A stretch of DNA of 47,677 nucleotides, taken from the IMG/VR virus record IMGVR_UViG_3300046830_000109, positions 1 through 47,677 of that record; one strand, written 5' to 3'. The translations under genes were made by a program, and so were the position numbers. Positions 1-47,677 of the stretch are shown piece after piece. The first letter of the stretch is position 1, and every line of letters begins with the position of its first letter. The DNA is from a virus. The notes below the pieces were generated by a model that saw nothing but the letters and a program-made list of their open reading frames with translations, did no database searches and had not been told where the DNA came from.

Positions 1-1675
1 GACCACCTATCGCCAACAAACCTCTTTGACTTTCGTCTATATCCGCCATGCCATTTTCTACAAATGTAGATACTCTTGAGGAAGATACTACATCTTTCAA
101 AGCCATTGGTCCATGTTCGTCAAAACTGGACACTATTGAATTTACAGGAATTATATCTTTGATGTTCCCAAACTGAGGGATGAATGTAGCACTTACAACA
201 TCACTGCCCGCATCTAACTTCTTCTCTACTAAATGCGATTCAGTAGGCGGCAATGCTCCCATAAACGGATGACTGCTAACATGATTGAGAATATGTCTAC
301 CCGTATGACCTATCAAGAAGTCTTGGCCCATATTTGTAGTACTGGCAGAAAACTGGTTGTATTCATGAGAGTCTATGGCCATGCTCATAGAGAAAACAAT
401 ACCGTGGTTTTCAAAGTCACTTTCATCAATTATAACTTGCCCTTGTCTTTGTGAAAACTGAGTACCGCTACCTTGTGGCTGGAATACATTACCATTTCCA
501 CCGTCTACTATACAGTCACCCGTAATTACTACGAACTCACCTGCATCGTGAGCCATTAACAGTCCTCTTCGACCATTGCTAGAAGCAGCGAAATCAAGAT
601 GGATAGATTCGACTACTATGTTACCAGTACTACTGTCTATAGAAATTAATCTAACTCTTTCGGGGGCTTTATTGGTAGGCTTACCCGTCTTTATATCATA
701 GCCTAAAGGATTTATCAATAGGTTGTAAGGCACCTTTGGAATAGATATGTCACTAGTAGAAGTCGCTGCATATTTTTTAATGGAGTAATTACCGTGATTT
801 GGAACTTGGGTACTAATAGTAAAGTTGACAAAAGTTAACTCGCTTTGTCCAGTTAACTCTTCTATTAAGGTCGCTGCTGCTGTAGAACCTATAGAAATTG
901 TAGATTGACTAGTACTTGCTGTCAAAGCAGGTGTAGTGACTCTCGTGGCAATAGGGTTGATAGGCTCTTCAAACCGCCACAAACCAAGAGTACTATCGCT
1001 TTTTATTGGAGCAAAATCACTTCGACCTGACGCTTTTGCACCTGCTGACAGATGTATAGTCTCAAGCGTTCCTCTGAAATCACCACCTCTACCGCCTAGG
1101 AACATCTGGCTTTGTTGAGGTACTAATTGATGCTCTTCTTCTAATGTCTGTTGAACTAACAAGTCGCCATTAACATGCATACTCAATACCTTTCTATCGA
1201 ATGTAACAGTGACATTGAGTAGTTCTCTTGTGCCGTCAGTAAAGGCACTGACATCGTTACTGTCTTCATCCGAGCCTAGATTAGAGCCTGTGATTACTGA
1301 ATTGACTGACGGGAATAGAATACCATCCCAGTAAGCCAAATCACCATTCGCTTTGTTGACAGGCTTGGCACTAGTCAAAGTGTATACTGAGTCTCTACCA
1401 GTGTTCTTGTTCTGTAATCTGATTTCAAAAGTAGCAGGTGCAGGGCTACTTGGTGCACCTACGCTCAGCCTCATTACATTGTCTTGCTCAAATATTGTAC
1501 CGCCACAGTCGGGTACGAACCATGTTTCCAAAGTAAATGAATTCATTGTAGTCGGCAACCGCTTGCGCTCAACAGTCTGCTTGCCGTGTAAGTTAGTGTT
1601 GTTAGTCGGTACGAGAACGCTGTCGCTGATACCGTTGAATCTCATACCATATCCTGCATTTACTAGTAAACTCAT
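1..1675 (-). CDS. LamG-domain tail adhesin, partial (3' end outside window)
   Basis: An open frame of 558 codons starts at ATG 1675 and continues without a stop to base 1, so the C terminus is missing. The N-terminal part reads like a concanavalin A/LamG fold: RFNGISDSVLVP near residue 12, SFTLETWF about residue 47, a glycine-rich FLGGRGGDFRGTLETIHLS stretch near residue 195 and STLGLWRFEE near 230. LamG modules are common in phage tail fibres and host-binding proteins. The gene is last in the tail block and begins 2 nt after the stop of the gene before it, so it is co-transcribed. The function (receptor binding at the tail tip) is inferred from fold and position. Confidence 0.7.
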   Translation of the reverse strand, partial: MSLLVNAGYGMRFNGISDSVLVPTNNTNLHGKQTVERKRLPTTMNSFTLETWFVPDCGGTIFEQDNVMRLSVGAPSSPAPATFEIRLQNKNTGRDSVYTLTSAKPVNKANGDLAYWDGILFPSVNSVITGSNLGSDEDSNDVSAFTDGTRELLNVTVTFDRKVLSMHVNGDLLVQQTLEEEHQLVPQQSQMFLGGRGGDFRGTLETIHLSAGAKASGRSDFAPIKSDSTLGLWRFEEPINPIATRVTTPALTASTSQSTISIGSTAAATLIEELTGQSELTFVNFTISTQVPNHGNYSIKKYAATSTSDISIPKVPYNLLINPLGYDIKTGKPTNKAPERVRLISIDSSTGNIVVESIHLDFAASSNGRRGLLMAHDAGEFVVITGDCIVDGGNGNVFQPQGSGTQFSQRQGQVIIDESDFENHGIVFSMSMAIDSHEYNQFSASTTNMGQDFLIGHTGRHILNHVSSHPFMGALPPTESHLVEKKLDAGSDVVSATFIPQFGNIKDIIPVNSIVSSFDEHGPMALKDVVSSSRVSTFVENGMADIDESQRGLLAIGG

Positions 1676-1676
1676 A

Positions 1677-3656
1677 TCATACACCTATCACATAGTCGGA
1701 AGCCATTAATTCGAGATTGAATGCGTAGTAGTTGTTCCCAGCATCATAACGCACATGAAGTTTCTCCGGTATAATCCTCATACCACCATCGTTACCTCTT
1801 GCAGGTTGGTCTGTGAGAGTGACCCACATTTGCTGACCTGCTCCTACTAAGAAGCCAAACACTGCTTCTATTTCATTTGGTATAATGGGCTCAATAAATT
1901 TGTCATACCAATTATCAGGACTTTCATCACCCGCACCACCATCGCTCATACCCAGTAGTAAATTCTGCATAGGTTTGTTAGCAGACCTGTTATTACCCTC
2001 TGAGCCCTTGAGATTGGTTTCTATCTCACCAAAAGTCAAGAAGAAATTTCTAGCAACACCTGTTACACCGGAACTCTGCACTAAACTGTCGTAAGGTATC
2101 TGTATACCACGAAGCAAATCTGTGTTCCTATTTGAGTTAGAAACTAAACCAATCAAGTCTTGTACTTTATCACCCGCCGACTTTCTTGACTCAGTAGGTG
2201 TAGTGCCCGGCGAGTGGTATTGAGATTGAGAAAATAAATCAACTAATCCTTTACTAAGACAACTAGGGTGTTCTATTTCCGTAACAGGTCTATAGACTTG
2301 CTCTACTAAGACCATTACTCCATTCCTAGTCACCTTAAACGCCGACTCTAATGTTTTGTCACCACTAGGATTAAATCCAGATATAGATAAATTGGCTACA
2401 TCACCAGTCAACTCTAATGCATCTTTAACTTGCTTTGCCATCTCTAAAGCAGGGTTATCAGCAGTATCTATGTTTTGAATTGGTACATTTATCAGCGCAT
2501 CGTAATTAGTAGCATTACCCAATGCAGACGCAACATTACTACTAAAGATGCGAGCAGTCCTCGCTAATGTGGGACTAGTGGTATAAGGAGTACCTAAATC
2601 AAAAAACAACCTAACTCCTACTCTAGGGACTATGTCAGAAGAATAAGTAGGTGCAAAAGAATGTGCAGTAATCGACATGGAAGTGTCGCTCGTAAGGTTG
2701 CTTACAGGTGGGTTTTCTAACCAATAAGAAGGAATGAACTTAATGCTCTGTTGTCTAAAGCGCTCCAATATATTAGGTGCTTGGTTTATAAAAATGGACT
2801 GACCTAACGACACAATTCCGTTATTAGTATCAGTGAGACCTAATGTGAATACTGCATCATCTCCATCATCAATACCTACATCATCTATTAGATAACTAAC
2901 AAAGCCTAACTCTTCACCAGCGTGATTGTATGCTCTCAAAGCGACATGTATCCTTTCATCAAGAGCAAGAGTTACTGATGTAGCAGAAGTAAATGTAACT
3001 GTATTGTTAGAAATAGACTGGATGGTACCTATAGTTGTAGTTCCGTTTTCCTTAACTAACTTATCACCAACATTCAATATATCTGCTGCTTGTACAGTAG
3101 TATTGTAAGCGTGTGTTAATACTATAGAGGTAACTCCAGAAGAATAAGCCGCTGATGATTTAAAATTAGAGAATGGATTTACATTGATTTGTTCAGTATT
3201 TGCGGAAGCAGTTTGGTAAAGAGAACCTGATGGTGCCAACAAAATTATAGTAGATTTTTGACCTTTCGGTATATCTTCGTTGGCGATGAATTCATGCTCT
3301 ACTAAACGAGTACCTGTTCCAAAAGAATGTTGAGGTATTCCTAAAGGGCGAAATCTATTATTTTGATTAGGCTTTGTAGGTAAAAGTGCACCGAAATTTA
3401 TCATAGTCCTCATAGGTTCTGCATCAAAAATTACGCTGTTACCAGCATCTACATTCAGCCCTTCATCATCTACGAATATACCGTTGATATCTATCTTGAT
3501 GGATGGTACATTCGTGTCTACAGCGAATCTTTGTAAGAAATTATTAGGTGTAGGAAAAGCGCTGACATTTCTATTGATGGACATGTCTATGCTTTGTGCA
3601 ACCAAATCAATCTGGTCTTTTGCATTTGCCAGCGTAAGTCTGATTGGTATAGCCAT
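1677..3656 (-). CDS. Tail/baseplate-type structural protein, paralogue of next gene
   Basis: 659 residues, ATG preceded by a clear GAGGTGA ribosome binding site. No enzyme motif is visible. Its N-terminal 80 residues (start MAIPIRLTLAN, then VPSIKIDINGIFVDDEG) and its C-terminal third (SAGDKVQDLIGL, RGIQIPYDSL, ARNFFLTF, ending in a beta-rich YYAFNLELMASDYVI) match the protein encoded at 3666-6224, so the two are diverged duplicates with different middle regions. Placement after the tail tube, chaperones and tape-measure-like gene and before a LamG adhesin suggests a baseplate or tail-tip component. The exact role is unknown. Confidence 0.55.
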   Translation of the reverse strand: MAIPIRLTLANAKDQIDLVAQSIDMSINRNVSAFPTPNNFLQRFAVDTNVPSIKIDINGIFVDDEGLNVDAGNSVIFDAEPMRTMINFGALLPTKPNQNNRFRPLGIPQHSFGTGTRLVEHEFIANEDIPKGQKSTIILLAPSGSLYQTASANTEQINVNPFSNFKSSAAYSSGVTSIVLTHAYNTTVQAADILNVGDKLVKENGTTTIGTIQSISNNTVTFTSATSVTLALDERIHVALRAYNHAGEELGFVSYLIDDVGIDDGDDAVFTLGLTDTNNGIVSLGQSIFINQAPNILERFRQQSIKFIPSYWLENPPVSNLTSDTSMSITAHSFAPTYSSDIVPRVGVRLFFDLGTPYTTSPTLARTARIFSSNVASALGNATNYDALINVPIQNIDTADNPALEMAKQVKDALELTGDVANLSISGFNPSGDKTLESAFKVTRNGVMVLVEQVYRPVTEIEHPSCLSKGLVDLFSQSQYHSPGTTPTESRKSAGDKVQDLIGLVSNSNRNTDLLRGIQIPYDSLVQSSGVTGVARNFFLTFGEIETNLKGSEGNNRSANKPMQNLLLGMSDGGAGDESPDNWYDKFIEPIIPNEIEAVFGFLVGAGQQMWVTLTDQPARGNDGGMRIIPEKLHVRYDAGNNYYAFNLELMASDYVIGV

Positions 3657-3665
3657 TTTATCACC

Positions 3666-6224
3666 TCATAGAATTATATCAGCCGCTACGAACATCAGAC
3701 TGAACTCATAAGCCTTCATTTCGGCATCCCTGTTGACATTGAAATCGCTAATCAAACCACTAATACCGTTCTTTTCATGTCCTTCGGAAATGTGAGAAAA
3801 GTCACGACTTGCATGAATAGTGTTGACGCTGGACATTTTATCTGATGTCCTTGCGTTATTAGTAGTCAAAAAGAAATTTCTTTGGGCGACTTCTGAATCA
3901 AGAGTATCCTTGCCTTTAGTCGCTAGTGAATTGTAAGGTATTTGTATACCTCTGATATAGTCACCTTTAGCGTCGTCGTTATCATAAACAGTTTGCTGGA
4001 CAAAGCCTGTCGTTACATCCAATACACTGTCAATAAAGGCAGACTTGCTATTTTGTATGTTCAAAAAGTTGTTACTGTTAGCCAATATACCAAACAAATC
4101 TTGTACTTTATCACCAGCACTCTTGACCTTTTTACCAGCCTTTCCACCAGAGAAATCTTGTATAACTGGTATTTGGCCTGCTCCTAAGTTAGTCTTAATC
4201 TTGTTTTTCTGACCAAGAGAAGTTGCGTATTTTTGTGTGATTGTGAGTCTAGCATTGTGTCCATTATACGATTCCGATAGTGCTACGGAGTAGACATTGT
4301 CCATTGTAGGAGTAGTACTCGATTTATCTATATCTTTACCTAACTCCATATAGTCAGCAGTAAGCGCTTTAGATAATAAGAATGCTATGTATTCGTCTGT
4401 CCTTGTAATGTCAGAACCGTGAGTAGTATCTCTCACAGTGCCATCTTGGAAATCAGGGTGAGTAGGGCCTACTGCGTCTTCTGACAGATTACCACGCACA
4501 TAACTATCTGCATTTTTAATTGGTAAAACAATAACAGGGGAGACATTGTTGCCTACAAAATCAGCGTTACCATAATCAACTGGTTCAATAAAGATATAAT
4601 CGTTATCAGCATGAGTCCCGCCTGTTTTGTTAAAGAAGACTCTTATTGTACCAGTACCTGCACTAAAGTTAGCAGTGACGACTTCTCCATAGTAATCTTC
4701 TCCAGAAGATGTTTTTCGGACAGGATATCCACTACTGTTCTCACTAAATGTTACCCTAAGTCTACGAGTCGAAGAAGTCTCAAACCATTTACGGGGGTCG
4801 CCTCCGTCTAAAATTATAACAGAGTCAATGTCGTTAGGTGGACTTGCTTGGTCTATTCTGATGGGAACTTTACTAGCACTGGTGTCATGAATGATTCTTT
4901 TTTGGTTTAAGAAGCCATAAGGTTCTGCGTTAGAGCCAAATAACTTATTATCGAATACAACTCTGATTTGTTCCGATTGATTTGAATAGCGACCTGTTCC
5001 TGAATATTTACCCATAATTAAATTCAAACCATATTTCCTAGCAAGGTAACCTTCTACATTTTGTCTATCATCGTCAGATAAAACAGAATTGTAAATTAAC
5101 ACCTCATAGATGTCGCCCTTGAAATAATTACTACCATCATAACCAATTATAAGAGCGCCGCTAGTGGCAGGTGTATAATCAACTCCAGATGTTTCTGTGC
5201 CTACATCACGACCATTGAAGAAAAGTTTTACTTTATCTGATGTACCGTCTGAACCTGTATCTTGCATACTATATGCAAGTATGGCTGCATCATATTTTCT
5301 TAATCTAGTCGTGCCGCTAGTAGATGTCTTGCTATCTGCGCCACCTGCATCTACCCAGCGAGCAGTAAATTCTGAATTGCTACTTGTATTCTGAACATTT
5401 AAAGATAAACCATATCCATCTGTAGCAGAATCTAAAATAGGCTTGTCACCTGTGTCAAAAGCCCTTGTTACTACAAATATAGTAAACTCATTAGAATTCA
5501 AATTAGTAGCAAATGGTATTTTTAAGAAGTCGTTAGTACCGTCAAACCTAACACAAGACTGGCCATTAGGACCGTTGCCTATAAAAGATGGTCTCTTTGC
5601 ACTAGTCGATTGACTAGCGTCTCTATCAAAACCACTAGAATCTGACCAATTGCCAGTGGTCTGGTCATAATTCTCACCCTTCAACCAAAGTTGTAGATTT
5701 CTTTTACTTGGATTGTCAAGTACTTGATTTTGCTCTACCCAGTAAGCCACAGGGAAATCGATGTATTTGGTTTGCCAATCGTCTAATACGGTGTTACCGA
5801 GCGCAGGTTGGAGTAAAGGAGTACTAGGTCTACTTATCCCGCCTCCTAATCCCAGCCCTTTACCTGATTCTTTGGCCCCTCTACCAGTTTGCTCACCGCT
5901 GATTTTCTTCTGATTGTAGATGCTCTTTTCTTTTTCAGACATACCACCGCCTTTTCCGGCGTTTGGATTTTCTGTGATGAGCGCCTGTGGTTGGTAAAAA
6001 TCAATTATTGCTTGAGACTGTACTGTTTCTTCTTGACCTGTTTCGTCAGTAAATACACCTTGTATTTCGATGGCAACAGCCGCTTGATTCAAATCTATAC
6101 CCATCTTCTTTGCATCAAAGAAAGGAATACCAAAGTTACTCACTTGTCTTTCTACTACTATGTCTACACTAGTTGCGTTAAGAGAGATTGTTTCACCGTT
6201 CTCTTGAACAAGGCGAATAGGCAT
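3666..6224 (-). CDS. Tail/baseplate-type protein with inserted LamG domain
   Basis: 852 residues from ATG 6224, chosen because GGGAGAG lies just upstream and because the paralogue starts the same way (MPIRLV versus MAIPIRL). A GTG at 6266 in the same frame is the longer alternative. The ends match the gene at 1677-3656: N-terminal VAIEIQGVFTDETG and C-terminal SAGDKVQDLFGI, RGIQIPYNSL, QRNFFLT. Between about residues 175 and 400 sits an inserted LamG-like jelly roll: LQLWLKGENYDQTTGNWSDS, CVRFDGTNDFLKIPF, FTIFVVTRAFDT, KGDIYEVLIYNSVLSDDDRQ. This looks like gain of a carbohydrate- or surface-binding module by one duplicate. Likely virion surface protein at the tail tip (inference). Confidence 0.6.
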   Translation of the reverse strand: MPIRLVQENGETISLNATSVDIVVERQVSNFGIPFFDAKKMGIDLNQAAVAIEIQGVFTDETGQEETVQSQAIIDFYQPQALITENPNAGKGGGMSEKEKSIYNQKKISGEQTGRGAKESGKGLGLGGGISRPSTPLLQPALGNTVLDDWQTKYIDFPVAYWVEQNQVLDNPSKRNLQLWLKGENYDQTTGNWSDSSGFDRDASQSTSAKRPSFIGNGPNGQSCVRFDGTNDFLKIPFATNLNSNEFTIFVVTRAFDTGDKPILDSATDGYGLSLNVQNTSSNSEFTARWVDAGGADSKTSTSGTTRLRKYDAAILAYSMQDTGSDGTSDKVKLFFNGRDVGTETSGVDYTPATSGALIIGYDGSNYFKGDIYEVLIYNSVLSDDDRQNVEGYLARKYGLNLIMGKYSGTGRYSNQSEQIRVVFDNKLFGSNAEPYGFLNQKRIIHDTSASKVPIRIDQASPPNDIDSVIILDGGDPRKWFETSSTRRLRVTFSENSSGYPVRKTSSGEDYYGEVVTANFSAGTGTIRVFFNKTGGTHADNDYIFIEPVDYGNADFVGNNVSPVIVLPIKNADSYVRGNLSEDAVGPTHPDFQDGTVRDTTHGSDITRTDEYIAFLLSKALTADYMELGKDIDKSSTTPTMDNVYSVALSESYNGHNARLTITQKYATSLGQKNKIKTNLGAGQIPVIQDFSGGKAGKKVKSAGDKVQDLFGILANSNNFLNIQNSKSAFIDSVLDVTTGFVQQTVYDNDDAKGDYIRGIQIPYNSLATKGKDTLDSEVAQRNFFLTTNNARTSDKMSSVNTIHASRDFSHISEGHEKNGISGLISDFNVNRDAEMKAYEFSLMFVAADIIL

Positions 6225-6243
6225 TCTCTCTCCCGGCTTCAAA

Positions 6244-6654
6244 TCAACCACTCCTGTTGAAACCACTCTGTGTTAATGAGCCGCCAATCTTTGACTTGAG
6301 TTCCTTAGTCACCATAGCGCTGATTTCTTTAGCCAGAGCCCGCTTGTCTGTTTTGTCAGTGACACCGCTAACATCTATCTTAAGATTGACAGTGACATTA
6401 GTTTCTTGACTAGCGCCACCAGCAGCAGTAGGAATTGCAGTGTCGCCTGTGGCTTGCTGCATAGGTTGGGTATTACTCATGTCTTTGAGAGATTTAGTTA
6501 AGTCGACTGTATTGGATTTAGTCATAGCCATCGACTTAGTGAACTTATCCATTTGTTGCTGCAAAGCCTGCATGTTCTCCTTAGCAGACTTACTATAGTT
6601 GCTAAAGTTCTTCATCGACTCCACAGTGCGTGGGTCTATACCTTCGTCTACCAT
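6244..6654 (-). CDS. Short tape-measure-like protein
   Basis: 136 residues, ATG 6654 with GGAGGAAG upstream. Residues 15-65 are a helical coiled-coil type segment (SKSAKENMQALQQQMDKFTK). The C-terminal part (NVTVNLKIDVSGVTDKTDKR, ALAKEISAMVTKELKSKIGG) resembles the tail end of phage tape measure or TMP-like proteins. It occupies the usual place of the tape measure gene, directly after the tail chaperone pair. The length is far below that of usual tape measures, which exceed 500 residues, so either the tail is very short or this is an accessory protein and the real tape measure lies elsewhere. Confidence 0.4.
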   Translation of the reverse strand: MVDEGIDPRTVESMKNFSNYSKSAKENMQALQQQMDKFTKSMAMTKSNTVDLTKSLKDMSNTQPMQQATGDTAIPTAAGGASQETNVTVNLKIDVSGVTDKTDKRALAKEISAMVTKELKSKIGGSLTQSGFNRSG

Positions 6655-6923
6655 TCGTCTTCCTCCAATCTAGCCAAGATGTCATACCCCAAATAAACTG
6701 CGTTCTCAGCAGCCTGTTCTTCACCTTGCATAGCCTGAGCCCAGTAAAGCAGTTGCTTAGCATCGTTTATGTTCAAGTCTCTCACATCCTTTAGTGTCAT
6801 ATTGTAGTGTGTCATTAGTAAATATTCCATTGCTTGTTTCTGATAGCGAAGCCGGTCACTCACAGGTCTCCCGTTGATGAAGTACTTGATTTGTCCGACT
6901 TCGCTGGCCGAAAAACTAACCAT
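6648..6923 (-). CDS. Tail assembly chaperone candidate, downstream frame
   Basis: 91 residues, frame -1 relative to the gene it overlaps by 64 nt. Mostly helical and acidic at the end (MEYLLMTHYNMTLKDVRDLN, then LEEDEW). In long-tailed phages the gene pair before the tape measure (lambda G/GT type) commonly overlaps and is joined by frameshifting; the arrangement here is the same. A weak AGG lies about 8 nt before ATG 6923, so independent initiation is also possible. No strong slippery heptamer was found; a TTTTTC run lies in the overlap near 6915. Overlaps the next gene by 7 nt. Confidence 0.45.
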   Translation of the reverse strand: MVSFSASEVGQIKYFINGRPVSDRLRYQKQAMEYLLMTHYNMTLKDVRDLNINDAKQLLYWAQAMQGEEQAAENAVYLGYDILARLEEDEW

Positions 6924-7195
6924 TCCATGACCTGACTTGGGTCTGGTAAAAGGTCGGTAAGTTTCTTACCATCTTCTGGAGATAGGCTTTCTATATCAAC
7001 TTCTATAGATTGCCCATCAGGATTTGTATAACTAAGCCAGTGACTAAATGCATGTCGCCAGTAGTCCGAAAAGTCTAGGCTACCGTGAGTCATCAGCGGG
7101 GCTACTTTCTGTATATGGTAAAAGGTCAGTCGCCGCTTACTAACTTCTATTGGTTTGCCGTCTATCGTTATCTTACTCTTGTTCTCCTGTGACAT
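6860..7195 (-). CDS. Tail assembly chaperone candidate, upstream frame
   Basis: 111 residues, ATG 7195 inside the end of the preceding gene. The sequence ITIDGKPIEVSKRRLTFYHI followed by a hydrophobic-aromatic segment (FSDYWRHAFSHWLSY) and a Ser/Asp-rich tail is typical in style of small cytosolic phage tail chaperones, which coat the tape measure protein during assembly and are absent from virions. The assignment is from order: tail tube gene upstream, overlapping partner and tape-measure-like gene downstream. No conserved catalytic motif. Confidence 0.4.
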   Translation of the reverse strand: MSQENKSKITIDGKPIEVSKRRLTFYHIQKVAPLMTHGSLDFSDYWRHAFSHWLSYTNPDGQSIEVDIESLSPEDGKKLTDLLPDPSQVMEWLVFRPAKSDKSSTSSTGDL

Positions 7196-7406
7196 ACTTA
7201 CTCACTTCCTCATCGGATAGTGCCTCTTCCGAGGGGCTATCCTCCAGTTTCAGGTGAGCGAATGGGTTATCACTGGCTCGCCCTGCTTCTGGGTCGAAGA
7301 GGTATTCTCCACCCTCTTCCTCTTCTTCTTGTAGATTCTCATTTATTTGCTTGTGAAAAACTGCTTCCAATACTGCATTCATAGACCGTCTAATTCTCAT
7401 CGGCAT
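7173..7406 (-). CDS. Small acidic protein in tail gene cluster
   Basis: 77 residues, ATG 7406 preceded by GAGGAGATA. A basic N terminus (MPMRIRRSMNAVLEAVFHKQ) is followed by an acidic run (EEEEEGG) and a second acidic part ending DEEVSKYVTGEQE. No family recognised. Position between the tube gene and the chaperone pair, and overlap of 23 nt with the following gene, suggest a role in tail assembly, possibly another chaperone. Confidence 0.45.
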   Translation of the reverse strand: MPMRIRRSMNAVLEAVFHKQINENLQEEEEEGGEYLFDPEAGRASDNPFAHLKLEDSPSEEALSDEEVSKYVTGEQE

Positions 7407-7415
7407 ATTATCTCC

Positions 7416-9470
7416 TCAGCAGTGGTAAATTGTATCTTCACTAATCACTTTGACATTCTGTGGCTTGATTTTCATTGTTGTGAACAGCAGCCCCTTGTCG
7501 TCAGGTACAGGTATTGCTAACTCAGTTATGAAGTAATCGTCTGCAATGATTCTCAAACTTGGAGTTGTACCCGACCCTGTAGTGACAGGTTTGGTGAAAT
7601 GCAGCATGATAGTACCCCCGGTTGCGCCAGCAGTGCCACCACGCTGAATGTGAGTTCTTAATTCGTGATAGAGAGAAGCATTTTCCAAAGCAATAGTGAC
7701 TTCCATGTCAAAGTTTTCTTTACCTTCTCTAATAATAGATGCGTTGCGAGTACCGCCATAGGGCACCTGCTTGATACTAAGATTATCTGAGTTTACAGTC
7801 TCAGGTATAGGGTTGCTTTGGATAGTGTGGAAAACTTCTACACCTGTCTTACCCTTCAACTCAAACGCACTAACGAATCCTAAGTTTTGGTCAAAGGCGC
7901 TGATTGTCCCGTTGTAAAACATAAATGGCTTCTCAGAACCCTTTGCTATACCTGATGCCTTTTTCTCAGCCAGCCCTGTGGCAACATTCTGGAACATTCG
8001 GTTAGCCGTGTATCTATCACCTTTGTTAGCGCTCTCTAGTCTACCTGTATCTGTATAGCAAGAAAGAGCGTCGAATACAGCACGATACTTTAGTTCAGCA
8101 TCTACTGTACTAGTCAATTCATACTCAACTATTTTACAGCCTTTGAAAACTCTAGTCAATTGTTTTGTGTCACCAGCCGAGCCGGGCGCTATTGTAGTCT
8201 CACCAGCACTGTTGAAAGAACCTAAGTCTCTAGTTCTCACACTGTGTTCTATAGAAAAACTAGGCACAGTTTCTCCAGAAAACAAAAGCCTTCTGACAGG
8301 GTGGAGTATTTTTCTATTAGTATCTACATGAGGGCTACGGAACGGTTCTGGAGACAGAGTTCCGTCATCCTCGCCGTCATAGTATTTTCTTAACTCAATG
8401 TCGTCAGCCGTTGTATGTTCAAATTGCCAAGGGTCGTCAACATAAAGTCTGTAATTTCCACCAGTCAAGGCTTCTATTGCAGAAATCCTCCTACATTCGC
8501 TGCTTTCCGCCCATTCAAAATGATGAGCATCAGAAGAAAGACCTGCGCCGTTTGGCCAGTAAATATTACTACCGGCTCCTAAATCAGGCGCTTTGTAGGT
8601 AGTAGTCGGAACACGAGTGCCGTCTTTGATAAGTAAGTAATTACCTACTGCTGCGGTAGCACCTTTTATTGTAAGTGTACTGACATCTACATGCCCTTGG
8701 CCGGGATGAATATTCGTGACAGGATTTACTGCTGAACCTGCACTAGCAGTTCCGCAATTGTTTTGGTCAACAACTTCTCTACCAAGGCTGTAGTAAAGCC
8801 ACTTTGGACTATGTAGTGGCATTTCTATAGAGCCGCCCATGTGATGGACTTTTCCTGTCTGTTGAACCGCTACTTGCCTACCTAAACCAACTACATGATA
8901 ACTGTGCAAATCAACCTTAGTGTCGGGTAATGTCATGAAAGAAGCGAGCCCTAGAAAGCCGTCTATCAAACTAGCCTCCTTTGTATCAGAAGCATTCGCA
9001 TGTAATACTGTTTCGTTATTCCCAGCGACGGTTGGTAAACCAGTCGAATGGATGAGAATGCTGTCACCTGTGCCACTGCTAACAGATGCTTGGAACGGTG
9101 TCAAGGCAGGTACAATCTTAATCTTAGTCACTGAATCAAATGTGTGGTCTATGATTGTGTACAAACGACTCTTCATGTCAGTATAATAGTAAGAAGAAAA
9201 GTTGTTTTGGCCAGACGCTGTCGAATGAAATGACATCTTTTGACCAATCAACATACCTACAGGAACCTTGAGTGCAGCCTTAGCGCTCTCGAATATACTA
9301 GCGTTGCCAGACGCTGTTCCTGCAAATACTATCTCTGTATGTGTGGGATTATTAATATCAGTAGTGGCTGTCCAAGTACAGGGCTCGTTGTGCTCAATCA
9401 TCAGGCTTGTTTCATGCCCCATGACAACTTCTGAGACATCTCCCTTATAGTGAGCACCAAAGCCACTCAT
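7416..9470 (-). CDS. Putative major tail (tube) protein, long form
   Basis: 684 residues, ATG 9470 with GGAGATG upstream and an ATGA overlap with the preceding gene. Around residues 395-480 the pattern VPSFSIEHSVRTRDL, then RVFKGCKIVEYELTSTVDAE and LKYRAVFDAL, resembles the core of phage tail tube proteins (a strand pair, then a Gly-Cys turn leading into beta strands). A second similar beta region, with VPYGGTRNASIIREG and FDMEVTIALEN, follows near 590-640. Tube proteins are usually 150-350 residues, so this may be a duplicated or domain-enlarged tube. Position after the tail terminator and before the chaperones supports the call. Confidence 0.5.
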   Translation of the reverse strand: MSGFGAHYKGDVSEVVMGHETSLMIEHNEPCTWTATTDINNPTHTEIVFAGTASGNASIFESAKAALKVPVGMLIGQKMSFHSTASGQNNFSSYYYTDMKSRLYTIIDHTFDSVTKIKIVPALTPFQASVSSGTGDSILIHSTGLPTVAGNNETVLHANASDTKEASLIDGFLGLASFMTLPDTKVDLHSYHVVGLGRQVAVQQTGKVHHMGGSIEMPLHSPKWLYYSLGREVVDQNNCGTASAGSAVNPVTNIHPGQGHVDVSTLTIKGATAAVGNYLLIKDGTRVPTTTYKAPDLGAGSNIYWPNGAGLSSDAHHFEWAESSECRRISAIEALTGGNYRLYVDDPWQFEHTTADDIELRKYYDGEDDGTLSPEPFRSPHVDTNRKILHPVRRLLFSGETVPSFSIEHSVRTRDLGSFNSAGETTIAPGSAGDTKQLTRVFKGCKIVEYELTSTVDAELKYRAVFDALSCYTDTGRLESANKGDRYTANRMFQNVATGLAEKKASGIAKGSEKPFMFYNGTISAFDQNLGFVSAFELKGKTGVEVFHTIQSNPIPETVNSDNLSIKQVPYGGTRNASIIREGKENFDMEVTIALENASLYHELRTHIQRGGTAGATGGTIMLHFTKPVTTGSGTTPSLRIIADDYFITELAIPVPDDKGLLFTTMKIKPQNVKVISEDTIYHC

Positions 9471-9940
9471 GGTATCATCTCCGCTAGTATTACAACTTCT
9501 ACTTGGAATGTATGTCTAAACAGTTTCTTGGTTCGGTCTGACAGGTCAGTACGAGTCTTGAGAACCATACGGTCAAAGTTTTCTCCGTCACCCTTTCTAC
9601 TGTTGTGGATAACTCTTCTCATTTCGTTCTCCATCTTTCTTAGCCTAGAACGACCTCTTGATGTTCTCATGTCGACTGTAATATTGTAACGGGTGGTGAC
9701 GAAATTGTACATCAAATCAGGCACTTCTTCGTTCTGGGCTGTCTCATAGCATAGAATGTAATCATGTCTTTGTAAATCAATACGCTTACCTCTCTCAGGC
9801 GTTTCGTTGGCAATGTCTACAATTACAGGCTTTACATTGTCAGTATTGGCTCTGTTCCAACCCTTGTCGGTGCCAGAGTCATAATTCGCTGCCAGTATGT
9901 CGATGACTGTCTCAAGAGGCTCTTTCCATGTAGCAACCAT
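9467..9940 (-). CDS. Putative tail terminator / tail completion protein
   Basis: 157 residues, ATG 9940 overlapping the stop of the upstream gene (TAATG). The sequence has the alpha/beta look of tail terminators: N-terminal helix (WKEPLETVIDILAANYD), central strands (YNITVDMRTSRGRSRLRKME), then basic helix and C-terminal strands (HTFQVEVVILAEMIP). It sits between the head-tail adaptor and the tube protein, which is the usual place for gpU-type proteins. No diagnostic residue; assignment is by context. Confidence 0.45.
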   Translation of the reverse strand: MVATWKEPLETVIDILAANYDSGTDKGWNRANTDNVKPVIVDIANETPERGKRIDLQRHDYILCYETAQNEEVPDLMYNFVTTRYNITVDMRTSRGRSRLRKMENEMRRVIHNSRKGDGENFDRMVLKTRTDLSDRTKKLFRHTFQVEVVILAEMIP

Positions 9941-11550
9941 TAAGAAAACACCACCACTTCTTTGTAGCGGGTTAACAGTTCTTCTGCTTCTTTTCTAAAC
10001 AATTGAATCTTAGAACCCAAGTCAACATTCTGGGAACCCTCTGGTATCAAGACGCTACGGTCATCTGATAATAACAAATCAGCCGCTACCATCTTAGTAG
10101 CAGCCTCTTCTATAGCCTTCTCAAGATATCTTTCGCCATATATGTAAGATACCTTAACAGAGTTGTGTTCAAAGAAAGGATATGAATTATTGAAGTAAAT
10201 TATACCCATTTCTGAATCAATCCACCAATCACGCAGTCTCGCTTGGTCACCACTAGAAGAGCCCGCTTGTAAATCTAATTTGAACAAACGCTGGAATACA
10301 GTAGTACCTCCAGTGTTTAATGTGGTTAATGCTGCTCCATTTAAATTACTACAATTTAGGAAACTAGTTGCAGTTTTACTTTGATAAAGTAAAGTTTCCA
10401 CATTAGTTCCAGTACCATCACCGACCATTAATACTCCTCCATCGGCAAATCCCTCAGTACTAGCGACATTTACAGTGGTACCGACGACGCTAGTAGAAGT
10501 TGTACTGACTGATGTCGTTTGGGTAATGGTAATATCGTCTAAATTAGTAGACGCAATACTTACTGATTCGCCACCTTTCGTTTGACGCATACTTGTAAGT
10601 TTTACTTTACCATTTCCATAATCTGCATTAGCAGATGCAAAAATTTCATTGTGCAGAGAGACATTAGATGTACTACCTGCCATTGTGAAAGTATTTCCAT
10701 CTTTATCTTGGAAATTAATTGCAGCCTTACTAACTCGGTCTTCTTTATTGACCAAGTCTGCTAAACTCTGTGCAGCATAGACTCTGTCAAATCTAATGTC
10801 AAAACTACTTGTACCGTTACTTAGGGCTGCGCCCATGTCTGCTTTGAACCCACCTTCGAGCCCTATATGGATAGCCTCTGAAGTTGTCAAAGTGTCTTTT
10901 ATTTCCAGACGAGCCTCTGCTCCGCATATCTCTCTGTAATCCTCACCTTGCCACATTTCTATCCTGAGCATTTGTTGAACATTTCTAAACAATAGAGGCG
11001 TAGTACCAACATAGTCAGTAAAGTATCTGCGCCTGTATGGTTTGTATGTATCAAAGTTTAGGTATTCTGCCGAGACTAGATAAGGCCTCCAAGCGTTGTG
11101 AGTAATGTTGTCAATCCGGTCTTGAACTTCTTTAATTCTGGTTTCGACAATTGCCTTTGTCATTCCACGAGTCTTGCCGTTAGTAAACGAGGCTTGGTTT
11201 TCTACATAGGTGTTGGCAGCCGTAGTAAAATTAGTATGTGTAAAGGATGTGTCCGTGACTAACTTTACGCCACTTGCGCCTCCACTAGTAGTCGAGGTGA
11301 TATTAAGTTCTACACCTTTAGGGTCTAAATCGCTGTATATGAGAATAGTATCATTAGCACTAAACCCGATGTTTCTAAAGTCTCCACCAGTAACGAATAC
11401 ACCGTCTGATACAGCGTTAGCACTGGCCAACACTGCTTCACTAGGGCCTATGCCAAGTAAGTCTGCGACTTTTTGTGGAGTGGTGTAAACTATTGCGTCA
11501 GGGTCAAGAGGGCGTGTTTCAGGCTCTCCGGGTGAAAATACTACAGGCAT
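9940..11550 (-). CDS. Head-tail adaptor with large beta-rich insertion
   Basis: 536 residues, ATG 11550 after a GGGGATG site. The first 180 residues (YTTPQKVADLLGIGPSEA, RIKEVQDRIDNITHNAWRPY) and the last 80 (HNSVKVSYIYGERYLEKAIE, then KMVAADLLLSDD and FRKEAEELLTRYKE) together look like a gp6/Ad1-type head-tail connector, a mostly helical protein under the portal. In between lies a Thr/Ser/Gly-rich beta region of about 300 residues, likely an exposed insertion. Position between capsid accessory genes and the tail terminator fits. Medium confidence because connectors are normally about 100-200 residues. Confidence 0.5.
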   Translation of the reverse strand: MPVVFSPGEPETRPLDPDAIVYTTPQKVADLLGIGPSEAVLASANAVSDGVFVTGGDFRNIGFSANDTILIYSDLDPKGVELNITSTTSGGASGVKLVTDTSFTHTNFTTAANTYVENQASFTNGKTRGMTKAIVETRIKEVQDRIDNITHNAWRPYLVSAEYLNFDTYKPYRRRYFTDYVGTTPLLFRNVQQMLRIEMWQGEDYREICGAEARLEIKDTLTTSEAIHIGLEGGFKADMGAALSNGTSSFDIRFDRVYAAQSLADLVNKEDRVSKAAINFQDKDGNTFTMAGSTSNVSLHNEIFASANADYGNGKVKLTSMRQTKGGESVSIASTNLDDITITQTTSVSTTSTSVVGTTVNVASTEGFADGGVLMVGDGTGTNVETLLYQSKTATSFLNCSNLNGAALTTLNTGGTTVFQRLFKLDLQAGSSSGDQARLRDWWIDSEMGIIYFNNSYPFFEHNSVKVSYIYGERYLEKAIEEAATKMVAADLLLSDDRSVLIPEGSQNVDLGSKIQLFRKEAEELLTRYKEVVVFS

Positions 11551-11594
11551 CTGTCATCCCCTTAACTAAGCCATGACACGATACATGATTAAAT

Positions 11595-11879
11595 CTACTG
11601 CTCTTTCACTCCTAAATTGAAGTCCATTTGCTTGCCGCATGTTCTACACTTATCGACCCAACAGAAGTAAAGCATACCGCAACTTTTGCATCGTGTGCCG
11701 CTACCGATGTTCAGTACATCACCAGCGTTCTTGTTACGGTTGCGCTGCTTCATAGTAAACCCAGCAAGTGGGTTGTCTTCGTTAGTTCTAACAGAAGCAC
11801 CGTAAGACTCGTCTAGCCTGATGCCACGCTTCTGCAAGCGCTTTATGTCATCAAGACCAAGGTTACCAAAAGATTCCAT
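11595..11879 (-). CDS. Small zinc-ribbon protein
   Basis: 94 residues, ATG 11879 with GAGGTGGT upstream. The N-terminal half is basic and probably flexible (LGLDDIKRLQKRGIRLDESY). The C-terminal half carries one zinc ribbon: Cys-x2-Cys (CKSCGMLYF) and Cys-x2-Cys (CRTCGKQ), 12 residues apart. Function unknown; its place between virion genes suggests a minor structural or assembly role, and it is one of many CxxC proteins in the window. Confidence 0.55.
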   Translation of the reverse strand: MESFGNLGLDDIKRLQKRGIRLDESYGASVRTNEDNPLAGFTMKQRNRNKNAGDVLNIGSGTRCKSCGMLYFCWVDKCRTCGKQMDFNLGVKEQ

Positions 11880-11888
11880 TCAACCACC

Positions 11889-12062
11889 TCAAGATGTGGT
11901 CACGAATATGTAGATGTTACCAAGTATTACATGCGGGTCTGCTGACACAGGGGCATTAGCACCTATTGCCGTTACAATAGCAGTTTCTACTGCGGTTCTT
12001 TTAGTAGCATCATTAAAGTCTGCCTGTGCAAACGGACCAAGTATTGTGCATGTTTTCGCCAT
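11889..12062 (-). CDS. Small hypothetical protein (57 aa)
   Basis: A 58-codon frame from ATG 12062 to TGA 11889 fills the gap between two genes. AGGTGA lies 9 nt before the start. The sequence begins MAKTCTILGPFAQADF and ends YIFVTTS, with a helix-like centre (ATKRTAVETAIVTAIG) flanked by hydrophobic strands. No family recognised. Codon use matches the neighbours, and the reading frame, ribosome site and tight spacing on both sides make it a real gene. Confidence 0.6.
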   Translation of the reverse strand: MAKTCTILGPFAQADFNDATKRTAVETAIVTAIGANAPVSADPHVILGNIYIFVTTS

Positions 12063-12068
12063 GTATCG

Positions 12069-12869
12069 TCACCTTTTTCCTATTATAACAAATTTGGCGT
12101 GCCCAAATATAGAATTACCTTCTTGGTCACCAAATGCGGCACCGCCAGACCGCTGTCCCATTGGACCACTAATGCCTACTCTGTCAGTCGCAAAAGTAGT
12201 CTCCCCAACATAAGGTCCAATCAATCTAACTTGGTCTCTGTGTTCAGTATGCAATGTACTGACTCTTGAGACTCTTCTTTTAGATTGTGTAGAAGAAAGT
12301 AAAGTTTGCTTAAATTGATTATTGCCAAGGGTAGAGTCGCTGGTGTGAACTCGTGCTCCTGCTGGAACAATTCTAAATTGCGGTTTATCTGTACCAGAAG
12401 TAGTTGGTATATCTGCTGTAACTATATCTCCAACTTGGTAACCAGTACCTAATGTGGCTTGTTTACCCTCATCACCATTAAAAATTATTCCACCGGACAA
12501 CGATAGTGTACCAGCCAAAGGTGCTCTAGTTTCAACGATAAGTGCTCCTATTTTCATACCACTACCGCTACCACCAGTAACCGGAACCTCATCATACCTG
12601 TGTGAACCATTAACACCACCAGTTGTAGAAAGATTAGAACCATTATTAATCAAAACAAGGTCTAATGGCTGAGTAGTGACAAACCTAAACGATAGTACTT
12701 CTCTCATAAAAGGACTCACATCTATTAATCCTTGATTATGAGTGTTGCCAGAATGGTGAAATAAATTACTCCCATTGCTTATTCTTTGACAGTTATCTAT
12801 TCGACCAGTCACCACTACTAAGTTACCAACTACTTGAGGTGCATCGAATCTTATTTTTGCATCTGCCAT
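12069..12869 (-). CDS. IGKR-family virion protein, copy 1
   Basis: 266 residues. One of four adjacent paralogues that begin with a strand pattern of the type xxGNLVVVTGRI, continue with an FxDxxxxLSFxF element (here VSPFMREVLSFRFVTT) and end in a strand closing with IGKR (HAKFVIIGKR). Copy 1 has Gly/Ser/Thr-rich central insertions (VTGGSGSGMKIGALIVETRA). The family looks beta-sandwich-like and secreted or virion-surface in character, but no known domain is recognised. Genes are 1-14 nt apart, so the four are co-expressed right after the capsid genes. A decoration, collar or fibre role is inference. Confidence 0.55.
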   Translation of the reverse strand: MADAKIRFDAPQVVGNLVVVTGRIDNCQRISNGSNLFHHSGNTHNQGLIDVSPFMREVLSFRFVTTQPLDLVLINNGSNLSTTGGVNGSHRYDEVPVTGGSGSGMKIGALIVETRAPLAGTLSLSGGIIFNGDEGKQATLGTGYQVGDIVTADIPTTSGTDKPQFRIVPAGARVHTSDSTLGNNQFKQTLLSSTQSKRRVSRVSTLHTEHRDQVRLIGPYVGETTFATDRVGISGPMGQRSGGAAFGDQEGNSIFGHAKFVIIGKR

Positions 12870-12870
12870 A

Positions 12871-13635
12871 TTATCGCTTCCCTATTAAACTAAATTCACA
12901 AACTCTTTGTGTTGTAGGACCGTTTTCGGTACTATCGTTTAATGTACCACCGTTCCCTAAATCACTAAAAATATTAACAAGTCTAATTGCATGTTCGGAC
13001 ATTAATACAGGAAACATGGAACCTATCATTTCTACATCAGCACTTTGCATTGACCCCACATGTGCAAGTATCTGTAAACCATCGCCACCGGGTGTGGCCA
13101 CAGCAATTTTTTCATATTGAAAGTAACCTGAACCTTTCGTAGTAATTTTGACTCCGTCTGGTCTTATTTTGTTATCTTGTACTATTACTTCGGCACGAGC
13201 GTTATTAGCACCACTTTCTAGTCCAGTTAACACCACATTAGAGTGGGTACCATTAGTATGCCCTTCTCCGGGCTTAATAATCTTACATGTGCCAGAGTTA
13301 GCGCTAGAACTAAGTAATAATGAACCTTGAGTAGCGGAATTATCTAGGGAGATATATCCTCTCAATTTACGAACTTGGTTACCGCTTGAGTCTAGCAAAG
13401 GATTACTAGTCGCCATGCTTTCAACGGATTCCCTAGTATTGCCTACTTTACCTGAACCACCTACCACTCCAGTGATAAAATCAAAACTTAGTATTCTTTT
13501 GACATGGTCACTAAAGTCAAAACTAATACCGCCTAGGGGAACAGTAGTTGGCAATTGTAGTTCACCAGTTAAGAAAACTAAGTTACCTATGGTTGATTTC
13601 CTTGCATTAATTATAGTGGGTTTGATTAAATTCAA
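12871..13635 (-). CDS. IGKR-family virion protein, copy 2 (TTG start)
   Basis: 254 residues. The only start consistent with the strong GGAGGAGAT ribosome site is TTG 13635. The N terminus STIGNLVFLTGELQLP, the middle FDFSDHVKRILSFDFITG and the C terminus RVCEFSLIGKR align with the other three copies. Between them lies a long Gly/Ser/Asn-rich insertion containing IRPDGVKITTKGSGYFQYEK. Function unknown; same operon and presumably same structure as its sisters. Confidence 0.55.
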   Translation of the reverse strand: MNLIKPTIINARKSTIGNLVFLTGELQLPTTVPLGGISFDFSDHVKRILSFDFITGVVGGSGKVGNTRESVESMATSNPLLDSSGNQVRKLRGYISLDNSATQGSLLLSSSANSGTCKIIKPGEGHTNGTHSNVVLTGLESGANNARAEVIVQDNKIRPDGVKITTKGSGYFQYEKIAVATPGGDGLQILAHVGSMQSADVEMIGSMFPVLMSEHAIRLVNIFSDLGNGGTLNDSTENGPTTQRVCEFSLIGKR

Positions 13636-13637
13636 TA

Positions 13638-14096
13638 TTATCTCCTCCTCCCTATTACAGTTAACCTTACCTTGCGATTAGAGACTGAAACACTGAGTAC
13701 TCTTGAATAAGGTGTAGCATAACTACTGACAATTATTAGTTTAGTTTCTACATCATCAATATAGACTAATGGTTCTACATTAATAAACCCACGAAGTGAG
13801 TTAAGTCCTACTAAATCCAAATTTTGATTAGTGTTTCTTGATTGTATACTATTATAGTCATCTATTTTGGACCTAGCAGGGGAACCGATGGTTACTATAT
13901 CTGCGCTAAAGACTTCGGCTAACCCAAGCCTATCAATTGATATTGTCAATTGTTTTTGAAATGCTGTGCCATCATTCGTAAAAACGCCTTGATTAAGGTC
14001 GGCTCCGTTGTCAAGTGGTTCGATATCTATAGTTAAAATTGTTAACTTACCAATAGTACTGGTATCAGTCACAGTGAAATTAGTTAGTTCTGGCAT
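13638..14096 (-). CDS. IGRR-family virion protein, copy 3
   Basis: 152 residues, ATG 14096 with GGTGA upstream. Short copy: N-terminal strands STIGKLTILTIDIEPL, central FQKQLTISIDRLGLAEVFSA and C-terminal NRKVRLTVIGRRR. It lacks the long insertions of copies 1 and 2, so it approximates the core fold together with copy 4. Function unknown; virion accessory protein by context. Confidence 0.55.
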   Translation of the reverse strand: MPELTNFTVTDTSTIGKLTILTIDIEPLDNGADLNQGVFTNDGTAFQKQLTISIDRLGLAEVFSADIVTIGSPARSKIDDYNSIQSRNTNQNLDLVGLNSLRGFINVEPLVYIDDVETKLIIVSSYATPYSRVLSVSVSNRKVRLTVIGRRR

Positions 14097-14110
14097 TTAA
14101 TTCACCGCCC

Positions 14111-14440
14111 TCAAGAACGGCGACCAATTATTAAAAATGTTCCACCTTTCAAATCTTCATTTTTAATTGGGGGGCTAATCATAAGTGTAGTATCCGAAAG
14201 TTTTACACCAAATTCACTCGCAAACACCTTCTTATCACTAGCACTGCTACCACCGTCATCTATATTAGAGATTTGCTCTACAACCATGGAAAGTCTATTT
14301 GCCGGATTTATTATGAAAGCATCTATACTTGATAATTTATCACTGAAATCTATGATTCTTTCGCCATCTGTCGTATCATAAGTTCCTGTTATTATCATTC
14401 TATCTCCAAACACTGTTGGTCTTGGGTCTATTGTTACCAT
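14111..14440 (-). CDS. IGRR-family virion protein, copy 4 (minimal)
   Basis: 109 residues, the shortest of the four paralogues: VFGDRMIITGTYDT at the N terminus, IIDFSDKLSSIDAFIINPAN in the middle and KGGTFLIIGRRS at the C terminus. It starts at ATG 14440 overlapping the stop of the upstream HeH/SAP gene, so translation is probably coupled. As the minimal copy it defines the conserved core of the family. Confidence 0.55.
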   Translation of the reverse strand: MVTIDPRPTVFGDRMIITGTYDTTDGERIIDFSDKLSSIDAFIINPANRLSMVVEQISNIDDGGSSASDKKVFASEFGVKLSDTTLMISPPIKNEDLKGGTFLIIGRRS

Positions 14441-14871
14441 TATTCTTCAACTCCGTCTGTTTCTACGATAGGGTCCTCGACTATAGTCTCTTCTACCACT
14501 TCTTCTGCTACAGGCTCAGGAGCGACCTCCTCAACCACTGGCTCTGGTGCCGGTGGATTGAGTGTGGTCTTTACCTTGTCCAAGAGTTTTGCTTTAGTAG
14601 CATACCCTTTGATAGATACTCCTTTCTCTTTTAGCCATCCTGTGATATCCTTCTTAGTCCAACCTTCGTCAGGTAGTCCGTCGTTTCCTTCGTCTACCGT
14701 GACACCTTCGTCGCCTTCTATGAGTAGATTCTTAGGACCCTTTTGTCTTGTCCAGTGTCTGTATTTGTCCAGCCACTCTTGGGAAACTTCTCTAACTTCG
14801 CCACGATGCATTTCTGTGTCGTCTCGTAATTTGAGATAAGGGTTAGAACCTATGTAGGTTATCTTGGGCAA
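14440..14871 (-). CDS. HeH/SAP-like domain protein with acidic tail (TTG start)
   Basis: 143 residues, TTG 14871 following TGAGGAAA. The N-terminal part (ITYIGSNPYLKLRDDTEMHR, GEVREVSQEWLDKY) looks like a small beta domain. Residues about 66-105 (LPDEGWTKKDITGWLKEKGV, SIKGYATKAKLLDKVKTTLN) match the helix-extended-helix HeH/SAP/LEM pattern often seen in small proteins next to phage capsid genes. The C terminus is a Glu/Pro/Val repeat (APEPVAEEVVEETIVEDP). Likely a capsid-associated or head-completion protein; DNA binding by the HeH domain is family knowledge, not shown here. Confidence 0.55.
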   Translation of the reverse strand: MPKITYIGSNPYLKLRDDTEMHRGEVREVSQEWLDKYRHWTRQKGPKNLLIEGDEGVTVDEGNDGLPDEGWTKKDITGWLKEKGVSIKGYATKAKLLDKVKTTLNPPAPEPVVEEVAPEPVAEEVVEETIVEDPIVETDGVEE

Positions 14872-14882
14872 GTTTCCTCACC

Positions 14883-15296
14883 TCAAGAACAGATTACCCA
14901 CAAATTCATAGGAACTACTGGTGTACCACCTGCGGTAAATGTTAACGAATCGTTGGTGTTTGTCTCTGTGCTAATTACTGCACCGACACCCGCTAATCCT
15001 CCGTTAGAACCACATATTACTGCGTGTATCTTACTTGCTCCGCCGCCAATAGTTGCGACATCACCTGTTGCCATTACTGTAGTTACTTGGAAACATGCTA
15101 GTTTAAGTCCCGGTGCCGCTTTTCCATCTGCGTTAGATGCGTTAAAGCCTGTTAGTGAACCCGGATAAGAACCACCTGAGTTTCCATCTAGCCAGTTTGT
15201 ATCACTGCCTATTGTTCCTGCATATAATTCCAACTCAAATAAGTTTTCGTATACACCTGCGTCTCCTAATTTTTTGGTTAATGTTATTGCTGCCAT
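14883..15296 (-). CDS. Capsid decoration protein candidate
   Basis: 137 residues, with a strong AGGAGATGA site before ATG 15296. Gly/Thr/Ala-rich, few charges, predicted all-beta with hydrophobic strands (GLKLACFQVTTVMATGD, KIHAVICGSNGG, MNLWVICS). It is the first gene after the major capsid protein, where decoration or cementing proteins are usually encoded. No sequence family recognised, so the call rests on position and composition. Confidence 0.4.
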   Translation of the reverse strand: MAAITLTKKLGDAGVYENLFELELYAGTIGSDTNWLDGNSGGSYPGSLTGFNASNADGKAAPGLKLACFQVTTVMATGDVATIGGGASKIHAVICGSNGGLAGVGAVISTETNTNDSLTFTAGGTPVVPMNLWVICS

Positions 15297-15335
15297 ATTT
15301 AATCATCTCCTAATATTTTATTCTCCATGTTATCC

Positions 15336-16505
15336 TCATTGAAGGTCACGAATTGAACCTTGTCCTCCAAAGAAAGTTGTCCATACTTCACCCATTGTTC
15401 GGTAAAGTCCCTCTTGACCGAGGCGGTTAATGGCGAATGGGTCTCCAGTTTCAATTCCAGACTCAAAGTATTGAGTTGGTTTTGCAGTACTGTAGTACAA
15501 GTAATCAGTGTCTAGCATGTAAACTCTGCTGATACCATCAGGTTCGACATCCTTAGAAGGAATAATTGGTACACCATTGTAGGTAGCAACGATAAATCCT
15601 GCTTCCATACCCGGTACACCTTTTACACCGTTGTAAGTTGGTACAACACGCTTCTCTTCCATGAATCTTTGTTGACTTTGTAGTAGTTGTTGAAGTCTCA
15701 TCAAAGTATCATATCCAGTTAGCATAACCTTTGGATTTCCACCTCTCTGCCAAATCTTTCTGAATAGTTCATCAAAGTGGTCGAGAGATAGAGTTCTGTT
15801 GGTAGGAGTACCAGAAACACCGTTAACCGACATCTCAGCGTTAGCCCATGATGCGTTAGCCTCACGGTCTATTGAATAGATATCTAAGTCAGTTGCTGCG
15901 CTGAGGTGACCTGTTCCGTCTGCGATTGCACTTGTGCTGGTAGTTAGAGAGCCAGCGTGACCAGCGGTGACACGGTCAAGTGACTCGATATCATTACCTG
16001 CTGGGTTGTCGGCATCTCTAAGTAGCATTTTGTTAATCATCTCTGCGTGGTGCTTACCCATTTCTTCTTTCAAAACTGAGCGAATGTCACCTAGACCGTC
16101 ATCCTTGTCGTTAAGGAAGATTGCTACTTCAGACATGTCGAATGAGTGAGCAACGGTTTTTGGCTTTGCTGCAACATTTTGGAAAGTTGGCTTTTGAGTT
16201 TCAGGTAGAGTACCGTTCTCTGCAATTCCACCGCCAACGGTAGCAGAAGGCTTAGCGGTTACTACACGCCATCCACTTCTGTCCCATGGCTTCTTAGGTA
16301 GGATAGAGAAAGCGTTGAACTCTTGGTTCAACTGACTCCATACTTTTCTACCGTAGATTGCTTGGTATGTTCCTGCTGTTGTGCTCAATAGAGGAGCATC
16401 TGCTTTCAATAGTTCTGAACCAGAGTAGGAATATCCCATGCTTTGTCCAGCACCGTAGTAGTAGCGCTCCATATCATTTACTGTTCTCATATAATTTCTT
16501 GCCAT
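15336..16505 (-). CDS. Major capsid protein (HK97 fold)
   Basis: 389 residues, strongest ribosome site in the block (AAGGAGG before ATG 16505), as expected for the most abundant protein. After a short N-terminal segment ending in SELLKADAPLLSTT come TYQAIYGRKVWSQLNQEFNA, ILPKKPWDRSGWRVVT and a glycine-rich loop (ATVGGGIAENGTLP), then a region resembling the HK97 spine and A-domain: LTGYDTLMRLQQLLQSQQRF and VPIIPSKDVEPDG with YMLDTDYLYY. It lies immediately after the protease-scaffold gene. The LLKAD at residues 33-37 recurs in several head proteins and may be a processing site (inference). Confidence 0.85.
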   Translation of the reverse strand: MARNYMRTVNDMERYYYGAGQSMGYSYSGSELLKADAPLLSTTAGTYQAIYGRKVWSQLNQEFNAFSILPKKPWDRSGWRVVTAKPSATVGGGIAENGTLPETQKPTFQNVAAKPKTVAHSFDMSEVAIFLNDKDDGLGDIRSVLKEEMGKHHAEMINKMLLRDADNPAGNDIESLDRVTAGHAGSLTTSTSAIADGTGHLSAATDLDIYSIDREANASWANAEMSVNGVSGTPTNRTLSLDHFDELFRKIWQRGGNPKVMLTGYDTLMRLQQLLQSQQRFMEEKRVVPTYNGVKGVPGMEAGFIVATYNGVPIIPSKDVEPDGISRVYMLDTDYLYYSTAKPTQYFESGIETGDPFAINRLGQEGLYRTMGEVWTTFFGGQGSIRDLQ

Positions 16506-16517
16506 TCATATTCCTCC

Positions 16518-17927
16518 TTAGTTGTTAAATACACTCCCTGCGAGTCGGTGGACTTCGTCCCAACTCATGCTTCCAAGTACCTCAGTAGATGGGATTTCTA
16601 CATTAGCCATATCACTGCTCTTACGAATCGTTGATTCTGGAGCAGCGCTTGAAATGTTGTCAATTCTGTTACTCAAGTCAGATAGGGCCTTTTCGATGTT
16701 AGCAAGTGGTGTTCTTGCGTCAAAGGAAGCGGCTTCTCTTGCTTGTGCTTCTGAAGTGAGTTCTTTGTTTAGTCTGTCAGCAAATACGCCGCTTAGGCTG
16801 TGCTTGAATTGTTCTTCAAGAGCCGCTGCTTTGTAAACTTCGTAGGCCGCTTCTACATCAGTAGGAGAAACTACACTTGGGTGTAAATAGCCTTTTGCTA
16901 CTTTTCCGCCGCCACCGGAATTAATTTTACCGATTGCGCCAGTTGATGGGTTTCCGCCTTCTTGGGCACGACCCTTAACTTGTCCAGCGAAGTAGTCAGC
17001 ACCGTCACCAATTGCTTCTGGTGTGCTACCTAGGTTGGCTTTAGAGACATTATCAAAATGATGTCTTGCGCCACCGATGTCAACACCTTGTGATTTCAAA
17101 GTATTTTCCATCCAGTTCAGGTATTCACTAGAAATGACATCGGAATATTCTCCTTTTGCCATGTCTTCTTTGTGCTCAGCACCGTACATCTTTTCTTCTT
17201 CGTCTTTATCGGCCATTTCTTTCGCCTCGTCTTTTTCGTCTTTATCGTCTTTCTTGTCTTCCAAGTGTTCTTTAAGACCTGCTGGCATCTCGCCCTTCTC
17301 CATTGCGTCAAGGCGGCCATTCAATCTGTCTAGTACACTTGACAATTCAGTCATTGCATCTGTTTCTGTCATATCAGTATCCTCCTTCAATATACGGAAT
17401 GTCGCCTCCGGGTTTATACCTTTCTCACAAATAGTAACCTCATGTAGTTCCAGTTTGGAAATTTCAGTGTAATCGCCATGACTGGCATCACTCTTTCGCA
17501 TTCTCTTGAATGCTTGTCCTCCAATACTGAAACCTCTAAGGGCTCCTTTGCGAATTTCTTTGGCAACTTCTCTTGCCTTTTCTATGTCGTCTCGTAGTTT
17601 AATGACTACGAACATACCAGCATCATCGACACCGGATTTCCAAACTCTACCATCAGAGTCAGTATATTGTGGAATAACGCTTCCAACCTGTATGTTAGAG
17701 TGAGCAAGTTGTACATTTCGGTAACCGTCTGCTTTCATAAAGTCACCAAAAGCATTTTTCAAAGCGCCTCTAGTAATCAAATCTCCTTGCTTGTCTACCA
17801 TCTCAACAGATGCGTATCCAGCGATTACCAAGTCATTATCAGCCTTGATTAAATTGATGCTACCATTGTGAGTAACCGGGGAGGTTCTCAGCATCGAACT
17901 GGCTGTCATCGTTTCTATAGACGACAC
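16518..17927 (-). CDS. Prohead protease fused to scaffold domain
   Basis: 469 residues if GTG 17927 is used; no ATG with a good ribosome site exists, and ATG 17909 is the alternative start. Residues about 25-185 are a herpes/HK97-type (S78/U9-like) serine protease: VIAGYASVEMVDKQGDLITR, His76 in QLAHSNIQVGS, Ser134 in RGFSIGGQAFKR and KLELHEVTICEKGINPEATF. From about 190 on the chain is acidic and helical (KDEKDEAKEMADKDEEEK), then a second helical region, as in a scaffolding core. It therefore likely shapes the prohead and is then removed by self-cleavage. The C terminus GSMSWDEVHRLAGSVF resembles the end of the 123-residue protein at 23931-24302. Confidence 0.8.
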   Translation of the reverse strand: MSSIETMTASSMLRTSPVTHNGSINLIKADNDLVIAGYASVEMVDKQGDLITRGALKNAFGDFMKADGYRNVQLAHSNIQVGSVIPQYTDSDGRVWKSGVDDAGMFVVIKLRDDIEKAREVAKEIRKGALRGFSIGGQAFKRMRKSDASHGDYTEISKLELHEVTICEKGINPEATFRILKEDTDMTETDAMTELSSVLDRLNGRLDAMEKGEMPAGLKEHLEDKKDDKDEKDEAKEMADKDEEEKMYGAEHKEDMAKGEYSDVISSEYLNWMENTLKSQGVDIGGARHHFDNVSKANLGSTPEAIGDGADYFAGQVKGRAQEGGNPSTGAIGKINSGGGGKVAKGYLHPSVVSPTDVEAAYEVYKAAALEEQFKHSLSGVFADRLNKELTSEAQAREAASFDARTPLANIEKALSDLSNRIDNISSAAPESTIRKSSDMANVEIPSTEVLGSMSWDEVHRLAGSVFNN

Positions 17928-17940
17928 TCATACTATTTAA

Positions 17941-20900
17941 CTAAGTACGGAAAACAGCAGAGTCCTCTGTTATTTCCAAAACACCCTCGTCTGTAGGCAC
18001 AGTCATGTGCTTAGGCTTGTCTTTTGCCTCAGTTTCTTCATCTATAGAAGAATCTTCTTCCATATCCCTAACATCGTAATCAGGCATTGTCTTTTTGTCA
18101 TGTAAATTAGTAGGCCCCATAGGTGATTCTATAGGTGTAGCGTAGTCTATACCTAGTCCCTTAGTACCACTACTTGATTGGCCTACAGCGCCCACTCCAC
18201 TTTTAAGTAACTTTTCTACTAACTGTAAGCCCTTGACAAGCACTTTTTCTTTTTCTTGCTTAGCCCACCATTCAGAATCTTTAATTTTCTTAGGAGGTAT
18301 GAGGGGCTTTCCTTGACCTTCTGTTTCGTGAACCTCAGCCTTATCTTCTTGCTCTTCGGCAGGTGCGGCTATCTGCACATCAGCCTTGAGCAACGCACCA
18401 GCGACTGGTGCCCAGTAAGGCCTTTGACTTTCGGACATGCGAACCAAATAACCATTAGATGCCAACGGACTGTGCGCTGTCCAAGACTGTCCTGACTGTG
18501 TACACTTGTATACAACATCGCCCTGTGGCATAACTACTCTTATACCGCTACCTGCTCTATAGACTTCGCACAGCCATTGGGAATCTTCTGCTTTAGCAAG
18601 TAATCCCAGAGTTTCTTGACTAACAAGTCCTTCTCCCTCAGCCTCTTCTTCAATCTTAGAGCCAGTTACGGTAAACAACTTCTGTCCTTCGGCTGTTTCT
18701 GATTCACCTACATTACTGACATTGACTCTAACATGGTCACCCTCGTTATACTTTTCATCACTGTCAAATGCAGCACCAACATCCATGTAAGTCTCACCGT
18801 CAGACTCCACTGCCCTATCACCTAACTCTTCGTCTTTAGTAATTGGACCAGTACCTAATCGATAGGTGTAAGGACCGTTGCCTCTTCTTTCTAATACTCT
18901 AAGCACAACATCATTGCCCGGACTAAGAAGCACCCACTTAGGATGGCGTAGTTCACCAGCCATGTAGGTTGACTTGGCATCACGAAGTAACAACTTCTCA
19001 TTTTCTTTCTGTAAATCCTCTACTGTAACTTTGAGACCAGCATCGTCTGTAAGCCTTGTATCGCTAGCGCTCGGAACATGTACATTCTCAACGCCTTCCA
19101 AACCACCTCTAAGTATCTTGATTCGGTCATCTATTGGCACATCGTGTACTTCTTTATCGTCATACTTGAGAACATCAAAGATGTAGTAGCCCTCTTCAGT
19201 CTTGAATACATCTAAATGATAATCGTTATCAGTTACTTTCTTGAAGTTACTCTTGTCTTCGTCTGACAAAGTAAAGTTAGTCGAAGTAACATCATCATCT
19301 TCTTTCTTGACAAAGCCTCTTTCACCTTCTGGCATAACAGATACTATCCAGTCGCCTGTAAAACCACGCAGATGTTCGAGGTCACCCAAATCAAAAATAC
19401 GATGCATCGGTTGTAGGATAGGAACGCCTTTACCTATCTCTTTGCGGATAATGTCAGGATTAGTAAGTGTTGCTAGGTTGACATCTTCTGACATAGCAAT
19501 CGTGTTAGTTTCATTTCTACCATGCTTAAATTGAGCCGGAAAATGCTCTTCTATGTTGTATTTTTCCCAATCAGTTCCATATAAAACATCAGTCAAACCT
19601 GCTCCCCTCCATATAGCCATTGTCGGTTGAACTAACCTATCTCGTATAGGTTCAGGTAGTGGGATTATATCTATCTTCCCGTCTTTACCTATCTTGTAAT
19701 CAAAGGTAATAGGGACATTGTGACCGAACTCCATCCGATAAAGCGGTGCATTGTAAGTCGAAGCCACTATGTTGTGAGCATTTGGTCCAACTGGTTCTAT
19801 CGGTTTAGTGACTCGACCACTCAGTCTAGCGGTGACTGCGGCAGGAGCAGCGCCCGGCTCGATGAACGGGTCGCTATAAATCAAAGAGTCAAGAGTTTGT
19901 TGTGCTCTGTAAGACTTACCAGTGCTTGCGAAATGTTTACCCTTTCTATAAGATTCGCCGTATTTTTCAGCGTGTTTATCCTGTAACATTCTTTTGGTAT
20001 CTTTGTCTAATACTAGACTAGCATTAATCATCTTCGCTTTGAAATTTTTAATATCATTTTGAACCTTATTACGCTTAGGGCCAGTAAATGCTTTACTCTC
20101 TAATCCCTGCAAAGCCGCCAATTTTTCTTTGAAGTGGTCATGCACCCTTTCATCAGGATTGACAGCGTGATGTATGTCGAAACCCATTTGATAATTTCTT
20201 TCGTCGACACCAGCCTTTTCTGCACCACCCATACCTCTTCTATGCGGTACTAATGCGTTTCTTAAATTGTTAACCATGGTGATTAAGTTACTAGTATCTT
20301 CATTGTCGAAGCCTCTAGTCTTCCTCATTTGTTCAAGCGTCGCACCAAAGTCAGAATCTTGCATATCATAATACTCTTTAGCAAAATTACCAATTGTCTG
20401 TATAGGCATGCTGAAATTTAACAATTCTTCTCTTAACCCTTGTTGCTGTAAATCATTTATGTAGGGAGATATGATGTCTTGATAAAAATGCCTCATAGTT
20501 TCCTGAGTGTGGTAATCTTCTGGGTCCATTCCTAACTTTTCAGCCAACCCCCCTAAGTATCTATCAAGGTTATTGTCACCACCTGCTCTAATAAAGTCCT
20601 GTAGACTAAAAACAACATCACTATTATGGGCAAAGTCTTTCGCTTTTTCTGCAATCGGATTGAAATTTTCATTCATCTCTTTTTCGCCGTATTCATCTCT
20701 GGATGTGAGTGAGGTCAGACCGTGTGCTTCTGATGGAGTCTGATAAAGATAATCATTTAGCATTCGAGCAAACTGTCTTAGATTACCCTCGATTATATCA
20801 GGAGGTAGGCTTCTATCAAATAGTTCTGGAAACTCAGCGGCTTTTTGTTGTGCTAACTTTTCGTAGGCTTGGTCGTCAGCCTCTAACTTTTCTAGTAACA

Positions 20901-23526
20901 TCTTGGTGCCTTCTGGCATCTTGTCACCAAACATCTTAGGCTCAAGTGTAGGAATCATCGATAACTGTTCTTCCAAATCCATAAGTTTGTTTTCGATTAT
21001 TTGATTGGTTTCACCCTCTTCTTGAGAGGCGGCGTTTTCTAATTCCTCTATTTGACGCTTAAGATTATCAGCCCTATCTTTGTTAGCACGACTTCTGTTA
21101 ACATAGCCCTCACCGTATGTTAACGGTAAGTAAACATCTTCGTTCATCGGTCTATGACCATCGTGAACTTGGCCTATCTCTACGGGTGTGCCCGGAGGAC
21201 CAGCAAGATGTTTGTGATGCGCTATCAAGACTGCATCCTTACCAGCATCCTTCTCACGAGCAGCAGGGTCGTGACCGCCCCTAAAAGTGAATGGATTATG
21301 AGTTTTGAAATGACCCGTTATTTTACCTTCTAATTTATCTCTAATATCACCTTGTTCTTTATTAGTCGCCTCTGGCGAGTCAACTGCTGCTTCATATTCA
21401 TTTAGATGTAAGTTAGTGACCGCTGGATTGAGTGACTGAGCGTGTCGAGAAAAGAAATTGTTAGTTCCTACATCTTTATTAAGATGGTTAGCAAAACCAG
21501 CAGAATGGATGTTAATTGCGTGTTCGGGGTGGGCAAAATCTACTTGTGGTTTATCACTATACTTAGAATCAACAACCTCCATAGGTCTGGGTAAGAACGG
21601 CGCAAATGCGCTTTTAGTATTGAATGTAAGGTGTTCGCCTCCATCACTATCTTCATGTATTCTTCTGTGTTCAAGTTTACCTGTATTAGGATTCTTCATA
21701 AAAAACAGGCTTTGTTCATACCCTTTGTTATCCATAGTCACTTGGTCAGCAGGATAGCCTTCATCATAAGGTCCGACTTTTTCTTCTCCAGCCCGCATCT
21801 GAGCAAAAGCCTGTTCAAATATATCTGCCTCGACTTCCTCTTCACCCTTGATGTCGGTCTTGAAATGATTTTTACCGTGAAGTAATGTAGCCTGATGAAG
21901 TAACTCAAACAACAATTGTGGATTCTTATTCAGTCCACCAACCTTGAAAGGAATACCCCAGTAAGTCGCTAAAGAATCGTTACTCGTTCCACCCTTAGTA
22001 TACTCAGGGTCAAAGTCTTCCTCATGTATGTGAGGAGCGTAATGTATACTAGCCTCTCTCCTACCTATCTTACCAGCAAATATATTACGAGTTCGATTTA
22101 TTCTTTCTCGCATTATCTTGTCAACTTCTTCTTGAGTGAACGGGCCTTCTTCTGGGTTCCATCTATCACCATAAACAGGATGCTGGCCGGGGGCATGCAA
22201 CCTACCGTCTAAATCTACACCTAACAAAGCCCTCATAGTTTTGAAATCCATTCCCATTTCGTGACCTAAGATTTGAGCCTCGTCTTTGACCTCAGTTTTT
22301 TCACCTGCTCTTTGAATAGTAAGGAACTGTATACTCCGATTAACTACTTTGTTTGGGTCGTTGGGGTCGCTTGAAAATTCTTCATTTAAGAAAGGTCTTT
22401 GGGTGTAATCAATGTCAGGTATGTTTTCCATTTCTTGTAAATAGTCCAGCGCTCTTTTGTAACCGTTCTCCACAGCGCCAAACGCTGACATGTTTTCAAC
22501 TGGCCCCGGCTCTCTAGCAGCAGATGGCTCTCTTTCTCTGATTGCTTTAGTATTGAAGCCCGGTATGTGAGCCTTACCTACCCAGTGGTCAAAGATAGGT
22601 GCAAATCTATTCTGTATATTCTGCACTATTCTCGGTACCCAATCGTTACCACCCCTTAGTTTGAGGGGGTTGTTTTTATTTGTCAAGCCAAAACGAGCAA
22701 TGTGGTCGTATACTTTTTGACGCTCTTCTGGAGTTGTCCATTCCAAGCCAAGCATGTAATCAGTAAACTTTAGATTGTCTTTCCAGCCTTCTTTGGCTTC
22801 CTCCATATGCTTAATAGCAAGTCTGTGATTTATTTCATCATCATCGAATATACCTTGCTCGTGCATCTGTTGAGTCATCAAACTTACAACTGGGTCATTG
22901 TTACTTTTCCAATCATTGAAGTGCCTTTCATAGATATCGTGATTGGTCATATCATCGGCCAAATCCCCATAGTTAGCGGTGTTTCTCAGAAACGCCGATG
23001 GACTGTATTCAGCATCTCCACTTTGTGAGTGTTTTCTGTGAAAGTGGTTAGTGATGTCAGCATGGTCACGACTAACACTTTGACCGGGGGTGTCGCCTAC
23101 ATAATAATTAGCCACATGGTCAGCCATGTTGTCGCCGTGTAAAGGAAACAGACTTGAACCAAAATAGTCAATGTCATGATGAGAATCGCTGTTAGGGTCA
23201 CCCGGATTCATTTGGATGTTAGCCCCAGTAAAAGGTTGGCCCGGCTCAGGTGTGACGACTCTCGAAGGTTGTAAAGAGGGGTTCTGTGCTATTTCACTAC
23301 CAGACATAAACTGTTCTTGGAACCAATCATGATTGTCTTTGAGGATGATATCTGCCATCTTGAGCAGTGTATCGTCTTGATTGTTTAAATCATAACCGTG
23401 TCTTTGTAAGTTAAGACTAGCAAAGTAGTATTCGGCAGCAGCGTCTGCTTTGCCTATGCCGTCGTAAATAGATTCTATGAAAGTAAACTTAGCCCTGTCA
23501 AAGGTATCGTAATGACCTTCTCTCAT
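17941..23526 (-). CDS. Giant virion-associated protein with degenerate ligase-like region
   Basis: About 1861 residues from ATG 23526 (GGTGG upstream; GTG 23535 is possible). The first 1300 residues are His/Asp/Asn-rich with no domain recognised. From about 1390 to 1600 the order of motifs recalls ATP-dependent DNA ligases: GDWIVSVMPEGERGFVKK at the motif I place but with Met where the nucleotidyl Lys belongs, YIFDVLKYDDKEVHDVP (motif IIIa style) near 1447, LLLRDAKSTYMAGELRHPKW (motif IV/V style) near 1513, then an OB-like part with TYMDVGAAFDSDEKYNEGDH. Without the lysine it would be a pseudo-enzyme, perhaps a nucleic-acid clamp. An unusual size for a gene between portal and protease. Confidence 0.5.
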   Translation of the reverse strand: MREGHYDTFDRAKFTFIESIYDGIGKADAAAEYYFASLNLQRHGYDLNNQDDTLLKMADIILKDNHDWFQEQFMSGSEIAQNPSLQPSRVVTPEPGQPFTGANIQMNPGDPNSDSHHDIDYFGSSLFPLHGDNMADHVANYYVGDTPGQSVSRDHADITNHFHRKHSQSGDAEYSPSAFLRNTANYGDLADDMTNHDIYERHFNDWKSNNDPVVSLMTQQMHEQGIFDDDEINHRLAIKHMEEAKEGWKDNLKFTDYMLGLEWTTPEERQKVYDHIARFGLTNKNNPLKLRGGNDWVPRIVQNIQNRFAPIFDHWVGKAHIPGFNTKAIREREPSAAREPGPVENMSAFGAVENGYKRALDYLQEMENIPDIDYTQRPFLNEEFSSDPNDPNKVVNRSIQFLTIQRAGEKTEVKDEAQILGHEMGMDFKTMRALLGVDLDGRLHAPGQHPVYGDRWNPEEGPFTQEEVDKIMRERINRTRNIFAGKIGRREASIHYAPHIHEEDFDPEYTKGGTSNDSLATYWGIPFKVGGLNKNPQLLFELLHQATLLHGKNHFKTDIKGEEEVEADIFEQAFAQMRAGEEKVGPYDEGYPADQVTMDNKGYEQSLFFMKNPNTGKLEHRRIHEDSDGGEHLTFNTKSAFAPFLPRPMEVVDSKYSDKPQVDFAHPEHAINIHSAGFANHLNKDVGTNNFFSRHAQSLNPAVTNLHLNEYEAAVDSPEATNKEQGDIRDKLEGKITGHFKTHNPFTFRGGHDPAAREKDAGKDAVLIAHHKHLAGPPGTPVEIGQVHDGHRPMNEDVYLPLTYGEGYVNRSRANKDRADNLKRQIEELENAASQEEGETNQIIENKLMDLEEQLSMIPTLEPKMFGDKMPEGTKMLLEKLEADDQAYEKLAQQKAAEFPELFDRSLPPDIIEGNLRQFARMLNDYLYQTPSEAHGLTSLTSRDEYGEKEMNENFNPIAEKAKDFAHNSDVVFSLQDFIRAGGDNNLDRYLGGLAEKLGMDPEDYHTQETMRHFYQDIISPYINDLQQQGLREELLNFSMPIQTIGNFAKEYYDMQDSDFGATLEQMRKTRGFDNEDTSNLITMVNNLRNALVPHRRGMGGAEKAGVDERNYQMGFDIHHAVNPDERVHDHFKEKLAALQGLESKAFTGPKRNKVQNDIKNFKAKMINASLVLDKDTKRMLQDKHAEKYGESYRKGKHFASTGKSYRAQQTLDSLIYSDPFIEPGAAPAAVTARLSGRVTKPIEPVGPNAHNIVASTYNAPLYRMEFGHNVPITFDYKIGKDGKIDIIPLPEPIRDRLVQPTMAIWRGAGLTDVLYGTDWEKYNIEEHFPAQFKHGRNETNTIAMSEDVNLATLTNPDIIRKEIGKGVPILQPMHRIFDLGDLEHLRGFTGDWIVSVMPEGERGFVKKEDDDVTSTNFTLSDEDKSNFKKVTDNDYHLDVFKTEEGYYIFDVLKYDDKEVHDVPIDDRIKILRGGLEGVENVHVPSASDTRLTDDAGLKVTVEDLQKENEKLLLRDAKSTYMAGELRHPKWVLLSPGNDVVLRVLERRGNGPYTYRLGTGPITKDEELGDRAVESDGETYMDVGAAFDSDEKYNEGDHVRVNVSNVGESETAEGQKLFTVTGSKIEEEAEGEGLVSQETLGLLAKAEDSQWLCEVYRAGSGIRVVMPQGDVVYKCTQSGQSWTAHSPLASNGYLVRMSESQRPYWAPVAGALLKADVQIAAPAEEQEDKAEVHETEGQGKPLIPPKKIKDSEWWAKQEKEKVLVKGLQLVEKLLKSGVGAVGQSSSGTKGLGIDYATPIESPMGPTNLHDKKTMPDYDVRDMEEDSSIDEETEAKDKPKHMTVPTDEGVLEITEDSAVFRT

Positions 23527-23542
23527 CCATACCACCAGCCGT

Positions 23543-23929
23543 TCAATTCAGACGGCTGGATAGTCGGTCAATAGACTTCTTCAATTCTGTTAAGGTTGGA
23601 CCGTCGCCACCTTTGAAGTTTTCAAGAGCGCCTGTTGTACTGAAAGCAGTTGGATAGTAAGGTGATGTGCGTGTCAAGACATCGCTGTTTTCCATAGTTG
23701 CACCTTTGTTAGCAACATCTTCTACCCCGTCAAGTAGTACATTGTTTGTGTTGTAGAAAGCATTAGGTACACCAGACGGCTGTGCCTCGAATCGAGCATA
23801 GCCTTCTTTTGAGCCTTCTTTTTGCCCAGAATAATTCGGCTCTGCTTTAGCAATACGCTCTTCTAACTTCTTTGCCTCTTTTAGCAATCTGTCAACTTCT
23901 GGCTCTCTAGGTTCAAATCTAGGTCTCAT
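23543..23929 (-). CDS. Small coiled-coil head-cluster protein
   Basis: 128 residues, ATG 23929. An N-terminal charged helix (VDRLLKEAKKLEERIAKAEP) and a C-terminal helix (LTELKKSIDRLSSRL) flank a flexible Gly/Asn-rich middle. Composition and location in the portal-protease interval suggest a scaffold-like or internal head protein. It contains IAKAEP, one of the L/I-x-K-A-D/E sites repeated in head proteins here. No family recognised. Confidence 0.5.
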   Translation of the reverse strand: MRPRFEPREPEVDRLLKEAKKLEERIAKAEPNYSGQKEGSKEGYARFEAQPSGVPNAFYNTNNVLLDGVEDVANKGATMENSDVLTRTSPYYPTAFSTTGALENFKGGDGPTLTELKKSIDRLSSRLN

Positions 23930-23930
23930 C

Positions 23931-24302
23931 TTAATCCATTCCTAATTCATTTCCAATTGCACCTTCTGACTTTGCTTGGTCAGCCAGTGCGTGTATATCT
24001 GCCCAATCCATGCTGTGGAAGTCAGCGTTGGTTTTGGGTATGCTCAAAGGCTCTCCGTTGTCTCCTTTTAGAAGTACATCGTCAGCATCTCCTCTAAAGG
24101 TGTCAGGCATGACATCCTCTGGCATACGATTTCTAGCAGATACAAATCCAGCCTTTCTCAAAAGACTTGCAGGATTAGTAAGTGCTTTCTTCAATTCTGC
24201 GTTTTCTGCTTTTAACATCTGCAAACCTGCATCCATGCTTTCCATCTTAGTGATGAGAGCACCCATGAGTTTCTCAGCAACATTCTCCCCCTCGTCGCTC
24301 AT
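23931..24302 (-). CDS. Small coiled-coil head-cluster protein sharing a C-terminal motif with the protease
   Basis: 123 residues, ATG 24302 with TGAGGTGA upstream. N-terminal coiled coil (KMESMDAGLQMLKAENAELK), then a linker and the C-terminal motif FHSMDWADIHALADQA. The latter matches the C terminus of the prohead protease-scaffold (GSMSWDEVHRLAGSV), so both may bind the same partner, for instance the capsid protein or portal. Likely a scaffold or core component (inference). Confidence 0.5.
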   Translation of the reverse strand: MSDEGENVAEKLMGALITKMESMDAGLQMLKAENAELKKALTNPASLLRKAGFVSARNRMPEDVMPDTFRGDADDVLLKGDNGEPLSIPKTNADFHSMDWADIHALADQAKSEGAIGNELGMD

Positions 24303-24311
24303 TTACTCACC

Positions 24312-24656
24312 TCAAAGTGTACGGTTTGATAGTCTACGGTTGATATTTCCAAAGCGAGAAGTTCTGATTGTTCCCGGCAAAACACTTGCTTCTGCCTTGT
24401 GAACAGTCTCGACTTCTGACATTTTCATAATAGGTACTCCACCAGCGTAGATGTCATTGACTCCTTGAATAGAATCGTCTTGCTTCATTACAGCAGACTC
24501 AACATCACTGCTTAGGTAATCTGCATATTTCACAATTTCATTGATGTGATTTCTTGCGGAAAAGCCATCATTCTCGTCTAATGCTTTGTAAAATGCGTCT
24601 ACATGAGTACGCATTTTTCTAGCCATTGGGTCCAATTTTCTCAGGTCCATGCTCAT
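24312..24656 (-). CDS. Small helical head-cluster protein
   Basis: 114 residues from ATG 24656, which lies after AAGGTAGTGG; GTG 24662 is the longer alternative. Helical first half (MARKMRTHVDAFYKALDEND, NHINEIVKYADYLSSD), then a short linker and a basic C terminus (TSRFGNINRRLSNRTL). It directly follows the portal gene. No known domain; probably a portal-associated or internal head protein. Confidence 0.45.
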   Translation of the reverse strand: MSMDLRKLDPMARKMRTHVDAFYKALDENDGFSARNHINEIVKYADYLSSDVESAVMKQDDSIQGVNDIYAGGVPIMKMSEVETVHKAEASVLPGTIRTSRFGNINRRLSNRTL

Positions 24657-24685
24657 CTCCACTACCTTCCTTGACTTTAAACTTC

Positions 24686-26455
24686 CTAAGCCCCTCTAGG
24701 ATTACGGGCATTGACTATGCTTTGGCTCGCCTGCTGAACTCCGCTAGGCTGAGGACCTCTTTGTTGAACGCTTGACATAGGTGCACCCGCACCCATACTA
24801 GTTCTGTTTTGAGGGCTTGCAGGACCTCTGTTTCTCAAACCTGCGCCTTCTCCACCGGGTTGCCCCATACCCATCTGTGCCTGTCTGCCAAGCATAGCCG
24901 CCCCCTGTGGGCTAATGTTTCGACTTGGCAAAGCACCCGGTGTACCCATGCCACCGCCCATCTGCATACCTCCCATTGGCATTCCGCCCGGAGGCATTCC
25001 GCCCGGAGGTGGTGGTTGTTGAGCAGGGTCATTCGGGTCTGGTTGCTTGTAAATGAATCGAATGTCACGGTTAGCATCTTCCTTGAGTTCAGGCTTGTAA
25101 CCCATCATCATCATTCTTTGTGCAATGTTAACTTCCATTTCGTCACGGCGTAGTCGAGTAACTTCATCCTCTTCTTCATTCGGATATAGTGTAAGTTGCC
25201 AATCACTAACATCCATTTGTTCTACTAGCATTGGGAATAGATGGTCAGTGTATACCTTGTGACCAAATTCAACCGCCCTGTTAGTTACCAATATCTGCAT
25301 ACCTTCGTTATTCAGTCCACCAGATTTACCAGTGTCCATCATGAATACATTAGATACACCGTAGAAAGCAGCAATTCTTTGTCGCATCTCATCTCTGGCT
25401 GCAATATACTGCATCTCTTCAAGGCTATCCATTAATTTAACCCAATTTATACCGCCACGACCACTACCAGACTCAATACCAATCTTAGGTATATAGTGCG
25501 GGTCACGCTCTAACTTTTCGTCGGTTGCTTTGAAAAACGACTTCATAGATTCGAGGTTGTCAGTAGTAACGCTCAATATACCTCTTGGTATTCTACGCTT
25601 TGAATAAGCAGTGTACATGTAGTTATCCATCGCTGTCAAAGTCATAGCCTGTCGCCAAAGAGTAGATACAGGGCTTCGACCATACAATTTACTAGGATTG
25701 TATTTACTTACATGTATGACTTCTCCCTTAAGATAGTACTGTGTTTTACCAGAACCTGCTGTATTGACATGATGCACATCTTCTAATTCATGCCCGCATA
25801 CGCTACAACTTTTTTCTTCGCCAGAGTACGACTTCACTTCGTCACGATGGATAGGGCATACTTTGAAGCGACCACCTCTTACTCCACGCTTATCAGCAAT
25901 AATTCGCATAAAGATAGGGTCGCCTCTGACAATCTCTTTGATTCTATAGAAAGCCAACTCATTTGTTTCCGGGTCCATGTAATACTCTTTGATAAGTATC
26001 AAAAACCCATCATCAGTGATATTCAAATCGTACTCTATCTCTCTAAGTACATCCATGAAAGACTGTTCCATAGAGTTCCTTTGGTCTAGTAACCATCTTG
26101 GATAAACAAGTTGCTCTGGGTCTGGTCCGACTAACTCAGTATCACCGCAATCTTTGCACTCTTTAACATCGTGTTGAAACTCAGCGTCACAAGATGTGCA
26201 CTTTTTATGGAATTTCTTTTCCCAATAGTAGCCTCTGCGGAATATCTCTTGCTGCAAAGTGGACAAGACTGTTCTTAGTATCAGATTCTCATTAGCCACT
26301 GCATAAAGCGCTGGTATAGTAATACCCTGTGCTAATACAGGCTCTTGAATTCCTGTAGTCCAAAGCGGCATCTGCGGCGCTGGAGTACTCCTTCTTCTAA
26401 ACGGGTTAGCCAATGATTCTAAAAATCTACCAATTCTACCTTTTTCTTCTGCCAT
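24686..26455 (-). CDS. Portal protein with two embedded zinc ribbons
   Basis: 589 residues from ATG 26455 (GGAGGG upstream, TGATG overlap with the gene before). Portal features: IPALYAVANENLILRTVLST, the wing/stem part GEVIHVSKYNPSKLYGRSPV followed by STLWRQAMTLTAMDNYMYTA, and EEMQYIAARDEMRQRIAAFY with GVSNVF. It forms the dodecameric DNA gate and docks the terminase. Two zinc ribbons are inserted: Cys86-x2-Cys89 with Cys100-x2-Cys103, and Cys200-x2-His203 with Cys217-x2-Cys220. The C-terminal 120 residues are Met/Gly/Pro/Gln-rich (GGMPPGGMPMGGMQMGGGMG) and probably disordered. Confidence 0.8.
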   Translation of the reverse strand: MAEEKGRIGRFLESLANPFRRRSTPAPQMPLWTTGIQEPVLAQGITIPALYAVANENLILRTVLSTLQQEIFRRGYYWEKKFHKKCTSCDAEFQHDVKECKDCGDTELVGPDPEQLVYPRWLLDQRNSMEQSFMDVLREIEYDLNITDDGFLILIKEYYMDPETNELAFYRIKEIVRGDPIFMRIIADKRGVRGGRFKVCPIHRDEVKSYSGEEKSCSVCGHELEDVHHVNTAGSGKTQYYLKGEVIHVSKYNPSKLYGRSPVSTLWRQAMTLTAMDNYMYTAYSKRRIPRGILSVTTDNLESMKSFFKATDEKLERDPHYIPKIGIESGSGRGGINWVKLMDSLEEMQYIAARDEMRQRIAAFYGVSNVFMMDTGKSGGLNNEGMQILVTNRAVEFGHKVYTDHLFPMLVEQMDVSDWQLTLYPNEEEDEVTRLRRDEMEVNIAQRMMMMGYKPELKEDANRDIRFIYKQPDPNDPAQQPPPPGGMPPGGMPMGGMQMGGGMGTPGALPSRNISPQGAAMLGRQAQMGMGQPGGEGAGLRNRGPASPQNRTSMGAGAPMSSVQQRGPQPSGVQQASQSIVNARNPRGA

Positions 26456-27762
26456 CACAATCCCTCCGCCCAACTTATGACCGTATCTCTGTCTACTCCC
26501 CACTCTCGGAGAGACTCCTCACCTTTTGATGTTCCGTCTCTGTTGGAGAACTGAACAAATCGCTTTAATTCAGTTTTTCTTACAGGGTCTTTTTCACCTA
26601 TGAAAGCCATGACAGCCTTTGCCTGCCTTTCTTTCATCTGCAAATGTGGAGTAATTTTGTTCAGTAATTTAGTCAAATCATCTTTGGAGTAGAAACTAAC
26701 ACGGTGCTGGCTCCGTTGACCGTCGTTGTACACTTTTTGGTCAACCTGTAACACACCAGCGCCTATGTTCTTGTACAATTGTTCACAATGTAATTTACCT
26801 CTGTCACCAGTGGCAATAAAACCAGCCCTTGGCTCACCTCTTTCTGTAATGGTAATGTAGCCGTCAGCGTCGAGAAAACCTGCTGCATAAGCCCAAGGGT
26901 CCTTGATTATGAGACCTTCTTTAGACAAACACATGTATTCGCCTTTTCGATGAGCCTTGACGATGTTTATCTCTTCACCATACATGTTGAGTAGTTTGGA
27001 TAGTCTGTTAGAATTAAGTCGAGGTACGCCTTTTTCGATAAGGTTCTCAGTGATTGCTCTGGCTGACATAGAGCCGTGATTTGTGATTTCTTCCTTTGCT
27101 AATCTCATCCATTTCTGTTGTTCTTTGGAAAGGTTGTCGATTTGATGTAATGCATTCTTCCACATCTTACGAGCATCTTGTTTCATTTCCATAGCGTTGA
27201 CCCAAGCAAACTTTTCTTCCTCGCCCCAAACATCTTCAAACTCATCTAACTTAGCCAAAGCATCTTCTGCCGCCGCCCAAGAGTTACAGGCTCTTACTAA
27301 ACTACTCTTACGAGTTTCGCCAAACAACCTTAGTGACTTCAAATCTTTTTCACTCACACCCAACTTTCTGATATCTTCTTCGTATTCAGAGCCCCAGCCA
27401 AGTTGTTTGATGGTCGCATCTACCTCCATGCTCTTGATTTTACGAACATTATCTATGATATCATCTATCTCTTCACGGTGTTCTTTGAATACTCTTCGGG
27501 CTTTTCTGAGTTCTTTGACAATCTCAGATGCGCTTTTACCAAGTCTGTCCTCAAACCAACCTTCACCAGTAATACAAAATGGTGCATATACAGTTTCAGG
27601 TACATTTTCTGTAGTAAACACTACGGTCTGTGATGCAATTGACTTAGCAATGCTGTCATCGACATGAGGATGAGTAGTAAGACTTGATGCAATGATGTTC
27701 AAAGTTTCGTGACCCATGTCAACAGATTTAGTAAAGTTTCCAATTCCCAGACTCGGCCACAT
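26455..27762 (-). CDS. LAGLIDADG-domain fusion protein
   Basis: 435 residues from ATG 27762 (GTGGAGATAATT upstream; GTG 27774 is possible). Residues 1-240 are helical and charged with no recognised domain. Residues about 285-400 hold one LAGLIDADG motif (YAAGFLDADGYITI) and following strand-helix elements (GFIATGDRGKLHCEQLYKNI, HRVSFYSKDDLTKLLNKITP), as in single-motif homing endonucleases that act as dimers. There are no intein splicing residues at the domain borders, and portal and terminase on either side are uninterrupted. It may be a domesticated DNA-binding module used in packaging, or a free-standing homing nuclease fused to a structural protein. Confidence 0.6.
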   Translation of the reverse strand: MWPSLGIGNFTKSVDMGHETLNIIASSLTTHPHVDDSIAKSIASQTVVFTTENVPETVYAPFCITGEGWFEDRLGKSASEIVKELRKARRVFKEHREEIDDIIDNVRKIKSMEVDATIKQLGWGSEYEEDIRKLGVSEKDLKSLRLFGETRKSSLVRACNSWAAAEDALAKLDEFEDVWGEEEKFAWVNAMEMKQDARKMWKNALHQIDNLSKEQQKWMRLAKEEITNHGSMSARAITENLIEKGVPRLNSNRLSKLLNMYGEEINIVKAHRKGEYMCLSKEGLIIKDPWAYAAGFLDADGYITITERGEPRAGFIATGDRGKLHCEQLYKNIGAGVLQVDQKVYNDGQRSQHRVSFYSKDDLTKLLNKITPHLQMKERQAKAVMAFIGEKDPVRKTELKRFVQFSNRDGTSKGEESLREWGVDRDTVISWAEGL

Positions 27763-27798
27763 AATTATCTCCACTTTTTGGTATAATATAATTCTTTA

Positions 27799-29280
27799 TC
27801 AGATTGTGAACCAACTAGCCCTCGCTCCTCTGTTGGGCGACACATCACCGAACCACTCATCGAAGCCTTCAAGATAATCATCGAGTGCAATGATAGAGCC
27901 TCTGAACTCTTTGGTAGCCCAGTTAGCCAAAGCCAGACTCATAGCCAAGTCATCGTGACTACCTACAGATTCTAGTCTACCATTCTTCTGCATACCAAAT
28001 CTACTGAGTTGTGTTTCGAGAATGCGAGTGAACTCCTTGCTCTTTTCATCACCCCAAGGTGTTTTGATTTGACCTTGTTCAAAAGCCATCAGTAAAGACA
28101 TGAACATACTTTCTTTCTTTTGTCTGGTAGTCATAAATGTCTTGATTGGTATATCACCTCGCATATCCTGCAATTCAGCCGCAAACATACGCTGAAAGTT
28201 ATTACCTTCAAGTTCAATTAGGTCAGGTTGAAATCTATTGTTGAGTAATATGACTTGTCTCTTTTGTGCAGCACCACTCAATCCTTTCTGATTAAGTACA
28301 TGCACTAATTGCTTTTCTTCACTACCCGGCAACACCCTAAGTACACTCATAGCAGTGTAGTCAGCATTAGAGTCAGATGCAATCGCTGGGTCCCAGCCTA
28401 CAAAGTGCTGACCAAATACTCCAGCAGATTGTCCATTCTCATCGAACTCTTCTTCTGCTTTATCAAGCAATACCAAGTTTTTGTCTCTGGCTTTCTCTAG
28501 CAAAGTCATCGGGAACATACTTGACATATCGTGGATAGGTTCACACAAATACTCACGAGCGAACTTAATCGCTGGCATAGAATCTTCTCGTACTTTCAAA
28601 GCATCAAGTGGCCATCGAGTAGGCCAAAGCGGTTCGCCATTAGGTAAGATAGCCGGATAGGTTTCGACTCTGAATGCTTTTTTATCTTCTAACTCAGCGT
28701 ACAAATCGTTGTAACTAAACGGTGTACCGACCATCATCAATCTACCTGTGTGGTGCAGAACAGGAAGTAAAACGGTATAGAACCAGTCGGCTGCTCTTTG
28801 TAACTCAGAACTGGTAGTACCCCAAAGAATATCGTCACATACTACTACATCAGGGTGGAAACCACGAGTAGCACCACCAACCGACTTAGCCATCATACGA
28901 CTACCGTTGGTAAACTCGAAGTAAGATTTAGCCCAAGGCTTGCCTGTAGGTTTCAATCCTTTTAGAATGTCAGCGCTTTCTATGTTATTTCGGATAAACC
29001 GCATGTGTTCAAGTGTCTGCTCAAGACTGTGACTGAATATCATAATATGAGTATTAGGTTTGAAAGCGGCCAACCAAAGCGCATAAGACATAAAGAATAC
29101 AGATTTACCGTGGTCACGGCTCGCTTTGACGCAGTATCTTCGGCTTTCATTGAGACCTTTCAACCAGTCTTCGTGATGGTCAGAGAACTCGAATTCAAGG
29201 ATTTCAGTAAAGAAGTACTCGAATGACTTGCGGGACATTTCCACATCCATGTCCCTGACCAGTTCATCGATACCCTCCAC
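27799..29280 (-). CDS. terL: Terminase large subunit
   Basis: 493 residues. ATPase half: variant Walker A KASRDHGKSV at 52-61, IMIFSHSLEQT, Walker B VVVCDD at 145-150 and coupling motif MMVGTPFSYND. Nuclease half: Asp297 in VGWDPAIASD, Glu358 in LIELEGNNFQ and Asp443/Asp444 in GSHDDLAMSLALANW, giving the RNase H-like metal site. It drives DNA into the prohead through the portal and cuts the concatemer. The length is usual for the family and all key residues are present. GTG-type or ATG choice is not an issue: ATG 29280 follows closely on the upstream stop. Confidence 0.9.
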   Translation of the reverse strand: MEGIDELVRDMDVEMSRKSFEYFFTEILEFEFSDHHEDWLKGLNESRRYCVKASRDHGKSVFFMSYALWLAAFKPNTHIMIFSHSLEQTLEHMRFIRNNIESADILKGLKPTGKPWAKSYFEFTNGSRMMAKSVGGATRGFHPDVVVCDDILWGTTSSELQRAADWFYTVLLPVLHHTGRLMMVGTPFSYNDLYAELEDKKAFRVETYPAILPNGEPLWPTRWPLDALKVREDSMPAIKFAREYLCEPIHDMSSMFPMTLLEKARDKNLVLLDKAEEEFDENGQSAGVFGQHFVGWDPAIASDSNADYTAMSVLRVLPGSEEKQLVHVLNQKGLSGAAQKRQVILLNNRFQPDLIELEGNNFQRMFAAELQDMRGDIPIKTFMTTRQKKESMFMSLLMAFEQGQIKTPWGDEKSKEFTRILETQLSRFGMQKNGRLESVGSHDDLAMSLALANWATKEFRGSIIALDDYLEGFDEWFGDVSPNRGARASWFTI

Positions 29281-29286
29281 ATCTCA

Positions 29287-30270
29287 TCACTCCGGTCTAT
29301 CAAATATACTTCTTTGGCCTGACGGTCTGACTCTTACCGTCGTAGAAGGCTGAGGAGGGTTCTCCTCTTCATCTTGTTCAGATGGTCGCATACTAGCCAA
29401 CCGTTCTTGTAATATCTTATCATTTGCACTAGTTGATTGGTCTTCAATATCAACTATTTCAGCATAAGCACTCGCATCCTCTGCCCCTTTGGAAGGAGGA
29501 AGGAACTTTTGTGGAGTTGGTAATTGTGCCATTTCCTGCATCCTTTGGTCTACCGAGTCACCCTGATTGGGGTTTACTACAGCAAAATCTTGACCTTGAC
29601 TAGGTGCTTGTTGCTCTTGCATAACATTTATTCTTTCACCAAATTGAGTCATAAACTCGCCTGCTCTAGCAGGGTCCATACCCGTTCCACTAACGAACTG
29701 TCTCATCATGTCAGCATAGTTTCTATCTTCTTCCCCTCTTTCTGAACCGAAAGTTCTGGCGTATGCTGTGCTAGCCGCATCTGCTTCTCTTTGCCTCTGC
29801 TTATCCTCGGCTTCCCTTACAGCAACTCCTCTTAGATACGCTCTTCTTTGGTCAGCGATTGGTTTATCTCTAAAGCCAGAAGCACCAAATTCTTCTTTAT
29901 GTGCAGCAGCAAGCCTTGCGTTTTCTGCTCTTTCTGCTTCCTTCATGTCAGCCCTCGCCTGTCCTCTTCTACCAACGAATTTACGACCAAGAGCACTACC
30001 TAACTGAGAACCTGTGGCTCCTCCAGAAACCATAGCATTAGCCATTCCTCCAAGACTTCTGTGCGAACCAGTAAGTGCACCGGCTACTCCTACAAGACCA
30101 CCAAATGCACCACCTGCTCGCTCTCTCAAAGTCTTACCACGAGGACCGCCACCGCCGCCACCGCCGCCTAACATCATTACAGGTCCACCTCCACTAACAG
30201 GATATACTGCTCTGACAGCCTTCTTAACTAAGACTTGGTTGTTTGATTTCTTAACTAACACCTTGTTCAA
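29287..30270 (-). CDS. Hypothetical virion protein, Gly-rich and charged (TTG start)
   Basis: 327 residues from TTG 30270 after GGGGGTG. The N terminus has a tandem VLVKK (LVKKSNNQVLVKKAVRAVYP), followed by a poly-Gly run and a Gly/Ala-rich stretch (AFGGLVGVAGALTGSHRSLG) that could insert in a membrane, then a long charged helix (ARADMKEAERAENARLAAAH). The C terminus is acidic and Pro-rich (SEQDEEENPPQP). No family recognised. It precedes terL and follows two other large virion-type genes, so an ejected or internal virion role is possible. Confidence 0.4.
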   Translation of the reverse strand: MNKVLVKKSNNQVLVKKAVRAVYPVSGGGPVMMLGGGGGGGGPRGKTLRERAGGAFGGLVGVAGALTGSHRSLGGMANAMVSGGATGSQLGSALGRKFVGRRGQARADMKEAERAENARLAAAHKEEFGASGFRDKPIADQRRAYLRGVAVREAEDKQRQREADAASTAYARTFGSERGEEDRNYADMMRQFVSGTGMDPARAGEFMTQFGERINVMQEQQAPSQGQDFAVVNPNQGDSVDQRMQEMAQLPTPQKFLPPSKGAEDASAYAEIVDIEDQSTSANDKILQERLASMRPSEQDEEENPPQPSTTVRVRPSGQRSIFDRPE

Positions 30271-32430
30271 TCAAACACCCCCAAAAGCAATCTTAACAGC
30301 CTTTACTACATCAGGTTTTACATTCCATTGGTCAGCAACCTTGTGCCAGTCGCCTGTACTTTGATACAGGCCATGAACATCTACGCTGGTAATACCTAGA
30401 CTCTTAGCAACTCTTTGGACATCCCAGAATGAATTAATTGATACCTTGTCAGAGGGGAGTAGTTTTCTTACAGAATCGTCTTGCATAGCATCAAGAGCCT
30501 GTACTCGTTCCATCTTTCTCAAAATATCATCGAGCCCTGTGAGAACATCATTAGAAGTGGTAATCAGTTCACCTGTAAATGGGTCAAACATAGTTTGTCG
30601 ACTCACTCTACCCTCTCCCACTGGTTGAGTCATGCCGGGGTATTGTTGAATAAATCTACTCTCAATTGGACTAGCAGGTCTTTGTCTTAGTCCGGGCGCA
30701 ACTGCTACAGGGGGAGCAGGTGGCGGAAGCGGGGCAGGTGCCTCCGGTTGCCTAGCAACAGAAGCCAAAGGAGGCGCTGTTGGCTGAGGCTGAACAGGAG
30801 GTGTCAAAGCAGGCCCTTCTTCTCTTGATTGATTAGTAGGGGCCATTTCTGTAGGCATCAGTACTCTGCGCTCAAAGTGTTCTGGAATACCAGCCTCGTG
30901 AGGCATATCTTCACCAAAGTGAGGAGGTAAACCTGTAGTAGCAGTTCGTGTAAGGTCTGTCTGTATATCTTGTAATTCAAACGGGTCATGTCCTGTGTAA
31001 TCTAACATCTGTTGTAACACAGATTCAAGTTTTTCTCTGAGTCCTTCTTTTGGTTTCGATTTATCAGAAGTGGTAACTTTTGCATTTCTGAATTGTTTAA
31101 CTGCCTCTAGCATAGCCTGCTCTTTATCCATACCTTGATTCATAAGTTGATGAGCAATATGCGACAAATGTCCAACAATTACTTTACCAGCATGATTAGA
31201 CCTTTTGTGAAACTTATTTTCAATTTCAAATTGACCGATTCCTTGCTGGTTTATGTGGTGGTTTAACTCATCATCATTGTAGTCTGTATGAGACCCTGCT
31301 ATGTTAGCAGTATTATGAATTATATTTTTGAAATAACCACCAGCCTGCTTTGAATCTAACTTAGTAACTTCTTGAAACAAGCCAGACATGATAGCACTAT
31401 TACGCATATCATACAAATCCTCATCAGAATAAGGACTTACATCTACGCCTTTGCTTTCAAGCGCTTGTTTAAACTCAGCAATCTTAGCAGCCTTGGCTTC
31501 TGGGCCTGATTTTTTACCCCTACCCCCTCTTGGTCCACTAGTTTCGTAAGCGGCATCTGGAAGAATATTATAAAGTGAGTGTAAGAAAACTTCTGGATGG
31601 CTTTGTTGACTAGCCAACGCTTCTCTTGTAGCCTCATCTCTAAGTCCAATTGGTATATTACCTGTTCTCAAAGCGTGTGTCAATTCATTTTTATCCCAAG
31701 CACCTACATTTTTAGAGAGTATACGAGGCTTTAGTCTGTTATACTTTACATAATTTAAACTATTAATATTTTCAGGAGTATCTAGCCCTATTCCGTTTAG
31801 CACTTCTCCTAGTTCCCTGTTCATGTGAAACATACCCCCGTCTAACCATTTACCCTTCATTGAAAGCGGATGGTCGATGTTAGCCCTATTGAAAGAATAA
31901 GTCATCAAAGGAGTCGGGCCGCCCTCGAACAAAGGGTCAGCCCCTCTAACACTTCTCATGTGAGCAGGGTCAGTATGGTCATACAAGTCACCAGCGAATA
32001 CTTTTCTCCACAATGGGCTGTCTACATCAGGTAATTTGTGCTGACTGTCATCTGGATGAGCGTTGTTGTATCTGACAATGGCCGCTTGAACTATACGCTT
32101 TGCACTATCCATGTCTACTCCTTTGTCACCATATCTCGATACCAAGTCATTCAACACATAATCAATCGGATGCTGACCACCATCTAACTTCTCACCAGTT
32201 TCAGGGTGATGGTCCCAAGGAGTATGGTCAGGTGACAAGTCTTTGGTTAGGCTTTCTTCTGGTGGGTAGCCGGGATGCGGTAGACCACCGGGTGGCGCAC
32301 CGGGCCCAGTGTAATGCAAGTAAGCAGCCTTGTTGATAATCGGATTAAGCACTGATGAAAAATCAGCCCAAGTAAAAACCTGTATTTGTTTTATCAGATA
32401 AGATTTAGCGGGCTGGTGAACTCTAAACAT
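30271..32430 (-). CDS. Large hypothetical virion protein with proline-rich linker
   Basis: 719 residues, ATG 32430 overlapping the upstream stop. His/Asp/Asn-rich N-terminal 500 residues (for example SHTDYNDDELNHHINQQGIG) resemble in composition the giant protein at 17941-23526. A Pro/Ala-rich linker (EAPAPLPPPAPPVAVAPG) separates a C-terminal domain of about 120 residues ending GDWHKVADQWNVKPDVVKAV. The NSFWDVQRVAKSLGI segment is reminiscent of the SMxWxxxHxLA motif of the protease C terminus. Function unknown; virion component by operon context. Confidence 0.45.
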   Translation of the reverse strand: MFRVHQPAKSYLIKQIQVFTWADFSSVLNPIINKAAYLHYTGPGAPPGGLPHPGYPPEESLTKDLSPDHTPWDHHPETGEKLDGGQHPIDYVLNDLVSRYGDKGVDMDSAKRIVQAAIVRYNNAHPDDSQHKLPDVDSPLWRKVFAGDLYDHTDPAHMRSVRGADPLFEGGPTPLMTYSFNRANIDHPLSMKGKWLDGGMFHMNRELGEVLNGIGLDTPENINSLNYVKYNRLKPRILSKNVGAWDKNELTHALRTGNIPIGLRDEATREALASQQSHPEVFLHSLYNILPDAAYETSGPRGGRGKKSGPEAKAAKIAEFKQALESKGVDVSPYSDEDLYDMRNSAIMSGLFQEVTKLDSKQAGGYFKNIIHNTANIAGSHTDYNDDELNHHINQQGIGQFEIENKFHKRSNHAGKVIVGHLSHIAHQLMNQGMDKEQAMLEAVKQFRNAKVTTSDKSKPKEGLREKLESVLQQMLDYTGHDPFELQDIQTDLTRTATTGLPPHFGEDMPHEAGIPEHFERRVLMPTEMAPTNQSREEGPALTPPVQPQPTAPPLASVARQPEAPAPLPPPAPPVAVAPGLRQRPASPIESRFIQQYPGMTQPVGEGRVSRQTMFDPFTGELITTSNDVLTGLDDILRKMERVQALDAMQDDSVRKLLPSDKVSINSFWDVQRVAKSLGITSVDVHGLYQSTGDWHKVADQWNVKPDVVKAVKIAFGGV

Positions 32431-34247
32431 CAGCCCACTCTCCCACTACCTCTGGCTGCAAACATAGTGGAAGGCGCTCCCCAGTTCTTAGGGTCGTTCT
32501 CCATATCTTCGGTAGCCCCTTCTGGTCGAGTTGTGCTATCTTGTCCTTCTCTATGTCCTACTTCTCTGTTCTTACCGTGACCGCCTTGACTGGCAGCCTT
32601 GAGTCTACGCTCTTGTCTTTCAGCAGCATCTTTGAGTTGACGAAGCAACCTTCTAATCTGAGCGAACTGCATGTAATCTTTTTTCTTCTTAATTTCTTCA
32701 AGTTCTGATTTGATGAGTTGTAGTTCTGATTTAGCCAAAGCCTGCCCTTTAAGTCGAGGCGCTCTAGGTTCTCTGATTGGTAGTCCTGCACTTGCAGCCA
32801 TACTTGGTGACTTTGGATTGTAAGCGCTCTCTGCACCCATAGCGTGTCCAGCAGGCATGACAGGAACATTACCCATCAACTTACGGCGCTGCATTGTACC
32901 CATCTGTTGGTCGTAACCTCTTGGGAAAAGCCTGAGTGGTTGCTTGGTTTCAATACCTAAGTGACTTCTGTGTACTGCCAAAGGTGATTTATCAAGCCCA
33001 CGCTTTTTTGCAGGTTTCAAAAATCGAGAATGTAATTTACTTCGACGACTAGTGGCAGTGCTTATATCCGCACCACCGGGTTGAATTTCATACTGAGGTT
33101 GCTTCCAAGATTGGTCTTTAGAACCACCCATATCATCCAACCTGCTCTTCATCAAAGTAGACCAAGCATCTTCTATTGGCGAGGCTTTTCCAAACGAACT
33201 ATATTGGGGTAAACTTGGAAGTCCCATCATTTGAAGCATAGCAATTCTGTTTCTTTCAGCATTAGCAACATCTAATTGTTCGGGCGATAATGTGTCTTCT
33301 CCAAAACCAAACATCGCTCCCGGTTCAGCCGCCCTTTGCGCTAAATGTTCTCGGACACTTTGATTCAGGCCGCCCGGCTCTCTAGTGGGGTCAAGAACTT
33401 CGTTGGTCAATTCTTCCATTGTAACGCCCGGTGTTTCTATACCTGCCATAATTTGAGCCATCAACGCTTTTTTATTAGGATGGTCATCAGGCATATTTTC
33501 TTTGATGTTTCCAAATAGTCCAAGAAGCGGTGCAAGTGAAGGGTCTTCTGCATGAGCAAGTGCTTCGTGAGCGTCAATAGTCGCTATCCTTCGTGCGAGT
33601 TCATCAACATCTTCTGTTTTAAAATAAGCATCTTTGGGTGCCGCACGACCCGGATTGCGGGATGCTAGATTAATAGTAGGGTCGGCCTGTGGTTCAAATG
33701 CTCCAAAAGTTAATCCTATCGCTTTGTCGTAATCAGGTTGTTCGGGGTAGCCCAAAGTTAGTCTTGATTGCTGTCCTGTAAAATCTGGTGAGCGAGTTCG
33801 TTGGAGGTCAAATGGATTGTATTCTTCTTGCTTCATTAAACTAGACCAAGCATGTGCCATCGGCTCACCTGTAGCAAGCATACCACCCGGTGCTGGCATA
33901 GTACCAGTCGCTGCACCAAGGCTAAGATTACCCATGTCGGGCATCCCTGTCATAGCACCAAACTGTTGACCTTCATTGAATTGGTCGTCCATCATCGGTT
34001 CTTCTTCTTCCTCTTCCGGCATCATCGGAGGCATTTCTGGTTCAGGCTTTGGGATTGATATCTTGAGATGAGGTAAGTCATCGGTCTTTTCTTCTGCTTC
34101 TTTTTGAGATTGTTTCTGGTCTCGAAGTTTATCCATTTCCTTCGGGTCACCAACACCATACTTGTAATCATCATCATCTTTGGTGTAACCAAGATTAGAT
34201 TCGCTTCGAGGACTGTACATCCTAGTGTCTGAACCTGTCATTGGCAT
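32430..34247 (-). CDS. Core/scaffold-like protein with two internal AWxxLMK motifs
   Basis: 605 residues from ATG 34247 (GAGGTGA upstream; GTG 34256 possible). The N terminus is acidic and Pro/Met-rich (PEPEMPPMMPEEEEEE). Two copies of the tag-like motif occur internally, EPMAHAWSSLMKQEE (near residue 130) and SPIEDAWSTLMKSRL (near 358), each preceded by a flexible stretch. The C-terminal region is basic and helical (KSELQLIKSELEEIKKKKDY, AQIRRLLRQLKDAAERQERR). The motifs match those of the cargo proteins at 38.9-45.1 kb, so this may be a polyprotein-like internal core protein that is cut at or near the motifs (inference). Confidence 0.45.
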   Translation of the reverse strand: MPMTGSDTRMYSPRSESNLGYTKDDDDYKYGVGDPKEMDKLRDQKQSQKEAEEKTDDLPHLKISIPKPEPEMPPMMPEEEEEEPMMDDQFNEGQQFGAMTGMPDMGNLSLGAATGTMPAPGGMLATGEPMAHAWSSLMKQEEYNPFDLQRTRSPDFTGQQSRLTLGYPEQPDYDKAIGLTFGAFEPQADPTINLASRNPGRAAPKDAYFKTEDVDELARRIATIDAHEALAHAEDPSLAPLLGLFGNIKENMPDDHPNKKALMAQIMAGIETPGVTMEELTNEVLDPTREPGGLNQSVREHLAQRAAEPGAMFGFGEDTLSPEQLDVANAERNRIAMLQMMGLPSLPQYSSFGKASPIEDAWSTLMKSRLDDMGGSKDQSWKQPQYEIQPGGADISTATSRRSKLHSRFLKPAKKRGLDKSPLAVHRSHLGIETKQPLRLFPRGYDQQMGTMQRRKLMGNVPVMPAGHAMGAESAYNPKSPSMAASAGLPIREPRAPRLKGQALAKSELQLIKSELEEIKKKKDYMQFAQIRRLLRQLKDAAERQERRLKAASQGGHGKNREVGHREGQDSTTRPEGATEDMENDPKNWGAPSTMFAARGSGRVG

Positions 34248-34257
34248 ACTTTTCACC

Positions 34258-34953
34258 TCACAATAAATCCATTATGTCTTGTTCTAAATCATCAGAGTTA
34301 AGAAGATTCTTTTTGATTCTCTTCCAAGTATCAGGACTCTCCTTACTTAACTCCACCTTGAGCACATTGATAGTGTTGTTGGCGATGTTCTGTGTAGGCT
34401 CTGCCCATTTTTCTTGGTAAGTCGTCAAATCTTTCAAAGTCTCTCTTACTTCTTTGTGTAACTTTACCATATCAGATATAACTCCATCATCGTGAACACT
34501 GCTCTCTGCCATAAACTGTGCCAGTTTACCGTTTAGCCCTTGTACATTGTTACGAAGTATGTCAACTTCTTGACCAACATTGATGGCTACTACAGCAGTA
34601 GCACCTCTTTTTACTAAAGGTTGGAAATGATGCTTCATATGTCTGTAGACCAATTGTTCACTGCAATCTAATTCAGTAGCAATATCTTCTGTAGTCCTGT
34701 CACCCTCAAAGTAAGCGACTTCTAACTCGCCTCTATCATCACTAGTGCAAACTACACAAGAATGATTTGCCCCTTCATGATAACTACCAGCGTGATTCTT
34801 CATATGTCGCTCAGCAGTATTGGCTCTCCAGCCCATATCTTTGTCTAAGATTCGTGGCTCTGCAATCCCGTCAACTATGTTTTGTTCAAGCATATCACGG
34901 TCTTCGTGCTGACAGAAAGGACAGGACCGTTTAGTCTGACGCTCACCCGCCAT
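34258..34953 (-). CDS. Duplicated zinc-HTH protein, candidate small terminase
   Basis: 231 residues from ATG 34953; an in-frame TTG at 35004 would add 17 residues with a further Cys-x-Cys. Two tandem modules share one plan: CPFCQHEDRDMLEQNIVDG ending in AERHMKNH, and CVVCTSDDRGELEVAYFEG ending in LVYRHMKHH. Each has Cys-x2-Cys, a helix-turn-helix region (TTEDIATELDCSEQ in the second) and His-x3-His, so zinc likely clamps an HTH. The C-terminal half is helical (VDILRNNVQGLNGKLAQF). Small terminases bind DNA through HTH domains and lie upstream of terL, as here, but the identity is inference. Confidence 0.45.
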   Translation of the reverse strand: MAGERQTKRSCPFCQHEDRDMLEQNIVDGIAEPRILDKDMGWRANTAERHMKNHAGSYHEGANHSCVVCTSDDRGELEVAYFEGDRTTEDIATELDCSEQLVYRHMKHHFQPLVKRGATAVVAINVGQEVDILRNNVQGLNGKLAQFMAESSVHDDGVISDMVKLHKEVRETLKDLTTYQEKWAEPTQNIANNTINVLKVELSKESPDTWKRIKKNLLNSDDLEQDIMDLL

Positions 34954-35013
34954 ATATGGCCCATAGCATTTACACGGATAACCCTTTTGAACAAGAAGCC
35001 CCAAGCAAGGTGC

Positions 35014-35349
35014 ATGAAACTGCCTAGAATACGACCCAAAATTATGGGCGTACCCGTTTCTATAGAAACTGCTAGAAGTTTAGCAAAGGCTGGTAGAGAC
35101 ATAGCAATGAGAAGGTATGTTCCAGATGATGTAAAAAGAAGCAGAATGGAACACTGTATGATATGTCCAAGTTGGGAACACAGTAGTAACAGGTGCTTAG
35201 AGTGCGGTTGTCAAATGAGAGTAAAAACTAGCCTTACATCAAGCGAATGTCCACTTGGTAAATGGGGTAGACTAGTGATACTAGATGCTGGAGATTCTGC
35301 TGTAGATGCCACCGAGCATAAAGAAAGCGCCGAACAAACCAGCCACTAA
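35014..35349 (+). CDS. Cys-rich phage protein (DUF6171-like) on the opposite strand
   Basis: 111 residues from ATG 35014. Residues about 35-87 hold RRYVPDDVKRSRMEHCMICP, then CLECGCQMRVKTSLTSSECP and LGKW: a four-to-six-cysteine pattern ending CPLGKW that is widespread in small phage and bacterial proteins of unknown function. It is the only rightward gene inside the leftward block. Its 3' end overlaps the end of the membrane-protein gene at 35281-35523 by 69 nt, and its start faces the Zn-HTH gene. No clear TATA box; AAGGTG lies very close to the ATG. Presumed metal-binding protein; possibly a late insertion or an antisense partner to the membrane gene. Confidence 0.6.
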   Translation: MKLPRIRPKIMGVPVSIETARSLAKAGRDIAMRRYVPDDVKRSRMEHCMICPSWEHSSNRCLECGCQMRVKTSLTSSECPLGKWGRLVILDAGDSAVDATEHKESAEQTSH

Positions 35350-35523
35350 GTAAGCCATAGTGTCACTACTTAGATTATCAGCACCAGTGACTAATATAAG
35401 TCCAAGAGTAACTATAATTGCTAGTAACTGAACCATAACCATGTCGATGATGACGCTCTTGACTGGTGAAAAAATACTCATAGCCGAACTTGAAAAATTG
35501 TAAAGTGGATTATTGTCTATCAT
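35281..35523 (-). CDS. Small membrane protein, two helices
   Basis: 80 residues, ATG 35523 with GGGGATGAGATA upstream. Two hydrophobic segments: VMVQLLAIIVTLGLILVTGA (about 29-48) and MAYLVAGLFGAFFMLGGIY (about 56-74), joined by a short polar loop, so a hairpin in the membrane. It belongs to the run of membrane proteins and a GTPase ending at 38796. A holin-like role can be considered because of size and topology, but nothing specific shows it. Confidence 0.55.
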   Translation of the reverse strand: MIDNNPLYNFSSSAMSIFSPVKSVIIDMVMVQLLAIIVTLGLILVTGADNLSSDTMAYLVAGLFGAFFMLGGIYSRISSI

Positions 35524-36167
35524 TATCTCATCCCCATCATTCTACCCATGAAACTACCCGCAGCAGTACCTGCTCTGTTCATGAATCCCTCGTCTTGTAA
35601 AGCAGCGTTCAAAGCACCTCCCATCATAGACTGCTGTGCCATTGCTGCAATCTGCTGTTGTTGCATCTCAGCATTCTGTATATTTTGTTGGCTTGTCATT
35701 TTGAGGGCATTGAATTGGTTAGACACATTCTCTCCACTCATAGTCTGTAGATTCTGAGGTAGACTTGTCACATCCATCTGCATAGTGCCGCCATCTTCAT
35801 CAATAGTAAACTTAGCAGACTTGAGTATTTCTAATACCGAAAAACTAACTAGGTCATTAAGTAACTGTAAAAGAGTTTGCATCTGTGCACCTACAATAAA
35901 TCGGTCAGCGGGAGCAAGGCTCTTCATCAAAGCCAGTAGTATATCAGTTTCACTAGGTGGCATCATGGGTTGACCCATCATACCTTGTTGCATACCAGCG
36001 CCACCCATCATACCTGACATAAAGGGATTTTGAGCAGCCTGTTGCATCATTCCGCCTTGTGGAGCAAACGGGTTTTGAGTCTGACCCTGTACAGGCATTT
36101 GTCCCGGCTGACCTACGCCTAAGTTTAGTGTTCCGCTGCTTTGCTGATTATTTCCGAATAGTCCCAT
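35523..36167 (-). CDS. Met/Gln-rich protein of the GTPase-membrane cluster
   Basis: 214 residues, ATG 36167 with AGGTGATATA. The N-terminal 75 residues are low complexity (Gly/Met/Gln/Pro: QGMMGQPMMPPSETD), then a helical domain (DILLALMKSLAPADRFIVGA, LLQLLNDLVSFSVLEILKSA) and a coiled-coil, Gln-rich C-terminal third (NIQNAEMQQQQIAAMAQQ). No family recognised. TATG-type coupling with both neighbours suggests a complex with the cluster's membrane proteins. Confidence 0.45.
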   Translation of the reverse strand: MGLFGNNQQSSGTLNLGVGQPGQMPVQGQTQNPFAPQGGMMQQAAQNPFMSGMMGGAGMQQGMMGQPMMPPSETDILLALMKSLAPADRFIVGAQMQTLLQLLNDLVSFSVLEILKSAKFTIDEDGGTMQMDVTSLPQNLQTMSGENVSNQFNALKMTSQQNIQNAEMQQQQIAAMAQQSMMGGALNAALQDEGFMNRAGTAAGSFMGRMMGMR

Positions 36168-36175
36168 TATATCAC

Positions 36176-37201
36176 CTATTGTTGAGGGAGGCTCATCTGT
36201 TCTGATTGTTCCAAGGTGTTTTGATTGATAACACCATTGGTCGTGTTATTTACTGCCATGCCAAGTGTGCCTCCAGCACTTGGTGCAACATTTTGAGTAA
36301 TTCCTAAATTAGCAATCGCATCACTGAGTTGGGGGTTGGTTGCTAATATCTCTTTTTGGAACAGTCTCAAATCGAAATATATAGCAGTAATGTCGTTGAT
36401 TCCAGTTTCTGGATTTTTATAATGTATCAGGCTGATACCGGACTGTGTCTTAGAATCTTTTTCTAATTCCATAAAGAAAGGCTCATACTTTTTTAGGAAC
36501 TCTGGAGTGTTGTCTTTCTTTTTGACTATAGAAATTGGTACTGCTACTGTAGACACTCCCTTTTTCATCATTTCTTTAAGTCCAGTTCTAGTTTTGTTAT
36601 GGTCCTTATCTGCCTCTAATTCCCACTTACACAGTAGATGATACAAGTGAAGATGCTCAGGGCAGTATGTACCCTTCATTTTTCTACCATTGGTGACTTG
36701 CTCTCTAGCAACAAATGGTTCTGGGGTCTGCGTTACTGGGTTTCTCCAATATAAATCCCACAAACTTTGACCGCTTTCTTCATCGGTAATCTTAGCATAC
36801 AAATTGTCGTATTTGATGAGTTCTTCGCAATTACATCCATCAACTACGCACAAGTTACTTTGTCTATTGTATCGGTATTTACGACCCCATATCCATCTGA
36901 CAGGGTTATACCAAGCCCGCTTTGTTGGTGTTAATAACTTCCTAGCCTGCTTGATGTCTTGCTTTCTTGCTTTTCTTGGGTCAGGGTTCCTGCTTGGATA
37001 AAAGTTAACTTTCGGTACTTCGATATTCTGCTTAACTGCGACTTCTTTCATACCTTGTTGAGCAGCCTGCATCTCAAGTAACTGCTCATGACTAGCATTA
37101 CCTTGTTGCCCTAAAGCAGCCAAATGAGCCTGACTCATATTCGCTAAGTTCGCATCGCCTTGTGGCACTCTTCCATATCCTCCAAATCCCCAATTGTTCA
37201 T
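36176..37201 (-). CDS. Zinc-binding protein next to GTPase
   Basis: 341 residues, ATG 37201 with AGGTGG. A coil-forming N terminus (HEQLLEMQAAQQGMKEVAVK), a basic segment (RNPDPRKARKQDIKQARKLL), then a compact metal-site region: NLCVVDGCNCEELIKYD and GTYCPEHLHLYHLLCKWELE, giving five cysteines and two or three histidines in a treble-clef-like arrangement. A following alpha/beta part (DNTPEFLKKYEPFFMELEKD, ISLIHYKNPETG) has no recognised fold. The C terminus is Asn/Gln/Thr-rich. Encoded 8 nt downstream of the GTPase, so it may be its effector or partner. Confidence 0.5.
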   Translation of the reverse strand: MNNWGFGGYGRVPQGDANLANMSQAHLAALGQQGNASHEQLLEMQAAQQGMKEVAVKQNIEVPKVNFYPSRNPDPRKARKQDIKQARKLLTPTKRAWYNPVRWIWGRKYRYNRQSNLCVVDGCNCEELIKYDNLYAKITDEESGQSLWDLYWRNPVTQTPEPFVAREQVTNGRKMKGTYCPEHLHLYHLLCKWELEADKDHNKTRTGLKEMMKKGVSTVAVPISIVKKKDNTPEFLKKYEPFFMELEKDSKTQSGISLIHYKNPETGINDITAIYFDLRLFQKEILATNPQLSDAIANLGITQNVAPSAGGTLGMAVNNTTNGVINQNTLEQSEQMSLPQQ

Positions 37202-37209
37202 CTTACCAC

Positions 37210-37929
37210 CTAACTAAGTAAATCTAACATCGTATTTTCTACATTCCAACCTATTTTTGTTGCCATCATACCACGCTTTGTAGGTACTCCGGCCTTTTGA
37301 AGTCTAACTAAATCCTCTCTAAAGGGGTCGAATATCCTATGTTCACCCAATCTTTGCTGCTGCCAAAGGACATTTGCTTGGTCATCCCACCATTGGTCAG
37401 CCTTATTTGCGACCAACATTATCAATTTAGGTGCGTATTTTTTACCTTTGAACCAAGCCTTAAATTTACGATAGCGATATTGTCTGTGCAATATTGCATC
37501 TACAAGATATTTGAATCCACCAACAGCCTGCACAGCCTCGTCACCACCCTTGCTACTGCGATGGTCAAATAAAAATACCACTGCTTCCACCTGTCGATTA
37601 ACCATATCATCTACCCACAAGTTCCAAAAACGCTCTTCACCGCCAATATCAGAAGAATAAACTACTCTTGTATCACCTTTGTAGGTGACACGCTTCCTAC
37701 TTGGTCTAGGTAATAAGAAGCGATTGATACCGGGTACTTTGAAATGCTTAGTTCTGTCTGCTAAAGGTATCTCTTCCATCTCTCCCGGCGTAGTCATATA
37801 CCTATCCAGTGTAGTTTTACCTACCGTAGTAGGTCCATACACGCCGACCTTCCTTGGTTTCCAGTAATGCCACAACTCTTTAGCAAATACTACACCACCA
37901 ACAAGAGCAGAACCACCTAGTGCCGACAT
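37210..37929 (-). CDS. Membrane-anchored Ras/Arf-like small GTPase
   Basis: 239 residues, ATG 37929 with GAGGTATTATT. All GTPase boxes are visible: P loop GPTTVGKTT at 32-40, switch II DIGGEERFWNLW at 94-105, AVVFLFD strand at 116-122, NKAD at 175-178 and a G5-like ATKIGWNV at 223-230 placed as in SAK-type boxes. About 40 residues (45-85) are inserted around switch I. A hydrophobic N-terminal segment (GGSALVGGVVFAKELWHYW) would anchor it in the membrane. Ras/Arf/SRbeta-type GTPases act as membrane switches in cells. A virus-encoded copy inside a head gene array is unusual; the role here is unknown. Confidence 0.75.
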   Translation of the reverse strand: MSALGGSALVGGVVFAKELWHYWKPRKVGVYGPTTVGKTTLDRYMTTPGEMEEIPLADRTKHFKVPGINRFLLPRPSRKRVTYKGDTRVVYSSDIGGEERFWNLWVDDMVNRQVEAVVFLFDHRSSKGGDEAVQAVGGFKYLVDAILHRQYRYRKFKAWFKGKKYAPKLIMLVANKADQWWDDQANVLWQQQRLGEHRIFDPFREDLVRLQKAGVPTKRGMMATKIGWNVENTMLDLLS

Positions 37930-37938
37930 AATAATACC

Positions 37939-38187
37939 TCAATCAAATATAGAATTAGACCAACTCTGTAACTTTTCTTTCAACCAATTACCACTGGACT
38001 CCCATAGGTTCCAATCGGTATAATATTCAAATGCGCTGATGGTAAAGGCTGTTGTCGTAGAAAAAATAACTACCTTAACCCAGCCCATACCTCTTTCGTA
38101 GGCCACATCTACAGTATTTGCTATGTGCATACTCCTCAAAGTTTCCTCAACGGCATCGTCGCTGGGAGTCTTGAAGATACGACCCAC
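37939..38187 (-). CDS. Small single-pass membrane protein (GTG start)
   Basis: 82 residues from GTG 38187 behind AAAGGAG. An N-terminal soluble helix (DDAVEETLRSMHIANTVDVA) is followed by one transmembrane segment (WVKVVIFSTTTAFTISAFEY, about 36-55) and an amphipathic Trp-rich end (NLWESSGNWLKEKLQSWSNS). It is encoded 9 nt before the GTPase, so it may help place the GTPase on the membrane. Confidence 0.5.
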   Translation of the reverse strand: MGRIFKTPSDDAVEETLRSMHIANTVDVAYERGMGWVKVVIFSTTTAFTISAFEYYTDWNLWESSGNWLKEKLQSWSNSIFD

Positions 38188-38193
38188 TTAGGT

Positions 38194-38796
38194 TCACTCC
38201 TTTTTCTTAAATTTTCCATCAGAGCCTCTAACTCTACCAGATAATTCTTTCTTATCTTCTGAAAAATCAACACCCAGTGTCAGTGGATTTTTCGGTTTAG
38301 GAGTTTCTGGAACAAACTCAGCACTGCTATATTCGTTACCATACATTCTGGCCTCAATCCAAGGAGGCGTTTCGCCCGGATGTTCTTCCATCCATTTGAG
38401 TTCGTTCTCTAATTGGGCTTCTTGCATACGCATTTCCATGTCTTGTCGCCTACGGTCAAAACTAAATTCCATGCTTCGATATCGGTTTCTGCGCTCTCTT
38501 TCCTGCGCTGCCATTCTTGCTCTTTCATCCATACCTTGTTGAAAGAACATCTTAAACAAATAATACGCCAACCCCTGTACAGCAAACGCTGCCATTGCAT
38601 AAGTGACACCATTTGTTGTCGGATTGTCTAAATCTATCCACAGTTCAGCGTCAAAAACGCCCACTGCTATACCTATACTGACTGCTTGAGTAAGTATAAG
38701 ACCCATCAGTCTAATTTCTGCTTGGTCATGCTCACGATTGGTTTCCATACTGCCTTGCACTGATATCCCTCTCAACCAGTCCACCTTTGATATCAT
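38194..38796 (-). CDS. Two-helix membrane protein with coiled-coil tail
   Basis: 200 residues, first gene of the cluster. Two transmembrane segments: RLMGLILTQAVSIGIAVGVF (about 29-48) and VTYAMAAFAVQGLAYYLFKM (about 64-83), then a long charged coiled coil (MDERARMAAQERERRNRYRS, RRRQDMEMRMQEAQLENELK) and a basic C terminus with VRGSDGKFKKK, a motif seen at the ends of many phage proteins. No ribosome site is visible before ATG 38796, and an AT-rich promoter-like region is adjacent. Function unknown. Confidence 0.5.
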   Translation of the reverse strand: MISKVDWLRGISVQGSMETNREHDQAEIRLMGLILTQAVSIGIAVGVFDAELWIDLDNPTTNGVTYAMAAFAVQGLAYYLFKMFFQQGMDERARMAAQERERRNRYRSMEFSFDRRRQDMEMRMQEAQLENELKWMEEHPGETPPWIEARMYGNEYSSAEFVPETPKPKNPLTLGVDFSEDKKELSGRVRGSDGKFKKKE

Positions 38797-38836
38797 AAAT
38801 AAAGTGATACTATAAAATTTTAAGTATAACTAAAAT
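38797..38836 (-). promoter_or_regulatory. AT-rich archaeal-type promoter
   Basis: The 40 bases before ATG 38796 are almost pure A/T. On the minus strand they contain TTATACTTAA about 24-33 nt and TTTTATAG about 14-21 nt before the start. The first fits an archaeal TATA box for a transcript with little or no leader. It would start the long operon running into the head and tail genes. No BRE was clearly recognised. Confidence 0.5.
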
Positions 38837-38842
38837 AAGAGG

Positions 38843-38879
38843 CGGGTCGGAGAATCGAGAGGGATTGACCCCCGACCCG
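38843..38879 (-). terminator. Hairpin after the cargo operon
   Basis: An 8-bp GC-rich stem (CGGGTCGG at 38843-38850 pairs with CCGACCCG at 38872-38879; 21-nt loop) lies 31 bases beyond the stop of the last cargo gene. In the minus direction it is followed by CCTCTTATTTTAG, a T-rich tract of the sort used in archaeal termination. It separates the cargo genes from the next promoter. Confidence 0.5.
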
Positions 38880-38909
38880 TACATGGGAGTACGGATGATG
38901 TTTTCAAAT

Positions 38910-39953
38910 TCACTCTTTCTTCTTCTCAGAGTCGAGTTTTTCCTTTTTACCGTCTTTTGACGGGCCGGGACCTGCTTTTGAGCCGATAACGATGACCATC
39001 CCATGGGCAGGTTTCTTTTTATCATCGGCTTTTTTCTTATCATCACCATCACATTCAGGACAGCCTTTACAGTCTTTTGGGCAGTCTGCTTTTAGTTCTG
39101 TACCACAATGCGCTTTGTGAAGCACATAAGCCGCTTCGCTCAACAATTCTTCTCCAATATTCTTTCTAAACATATTATCACCTTTTTGTACCCCAAGTCC
39201 ACCGAATTCTTTTTGCCCTTCAAAGGCACTTCCCGCTTGAGGTTTGTATATCTCCCTCAAAGCATATGGGTCTGCATTTCCGCTGACTTGAGTTCCTTGT
39301 GTCGGGGCAGCACCTGCTGTTCCCATTTGTGATTGTGCGCCGAAACCTGTAGTCGGCGCTTGTGGTAATTTACTACCTGCATAAGCAGCCCCAAGTGCAC
39401 CCAATGCATTTAGTGCTCCAGACTGCTCGGCTTGTCCAACTGCCTGTGCAATCCTACCGCCAGTCGCAGTGGTTGTTTGAATCGCCCTTGCAGGTACATC
39501 CCTTGCTCCTGCTTGGAAATCCTTTAAACGATTTGCTGCTCTTTGCCTAATACCTTTAGGCTGTGCCACCTTTGTGGCTCTAATTGATTTTGCTCCTGTA
39601 GTCAAAGGCTTTGTAGCGACTTTACCCATTATACCAAATGGATTAGCCGCTTGACCAAGACCCGTCACAGCCCCTGTCGCTCTTGCACCGAAGGAAGTCC
39701 CTAGGTCTTTCTCGGCAACAAGCCCACCAGTAAACGGGTCTTGTGCAACAGCCTCTCTCTTGATACCGGGGTCAAATCTACCACTTTCGTCGAAATACTG
39801 ACCACCTGCTCCTACATATGCACCGTGTAACCCAAAAAGGATGGGAATTGCGAGTGGAGCAATCTTCTCAACCTTATCGTTAGAGTGTAACATATCCCAT
39901 GCAGAATCAATCGCATAGGTACTCGACATGTATCTCGCCACCGCATCTGTCAT
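38910..39953 (-). CDS. Tagged cargo protein with Ala/Gly-rich body and Cys-rich end
   Basis: 347 residues from ATG 39953; ATG 39929 (MSSTYAIDSAWDMLHSN, GGTG upstream) would place the tag-like motif at the very N terminus, as in the neighbours. The middle is Ala/Gly-rich with membrane-like stretches (IAPLAIPILFGLHGAYVGAG; GALNALGALGAAYAGSKLPQ). The C-terminal part has LSEAAYVLHKAHCG, LKADCPKDCKGCPECDGDDK and a Lys-rich tail, so one zinc site is likely. A second, weaker motif-like segment (EAAYVLHKA) precedes the cysteines. Function unknown; candidate packaged protein. Confidence 0.5.
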   Translation of the reverse strand: MTDAVARYMSSTYAIDSAWDMLHSNDKVEKIAPLAIPILFGLHGAYVGAGGQYFDESGRFDPGIKREAVAQDPFTGGLVAEKDLGTSFGARATGAVTGLGQAANPFGIMGKVATKPLTTGAKSIRATKVAQPKGIRQRAANRLKDFQAGARDVPARAIQTTTATGGRIAQAVGQAEQSGALNALGALGAAYAGSKLPQAPTTGFGAQSQMGTAGAAPTQGTQVSGNADPYALREIYKPQAGSAFEGQKEFGGLGVQKGDNMFRKNIGEELLSEAAYVLHKAHCGTELKADCPKDCKGCPECDGDDKKKADDKKKPAHGMVIVIGSKAGPGPSKDGKKEKLDSEKKKE

Positions 39954-40140
39954 GATAAGCCTGTCGCAGGAAGTGATAATTGTCAGCGGCCTCCATCAAA
40001 AGCGATAATGCCTCCGGGGTCGCTGATTTGTTGAGGTTTTCTTCCATCTTAACGACATTATCAATAGCGACTAAAGTCATGTGATAAAGTAGCGTGTCCC
40101 AAAAGTCTTCCACGGTCAATGCTACAGGCAGACGGCTCAT
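39907..40140 (-). CDS. Small helical hypothetical protein
   Basis: 77 residues, ATG 40140 with AAGGAT upstream; its 3' end overlaps the next gene by 47 nt. Helical and acidic (VEDFWDTLLYHMTLVAIDNV, ATPEALSLLMEAADNYHFLR), ending with RCGGEIHVEYLCD. EDFWDTLLYHM is only loosely like the AWxxLLK motif and is not counted as a copy. No family recognised. Confidence 0.45.
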   Translation of the reverse strand: MSRLPVALTVEDFWDTLLYHMTLVAIDNVVKMEENLNKSATPEALSLLMEAADNYHFLRQAYHDRCGGEIHVEYLCD

Positions 40141-40144
40141 TTAC

Positions 40145-41188
40145 TTATCCTTTAAGTGTTCCCCTTTCCTTAAAGTGCCTAGCCCTATTAGCATGAGGGC
40201 TTTCTGCAACCAAAGTATGGTCCTTTGTATGACTCATATCAGGCCCTCCATGACCGTAAATACCCCTTCTTCTACGCTCACGATTCAATTCTTCACGATA
40301 CTTAACACGCTCAGGAGTAGATTCGTACTTCTTATCATACTCTAACTTGTGACGCTTAGCCTCTGGACTTACTGCATCTTTCAACAAACGCCAAGCGATG
40401 TCCATTGGTTCGCTTGCGTATTTCATTTGGTCTTTTTCATCAAAACCATCTATCTTAGAATAAAGTTTGGCAGCAGTTTCTCCTATTCTTCTAGCCTTAG
40501 ACCACAGATGTTCGGGATGCTCATGTTCATCCTCAAGAAAACTAAGTTCTTCTTGTGAACGCATGTGACTAGGTTTTTGTCTAATCATTTCACCAAACGC
40601 TTTGATAGCATGTTTTGCCTGTTCATATTCGTGGTCGAGCAATTGCTCATGCCCTTCGGTGAATAAATGTTGATACACACCACCATCCCAACCTTCTTCT
40701 TTCAAATAATCACTTGGTAAGTCTAATGCCGCCTGTGCGACTTCTTTTTGTCGTTCATTCATATCTTCAAATAAAGGCATAAAGTCAGTATCAAATTTAT
40801 ATCTAAGAAATTCATTATCAGGGCTGATTCCGTCATCATCATTAAAATAATCTCTTATATCTTCTTTCAACAAACGCCAAGCGATGTCCATTGGTGATTT
40901 AACAATTGTCGGCTTACCACCAACACCTTGTTTCTTGGCTCGCTTACGCTTAGTCGCTGCTCGCTTCTGCCCACTAGTCATCTCACCACTAGTCTTTGGA
41001 GTCTTACTCGATACTCTTACACTTGGTCTGCACTTTGGATAGCCTTTACTACCTTTCTTGGCTTTCGACCTGCCACAAGGAGGATGTTTACCATCTTTGC
41101 CTCGACGACTAACATCAACCCACTTTTCTTTAAACCACCTGTTTAAGTTCTTAACAATAAGAACATCGTGACAGGTGCACTCTGGCAT
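40145..41188 (-). CDS. DUF5872-like basic protein with two internal tag motifs
   Basis: 347 residues from ATG 41188 (GGGGG upstream; TTG 41191 in the longer frame). N-terminal 85 residues: FKEKWVDVSRRGKDGKHPPC, GRSKAKKGSKGYPKCRPSVR and GQKRAATKRKRAKKQG, a small basic Cys-containing family shared by marine phages and giant viruses. Then SPMDIAWRLLKED near residue 99 and EPMDIAWRLLKDA near 261: two copies of the tag, encoded by an exact 33-bp DNA repeat 486 bp apart. The segment between is acidic and helical, the last 80 residues basic (ELNRERRRRGIYGHGG). It looks like three modules joined by tags. Confidence 0.55.
   Translation of the reverse strand: MPECTCHDVLIVKNLNRWFKEKWVDVSRRGKDGKHPPCGRSKAKKGSKGYPKCRPSVRVSSKTPKTSGEMTSGQKRAATKRKRAKKQGVGGKPTIVKSPMDIAWRLLKEDIRDYFNDDDGISPDNEFLRYKFDTDFMPLFEDMNERQKEVAQAALDLPSDYLKEEGWDGGVYQHLFTEGHEQLLDHEYEQAKHAIKAFGEMIRQKPSHMRSQEELSFLEDEHEHPEHLWSKARRIGETAAKLYSKIDGFDEKDQMKYASEPMDIAWRLLKDAVSPEAKRHKLEYDKKYESTPERVKYREELNRERRRRGIYGHGGPDMSHTKDHTLVAESPHANRARHFKERGTLKG
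40377..40409 (-). repeat. 33-bp direct repeat encoding the tag, copy A
   Basis: Identical over 33 bases to 40863-40895. It encodes PMDIAWRLLK in the second tag copy of the 40145-41188 gene. Exact identity at synonymous sites points to recent duplication or gene conversion. Confidence 0.85.
40863..40895 (-). repeat. 33-bp direct repeat encoding the tag, copy B
   Basis: Partner of 40377-40409, exactly 486 bases (162 codons) away in the same frame. It encodes the first tag copy of the 40145-41188 gene. Confidence 0.85.
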
Positions 41189-41718
41189 CAATTAAACCCC
41201 CTTATTCTTCTCAATTCACGAGCGACTTCTTCGTCAGTGACAGGTTTGTTAGTTTTGCGACGGTATGAATAAGGTACTCTTGATTGAGCGCTTCTTATTG
41301 TAGTAAAAAGACTCTGTAATTCTTCGTCGCTCATTGGTGTATTAAAGTCCCTTGGCTCGTTACTAACAACGGGCGGTGCGTTAAGTTGTGCTTCAAGTGC
41401 TGCGGCTTGTTCTCTAAACCTACGAGCATCGCCGGGATTGCGAGAAAAGTCTGCTTGTGTATTGAGGTCAAGTACTTGTAAATCTGGCTGTGTTTCATAA
41501 ATTTTAGTTCCGCCAAGAGAGGGGAAGCCGCCAAAAAAGGGACCGGGTTTTGCGCCACTAGGTCCGTAACCTAGTGTATTACCACGAGGTGTGTAAGTTT
41601 CTTTCATTTGTTCCATATTTTGAAAGTGTCGCATCTCCTCTTCTGGAGTGTTTTCGTAATCTGACATACTAGGTTGAAGAGCCTTAAGTACAGACCAAGC
41701 AGATTCAAACGGATTCAT
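41188..41718 (-). CDS. Tagged cargo protein, unknown function
   Basis: 176 residues, ATG 41718 with AGGTGAGTGA. The tag is N-terminal (MNPFESAWSVLKALQPS). The rest is a flexible Gly/Pro-rich part (SGAKPGPFFGGFPSLGG) and helical segments (DARRFREQAAALEAQLN; SDEELQSLFTTIRSAQ), ending in a basic stretch (VARELRRIRGF). No domain recognised. Overlaps the next gene by TGATG. Confidence 0.55.
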   Translation of the reverse strand: MNPFESAWSVLKALQPSMSDYENTPEEEMRHFQNMEQMKETYTPRGNTLGYGPSGAKPGPFFGGFPSLGGTKIYETQPDLQVLDLNTQADFSRNPGDARRFREQAAALEAQLNAPPVVSNEPRDFNTPMSDEELQSLFTTIRSAQSRVPYSYRRKTNKPVTDEEVARELRRIRGFN

Positions 41719-41928
41719 TCACTCACCTGCCCACGCATCACATACATGGTCTGCACGACAAGTAAAGTCATACCACTCACAATAACCAGTCATAGGGTCG
41801 TCAGTTTTTGATGAGTCCCACGCTTTACAGTTACCACACTTTTTGTCGCCAGTCGCCTTTCTATAGTTAGGAGCATCCTCTTTACCCTTGAGTAAAGCCC
41901 AAGCCCTCTCCATAGATGCGTGATTCAT
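41719..41928 (-). CDS. Tagged small Cys-rich protein
   Basis: 69 residues, ATG 41928 with GGGGAAG upstream. N-terminal tag (ASMERAWALLKGKEDAP) is joined to a five-cysteine module: KKCGNCKAWD, TGYCEWYDFTCRADHVCDAW. The C-x2-C ... GYC ... VCDxW arrangement is a known small phage metal-binding pattern, reminiscent of HiPIP-type modules. It is a simple two-part protein, tag plus metal site, which supports the tag being portable. Confidence 0.65.
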   Translation of the reverse strand: MNHASMERAWALLKGKEDAPNYRKATGDKKCGNCKAWDSSKTDDPMTGYCEWYDFTCRADHVCDAWAGE

Positions 41929-42116
41929 TTTTTCTTCCCCTTTTTACCTTTGAACTTACCTTTACAGTATTGCACAGCCCAACCGTTTGCATAGGCTGAC
42001 GGATAAACTTTGAATTTACGCTTGGCTGCTGCTTTACCTTCGGGGCATAGTTTCTTTTCTAAAAAGTCCATAGCAGCCATGCTGCCCAAACAATGCCCGC
42101 AGTTACAATCAGTCAT
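41925..42116 (-). CDS. Small basic protein of a phage/NCLDV-type family
   Basis: 63 residues, ATG 42116; overlaps the next gene by 4 nt. Cys-rich start (MTDCNCGHCLGSMAAMDFLE), then CPEGKAAAKRKFKVYPSAYA and a Lys/Gly-rich end (CKGKFKGKKGKKK). The CPxGKAAAKRKFxVYPSAYAN pattern recurs in marine phages and large eukaryotic viruses in proteins of unknown function. MAAMDFLEKKL may be a degenerate tag. Probably binds nucleic acid (basic), but this is inferred. Confidence 0.6.
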   Translation of the reverse strand: MTDCNCGHCLGSMAAMDFLEKKLCPEGKAAAKRKFKVYPSAYANGWAVQYCKGKFKGKKGKKK

Positions 42117-42168
42117 CCGTTAAAACCCCTTAAGAACAGACTAAGCGAAGTCAAATGCGGTCAAAGTA

Positions 42169-42462
42169 TCACAGACCAGTAAATGGGTCATCTGTGTCTT
42201 CAGAGATTTTACCCTGTTCCTTGTTTCTCTCCATCTGTTGCCTTACCAAGTAACTCATAATATCTTCATCATCTTTTTGACGAAGTTGAGCCTGTTCTTC
42301 AGGAGTGGGGGGATTCTTCAGTTGAAACCGTGGTACAGTTTCTCTAACCTTTTCAGCCGCATCTCTGAGTCCCCTTTGATGCCTCGATTCTCGGTCAAAT
42401 CTTTCTTTCATATCCGCAAAACGGCTTTTCAATATTCTCCATGCTTCATTAAATGCTGTCAT
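42169..42462 (-). CDS. Tagged charged helical protein
   Basis: 97 residues from ATG 42462, chosen because AGGTGG lies about 8 nt upstream and because MTAFNEAWRILKSRF then matches the tag of the 43749-45026 protein from its first residue (GTG 42474 would add four residues). The rest is highly charged helix (MKERFDRESRHQRGLRDAAE) and an acidic end (GKISEDTDDPFTGL). No domain recognised. TAATG overlap with the upstream gene. Confidence 0.6.
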   Translation of the reverse strand: MTAFNEAWRILKSRFADMKERFDRESRHQRGLRDAAEKVRETVPRFQLKNPPTPEEQAQLRQKDDEDIMSYLVRQQMERNKEQGKISEDTDDPFTGL

Positions 42463-42794
42463 TAACAATTCCACCTTTTTAGCGCCGCACCTTTCGGTGT
42501 CATTTTACCACCCTTACTGGTCGGACCTTTAACTCCACTCATACGAGCGCAGAAAGACTTACGACGCTTTGCTGCTTTACCACCCGGTTTTAGTTTACTG
42601 GGCTTTTTTGTGACTGGTCTTTTCAGATTTGCACCTGTTTTACGCTTGGCCGCAGCACGACCTTTTGCGCTCAAGCCTCCGGTCCGAGAGTGCTTGTTTT
42701 TATTATAGCCATGAAAAGGCTTAGACTTAGCCTTGAGAAACTCAAAACTAACCTCGGCAGGAGTGCAACAGTCACAAAAATTGAACTCCACCAT
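42462..42794 (-). CDS. DUF6321-like basic protein with variant tag
   Basis: 110 residues. N terminus CDCCTPAEVSFEFLKAKSKP carries a variant of the tag (SFEFLKAK in place of AWSLLKA). The remainder matches a family found in phages and giant viruses: RTGGLSAKGRAAAKRKTGAN, AAKRRKSFCARMSGVKGPTS and ALKRWNC. Extremely basic, likely binds DNA or RNA (inference). No ribosome site before ATG 42794; a TATA-like box at about -28 suggests a leaderless transcript. Confidence 0.65.
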   Translation of the reverse strand: MVEFNFCDCCTPAEVSFEFLKAKSKPFHGYNKNKHSRTGGLSAKGRAAAKRKTGANLKRPVTKKPSKLKPGGKAAKRRKSFCARMSGVKGPTSKGGKMTPKGAALKRWNC

Positions 42795-42812
42795 GTGCAG
42801 GCTAAGTGGTTT

Positions 42813-42823
42813 TAGAATAAAAG
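42813..42823 (-). promoter_or_regulatory. TATA-like box, leaderless type
   Basis: On the minus strand CTTTTATTCTA lies 19-29 nt before ATG 42794, the usual distance of an archaeal TATA box from the transcription start. The start codon has no ribosome site, so transcription may begin at or next to the ATG. Confidence 0.45.
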
Positions 42824-42830
42824 ATATTCG

Positions 42831-43271
42831 TTATATGGGCACGAGTCTATCTCTAGGTATGCCACCTGCTCTAACATGGGTCAACATGTCATCTCCACCA
42901 AATCCAGATTCAACTTGAGTAGCAGGCTCATCTAAATCAGCGGCTCTGACCCCTACGATACCAGTACTTTCTTTAGGAATACCTAACTGCTGGGCTCTAC
43001 GCTGTAAGAATTGCTCTACTGCTTCTCTATTTGGACTAGTATAAGTGACTTTTTCAGGAATATTTTGCCTCATCTCTACAGGATAATGTTTCTTACTACG
43101 CTTTTTTGCAGGCGGGTCTATACCTGTTCGCATAACTCCGGGCATGTCCATAGTACCATGATATTCAGTTACAGGTCCATAAGAAGAGGGGAAGTCAGGG
43201 TGAAACTCACCGAGTTCTGTTTGGCGTTTCAGCAAAATCCACCAATCATCCTTGATATGGCTATCGCTCAT
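42831..43271 (-). CDS. Tagged ADP-ribosyltransferase-fold protein
   Basis: 146 residues, ATG 43271. Residues 5-15 are a variant tag (HIKDDWWILLKRQ). The rest follows the ART/Tpt1-like order: YHGT at 37-40 (first NAD-binding motif, His), a Gly-Ile-Asp-Pro-Pro turn, VTYTSPNREAVEQFLQRRA at 75-93 (second motif and helix), IVGVRAADLDEP strand at 105-116, and HVRAGGIPRDRLVPI at the end, typical of the closing strand of such domains. The third catalytic Glu/Gln was not pinned down. T4 packages the ART Alt in its head and injects it; a similar role is inferred. Alternative: inactive ART-fold structural protein. Confidence 0.55.
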   Translation of the reverse strand: MSDSHIKDDWWILLKRQTELGEFHPDFPSSYGPVTEYHGTMDMPGVMRTGIDPPAKKRSKKHYPVEMRQNIPEKVTYTSPNREAVEQFLQRRAQQLGIPKESTGIVGVRAADLDEPATQVESGFGGDDMLTHVRAGGIPRDRLVPI

Positions 43272-43290
43272 GCATACGCTACGCTAATCT

Positions 43291-43300
43291 AAATAAAAAA
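43291..43300 (-). promoter_or_regulatory. TATA-like / T-rich element before ART gene
   Basis: TTTTTTATTT on the minus strand at 20-29 nt before ATG 43271. Spacing and absence of a ribosome site fit a leaderless archaeal promoter. The same T tract follows the inverted repeat 43303-43376, so it could serve as a terminator for the upstream gene. Confidence 0.4.
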
Positions 43301-43302
43301 GG

Positions 43303-43376
43303 TGGCGGCTACCAGAAAAGAAACACACACAAGAGGTAGGAATGAGATTGTTACTAAAAGAAAACAGTAGCCGCCA
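43303..43376. repeat. Inverted repeat with 10-bp stem
   Basis: TGGCGGCTAC at 43303-43312 is the exact reverse complement of GTAGCCGCCA at 43367-43376; flanking AGGT/ACCT can extend the stem past a small bulge. The 54-nt loop is AC- and A-rich and holds no gene. Read on the minus strand the second arm is followed by six T. Candidates: terminator of the upstream small genes, or a structured small RNA. Confidence 0.5.
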
Positions 43377-43406
43377 AACCTGCGTTGAAAAACTGATATA
43401 AATAAC

Positions 43407-43553
43407 TTACTTCATTGTTTTGTCACATTTTATACAAAACCAAGCAAATCCTTTGAAAGCATTATCTTTTTTGATATACAGTCGCTTAGTCGGATGGTGG
43501 TTGCAATATTTGCACTTCGGACTAGGTCGCTTGCCCTTAGTCTGTTTTATCAT
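43407..43553 (-). CDS. Small zinc-ribbon protein (48 aa)
   Basis: 49 codons from ATG 43553 to TAA 43407, GGAG about 10 nt upstream. Basic start (MIKQTKGKRPSPK), then two Cys pairs: KCKYCNHHPTKRLY and WFCIKCDKTMK, a compact single-zinc fold. Overlaps the preceding membrane-protein gene by 17 nt. Reading frame, cysteine spacing and ribosome site argue for a real gene of unknown function. Confidence 0.6.
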   Translation of the reverse strand: MIKQTKGKRPSPKCKYCNHHPTKRLYIKKDNAFKGFAWFCIKCDKTMK

Positions 43554-43707
43554 TTTTCAAACTCTCCATAGCATTATATCTCAGAACTCTGACCATCGAT
43601 GATAAGTCATTGATTTCAGATTGCGCTGTTTCTAACCGCTTAGCCAAAGTGTAAGTCGCTAAGCATAATCCGAGTAAGCACAAACCTACTACGAGGTCCC
43701 AGAACAT
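43537..43707 (-). CDS. Small membrane-anchored coiled-coil protein (56 aa)
   Basis: 57 codons from ATG 43707 to TAA 43537. One N-terminal transmembrane segment (FWDLVVGLCLLGLCLATYTL) and a coiled-coil tail (AKRLETAQSEINDLSSMVRV). Size and topology resemble small phage lysis or envelope-associated proteins, but no function can be assigned. No clear ribosome site or TATA box; lies 41 bases after the tagged 425-residue gene. Confidence 0.5.
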   Translation of the reverse strand: MFWDLVVGLCLLGLCLATYTLAKRLETAQSEINDLSSMVRVLRYNAMESLKNDKTD

Positions 43708-43748
43708 GGTTATGGGTTAGTGATACCATACTTGAACTTTGGTGTCAC

Positions 43749-45026
43749 TTAAAGCCTAACTCTATTCTTATTTGCTTGTCTGTCAGCGATTGCTCTTTCT
43801 GTTGTTGCTCTTAATCTGTCAGCAACTGCTCTCTTTTCATCAGCAGTCACTGGCGCTGCGTCTAGTTTGTCGTAGTATTCTTGTAAGATTTGTGGGTCTA
43901 CGCCTAAAACAGGGTTACCCATTTCGTCTACTTCACCTGTCGGTACCATAGCCTGTCGACCCATTTCTTCAATGTCCACAGGTGTAACACCTGTCATCGA
44001 CATCGCACCGCTGGGAGTAAACATAAGATTACCTTCTTTGTCAACATTCTGTGCTAAGAATTGACCAGTACTTGGTCTATAGACTGGTCTGTCACCTTGG
44101 TATTCGTCAGCGCCCTGCCTACTTGCTTTTGGATTAAATGTCGGAGGCTCAGGATTTTCTGTAATCTCTTGCATAATTCTTGAAGCCATCTCAGGGCCAT
44201 ACATATCAGTGAACAAGTCCTCTTGGTTTTCCAACTGTTCCATGCGAGCGTCGTAAGCGACACTACCCGGCTTGAGTGTTTCTTTGAATTTCTTTGGCTG
44301 GGCAATCATACTGACCTTTTCTGGCGGAGTATAATCTGCTCCCATTTGAGCAGCGACATCTGCTAATACATCACTGGTCTTTTCAGCCTGAGTTTTGAAC
44401 TCACGCTTGTCTGGATTTCTATCGAGTGCTGCGTAACTTCTTCGTTTGAAACCTTTGCCACTTCTTGGCATGGTCACGATACCTTCTACATTTCCTCGCT
44501 TGACTCTTATCTTATTACGCACACCAAGTTCGCCAGTTTCTGGGTCAATCACATTTTGCTTCTGACTCGGTGTCCTACTTGAAGTATCTAGTCTAAGACC
44601 TCGTTGACCTGTGCCACCAAGCATCCTTTTTGCAGCATCCTCAAGACTATTACCCCCACCTGCTGCTCTTCTCTCACCCGGACTTTGGAAGCCTTCTGCT
44701 AATCGTGTTGTACCCAGTGCCCTAGGCTTACCCGTATCTGGGTCAGCAACAGTTGTATCAGCAAGCATGGCCTGCGCTTGACGCTGTGCTATCAGTTCAT
44801 CTGACAATCCTTCCTCCCGCATTCTTGCTGCTTCGGCTTGCTGTTGTTCTCTTGTGAGTTGCGGCACATCACTTGGAAGCACTCTTTCTACGCCCTTTCT
44901 GCCGCCTGCCGTAAAAAATACATTAGGGTTAACCGTCATACCACCAGAGTAGTCTTCACCCATTCCCATGAGTTGTTCTTCTGGTCGGGCTTTCAAAAGG
45001 CTCCATGCTTGCTCGAATGCTGTCAT
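43749..45026 (-). CDS. Tagged cargo protein, large and mostly flexible
   Basis: 425 residues, ATG 45026; AGGTGA ending the preceding micro-ORF is its ribosome site. The tag is N-terminal (MTAFEQAWSLLKARPEE), the best match to consensus. The body is charged, Gly/Pro/Gln-rich and probably flexible (VPQLTREQQQAEAARMREEG, GVRNKIRVKRGNVEGIVTMP), with a helical C terminus (KRAVADRLRATTERAIADRQ). No domain recognised. Candidate internal virion protein. Confidence 0.55.
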   Translation of the reverse strand: MTAFEQAWSLLKARPEEQLMGMGEDYSGGMTVNPNVFFTAGGRKGVERVLPSDVPQLTREQQQAEAARMREEGLSDELIAQRQAQAMLADTTVADPDTGKPRALGTTRLAEGFQSPGERRAAGGGNSLEDAAKRMLGGTGQRGLRLDTSSRTPSQKQNVIDPETGELGVRNKIRVKRGNVEGIVTMPRSGKGFKRRSYAALDRNPDKREFKTQAEKTSDVLADVAAQMGADYTPPEKVSMIAQPKKFKETLKPGSVAYDARMEQLENQEDLFTDMYGPEMASRIMQEITENPEPPTFNPKASRQGADEYQGDRPVYRPSTGQFLAQNVDKEGNLMFTPSGAMSMTGVTPVDIEEMGRQAMVPTGEVDEMGNPVLGVDPQILQEYYDKLDAAPVTADEKRAVADRLRATTERAIADRQANKNRVRL

Positions 45027-45032
45027 TGTTGT

Positions 45033-45104
45033 TCACCTGTGTGCATCATGTTTGGCCGGGTTCGCCTTCAAGAATGTCCAAGCCTCGTCAAAAGCCCCCG
45101 CCAT
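45033..45104 (-). CDS. 23-residue tag-only micropeptide
   Basis: ATG 45104 to TGA 45033. The peptide consists of the tag and little more: MAGAFDEAWTFLKANP, then seven residues. It lies between the HMG-CoA lyase-like gene (17 nt before) and the tagged 425-residue gene (6 nt after), and its last codons form the ribosome site of the latter. A TTTTATCT box sits 21-28 nt before the ATG, giving a possible leaderless transcript. It could be a leader for translational coupling, a remnant of a lost cargo gene, or a true packaged peptide. Confidence 0.55.
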   Translation of the reverse strand: MAGAFDEAWTFLKANPAKHDAHR

Positions 45105-45121
45105 AGTCGGGCTAGAGCAAA

Positions 45122-45949
45122 CTAAGATAAAAGAACATTGGTAAGCGCACGAGCAATACGAGCAGCATCAGCGAGGTCTCCTTCCTGCAATCCACAATCG
45201 AAACCCCATGCGTTTAGATGGCGCACCAAGGTCTGGGTACTCAAGTTAGCCCCACTACCCTCAGCAAACGGACAACCACCTAGACCGTTGATGCTGCTGT
45301 CAAATTCTTTGATGCCACTAAGTAAGCCACTTCTTACTAAGGACACTGCTCTGGATTCGTCACCTTTGTGATGCAAATGAAGGGCTGGTACAAGGCCTTC
45401 GTCGAGTGCCATCTCAGCCCAAAGCGCAATCTCTTGATGACTCGCTACACCAATGGTGTCAGACAAAACCACAGTATCACCGAACATCTTAGCATCTCGT
45501 AAACAAGAAAGCATAGTCTGTGGCTTAACAATACCACTGTGAGGGCTACCAAAAGCCATACTGATGTAAACTCTAACATTTTCTTTGGGCACCTTGTCCA
45601 TGAAAGTTTTGTACATCAAAACGATTTCTTGCCGTGTCTTACCCATGTTGTTGATATTGAAAGTCTCACAAGGACTAAAAACGATGTTCATCTTTTCAAC
45701 ACCTGCTTTTACTGCCCTATCGTAGCCCCGCTTGTTCATCACAAGCCCAGCACCAAAGCCAGTAAACACCTTTTCTGCATCAGCCATTTGAGGTAAACGC
45801 TTGGGATGAGCGAAACTTACCTCTTCGATGTTCTCTATACCTGCTCTATAGAGTGCATTGATGAGGTTCTTTTTGTCGTCTGTGTCGATGATATGCTCAA
45901 GATATTGTAAACCGTCACGAGGGCCGACCTCATAGACGGTTACTTTCAT
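45122..45949 (-). CDS. HMG-CoA lyase-like enzyme (DRE-TIM metallolyase)
   Basis: 275 residues, ATG 45949 overlapping the upstream stop. Motifs of the HMG-CoA lyase family are intact: EVGPRDGLQ with Arg11 and Asp12, VSFAHPKRLPQMADAE, VYISMAFGSPHSG, LSDTIGV, metal ligands His191 and His193 in LHLHHKG, and the mobile-loop NGLGGCPFAEGSGANLST with Cys226 and Asn235 nine residues apart, as in characterised lyases. The family splits HMG-CoA into acetoacetate and acetyl-CoA. In archaea HMG-CoA feeds mevalonate and membrane isoprenoid synthesis, so a viral copy could redirect host lipid or carbon flow (inference). It lacks the tag. A related 3-hydroxyacyl-CoA or keto-acid substrate is possible. Confidence 0.75.
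   Translation of the reverse strand: MKVTVYEVGPRDGLQYLEHIIDTDDKKNLINALYRAGIENIEEVSFAHPKRLPQMADAEKVFTGFGAGLVMNKRGYDRAVKAGVEKMNIVFSPCETFNINNMGKTRQEIVLMYKTFMDKVPKENVRVYISMAFGSPHSGIVKPQTMLSCLRDAKMFGDTVVLSDTIGVASHQEIALWAEMALDEGLVPALHLHHKGDESRAVSLVRSGLLSGIKEFDSSINGLGGCPFAEGSGANLSTQTLVRHLNAWGFDCGLQEGDLADAARIARALTNVLLS
45125..45133 (-). promoter_or_regulatory. TATA-like box before the micropeptide
   Basis: CTTTTATCT on the minus strand, 21-29 nt before ATG 45104 and partly within the end of the lyase gene. Same spacing and similar sequence as the boxes before 42794 and 43271; no ribosome site precedes the ATG. Confidence 0.45.
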
Positions 45950-46122
45950 TCAATCCCCTTCCTCATACCGTGAAAGCAGGACTTGTGGAATTCTTCTATC
46001 TCTTCTTCACTACTAAAGACTTTGAAGTCAGTAGTTTCTTCATTAATAATCATGTACCAAGCCCAAACATAGCCCACCAAAAGGGCTACCAAAAAGTATC
46101 CAAGTAATTCAACGCCACTCAT
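45946..46122 (-). CDS. Small membrane protein (58 aa)
   Basis: Start taken at ATG 46122, since a TTTAATTTTTA box lies 20-30 nt upstream; ATG 46188 is the longer in-frame start. One transmembrane segment (GVELLGYFLVALLVGYVWAW) then an acidic cytosolic or external tail (FSSEEEIEEFHKSCFHGMRK). It overlaps the lyase start (ATGA), so the two are co-translated. Function unknown; could recruit the lyase to the membrane (speculative). Confidence 0.5.
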   Translation of the reverse strand: MSGVELLGYFLVALLVGYVWAWYMIINEETTDFKVFSSEEEIEEFHKSCFHGMRKGIE

Positions 46123-46141
46123 GTACGAGCCTAAAGCAGTG

Positions 46142-46152
46142 TAAAAATTAAA
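46142..46152 (-). promoter_or_regulatory. TATA-like box before the cargo operon
   Basis: TTTAATTTTTA on the minus strand, 20-30 nt before ATG 46122. It is a plausible first promoter of the cargo operon, again with leaderless spacing and no ribosome site. Confidence 0.45.
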
Positions 46153-46153
46153 C

Positions 46154-46261
46154 TTATTGGTCTGACACGCTTTCAATCCGGCTATCATACATATTATACC
46201 GTTTCAAATATTCGTAAATTGAGTTAGCATCATAAGGGCCTTTTCCATCTATATAGCCCAT
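46154..46261 (-). CDS. Possible 35-residue protein
   Basis: ATG 46261 to TAA 46154: begins MGYIDGKGPYDANSIYEYLK and continues RYNMYDSRIESVSDQ. The composition is protein-like (aromatic, mixed charge), and the frame stays open upstream through a basic stretch (RKLFGIPKKP) without an ATG. No ribosome site. It may be a small real gene or the remnant of a longer one whose 5' part is now the control region. Confidence 0.3.
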   Translation of the reverse strand: MGYIDGKGPYDANSIYEYLKRYNMYDSRIESVSDQ

Positions 46262-46330
46262 CGGTTTCTTTGGTATACCAAAAAGTTTTCTGAAAATTTT
46301 TTTTCTGGAGCGCCGTGTGCGTTTAAAGGA

Positions 46331-46441
46331 GTCTAAACTGCCGTCTAAACTGCATTCCTCCGTCTAAACTGGCCGTCTAAACTGCCGTCTCCTGTTCTAT
46401 AGAACGGTGTACTGCGTCATCTAAACTGGCTGTCTAAACTG
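46331..46441. repeat. Iteron-like array of GTCTAAACTG
   Basis: Five exact copies of GTCTAAACTG at 46331, 46343, 46362, 46375 and 46432, and one copy with A in first position at 46419, all in the same orientation. Start-to-start distances are 12, 19, 13, 44 and 13. Such clustered short direct repeats are typical of initiator-protein or repressor binding sites. Confidence 0.75.
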
Positions 46442-46569
46442 AATCCCACGGGTACGGGTCGCATGTGAGGCGTACGCCTGTCGTGCATGAGGGGCGGGCG
46501 CACATCACGCTAGGTATTCGCCTGAGAATCAAAGCCCCATGCGTATGCGTGAGAGTGTGAGCGAGCCGT

Positions 46570-46612
46570 GTGTAACACCCGCACCAATGTGAGCCACCTG
46601 CCTGTGTTACAC
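46570..46612. repeat. Inverted repeat GTGTAACAC / GTGTTACAC
   Basis: GTGTAACAC at 46570-46578 is the reverse complement of GTGTTACAC at 46604-46612, with 25 nt between. It lies in the GC-rich part of the control region. Possible protein binding site or hairpin. Confidence 0.5.
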
Positions 46613-46647
46613 GCCCCTGTGTGAGCCGCCCCCCTGTGTTCGTCTAG

Positions 46648-46698
46648 GTGGGTGAGTGGGTGGCTGTCGTCGGTGGGGCGTGCTACGCACTCACCCAC
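46648..46698. repeat. Inverted repeat, 11-bp arms
   Basis: GTGGGTGAGTG at 46648-46658 is the exact reverse complement of CACTCACCCAC at 46688-46698; the 29-nt spacer is GC-rich. A strong hairpin or cruciform can form. Confidence 0.6.
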
Positions 46699-46815
46699 TC
46701 ATATGGGTGGAACTGTACATACATTCATCTTCTTACGCACCCGTCTAAACCCATACATCTAAACTACTACAGGACTACGAGAGCAGGCTTTTCAGTCCAC
46801 CGAATAGAGAGTTCC

Positions 46816-46823
46816 TTTATAAA
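46816..46823 (+). promoter_or_regulatory. Archaeal TATA box TTTATAAA
   Basis: TTTATAAA centred in the palindrome CCTTTATAAAGG (46814-46825) upstream of the rightward gene. It matches the archaeal consensus; transcription would begin about 25 nt downstream, near 46848, giving a leader of about 90 nt that includes a C-rich tract (46860-46876) before the ribosome site. Confidence 0.6.
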
Positions 46824-46938
46824 GGGGTTAAGAAGTGATGTCCCAGCAATCTTTGCTACTCCCCCCTCCCCCCTTCCCTCCTTGGGATGGTGTGGTATGG
46901 TGGGTTGTGGCATGGGTTGCACAGGAGATGTGAAAGAA

Positions 46939-47613
46939 ATGAATACACAAATGCCAAGTTATGCAATGCAGATGAATAAAATGAACGCTACCCTAACAGG
47001 TTTCATGCGTAGTAGGAAAGGTAAGATTGACTTACCTATCAAGCGTGATGAGTTCCTGAATGATGGTGCTATTGAATGGACAGTAGGATACGACAAAGAG
47101 AACACTATGAACACCTTTACTCGTGCTGAAATCGTACAAGGTCTTACCAATGCGATTGGTAGAGCGAAACAATACGGGCCTAAGAAAGTCACAGGCTCCA
47201 TACCTGCCGAACCTAACAACGCAGGCATCAAGAATGTCCTAGGTCTGTCTCATATCGTAGGTGGCGACGGTGTCAATGCAGGTAAGAGAGTTCCGGCTCT
47301 ATTCCATTGCCTTGCGGCTGCCCGTAAGAAAATCAGGAACGCTGCTAAATCTGAGGCGAGTGCTAACGCTCTTAGCCTAGCCCAGAAACTCGGTACTGCT
47401 GTCGGCTTTGTGACCATCACAGGTCGAGGTAAGAACAAAGTCGTTACTCTTTCCGAGCCATATGCAGACATCAAATCTGCTGTGCGTGGTTACTGCCGAA
47501 CCAAGTGGACATCCTCATGGTGGGAAACAACCCCAGACATGAAGAACGCTCGCAAGGCTGAGGCCATGAACAACATTTCCAACTACAACGACCTCAAGAA
47601 AAAGTATTCTTGA
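46939..47613 (+). CDS. Hypothetical basic protein, rightward gene
   Basis: 224 residues from ATG 46939, chosen because GGAG lies 11 nt upstream and because the archaeal TATA box at 46816 would start the transcript after the longer in-frame ATG at 46648. Basic protein: TLTGFMRSRKGKIDLPIKRD, TRAEIVQGLTNAIGRAKQYG, ALFHCLAAARKKIRNAAKSE, LAQKLGTAVGFVTITGRGKN and a Trp-containing end (CRTKWTSSWWETTPDMKNAR). No family recognised. Being alone, divergent from the operons and next to the repeat array, it may be a regulator or DNA-binding replication protein (inference). Confidence 0.55.
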   Translation: MNTQMPSYAMQMNKMNATLTGFMRSRKGKIDLPIKRDEFLNDGAIEWTVGYDKENTMNTFTRAEIVQGLTNAIGRAKQYGPKKVTGSIPAEPNNAGIKNVLGLSHIVGGDGVNAGKRVPALFHCLAAARKKIRNAAKSEASANALSLAQKLGTAVGFVTITGRGKNKVVTLSEPYADIKSAVRGYCRTKWTSSWWETTPDMKNARKAEAMNNISNYNDLKKKYS

Positions 47614-47677
47614 GTAACCCCCCAACCGTACCCGAACCGCACCGGGTAGGCAAATATGTGCGGTAACCTCATACAAC
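47614..47677 (+). other. Short intergenic end with weak hairpin
   Basis: After the TGA at 47611-47613 a 6-bp stem (TACCCG at 47629-47634, CGGGTA at 47643-47648) with an 8-nt loop is present, without a T tract. No gene is seen in the remaining bases. Confidence 0.3.

Follow-up and report, generated by a model that had tools for sequence, protein, structure and literature searches.

The window, that is, the whole stretch of 47,677 nucleotides analysed here (IMG/VR record IMGVR_UViG_3300046830_000109), comes from an HK97-type tailed virus with an S78 prohead protease; the major capsid protein (MCP), portal, TerL and Peptidase_S78 were all detected in it. About 9-12 of its proteins carry a short peptide tag (Table 1). 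A sequence-only reading of the window had listed tag segments between 38910 and 45104, and every one of them was found there, all on the minus strand; no match appeared on the plus strand of the window, where the tag was looked for as well. That interval did not hold the whole set, since the 608-aa gene further down has two more copies (EPMAHAWSSLMK and SPIEDAWSTLMK). The 23-codon ORF that carries the outermost copy stops just past its tag and sits immediately upstream of the gene for the tagged 425-aa protein. It is probably a truncated remnant of a tagged gene, because its counterpart in one relative (L101) is longer and intact.

Several other genes of the window deserve mention. An HMG-CoA-lyase-like metabolic gene (45122-45949) keeps its place close to the tagged island in the majority of relatives, and its nearest cellular relatives found were bacterial (≤37%). 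A protein with a LAGLIDADG-like stretch (AAGFLDADGYITI) is encoded at 26455-27774, between TerL and portal, and is present at about the same place in 13 of 13 relatives; so fixed a position is unusual for a homing endonuclease. A conserved small GTPase-like protein (GPTTVGKTT, NKAD; 37210-37929) adjoins the head operon, with a Pfam Arf match at E = 0.24 only. Four neighbouring genes (12069-12869, 12871-13635, 13638-14096 and 14111-14440) each end in IGKR or IGRR; they are possibly duplicated decoration or tail proteins, and three of them are without homologue in the fetched relatives.

Table 1. Tag copies, head proteins and candidate processing sites in the window (a slash after K marks the candidate cleavage point).
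Feature	Position	Strand	Remarks
Tag FDEAWTFLK (AGAFDEAWTFLKA, 'AGAF' copy)	45066..45092	-	Inside 23-codon ORF 45033-45104, MAGAFDEAWTFLKANPAKHDAHR then stop
N-terminal tag FEQAWSLLK/A (MTAFEQAWSLLKA)	44991..45017	-	425-aa protein 43749-45026; PSSM 31.9 bits
Divergent N-terminal tag IKDDWWILLK (HIKDDWWILLKR, degenerate)	43227..43256	-	ART-like protein 42831-43271; aligned with canonical-tag homologues
Putative ADP-ribosyltransferase (ART)-fold payload protein	42831..43271	-	Tag helix ahead of folded domain
Degenerate tag TPAEVSFEFLKA (SFEFLKAK)	42729..42764	-	Gene 42462-42794, ahead of basic domain; PSSM 13.6 bits
N-terminal tag FNEAWRILK/S (MTAFNEAWRILKS)	42427..42453	-	101-aa ORF 42169-42474; PSSM
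Decayed tag SMAAMDFLEK	42054..42083	-	Gene 41925-42116, ahead of basic domain; relatives read AWDLLEK there
N-terminal tag MERAWALLK/G (SMERAWALLKG)	41887..41913	-	69-aa ORF 41719-41928; PSSM
N-terminal tag FESAWSVLK/A (MNPFESAWSVLKA)	41683..41709	-	176-aa ORF 41188-41718; PSSM
Internal tag MDIAWRLLK (PMDIAWRLLK)	40865..40891	-	Behind DUF5872 domain, 348-aa protein 40145-41191
Second internal tag MDIAWRLLK (PMDIAWRLLK)	40379..40405	-	Before KYESTPERVKYREELNRERRRRG domain, 348-aa protein 40145-41191
N-terminal tag IDSAWDMLH (AIDSAWDMLH)	39885..39911	-	Conserved protein 38910-39953; canonical tags in homologues
Tag MAHAWSSLM	33834..33860	-	608-aa disordered-looking protein 32430-34256; PSSM
Second tag IEDAWSTLM	33150..33176	-	608-aa protein 32430-34256; relatives keep tag at aligned position
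116-aa head-module protein	24312..24662	-	Conserved AVMK/QD site
123-aa coiled-coil, scaffold-like protein	23931..24302	-	VLLK/GD; C-terminal MDWADIHALA motif
Prohead protease (Peptidase_S78)	16518..17927	-	C-terminal scaffold-like region
Candidate self-cleavage site INLIK/AD	17838..17858	-	Just ahead of S78 protease domain; 13/14 aligned relatives, offset in G020
Tag-like VEAAYEVYK/A	16827..16856	-	Scaffold half of protease protein; best in untagged core proteins
Candidate site IRK/S	16617..16628	-	Variable linker near protease/scaffold C terminus; 14/14 sequences
C-terminal motif MSWDEVHRLAG	16536..16568	-	Common to protease and 123-aa coiled-coil protein (gene 23931-24302)
Candidate maturation site GSELLK/AD	16398..16421	-	MCP aa 29-36; unchanged in close MCP relatives
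HK97-type MCP	15336..16505	-	

Our comparison covered thirteen relatives of 52-116 kb and HVTV-1. The tag is a recurrent, strongly conserved and amphipathic peptide with the 12-residue consensus [ENST]-[PA]-[MFI]-[DE]-x-A-[WF]-x-[LIV]-L-K-[AQGS]; its helical hydrophobic moment was 0.47 against a background of 0.28, a value that 15% of background 10-mers reach. At a threshold of ≥15 bits, the PSSM placed 172 tags on 137 proteins of the window and the 13 relatives. The sequence-only reading had suggested a profile search, and when the 12-column PSSM was run against the relatives, 191 matches above 10 bits were obtained compared with 6 in shuffled proteins, a count that is partly circular because its own matches trained the matrix. 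Two tests were free of this circularity. The expression [FMILV]xxAWxxLK occurred in 3-9 copies per genome in the window and ten relatives (reversed pattern 0; composition-shuffled proteins 0-0.06), and a degenerate DNA pattern matched 29 of 39 records, the same pattern reversed 0 of 39. When IMG/VR was scanned with M-D-x-A-W-x-hydrophobic-L-K, at least 119 stretches matched and the reversed control gave 21; among the matches listed, roughly 70 were judged by eye to be tags and the remainder unrelated domains.

Among fetched tag contigs longer than 50 kb, window-type TerL was found in 11/14 and the MCP in 10/14, whereas 0/9 control contigs with an unrelated motif had either, and the IMG/VR tag contigs spanning head genes showed one MCP type only. 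The nearest annotated MCPs were those of haloarchaeal druskaviruses (33-34% identity) and methanogen viruses, all of which infect archaea, as the sequence-only reading had supposed for the window. Of 14 records, 12 encode DNA polymerase B, and its gene runs opposite to the late genes. Published Poseidoniales viruses (magroviruses/Adrikavirales) have genomes of about 90-100 kb, DNA polymerase B and a halovirus-like MCP (PMC10160649, PMC13108676). Size, polymerase and MCP kinship of our set fit these descriptions, Poseidoniales being putative hosts.

The carriers are alike in hardly anything except the tag. Outside it, mean column identity was 4% (91 representatives), half of the inter-tag segments were singletons or pairs, and recurring domains appeared in different arrangements. 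Furthermore, homologues of the basic domains of the window (KLCPxGKAAAKRKF, RWFKEKWVDV, which is DUF5872, RKSFCARM and KYREELNRERRRRG) occur without the tag in cyanophages and pelagiphages, among them the phage homologues of the basic domains in genes 42462-42794 and 41925-42116; Prochlorococcus phage P-SCSP2 has three such tag-free homologues between its scaffold and MCP genes. The tag is thus modular and sits on late proteins, otherwise unrelated as had been claimed, rather than being part of one ordinary homologous domain, the outcome named beforehand as fatal to the idea. The further statement that it lies mostly at the N terminus did not hold. N-terminal copies numbered 98, internal copies in linkers between domains 63 and extreme C-terminal copies 11, so that 74 of 172 were internal or C-terminal, and both PMDIAWRLLK copies are internal to one 348-aa protein. 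Two to five tags were counted in 27 proteins. Some of these resemble beads on a string (five tags in L176:4998-7487, four in L128:11813-14695), with ART-like and basic domains among those in between.

Tagged genes were mostly late-strand genes. Of the 137, 134 shared the strand of TerL, compared with 712 of the 1390 ORFs that have no tag (Fisher p = 1.5e-32). In the larger genomes, 76/101 tagged against 104/1022 untagged genes lay no more than 20 genes upstream of the head operon (p = 9e-46). Long runs of 67-100 genes had zero tags, and in large early/replication blocks the tag was rare. We counted both the late-strand bias and the clustering by the head operon in favour of a packaging tag.

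Among the payloads of the window is an ART-like protein. In its model (pLDDT 79) the tag forms a helix of its own, of lower confidence and outside the high-confidence domain, and the alignment of the family shows a conserved HGT motif. One homologue matched PARP at E = 6e-5, below Pfam's own cut-off; the 26 PDB sequence matches were all weak and all of ART or KptA type, and the Foldseek matches, likewise weak, were mostly of these types, with KptA as the best (E = 0.011). Since Alt of phage T4 is a packaged ADP-ribosyltransferase (PMC9026906, PMC7411985), this payload was also counted for a packaging tag. A kinase reading of another payload (GSGMNQxxxG...VVKV) was checked and not confirmed.

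The end of the N-terminal tag, LLK/[AQGS], resembles in sequence the conserved sites hydrophobic-x-K/[ASGQ] of the head proteins. Of 69 distinct N-terminal tags with LK, 47 had A, S, G or Q as the next residue, where 33% would be expected after any LK (p = 2.8e-9); no such enrichment was seen after internal or C-terminal tags (18/41, p = 0.14). In core proteins, [LIVMA]xK/[ASGQ] was conserved at 17 places, while the reversed order gave 4 and substituting nine other residues for K gave 2-6. The protease protein accounts for nine of the 17 and the MCP for one; further sites are found in the 116-aa protein and at the N terminus of a 719-aa protein; in the 123-aa coiled-coil protein the K/ type of pattern was seen by eye. 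Not all 17 would be cleavage sites, because several lie inside the conserved catalytic domain, TerL or the GTPase-like protein, where cutting is unlikely. Counterparts of the MCP site read SDILK/AD in G020, LLK/SD in G022 and SK/AD in HVTV-1 and HCTV-1, and the latter two combine K/AD in the MCP with K/S or K/A before the protease domain. K34 of the MCP could not be placed in the structure because the predicted model was poor (pLDDT 33).

We also searched untagged core proteins for a docking partner, and no convincing one emerged. The most tag-like stretch, VEAAYEVYK/A, was dropped, since a column shuffle equalled its score in 16.5% of trials (p = 0.165). The protease and the 123-aa protein have a common C-terminal M-x-W-x-[DE]-[VI]-H motif, but as a tag-like docking element this WDEVHxLA end was rejected, ranking low among tag-like stretches. 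Scaffold proteins sometimes have a common capsid-binding tail, and the presence of the motif in both the protease and the coiled-coil protein recalls the tails common to protease and scaffold.

The best overall explanation, to which we give a probability of about 0.55, is that the motif serves as a modular tag for loading cargo, comparable in kind to T4 capsid targeting. That the motif is a packaging tag in the broad sense is slightly safer ground, and packaging combined with protease removal of the N-terminal tags stands a little below even odds. The tag may fold as a short amphipathic helix that would dock on some part of the head before maturation, be it the scaffold core, the protease/scaffold or the inner capsid face, and the docked proteins would be enclosed in the head and delivered along with the DNA. 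The final L-(x or L)-K/[ASGQ] of N-terminal tags may be a prohead-protease site, in line with the residue preference described above, and the tag could then be cut off when the head matures, as happens in T4. Docking or spacing is probably the main role of internal and C-terminal copies; cleavage of C-terminal tags would bring little, as they are 1-12 residues ahead of the stop. The T4-like loading or processing signal proposed from the sequence alone is therefore backed in part: late genes by the head operon, ART-like and basic payloads and the N-terminal LLK/[AQGS] speak for it, and cleavage at internal or C-terminal copies has no backing from the statistics. Stated in full, and tentatively, with somewhat less than an even chance, a lineage of marine archaeal tailed viruses would load about ten variable proteins into the prohead by a position-independent peptide code, with the protease trimming N-terminal copies at Lys. 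This code, held with the same reserve, could stand N-terminally, C-terminally or as repeated beads between domains, in a sequence separate from the T4 and P1 signals.

The rival that survives best, though an unlikely one, is that the tag docks late proteins on the portal, ejection complex, tail tube or baseplate and thereby serves ordered assembly and ejection with no targeting to the capsid interior. Two conserved tagged proteins near TerL, the 608-aa one (in the window and 12 relatives) and a 347-aa one with a hydrophobic segment, could be ejection proteins, and the few tags in or near the tail module would fit as well. However, the N-terminal tags end like head sites, and the P-SCSP2 homologues of the basic payloads belong to a head module. 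We regard it as more doubtful still that the motif works in the infected cell, where it would attach to a hub of the host or the virus (membrane, polymerase, chaperone or protease adaptor) and recruit effectors. Effector-type payloads besides the ART-like domain do carry the tag, its character is amphipathic, and its position independence is typical of docking peptides, yet the concentration on the late strand by the head operon, the rarity in early/replication blocks and the tagging of two conserved structural-looking late proteins argue against it. An improbable third reading makes the tag first of all a polyprotein processing signal, cut at LLK/ so that separate small proteins are freed, with docking incidental. 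It would account for proteins with 2-5 tags between domains, and for DUF5872 and KYREELNRERRRRG, fused in the window and separate small proteins in cyanophages and pelagiphages; but most tags are N-terminal on single-domain proteins, C-terminal tags would free almost nothing, and internal sites have no small residue after K. Finally, the loose DNA pattern does pick up unrelated domains such as the FMDEAWRVLK (methyltransferase-like) and KWFMDTAWPLLK families. An artefact, be it amphipathic helices arising by chance or a single ordinary homologous domain, is nevertheless hardly credible and was rejected on near-zero reversed and shuffled controls, the 4% identity outside the tag and the tag-free homologues.

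If the cargo-loading reading is true, the tag makes it possible to list from sequence which proteins uncultured marine archaeal viruses bring into their hosts, and many ORFs without an assigned role become testable effector candidates. It also yields the concrete prediction of a Lys-specific prohead-protease site and shows how small proteins common to cyanophages and pelagiphages get refitted with a tag here.

Encapsulins have the HK97 fold, and the cargo-loading peptides of encapsulins and microcompartments are short and lie at termini or in linkers, as the tag does; in the present case, however, a virus head equipped with a protease forms the shell. The druskaviruses HVTV-1 and HCTV-1 resemble the window in their 33-34% identical MCP and in candidate K/A(D) and K/S or K/A sites that align in MCP and protease. 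They differ in the tag: none was found in HVTV-1, although MCP, portal and candidate sites are common to both, and this was counted against the packaging reading; HCTV-1 was compared around the head genes only. Packaging signals are already known in T4 and P1, and a search of the available literature on capsid targeting in archaeal viruses found none described there. In P1, an N-terminal region of DarB (>9, ≤30 residues) is enough to get a foreign protein packaged in the head, and BLAST gave no consensus among the Dar proteins (PMC9024508). A short N-terminal region, here a putative loading signal, is common to both, but in the present set one consensus extends over 137 proteins. In T4, the capsid-targeting sequence (CTS) of IPI-III and Alt is a short N-terminal peptide removed by the prohead protease (PMC9026906, PMC7411985). 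The present tag should not be called a T4 CTS, because it is not restricted to the N terminus (98 N-terminal vs 74 internal or C-terminal copies) and no sequence kinship was shown. It differs further in its AWxxLLK sequence, a probable P1 Lys instead of Glu, up to five copies per protein and an archaeal-type virus. It agrees with the CTS in being a short conserved peptide on unrelated late proteins, in its probable removal at a motif that also occurs in head proteins, and in a putative ART-type payload.
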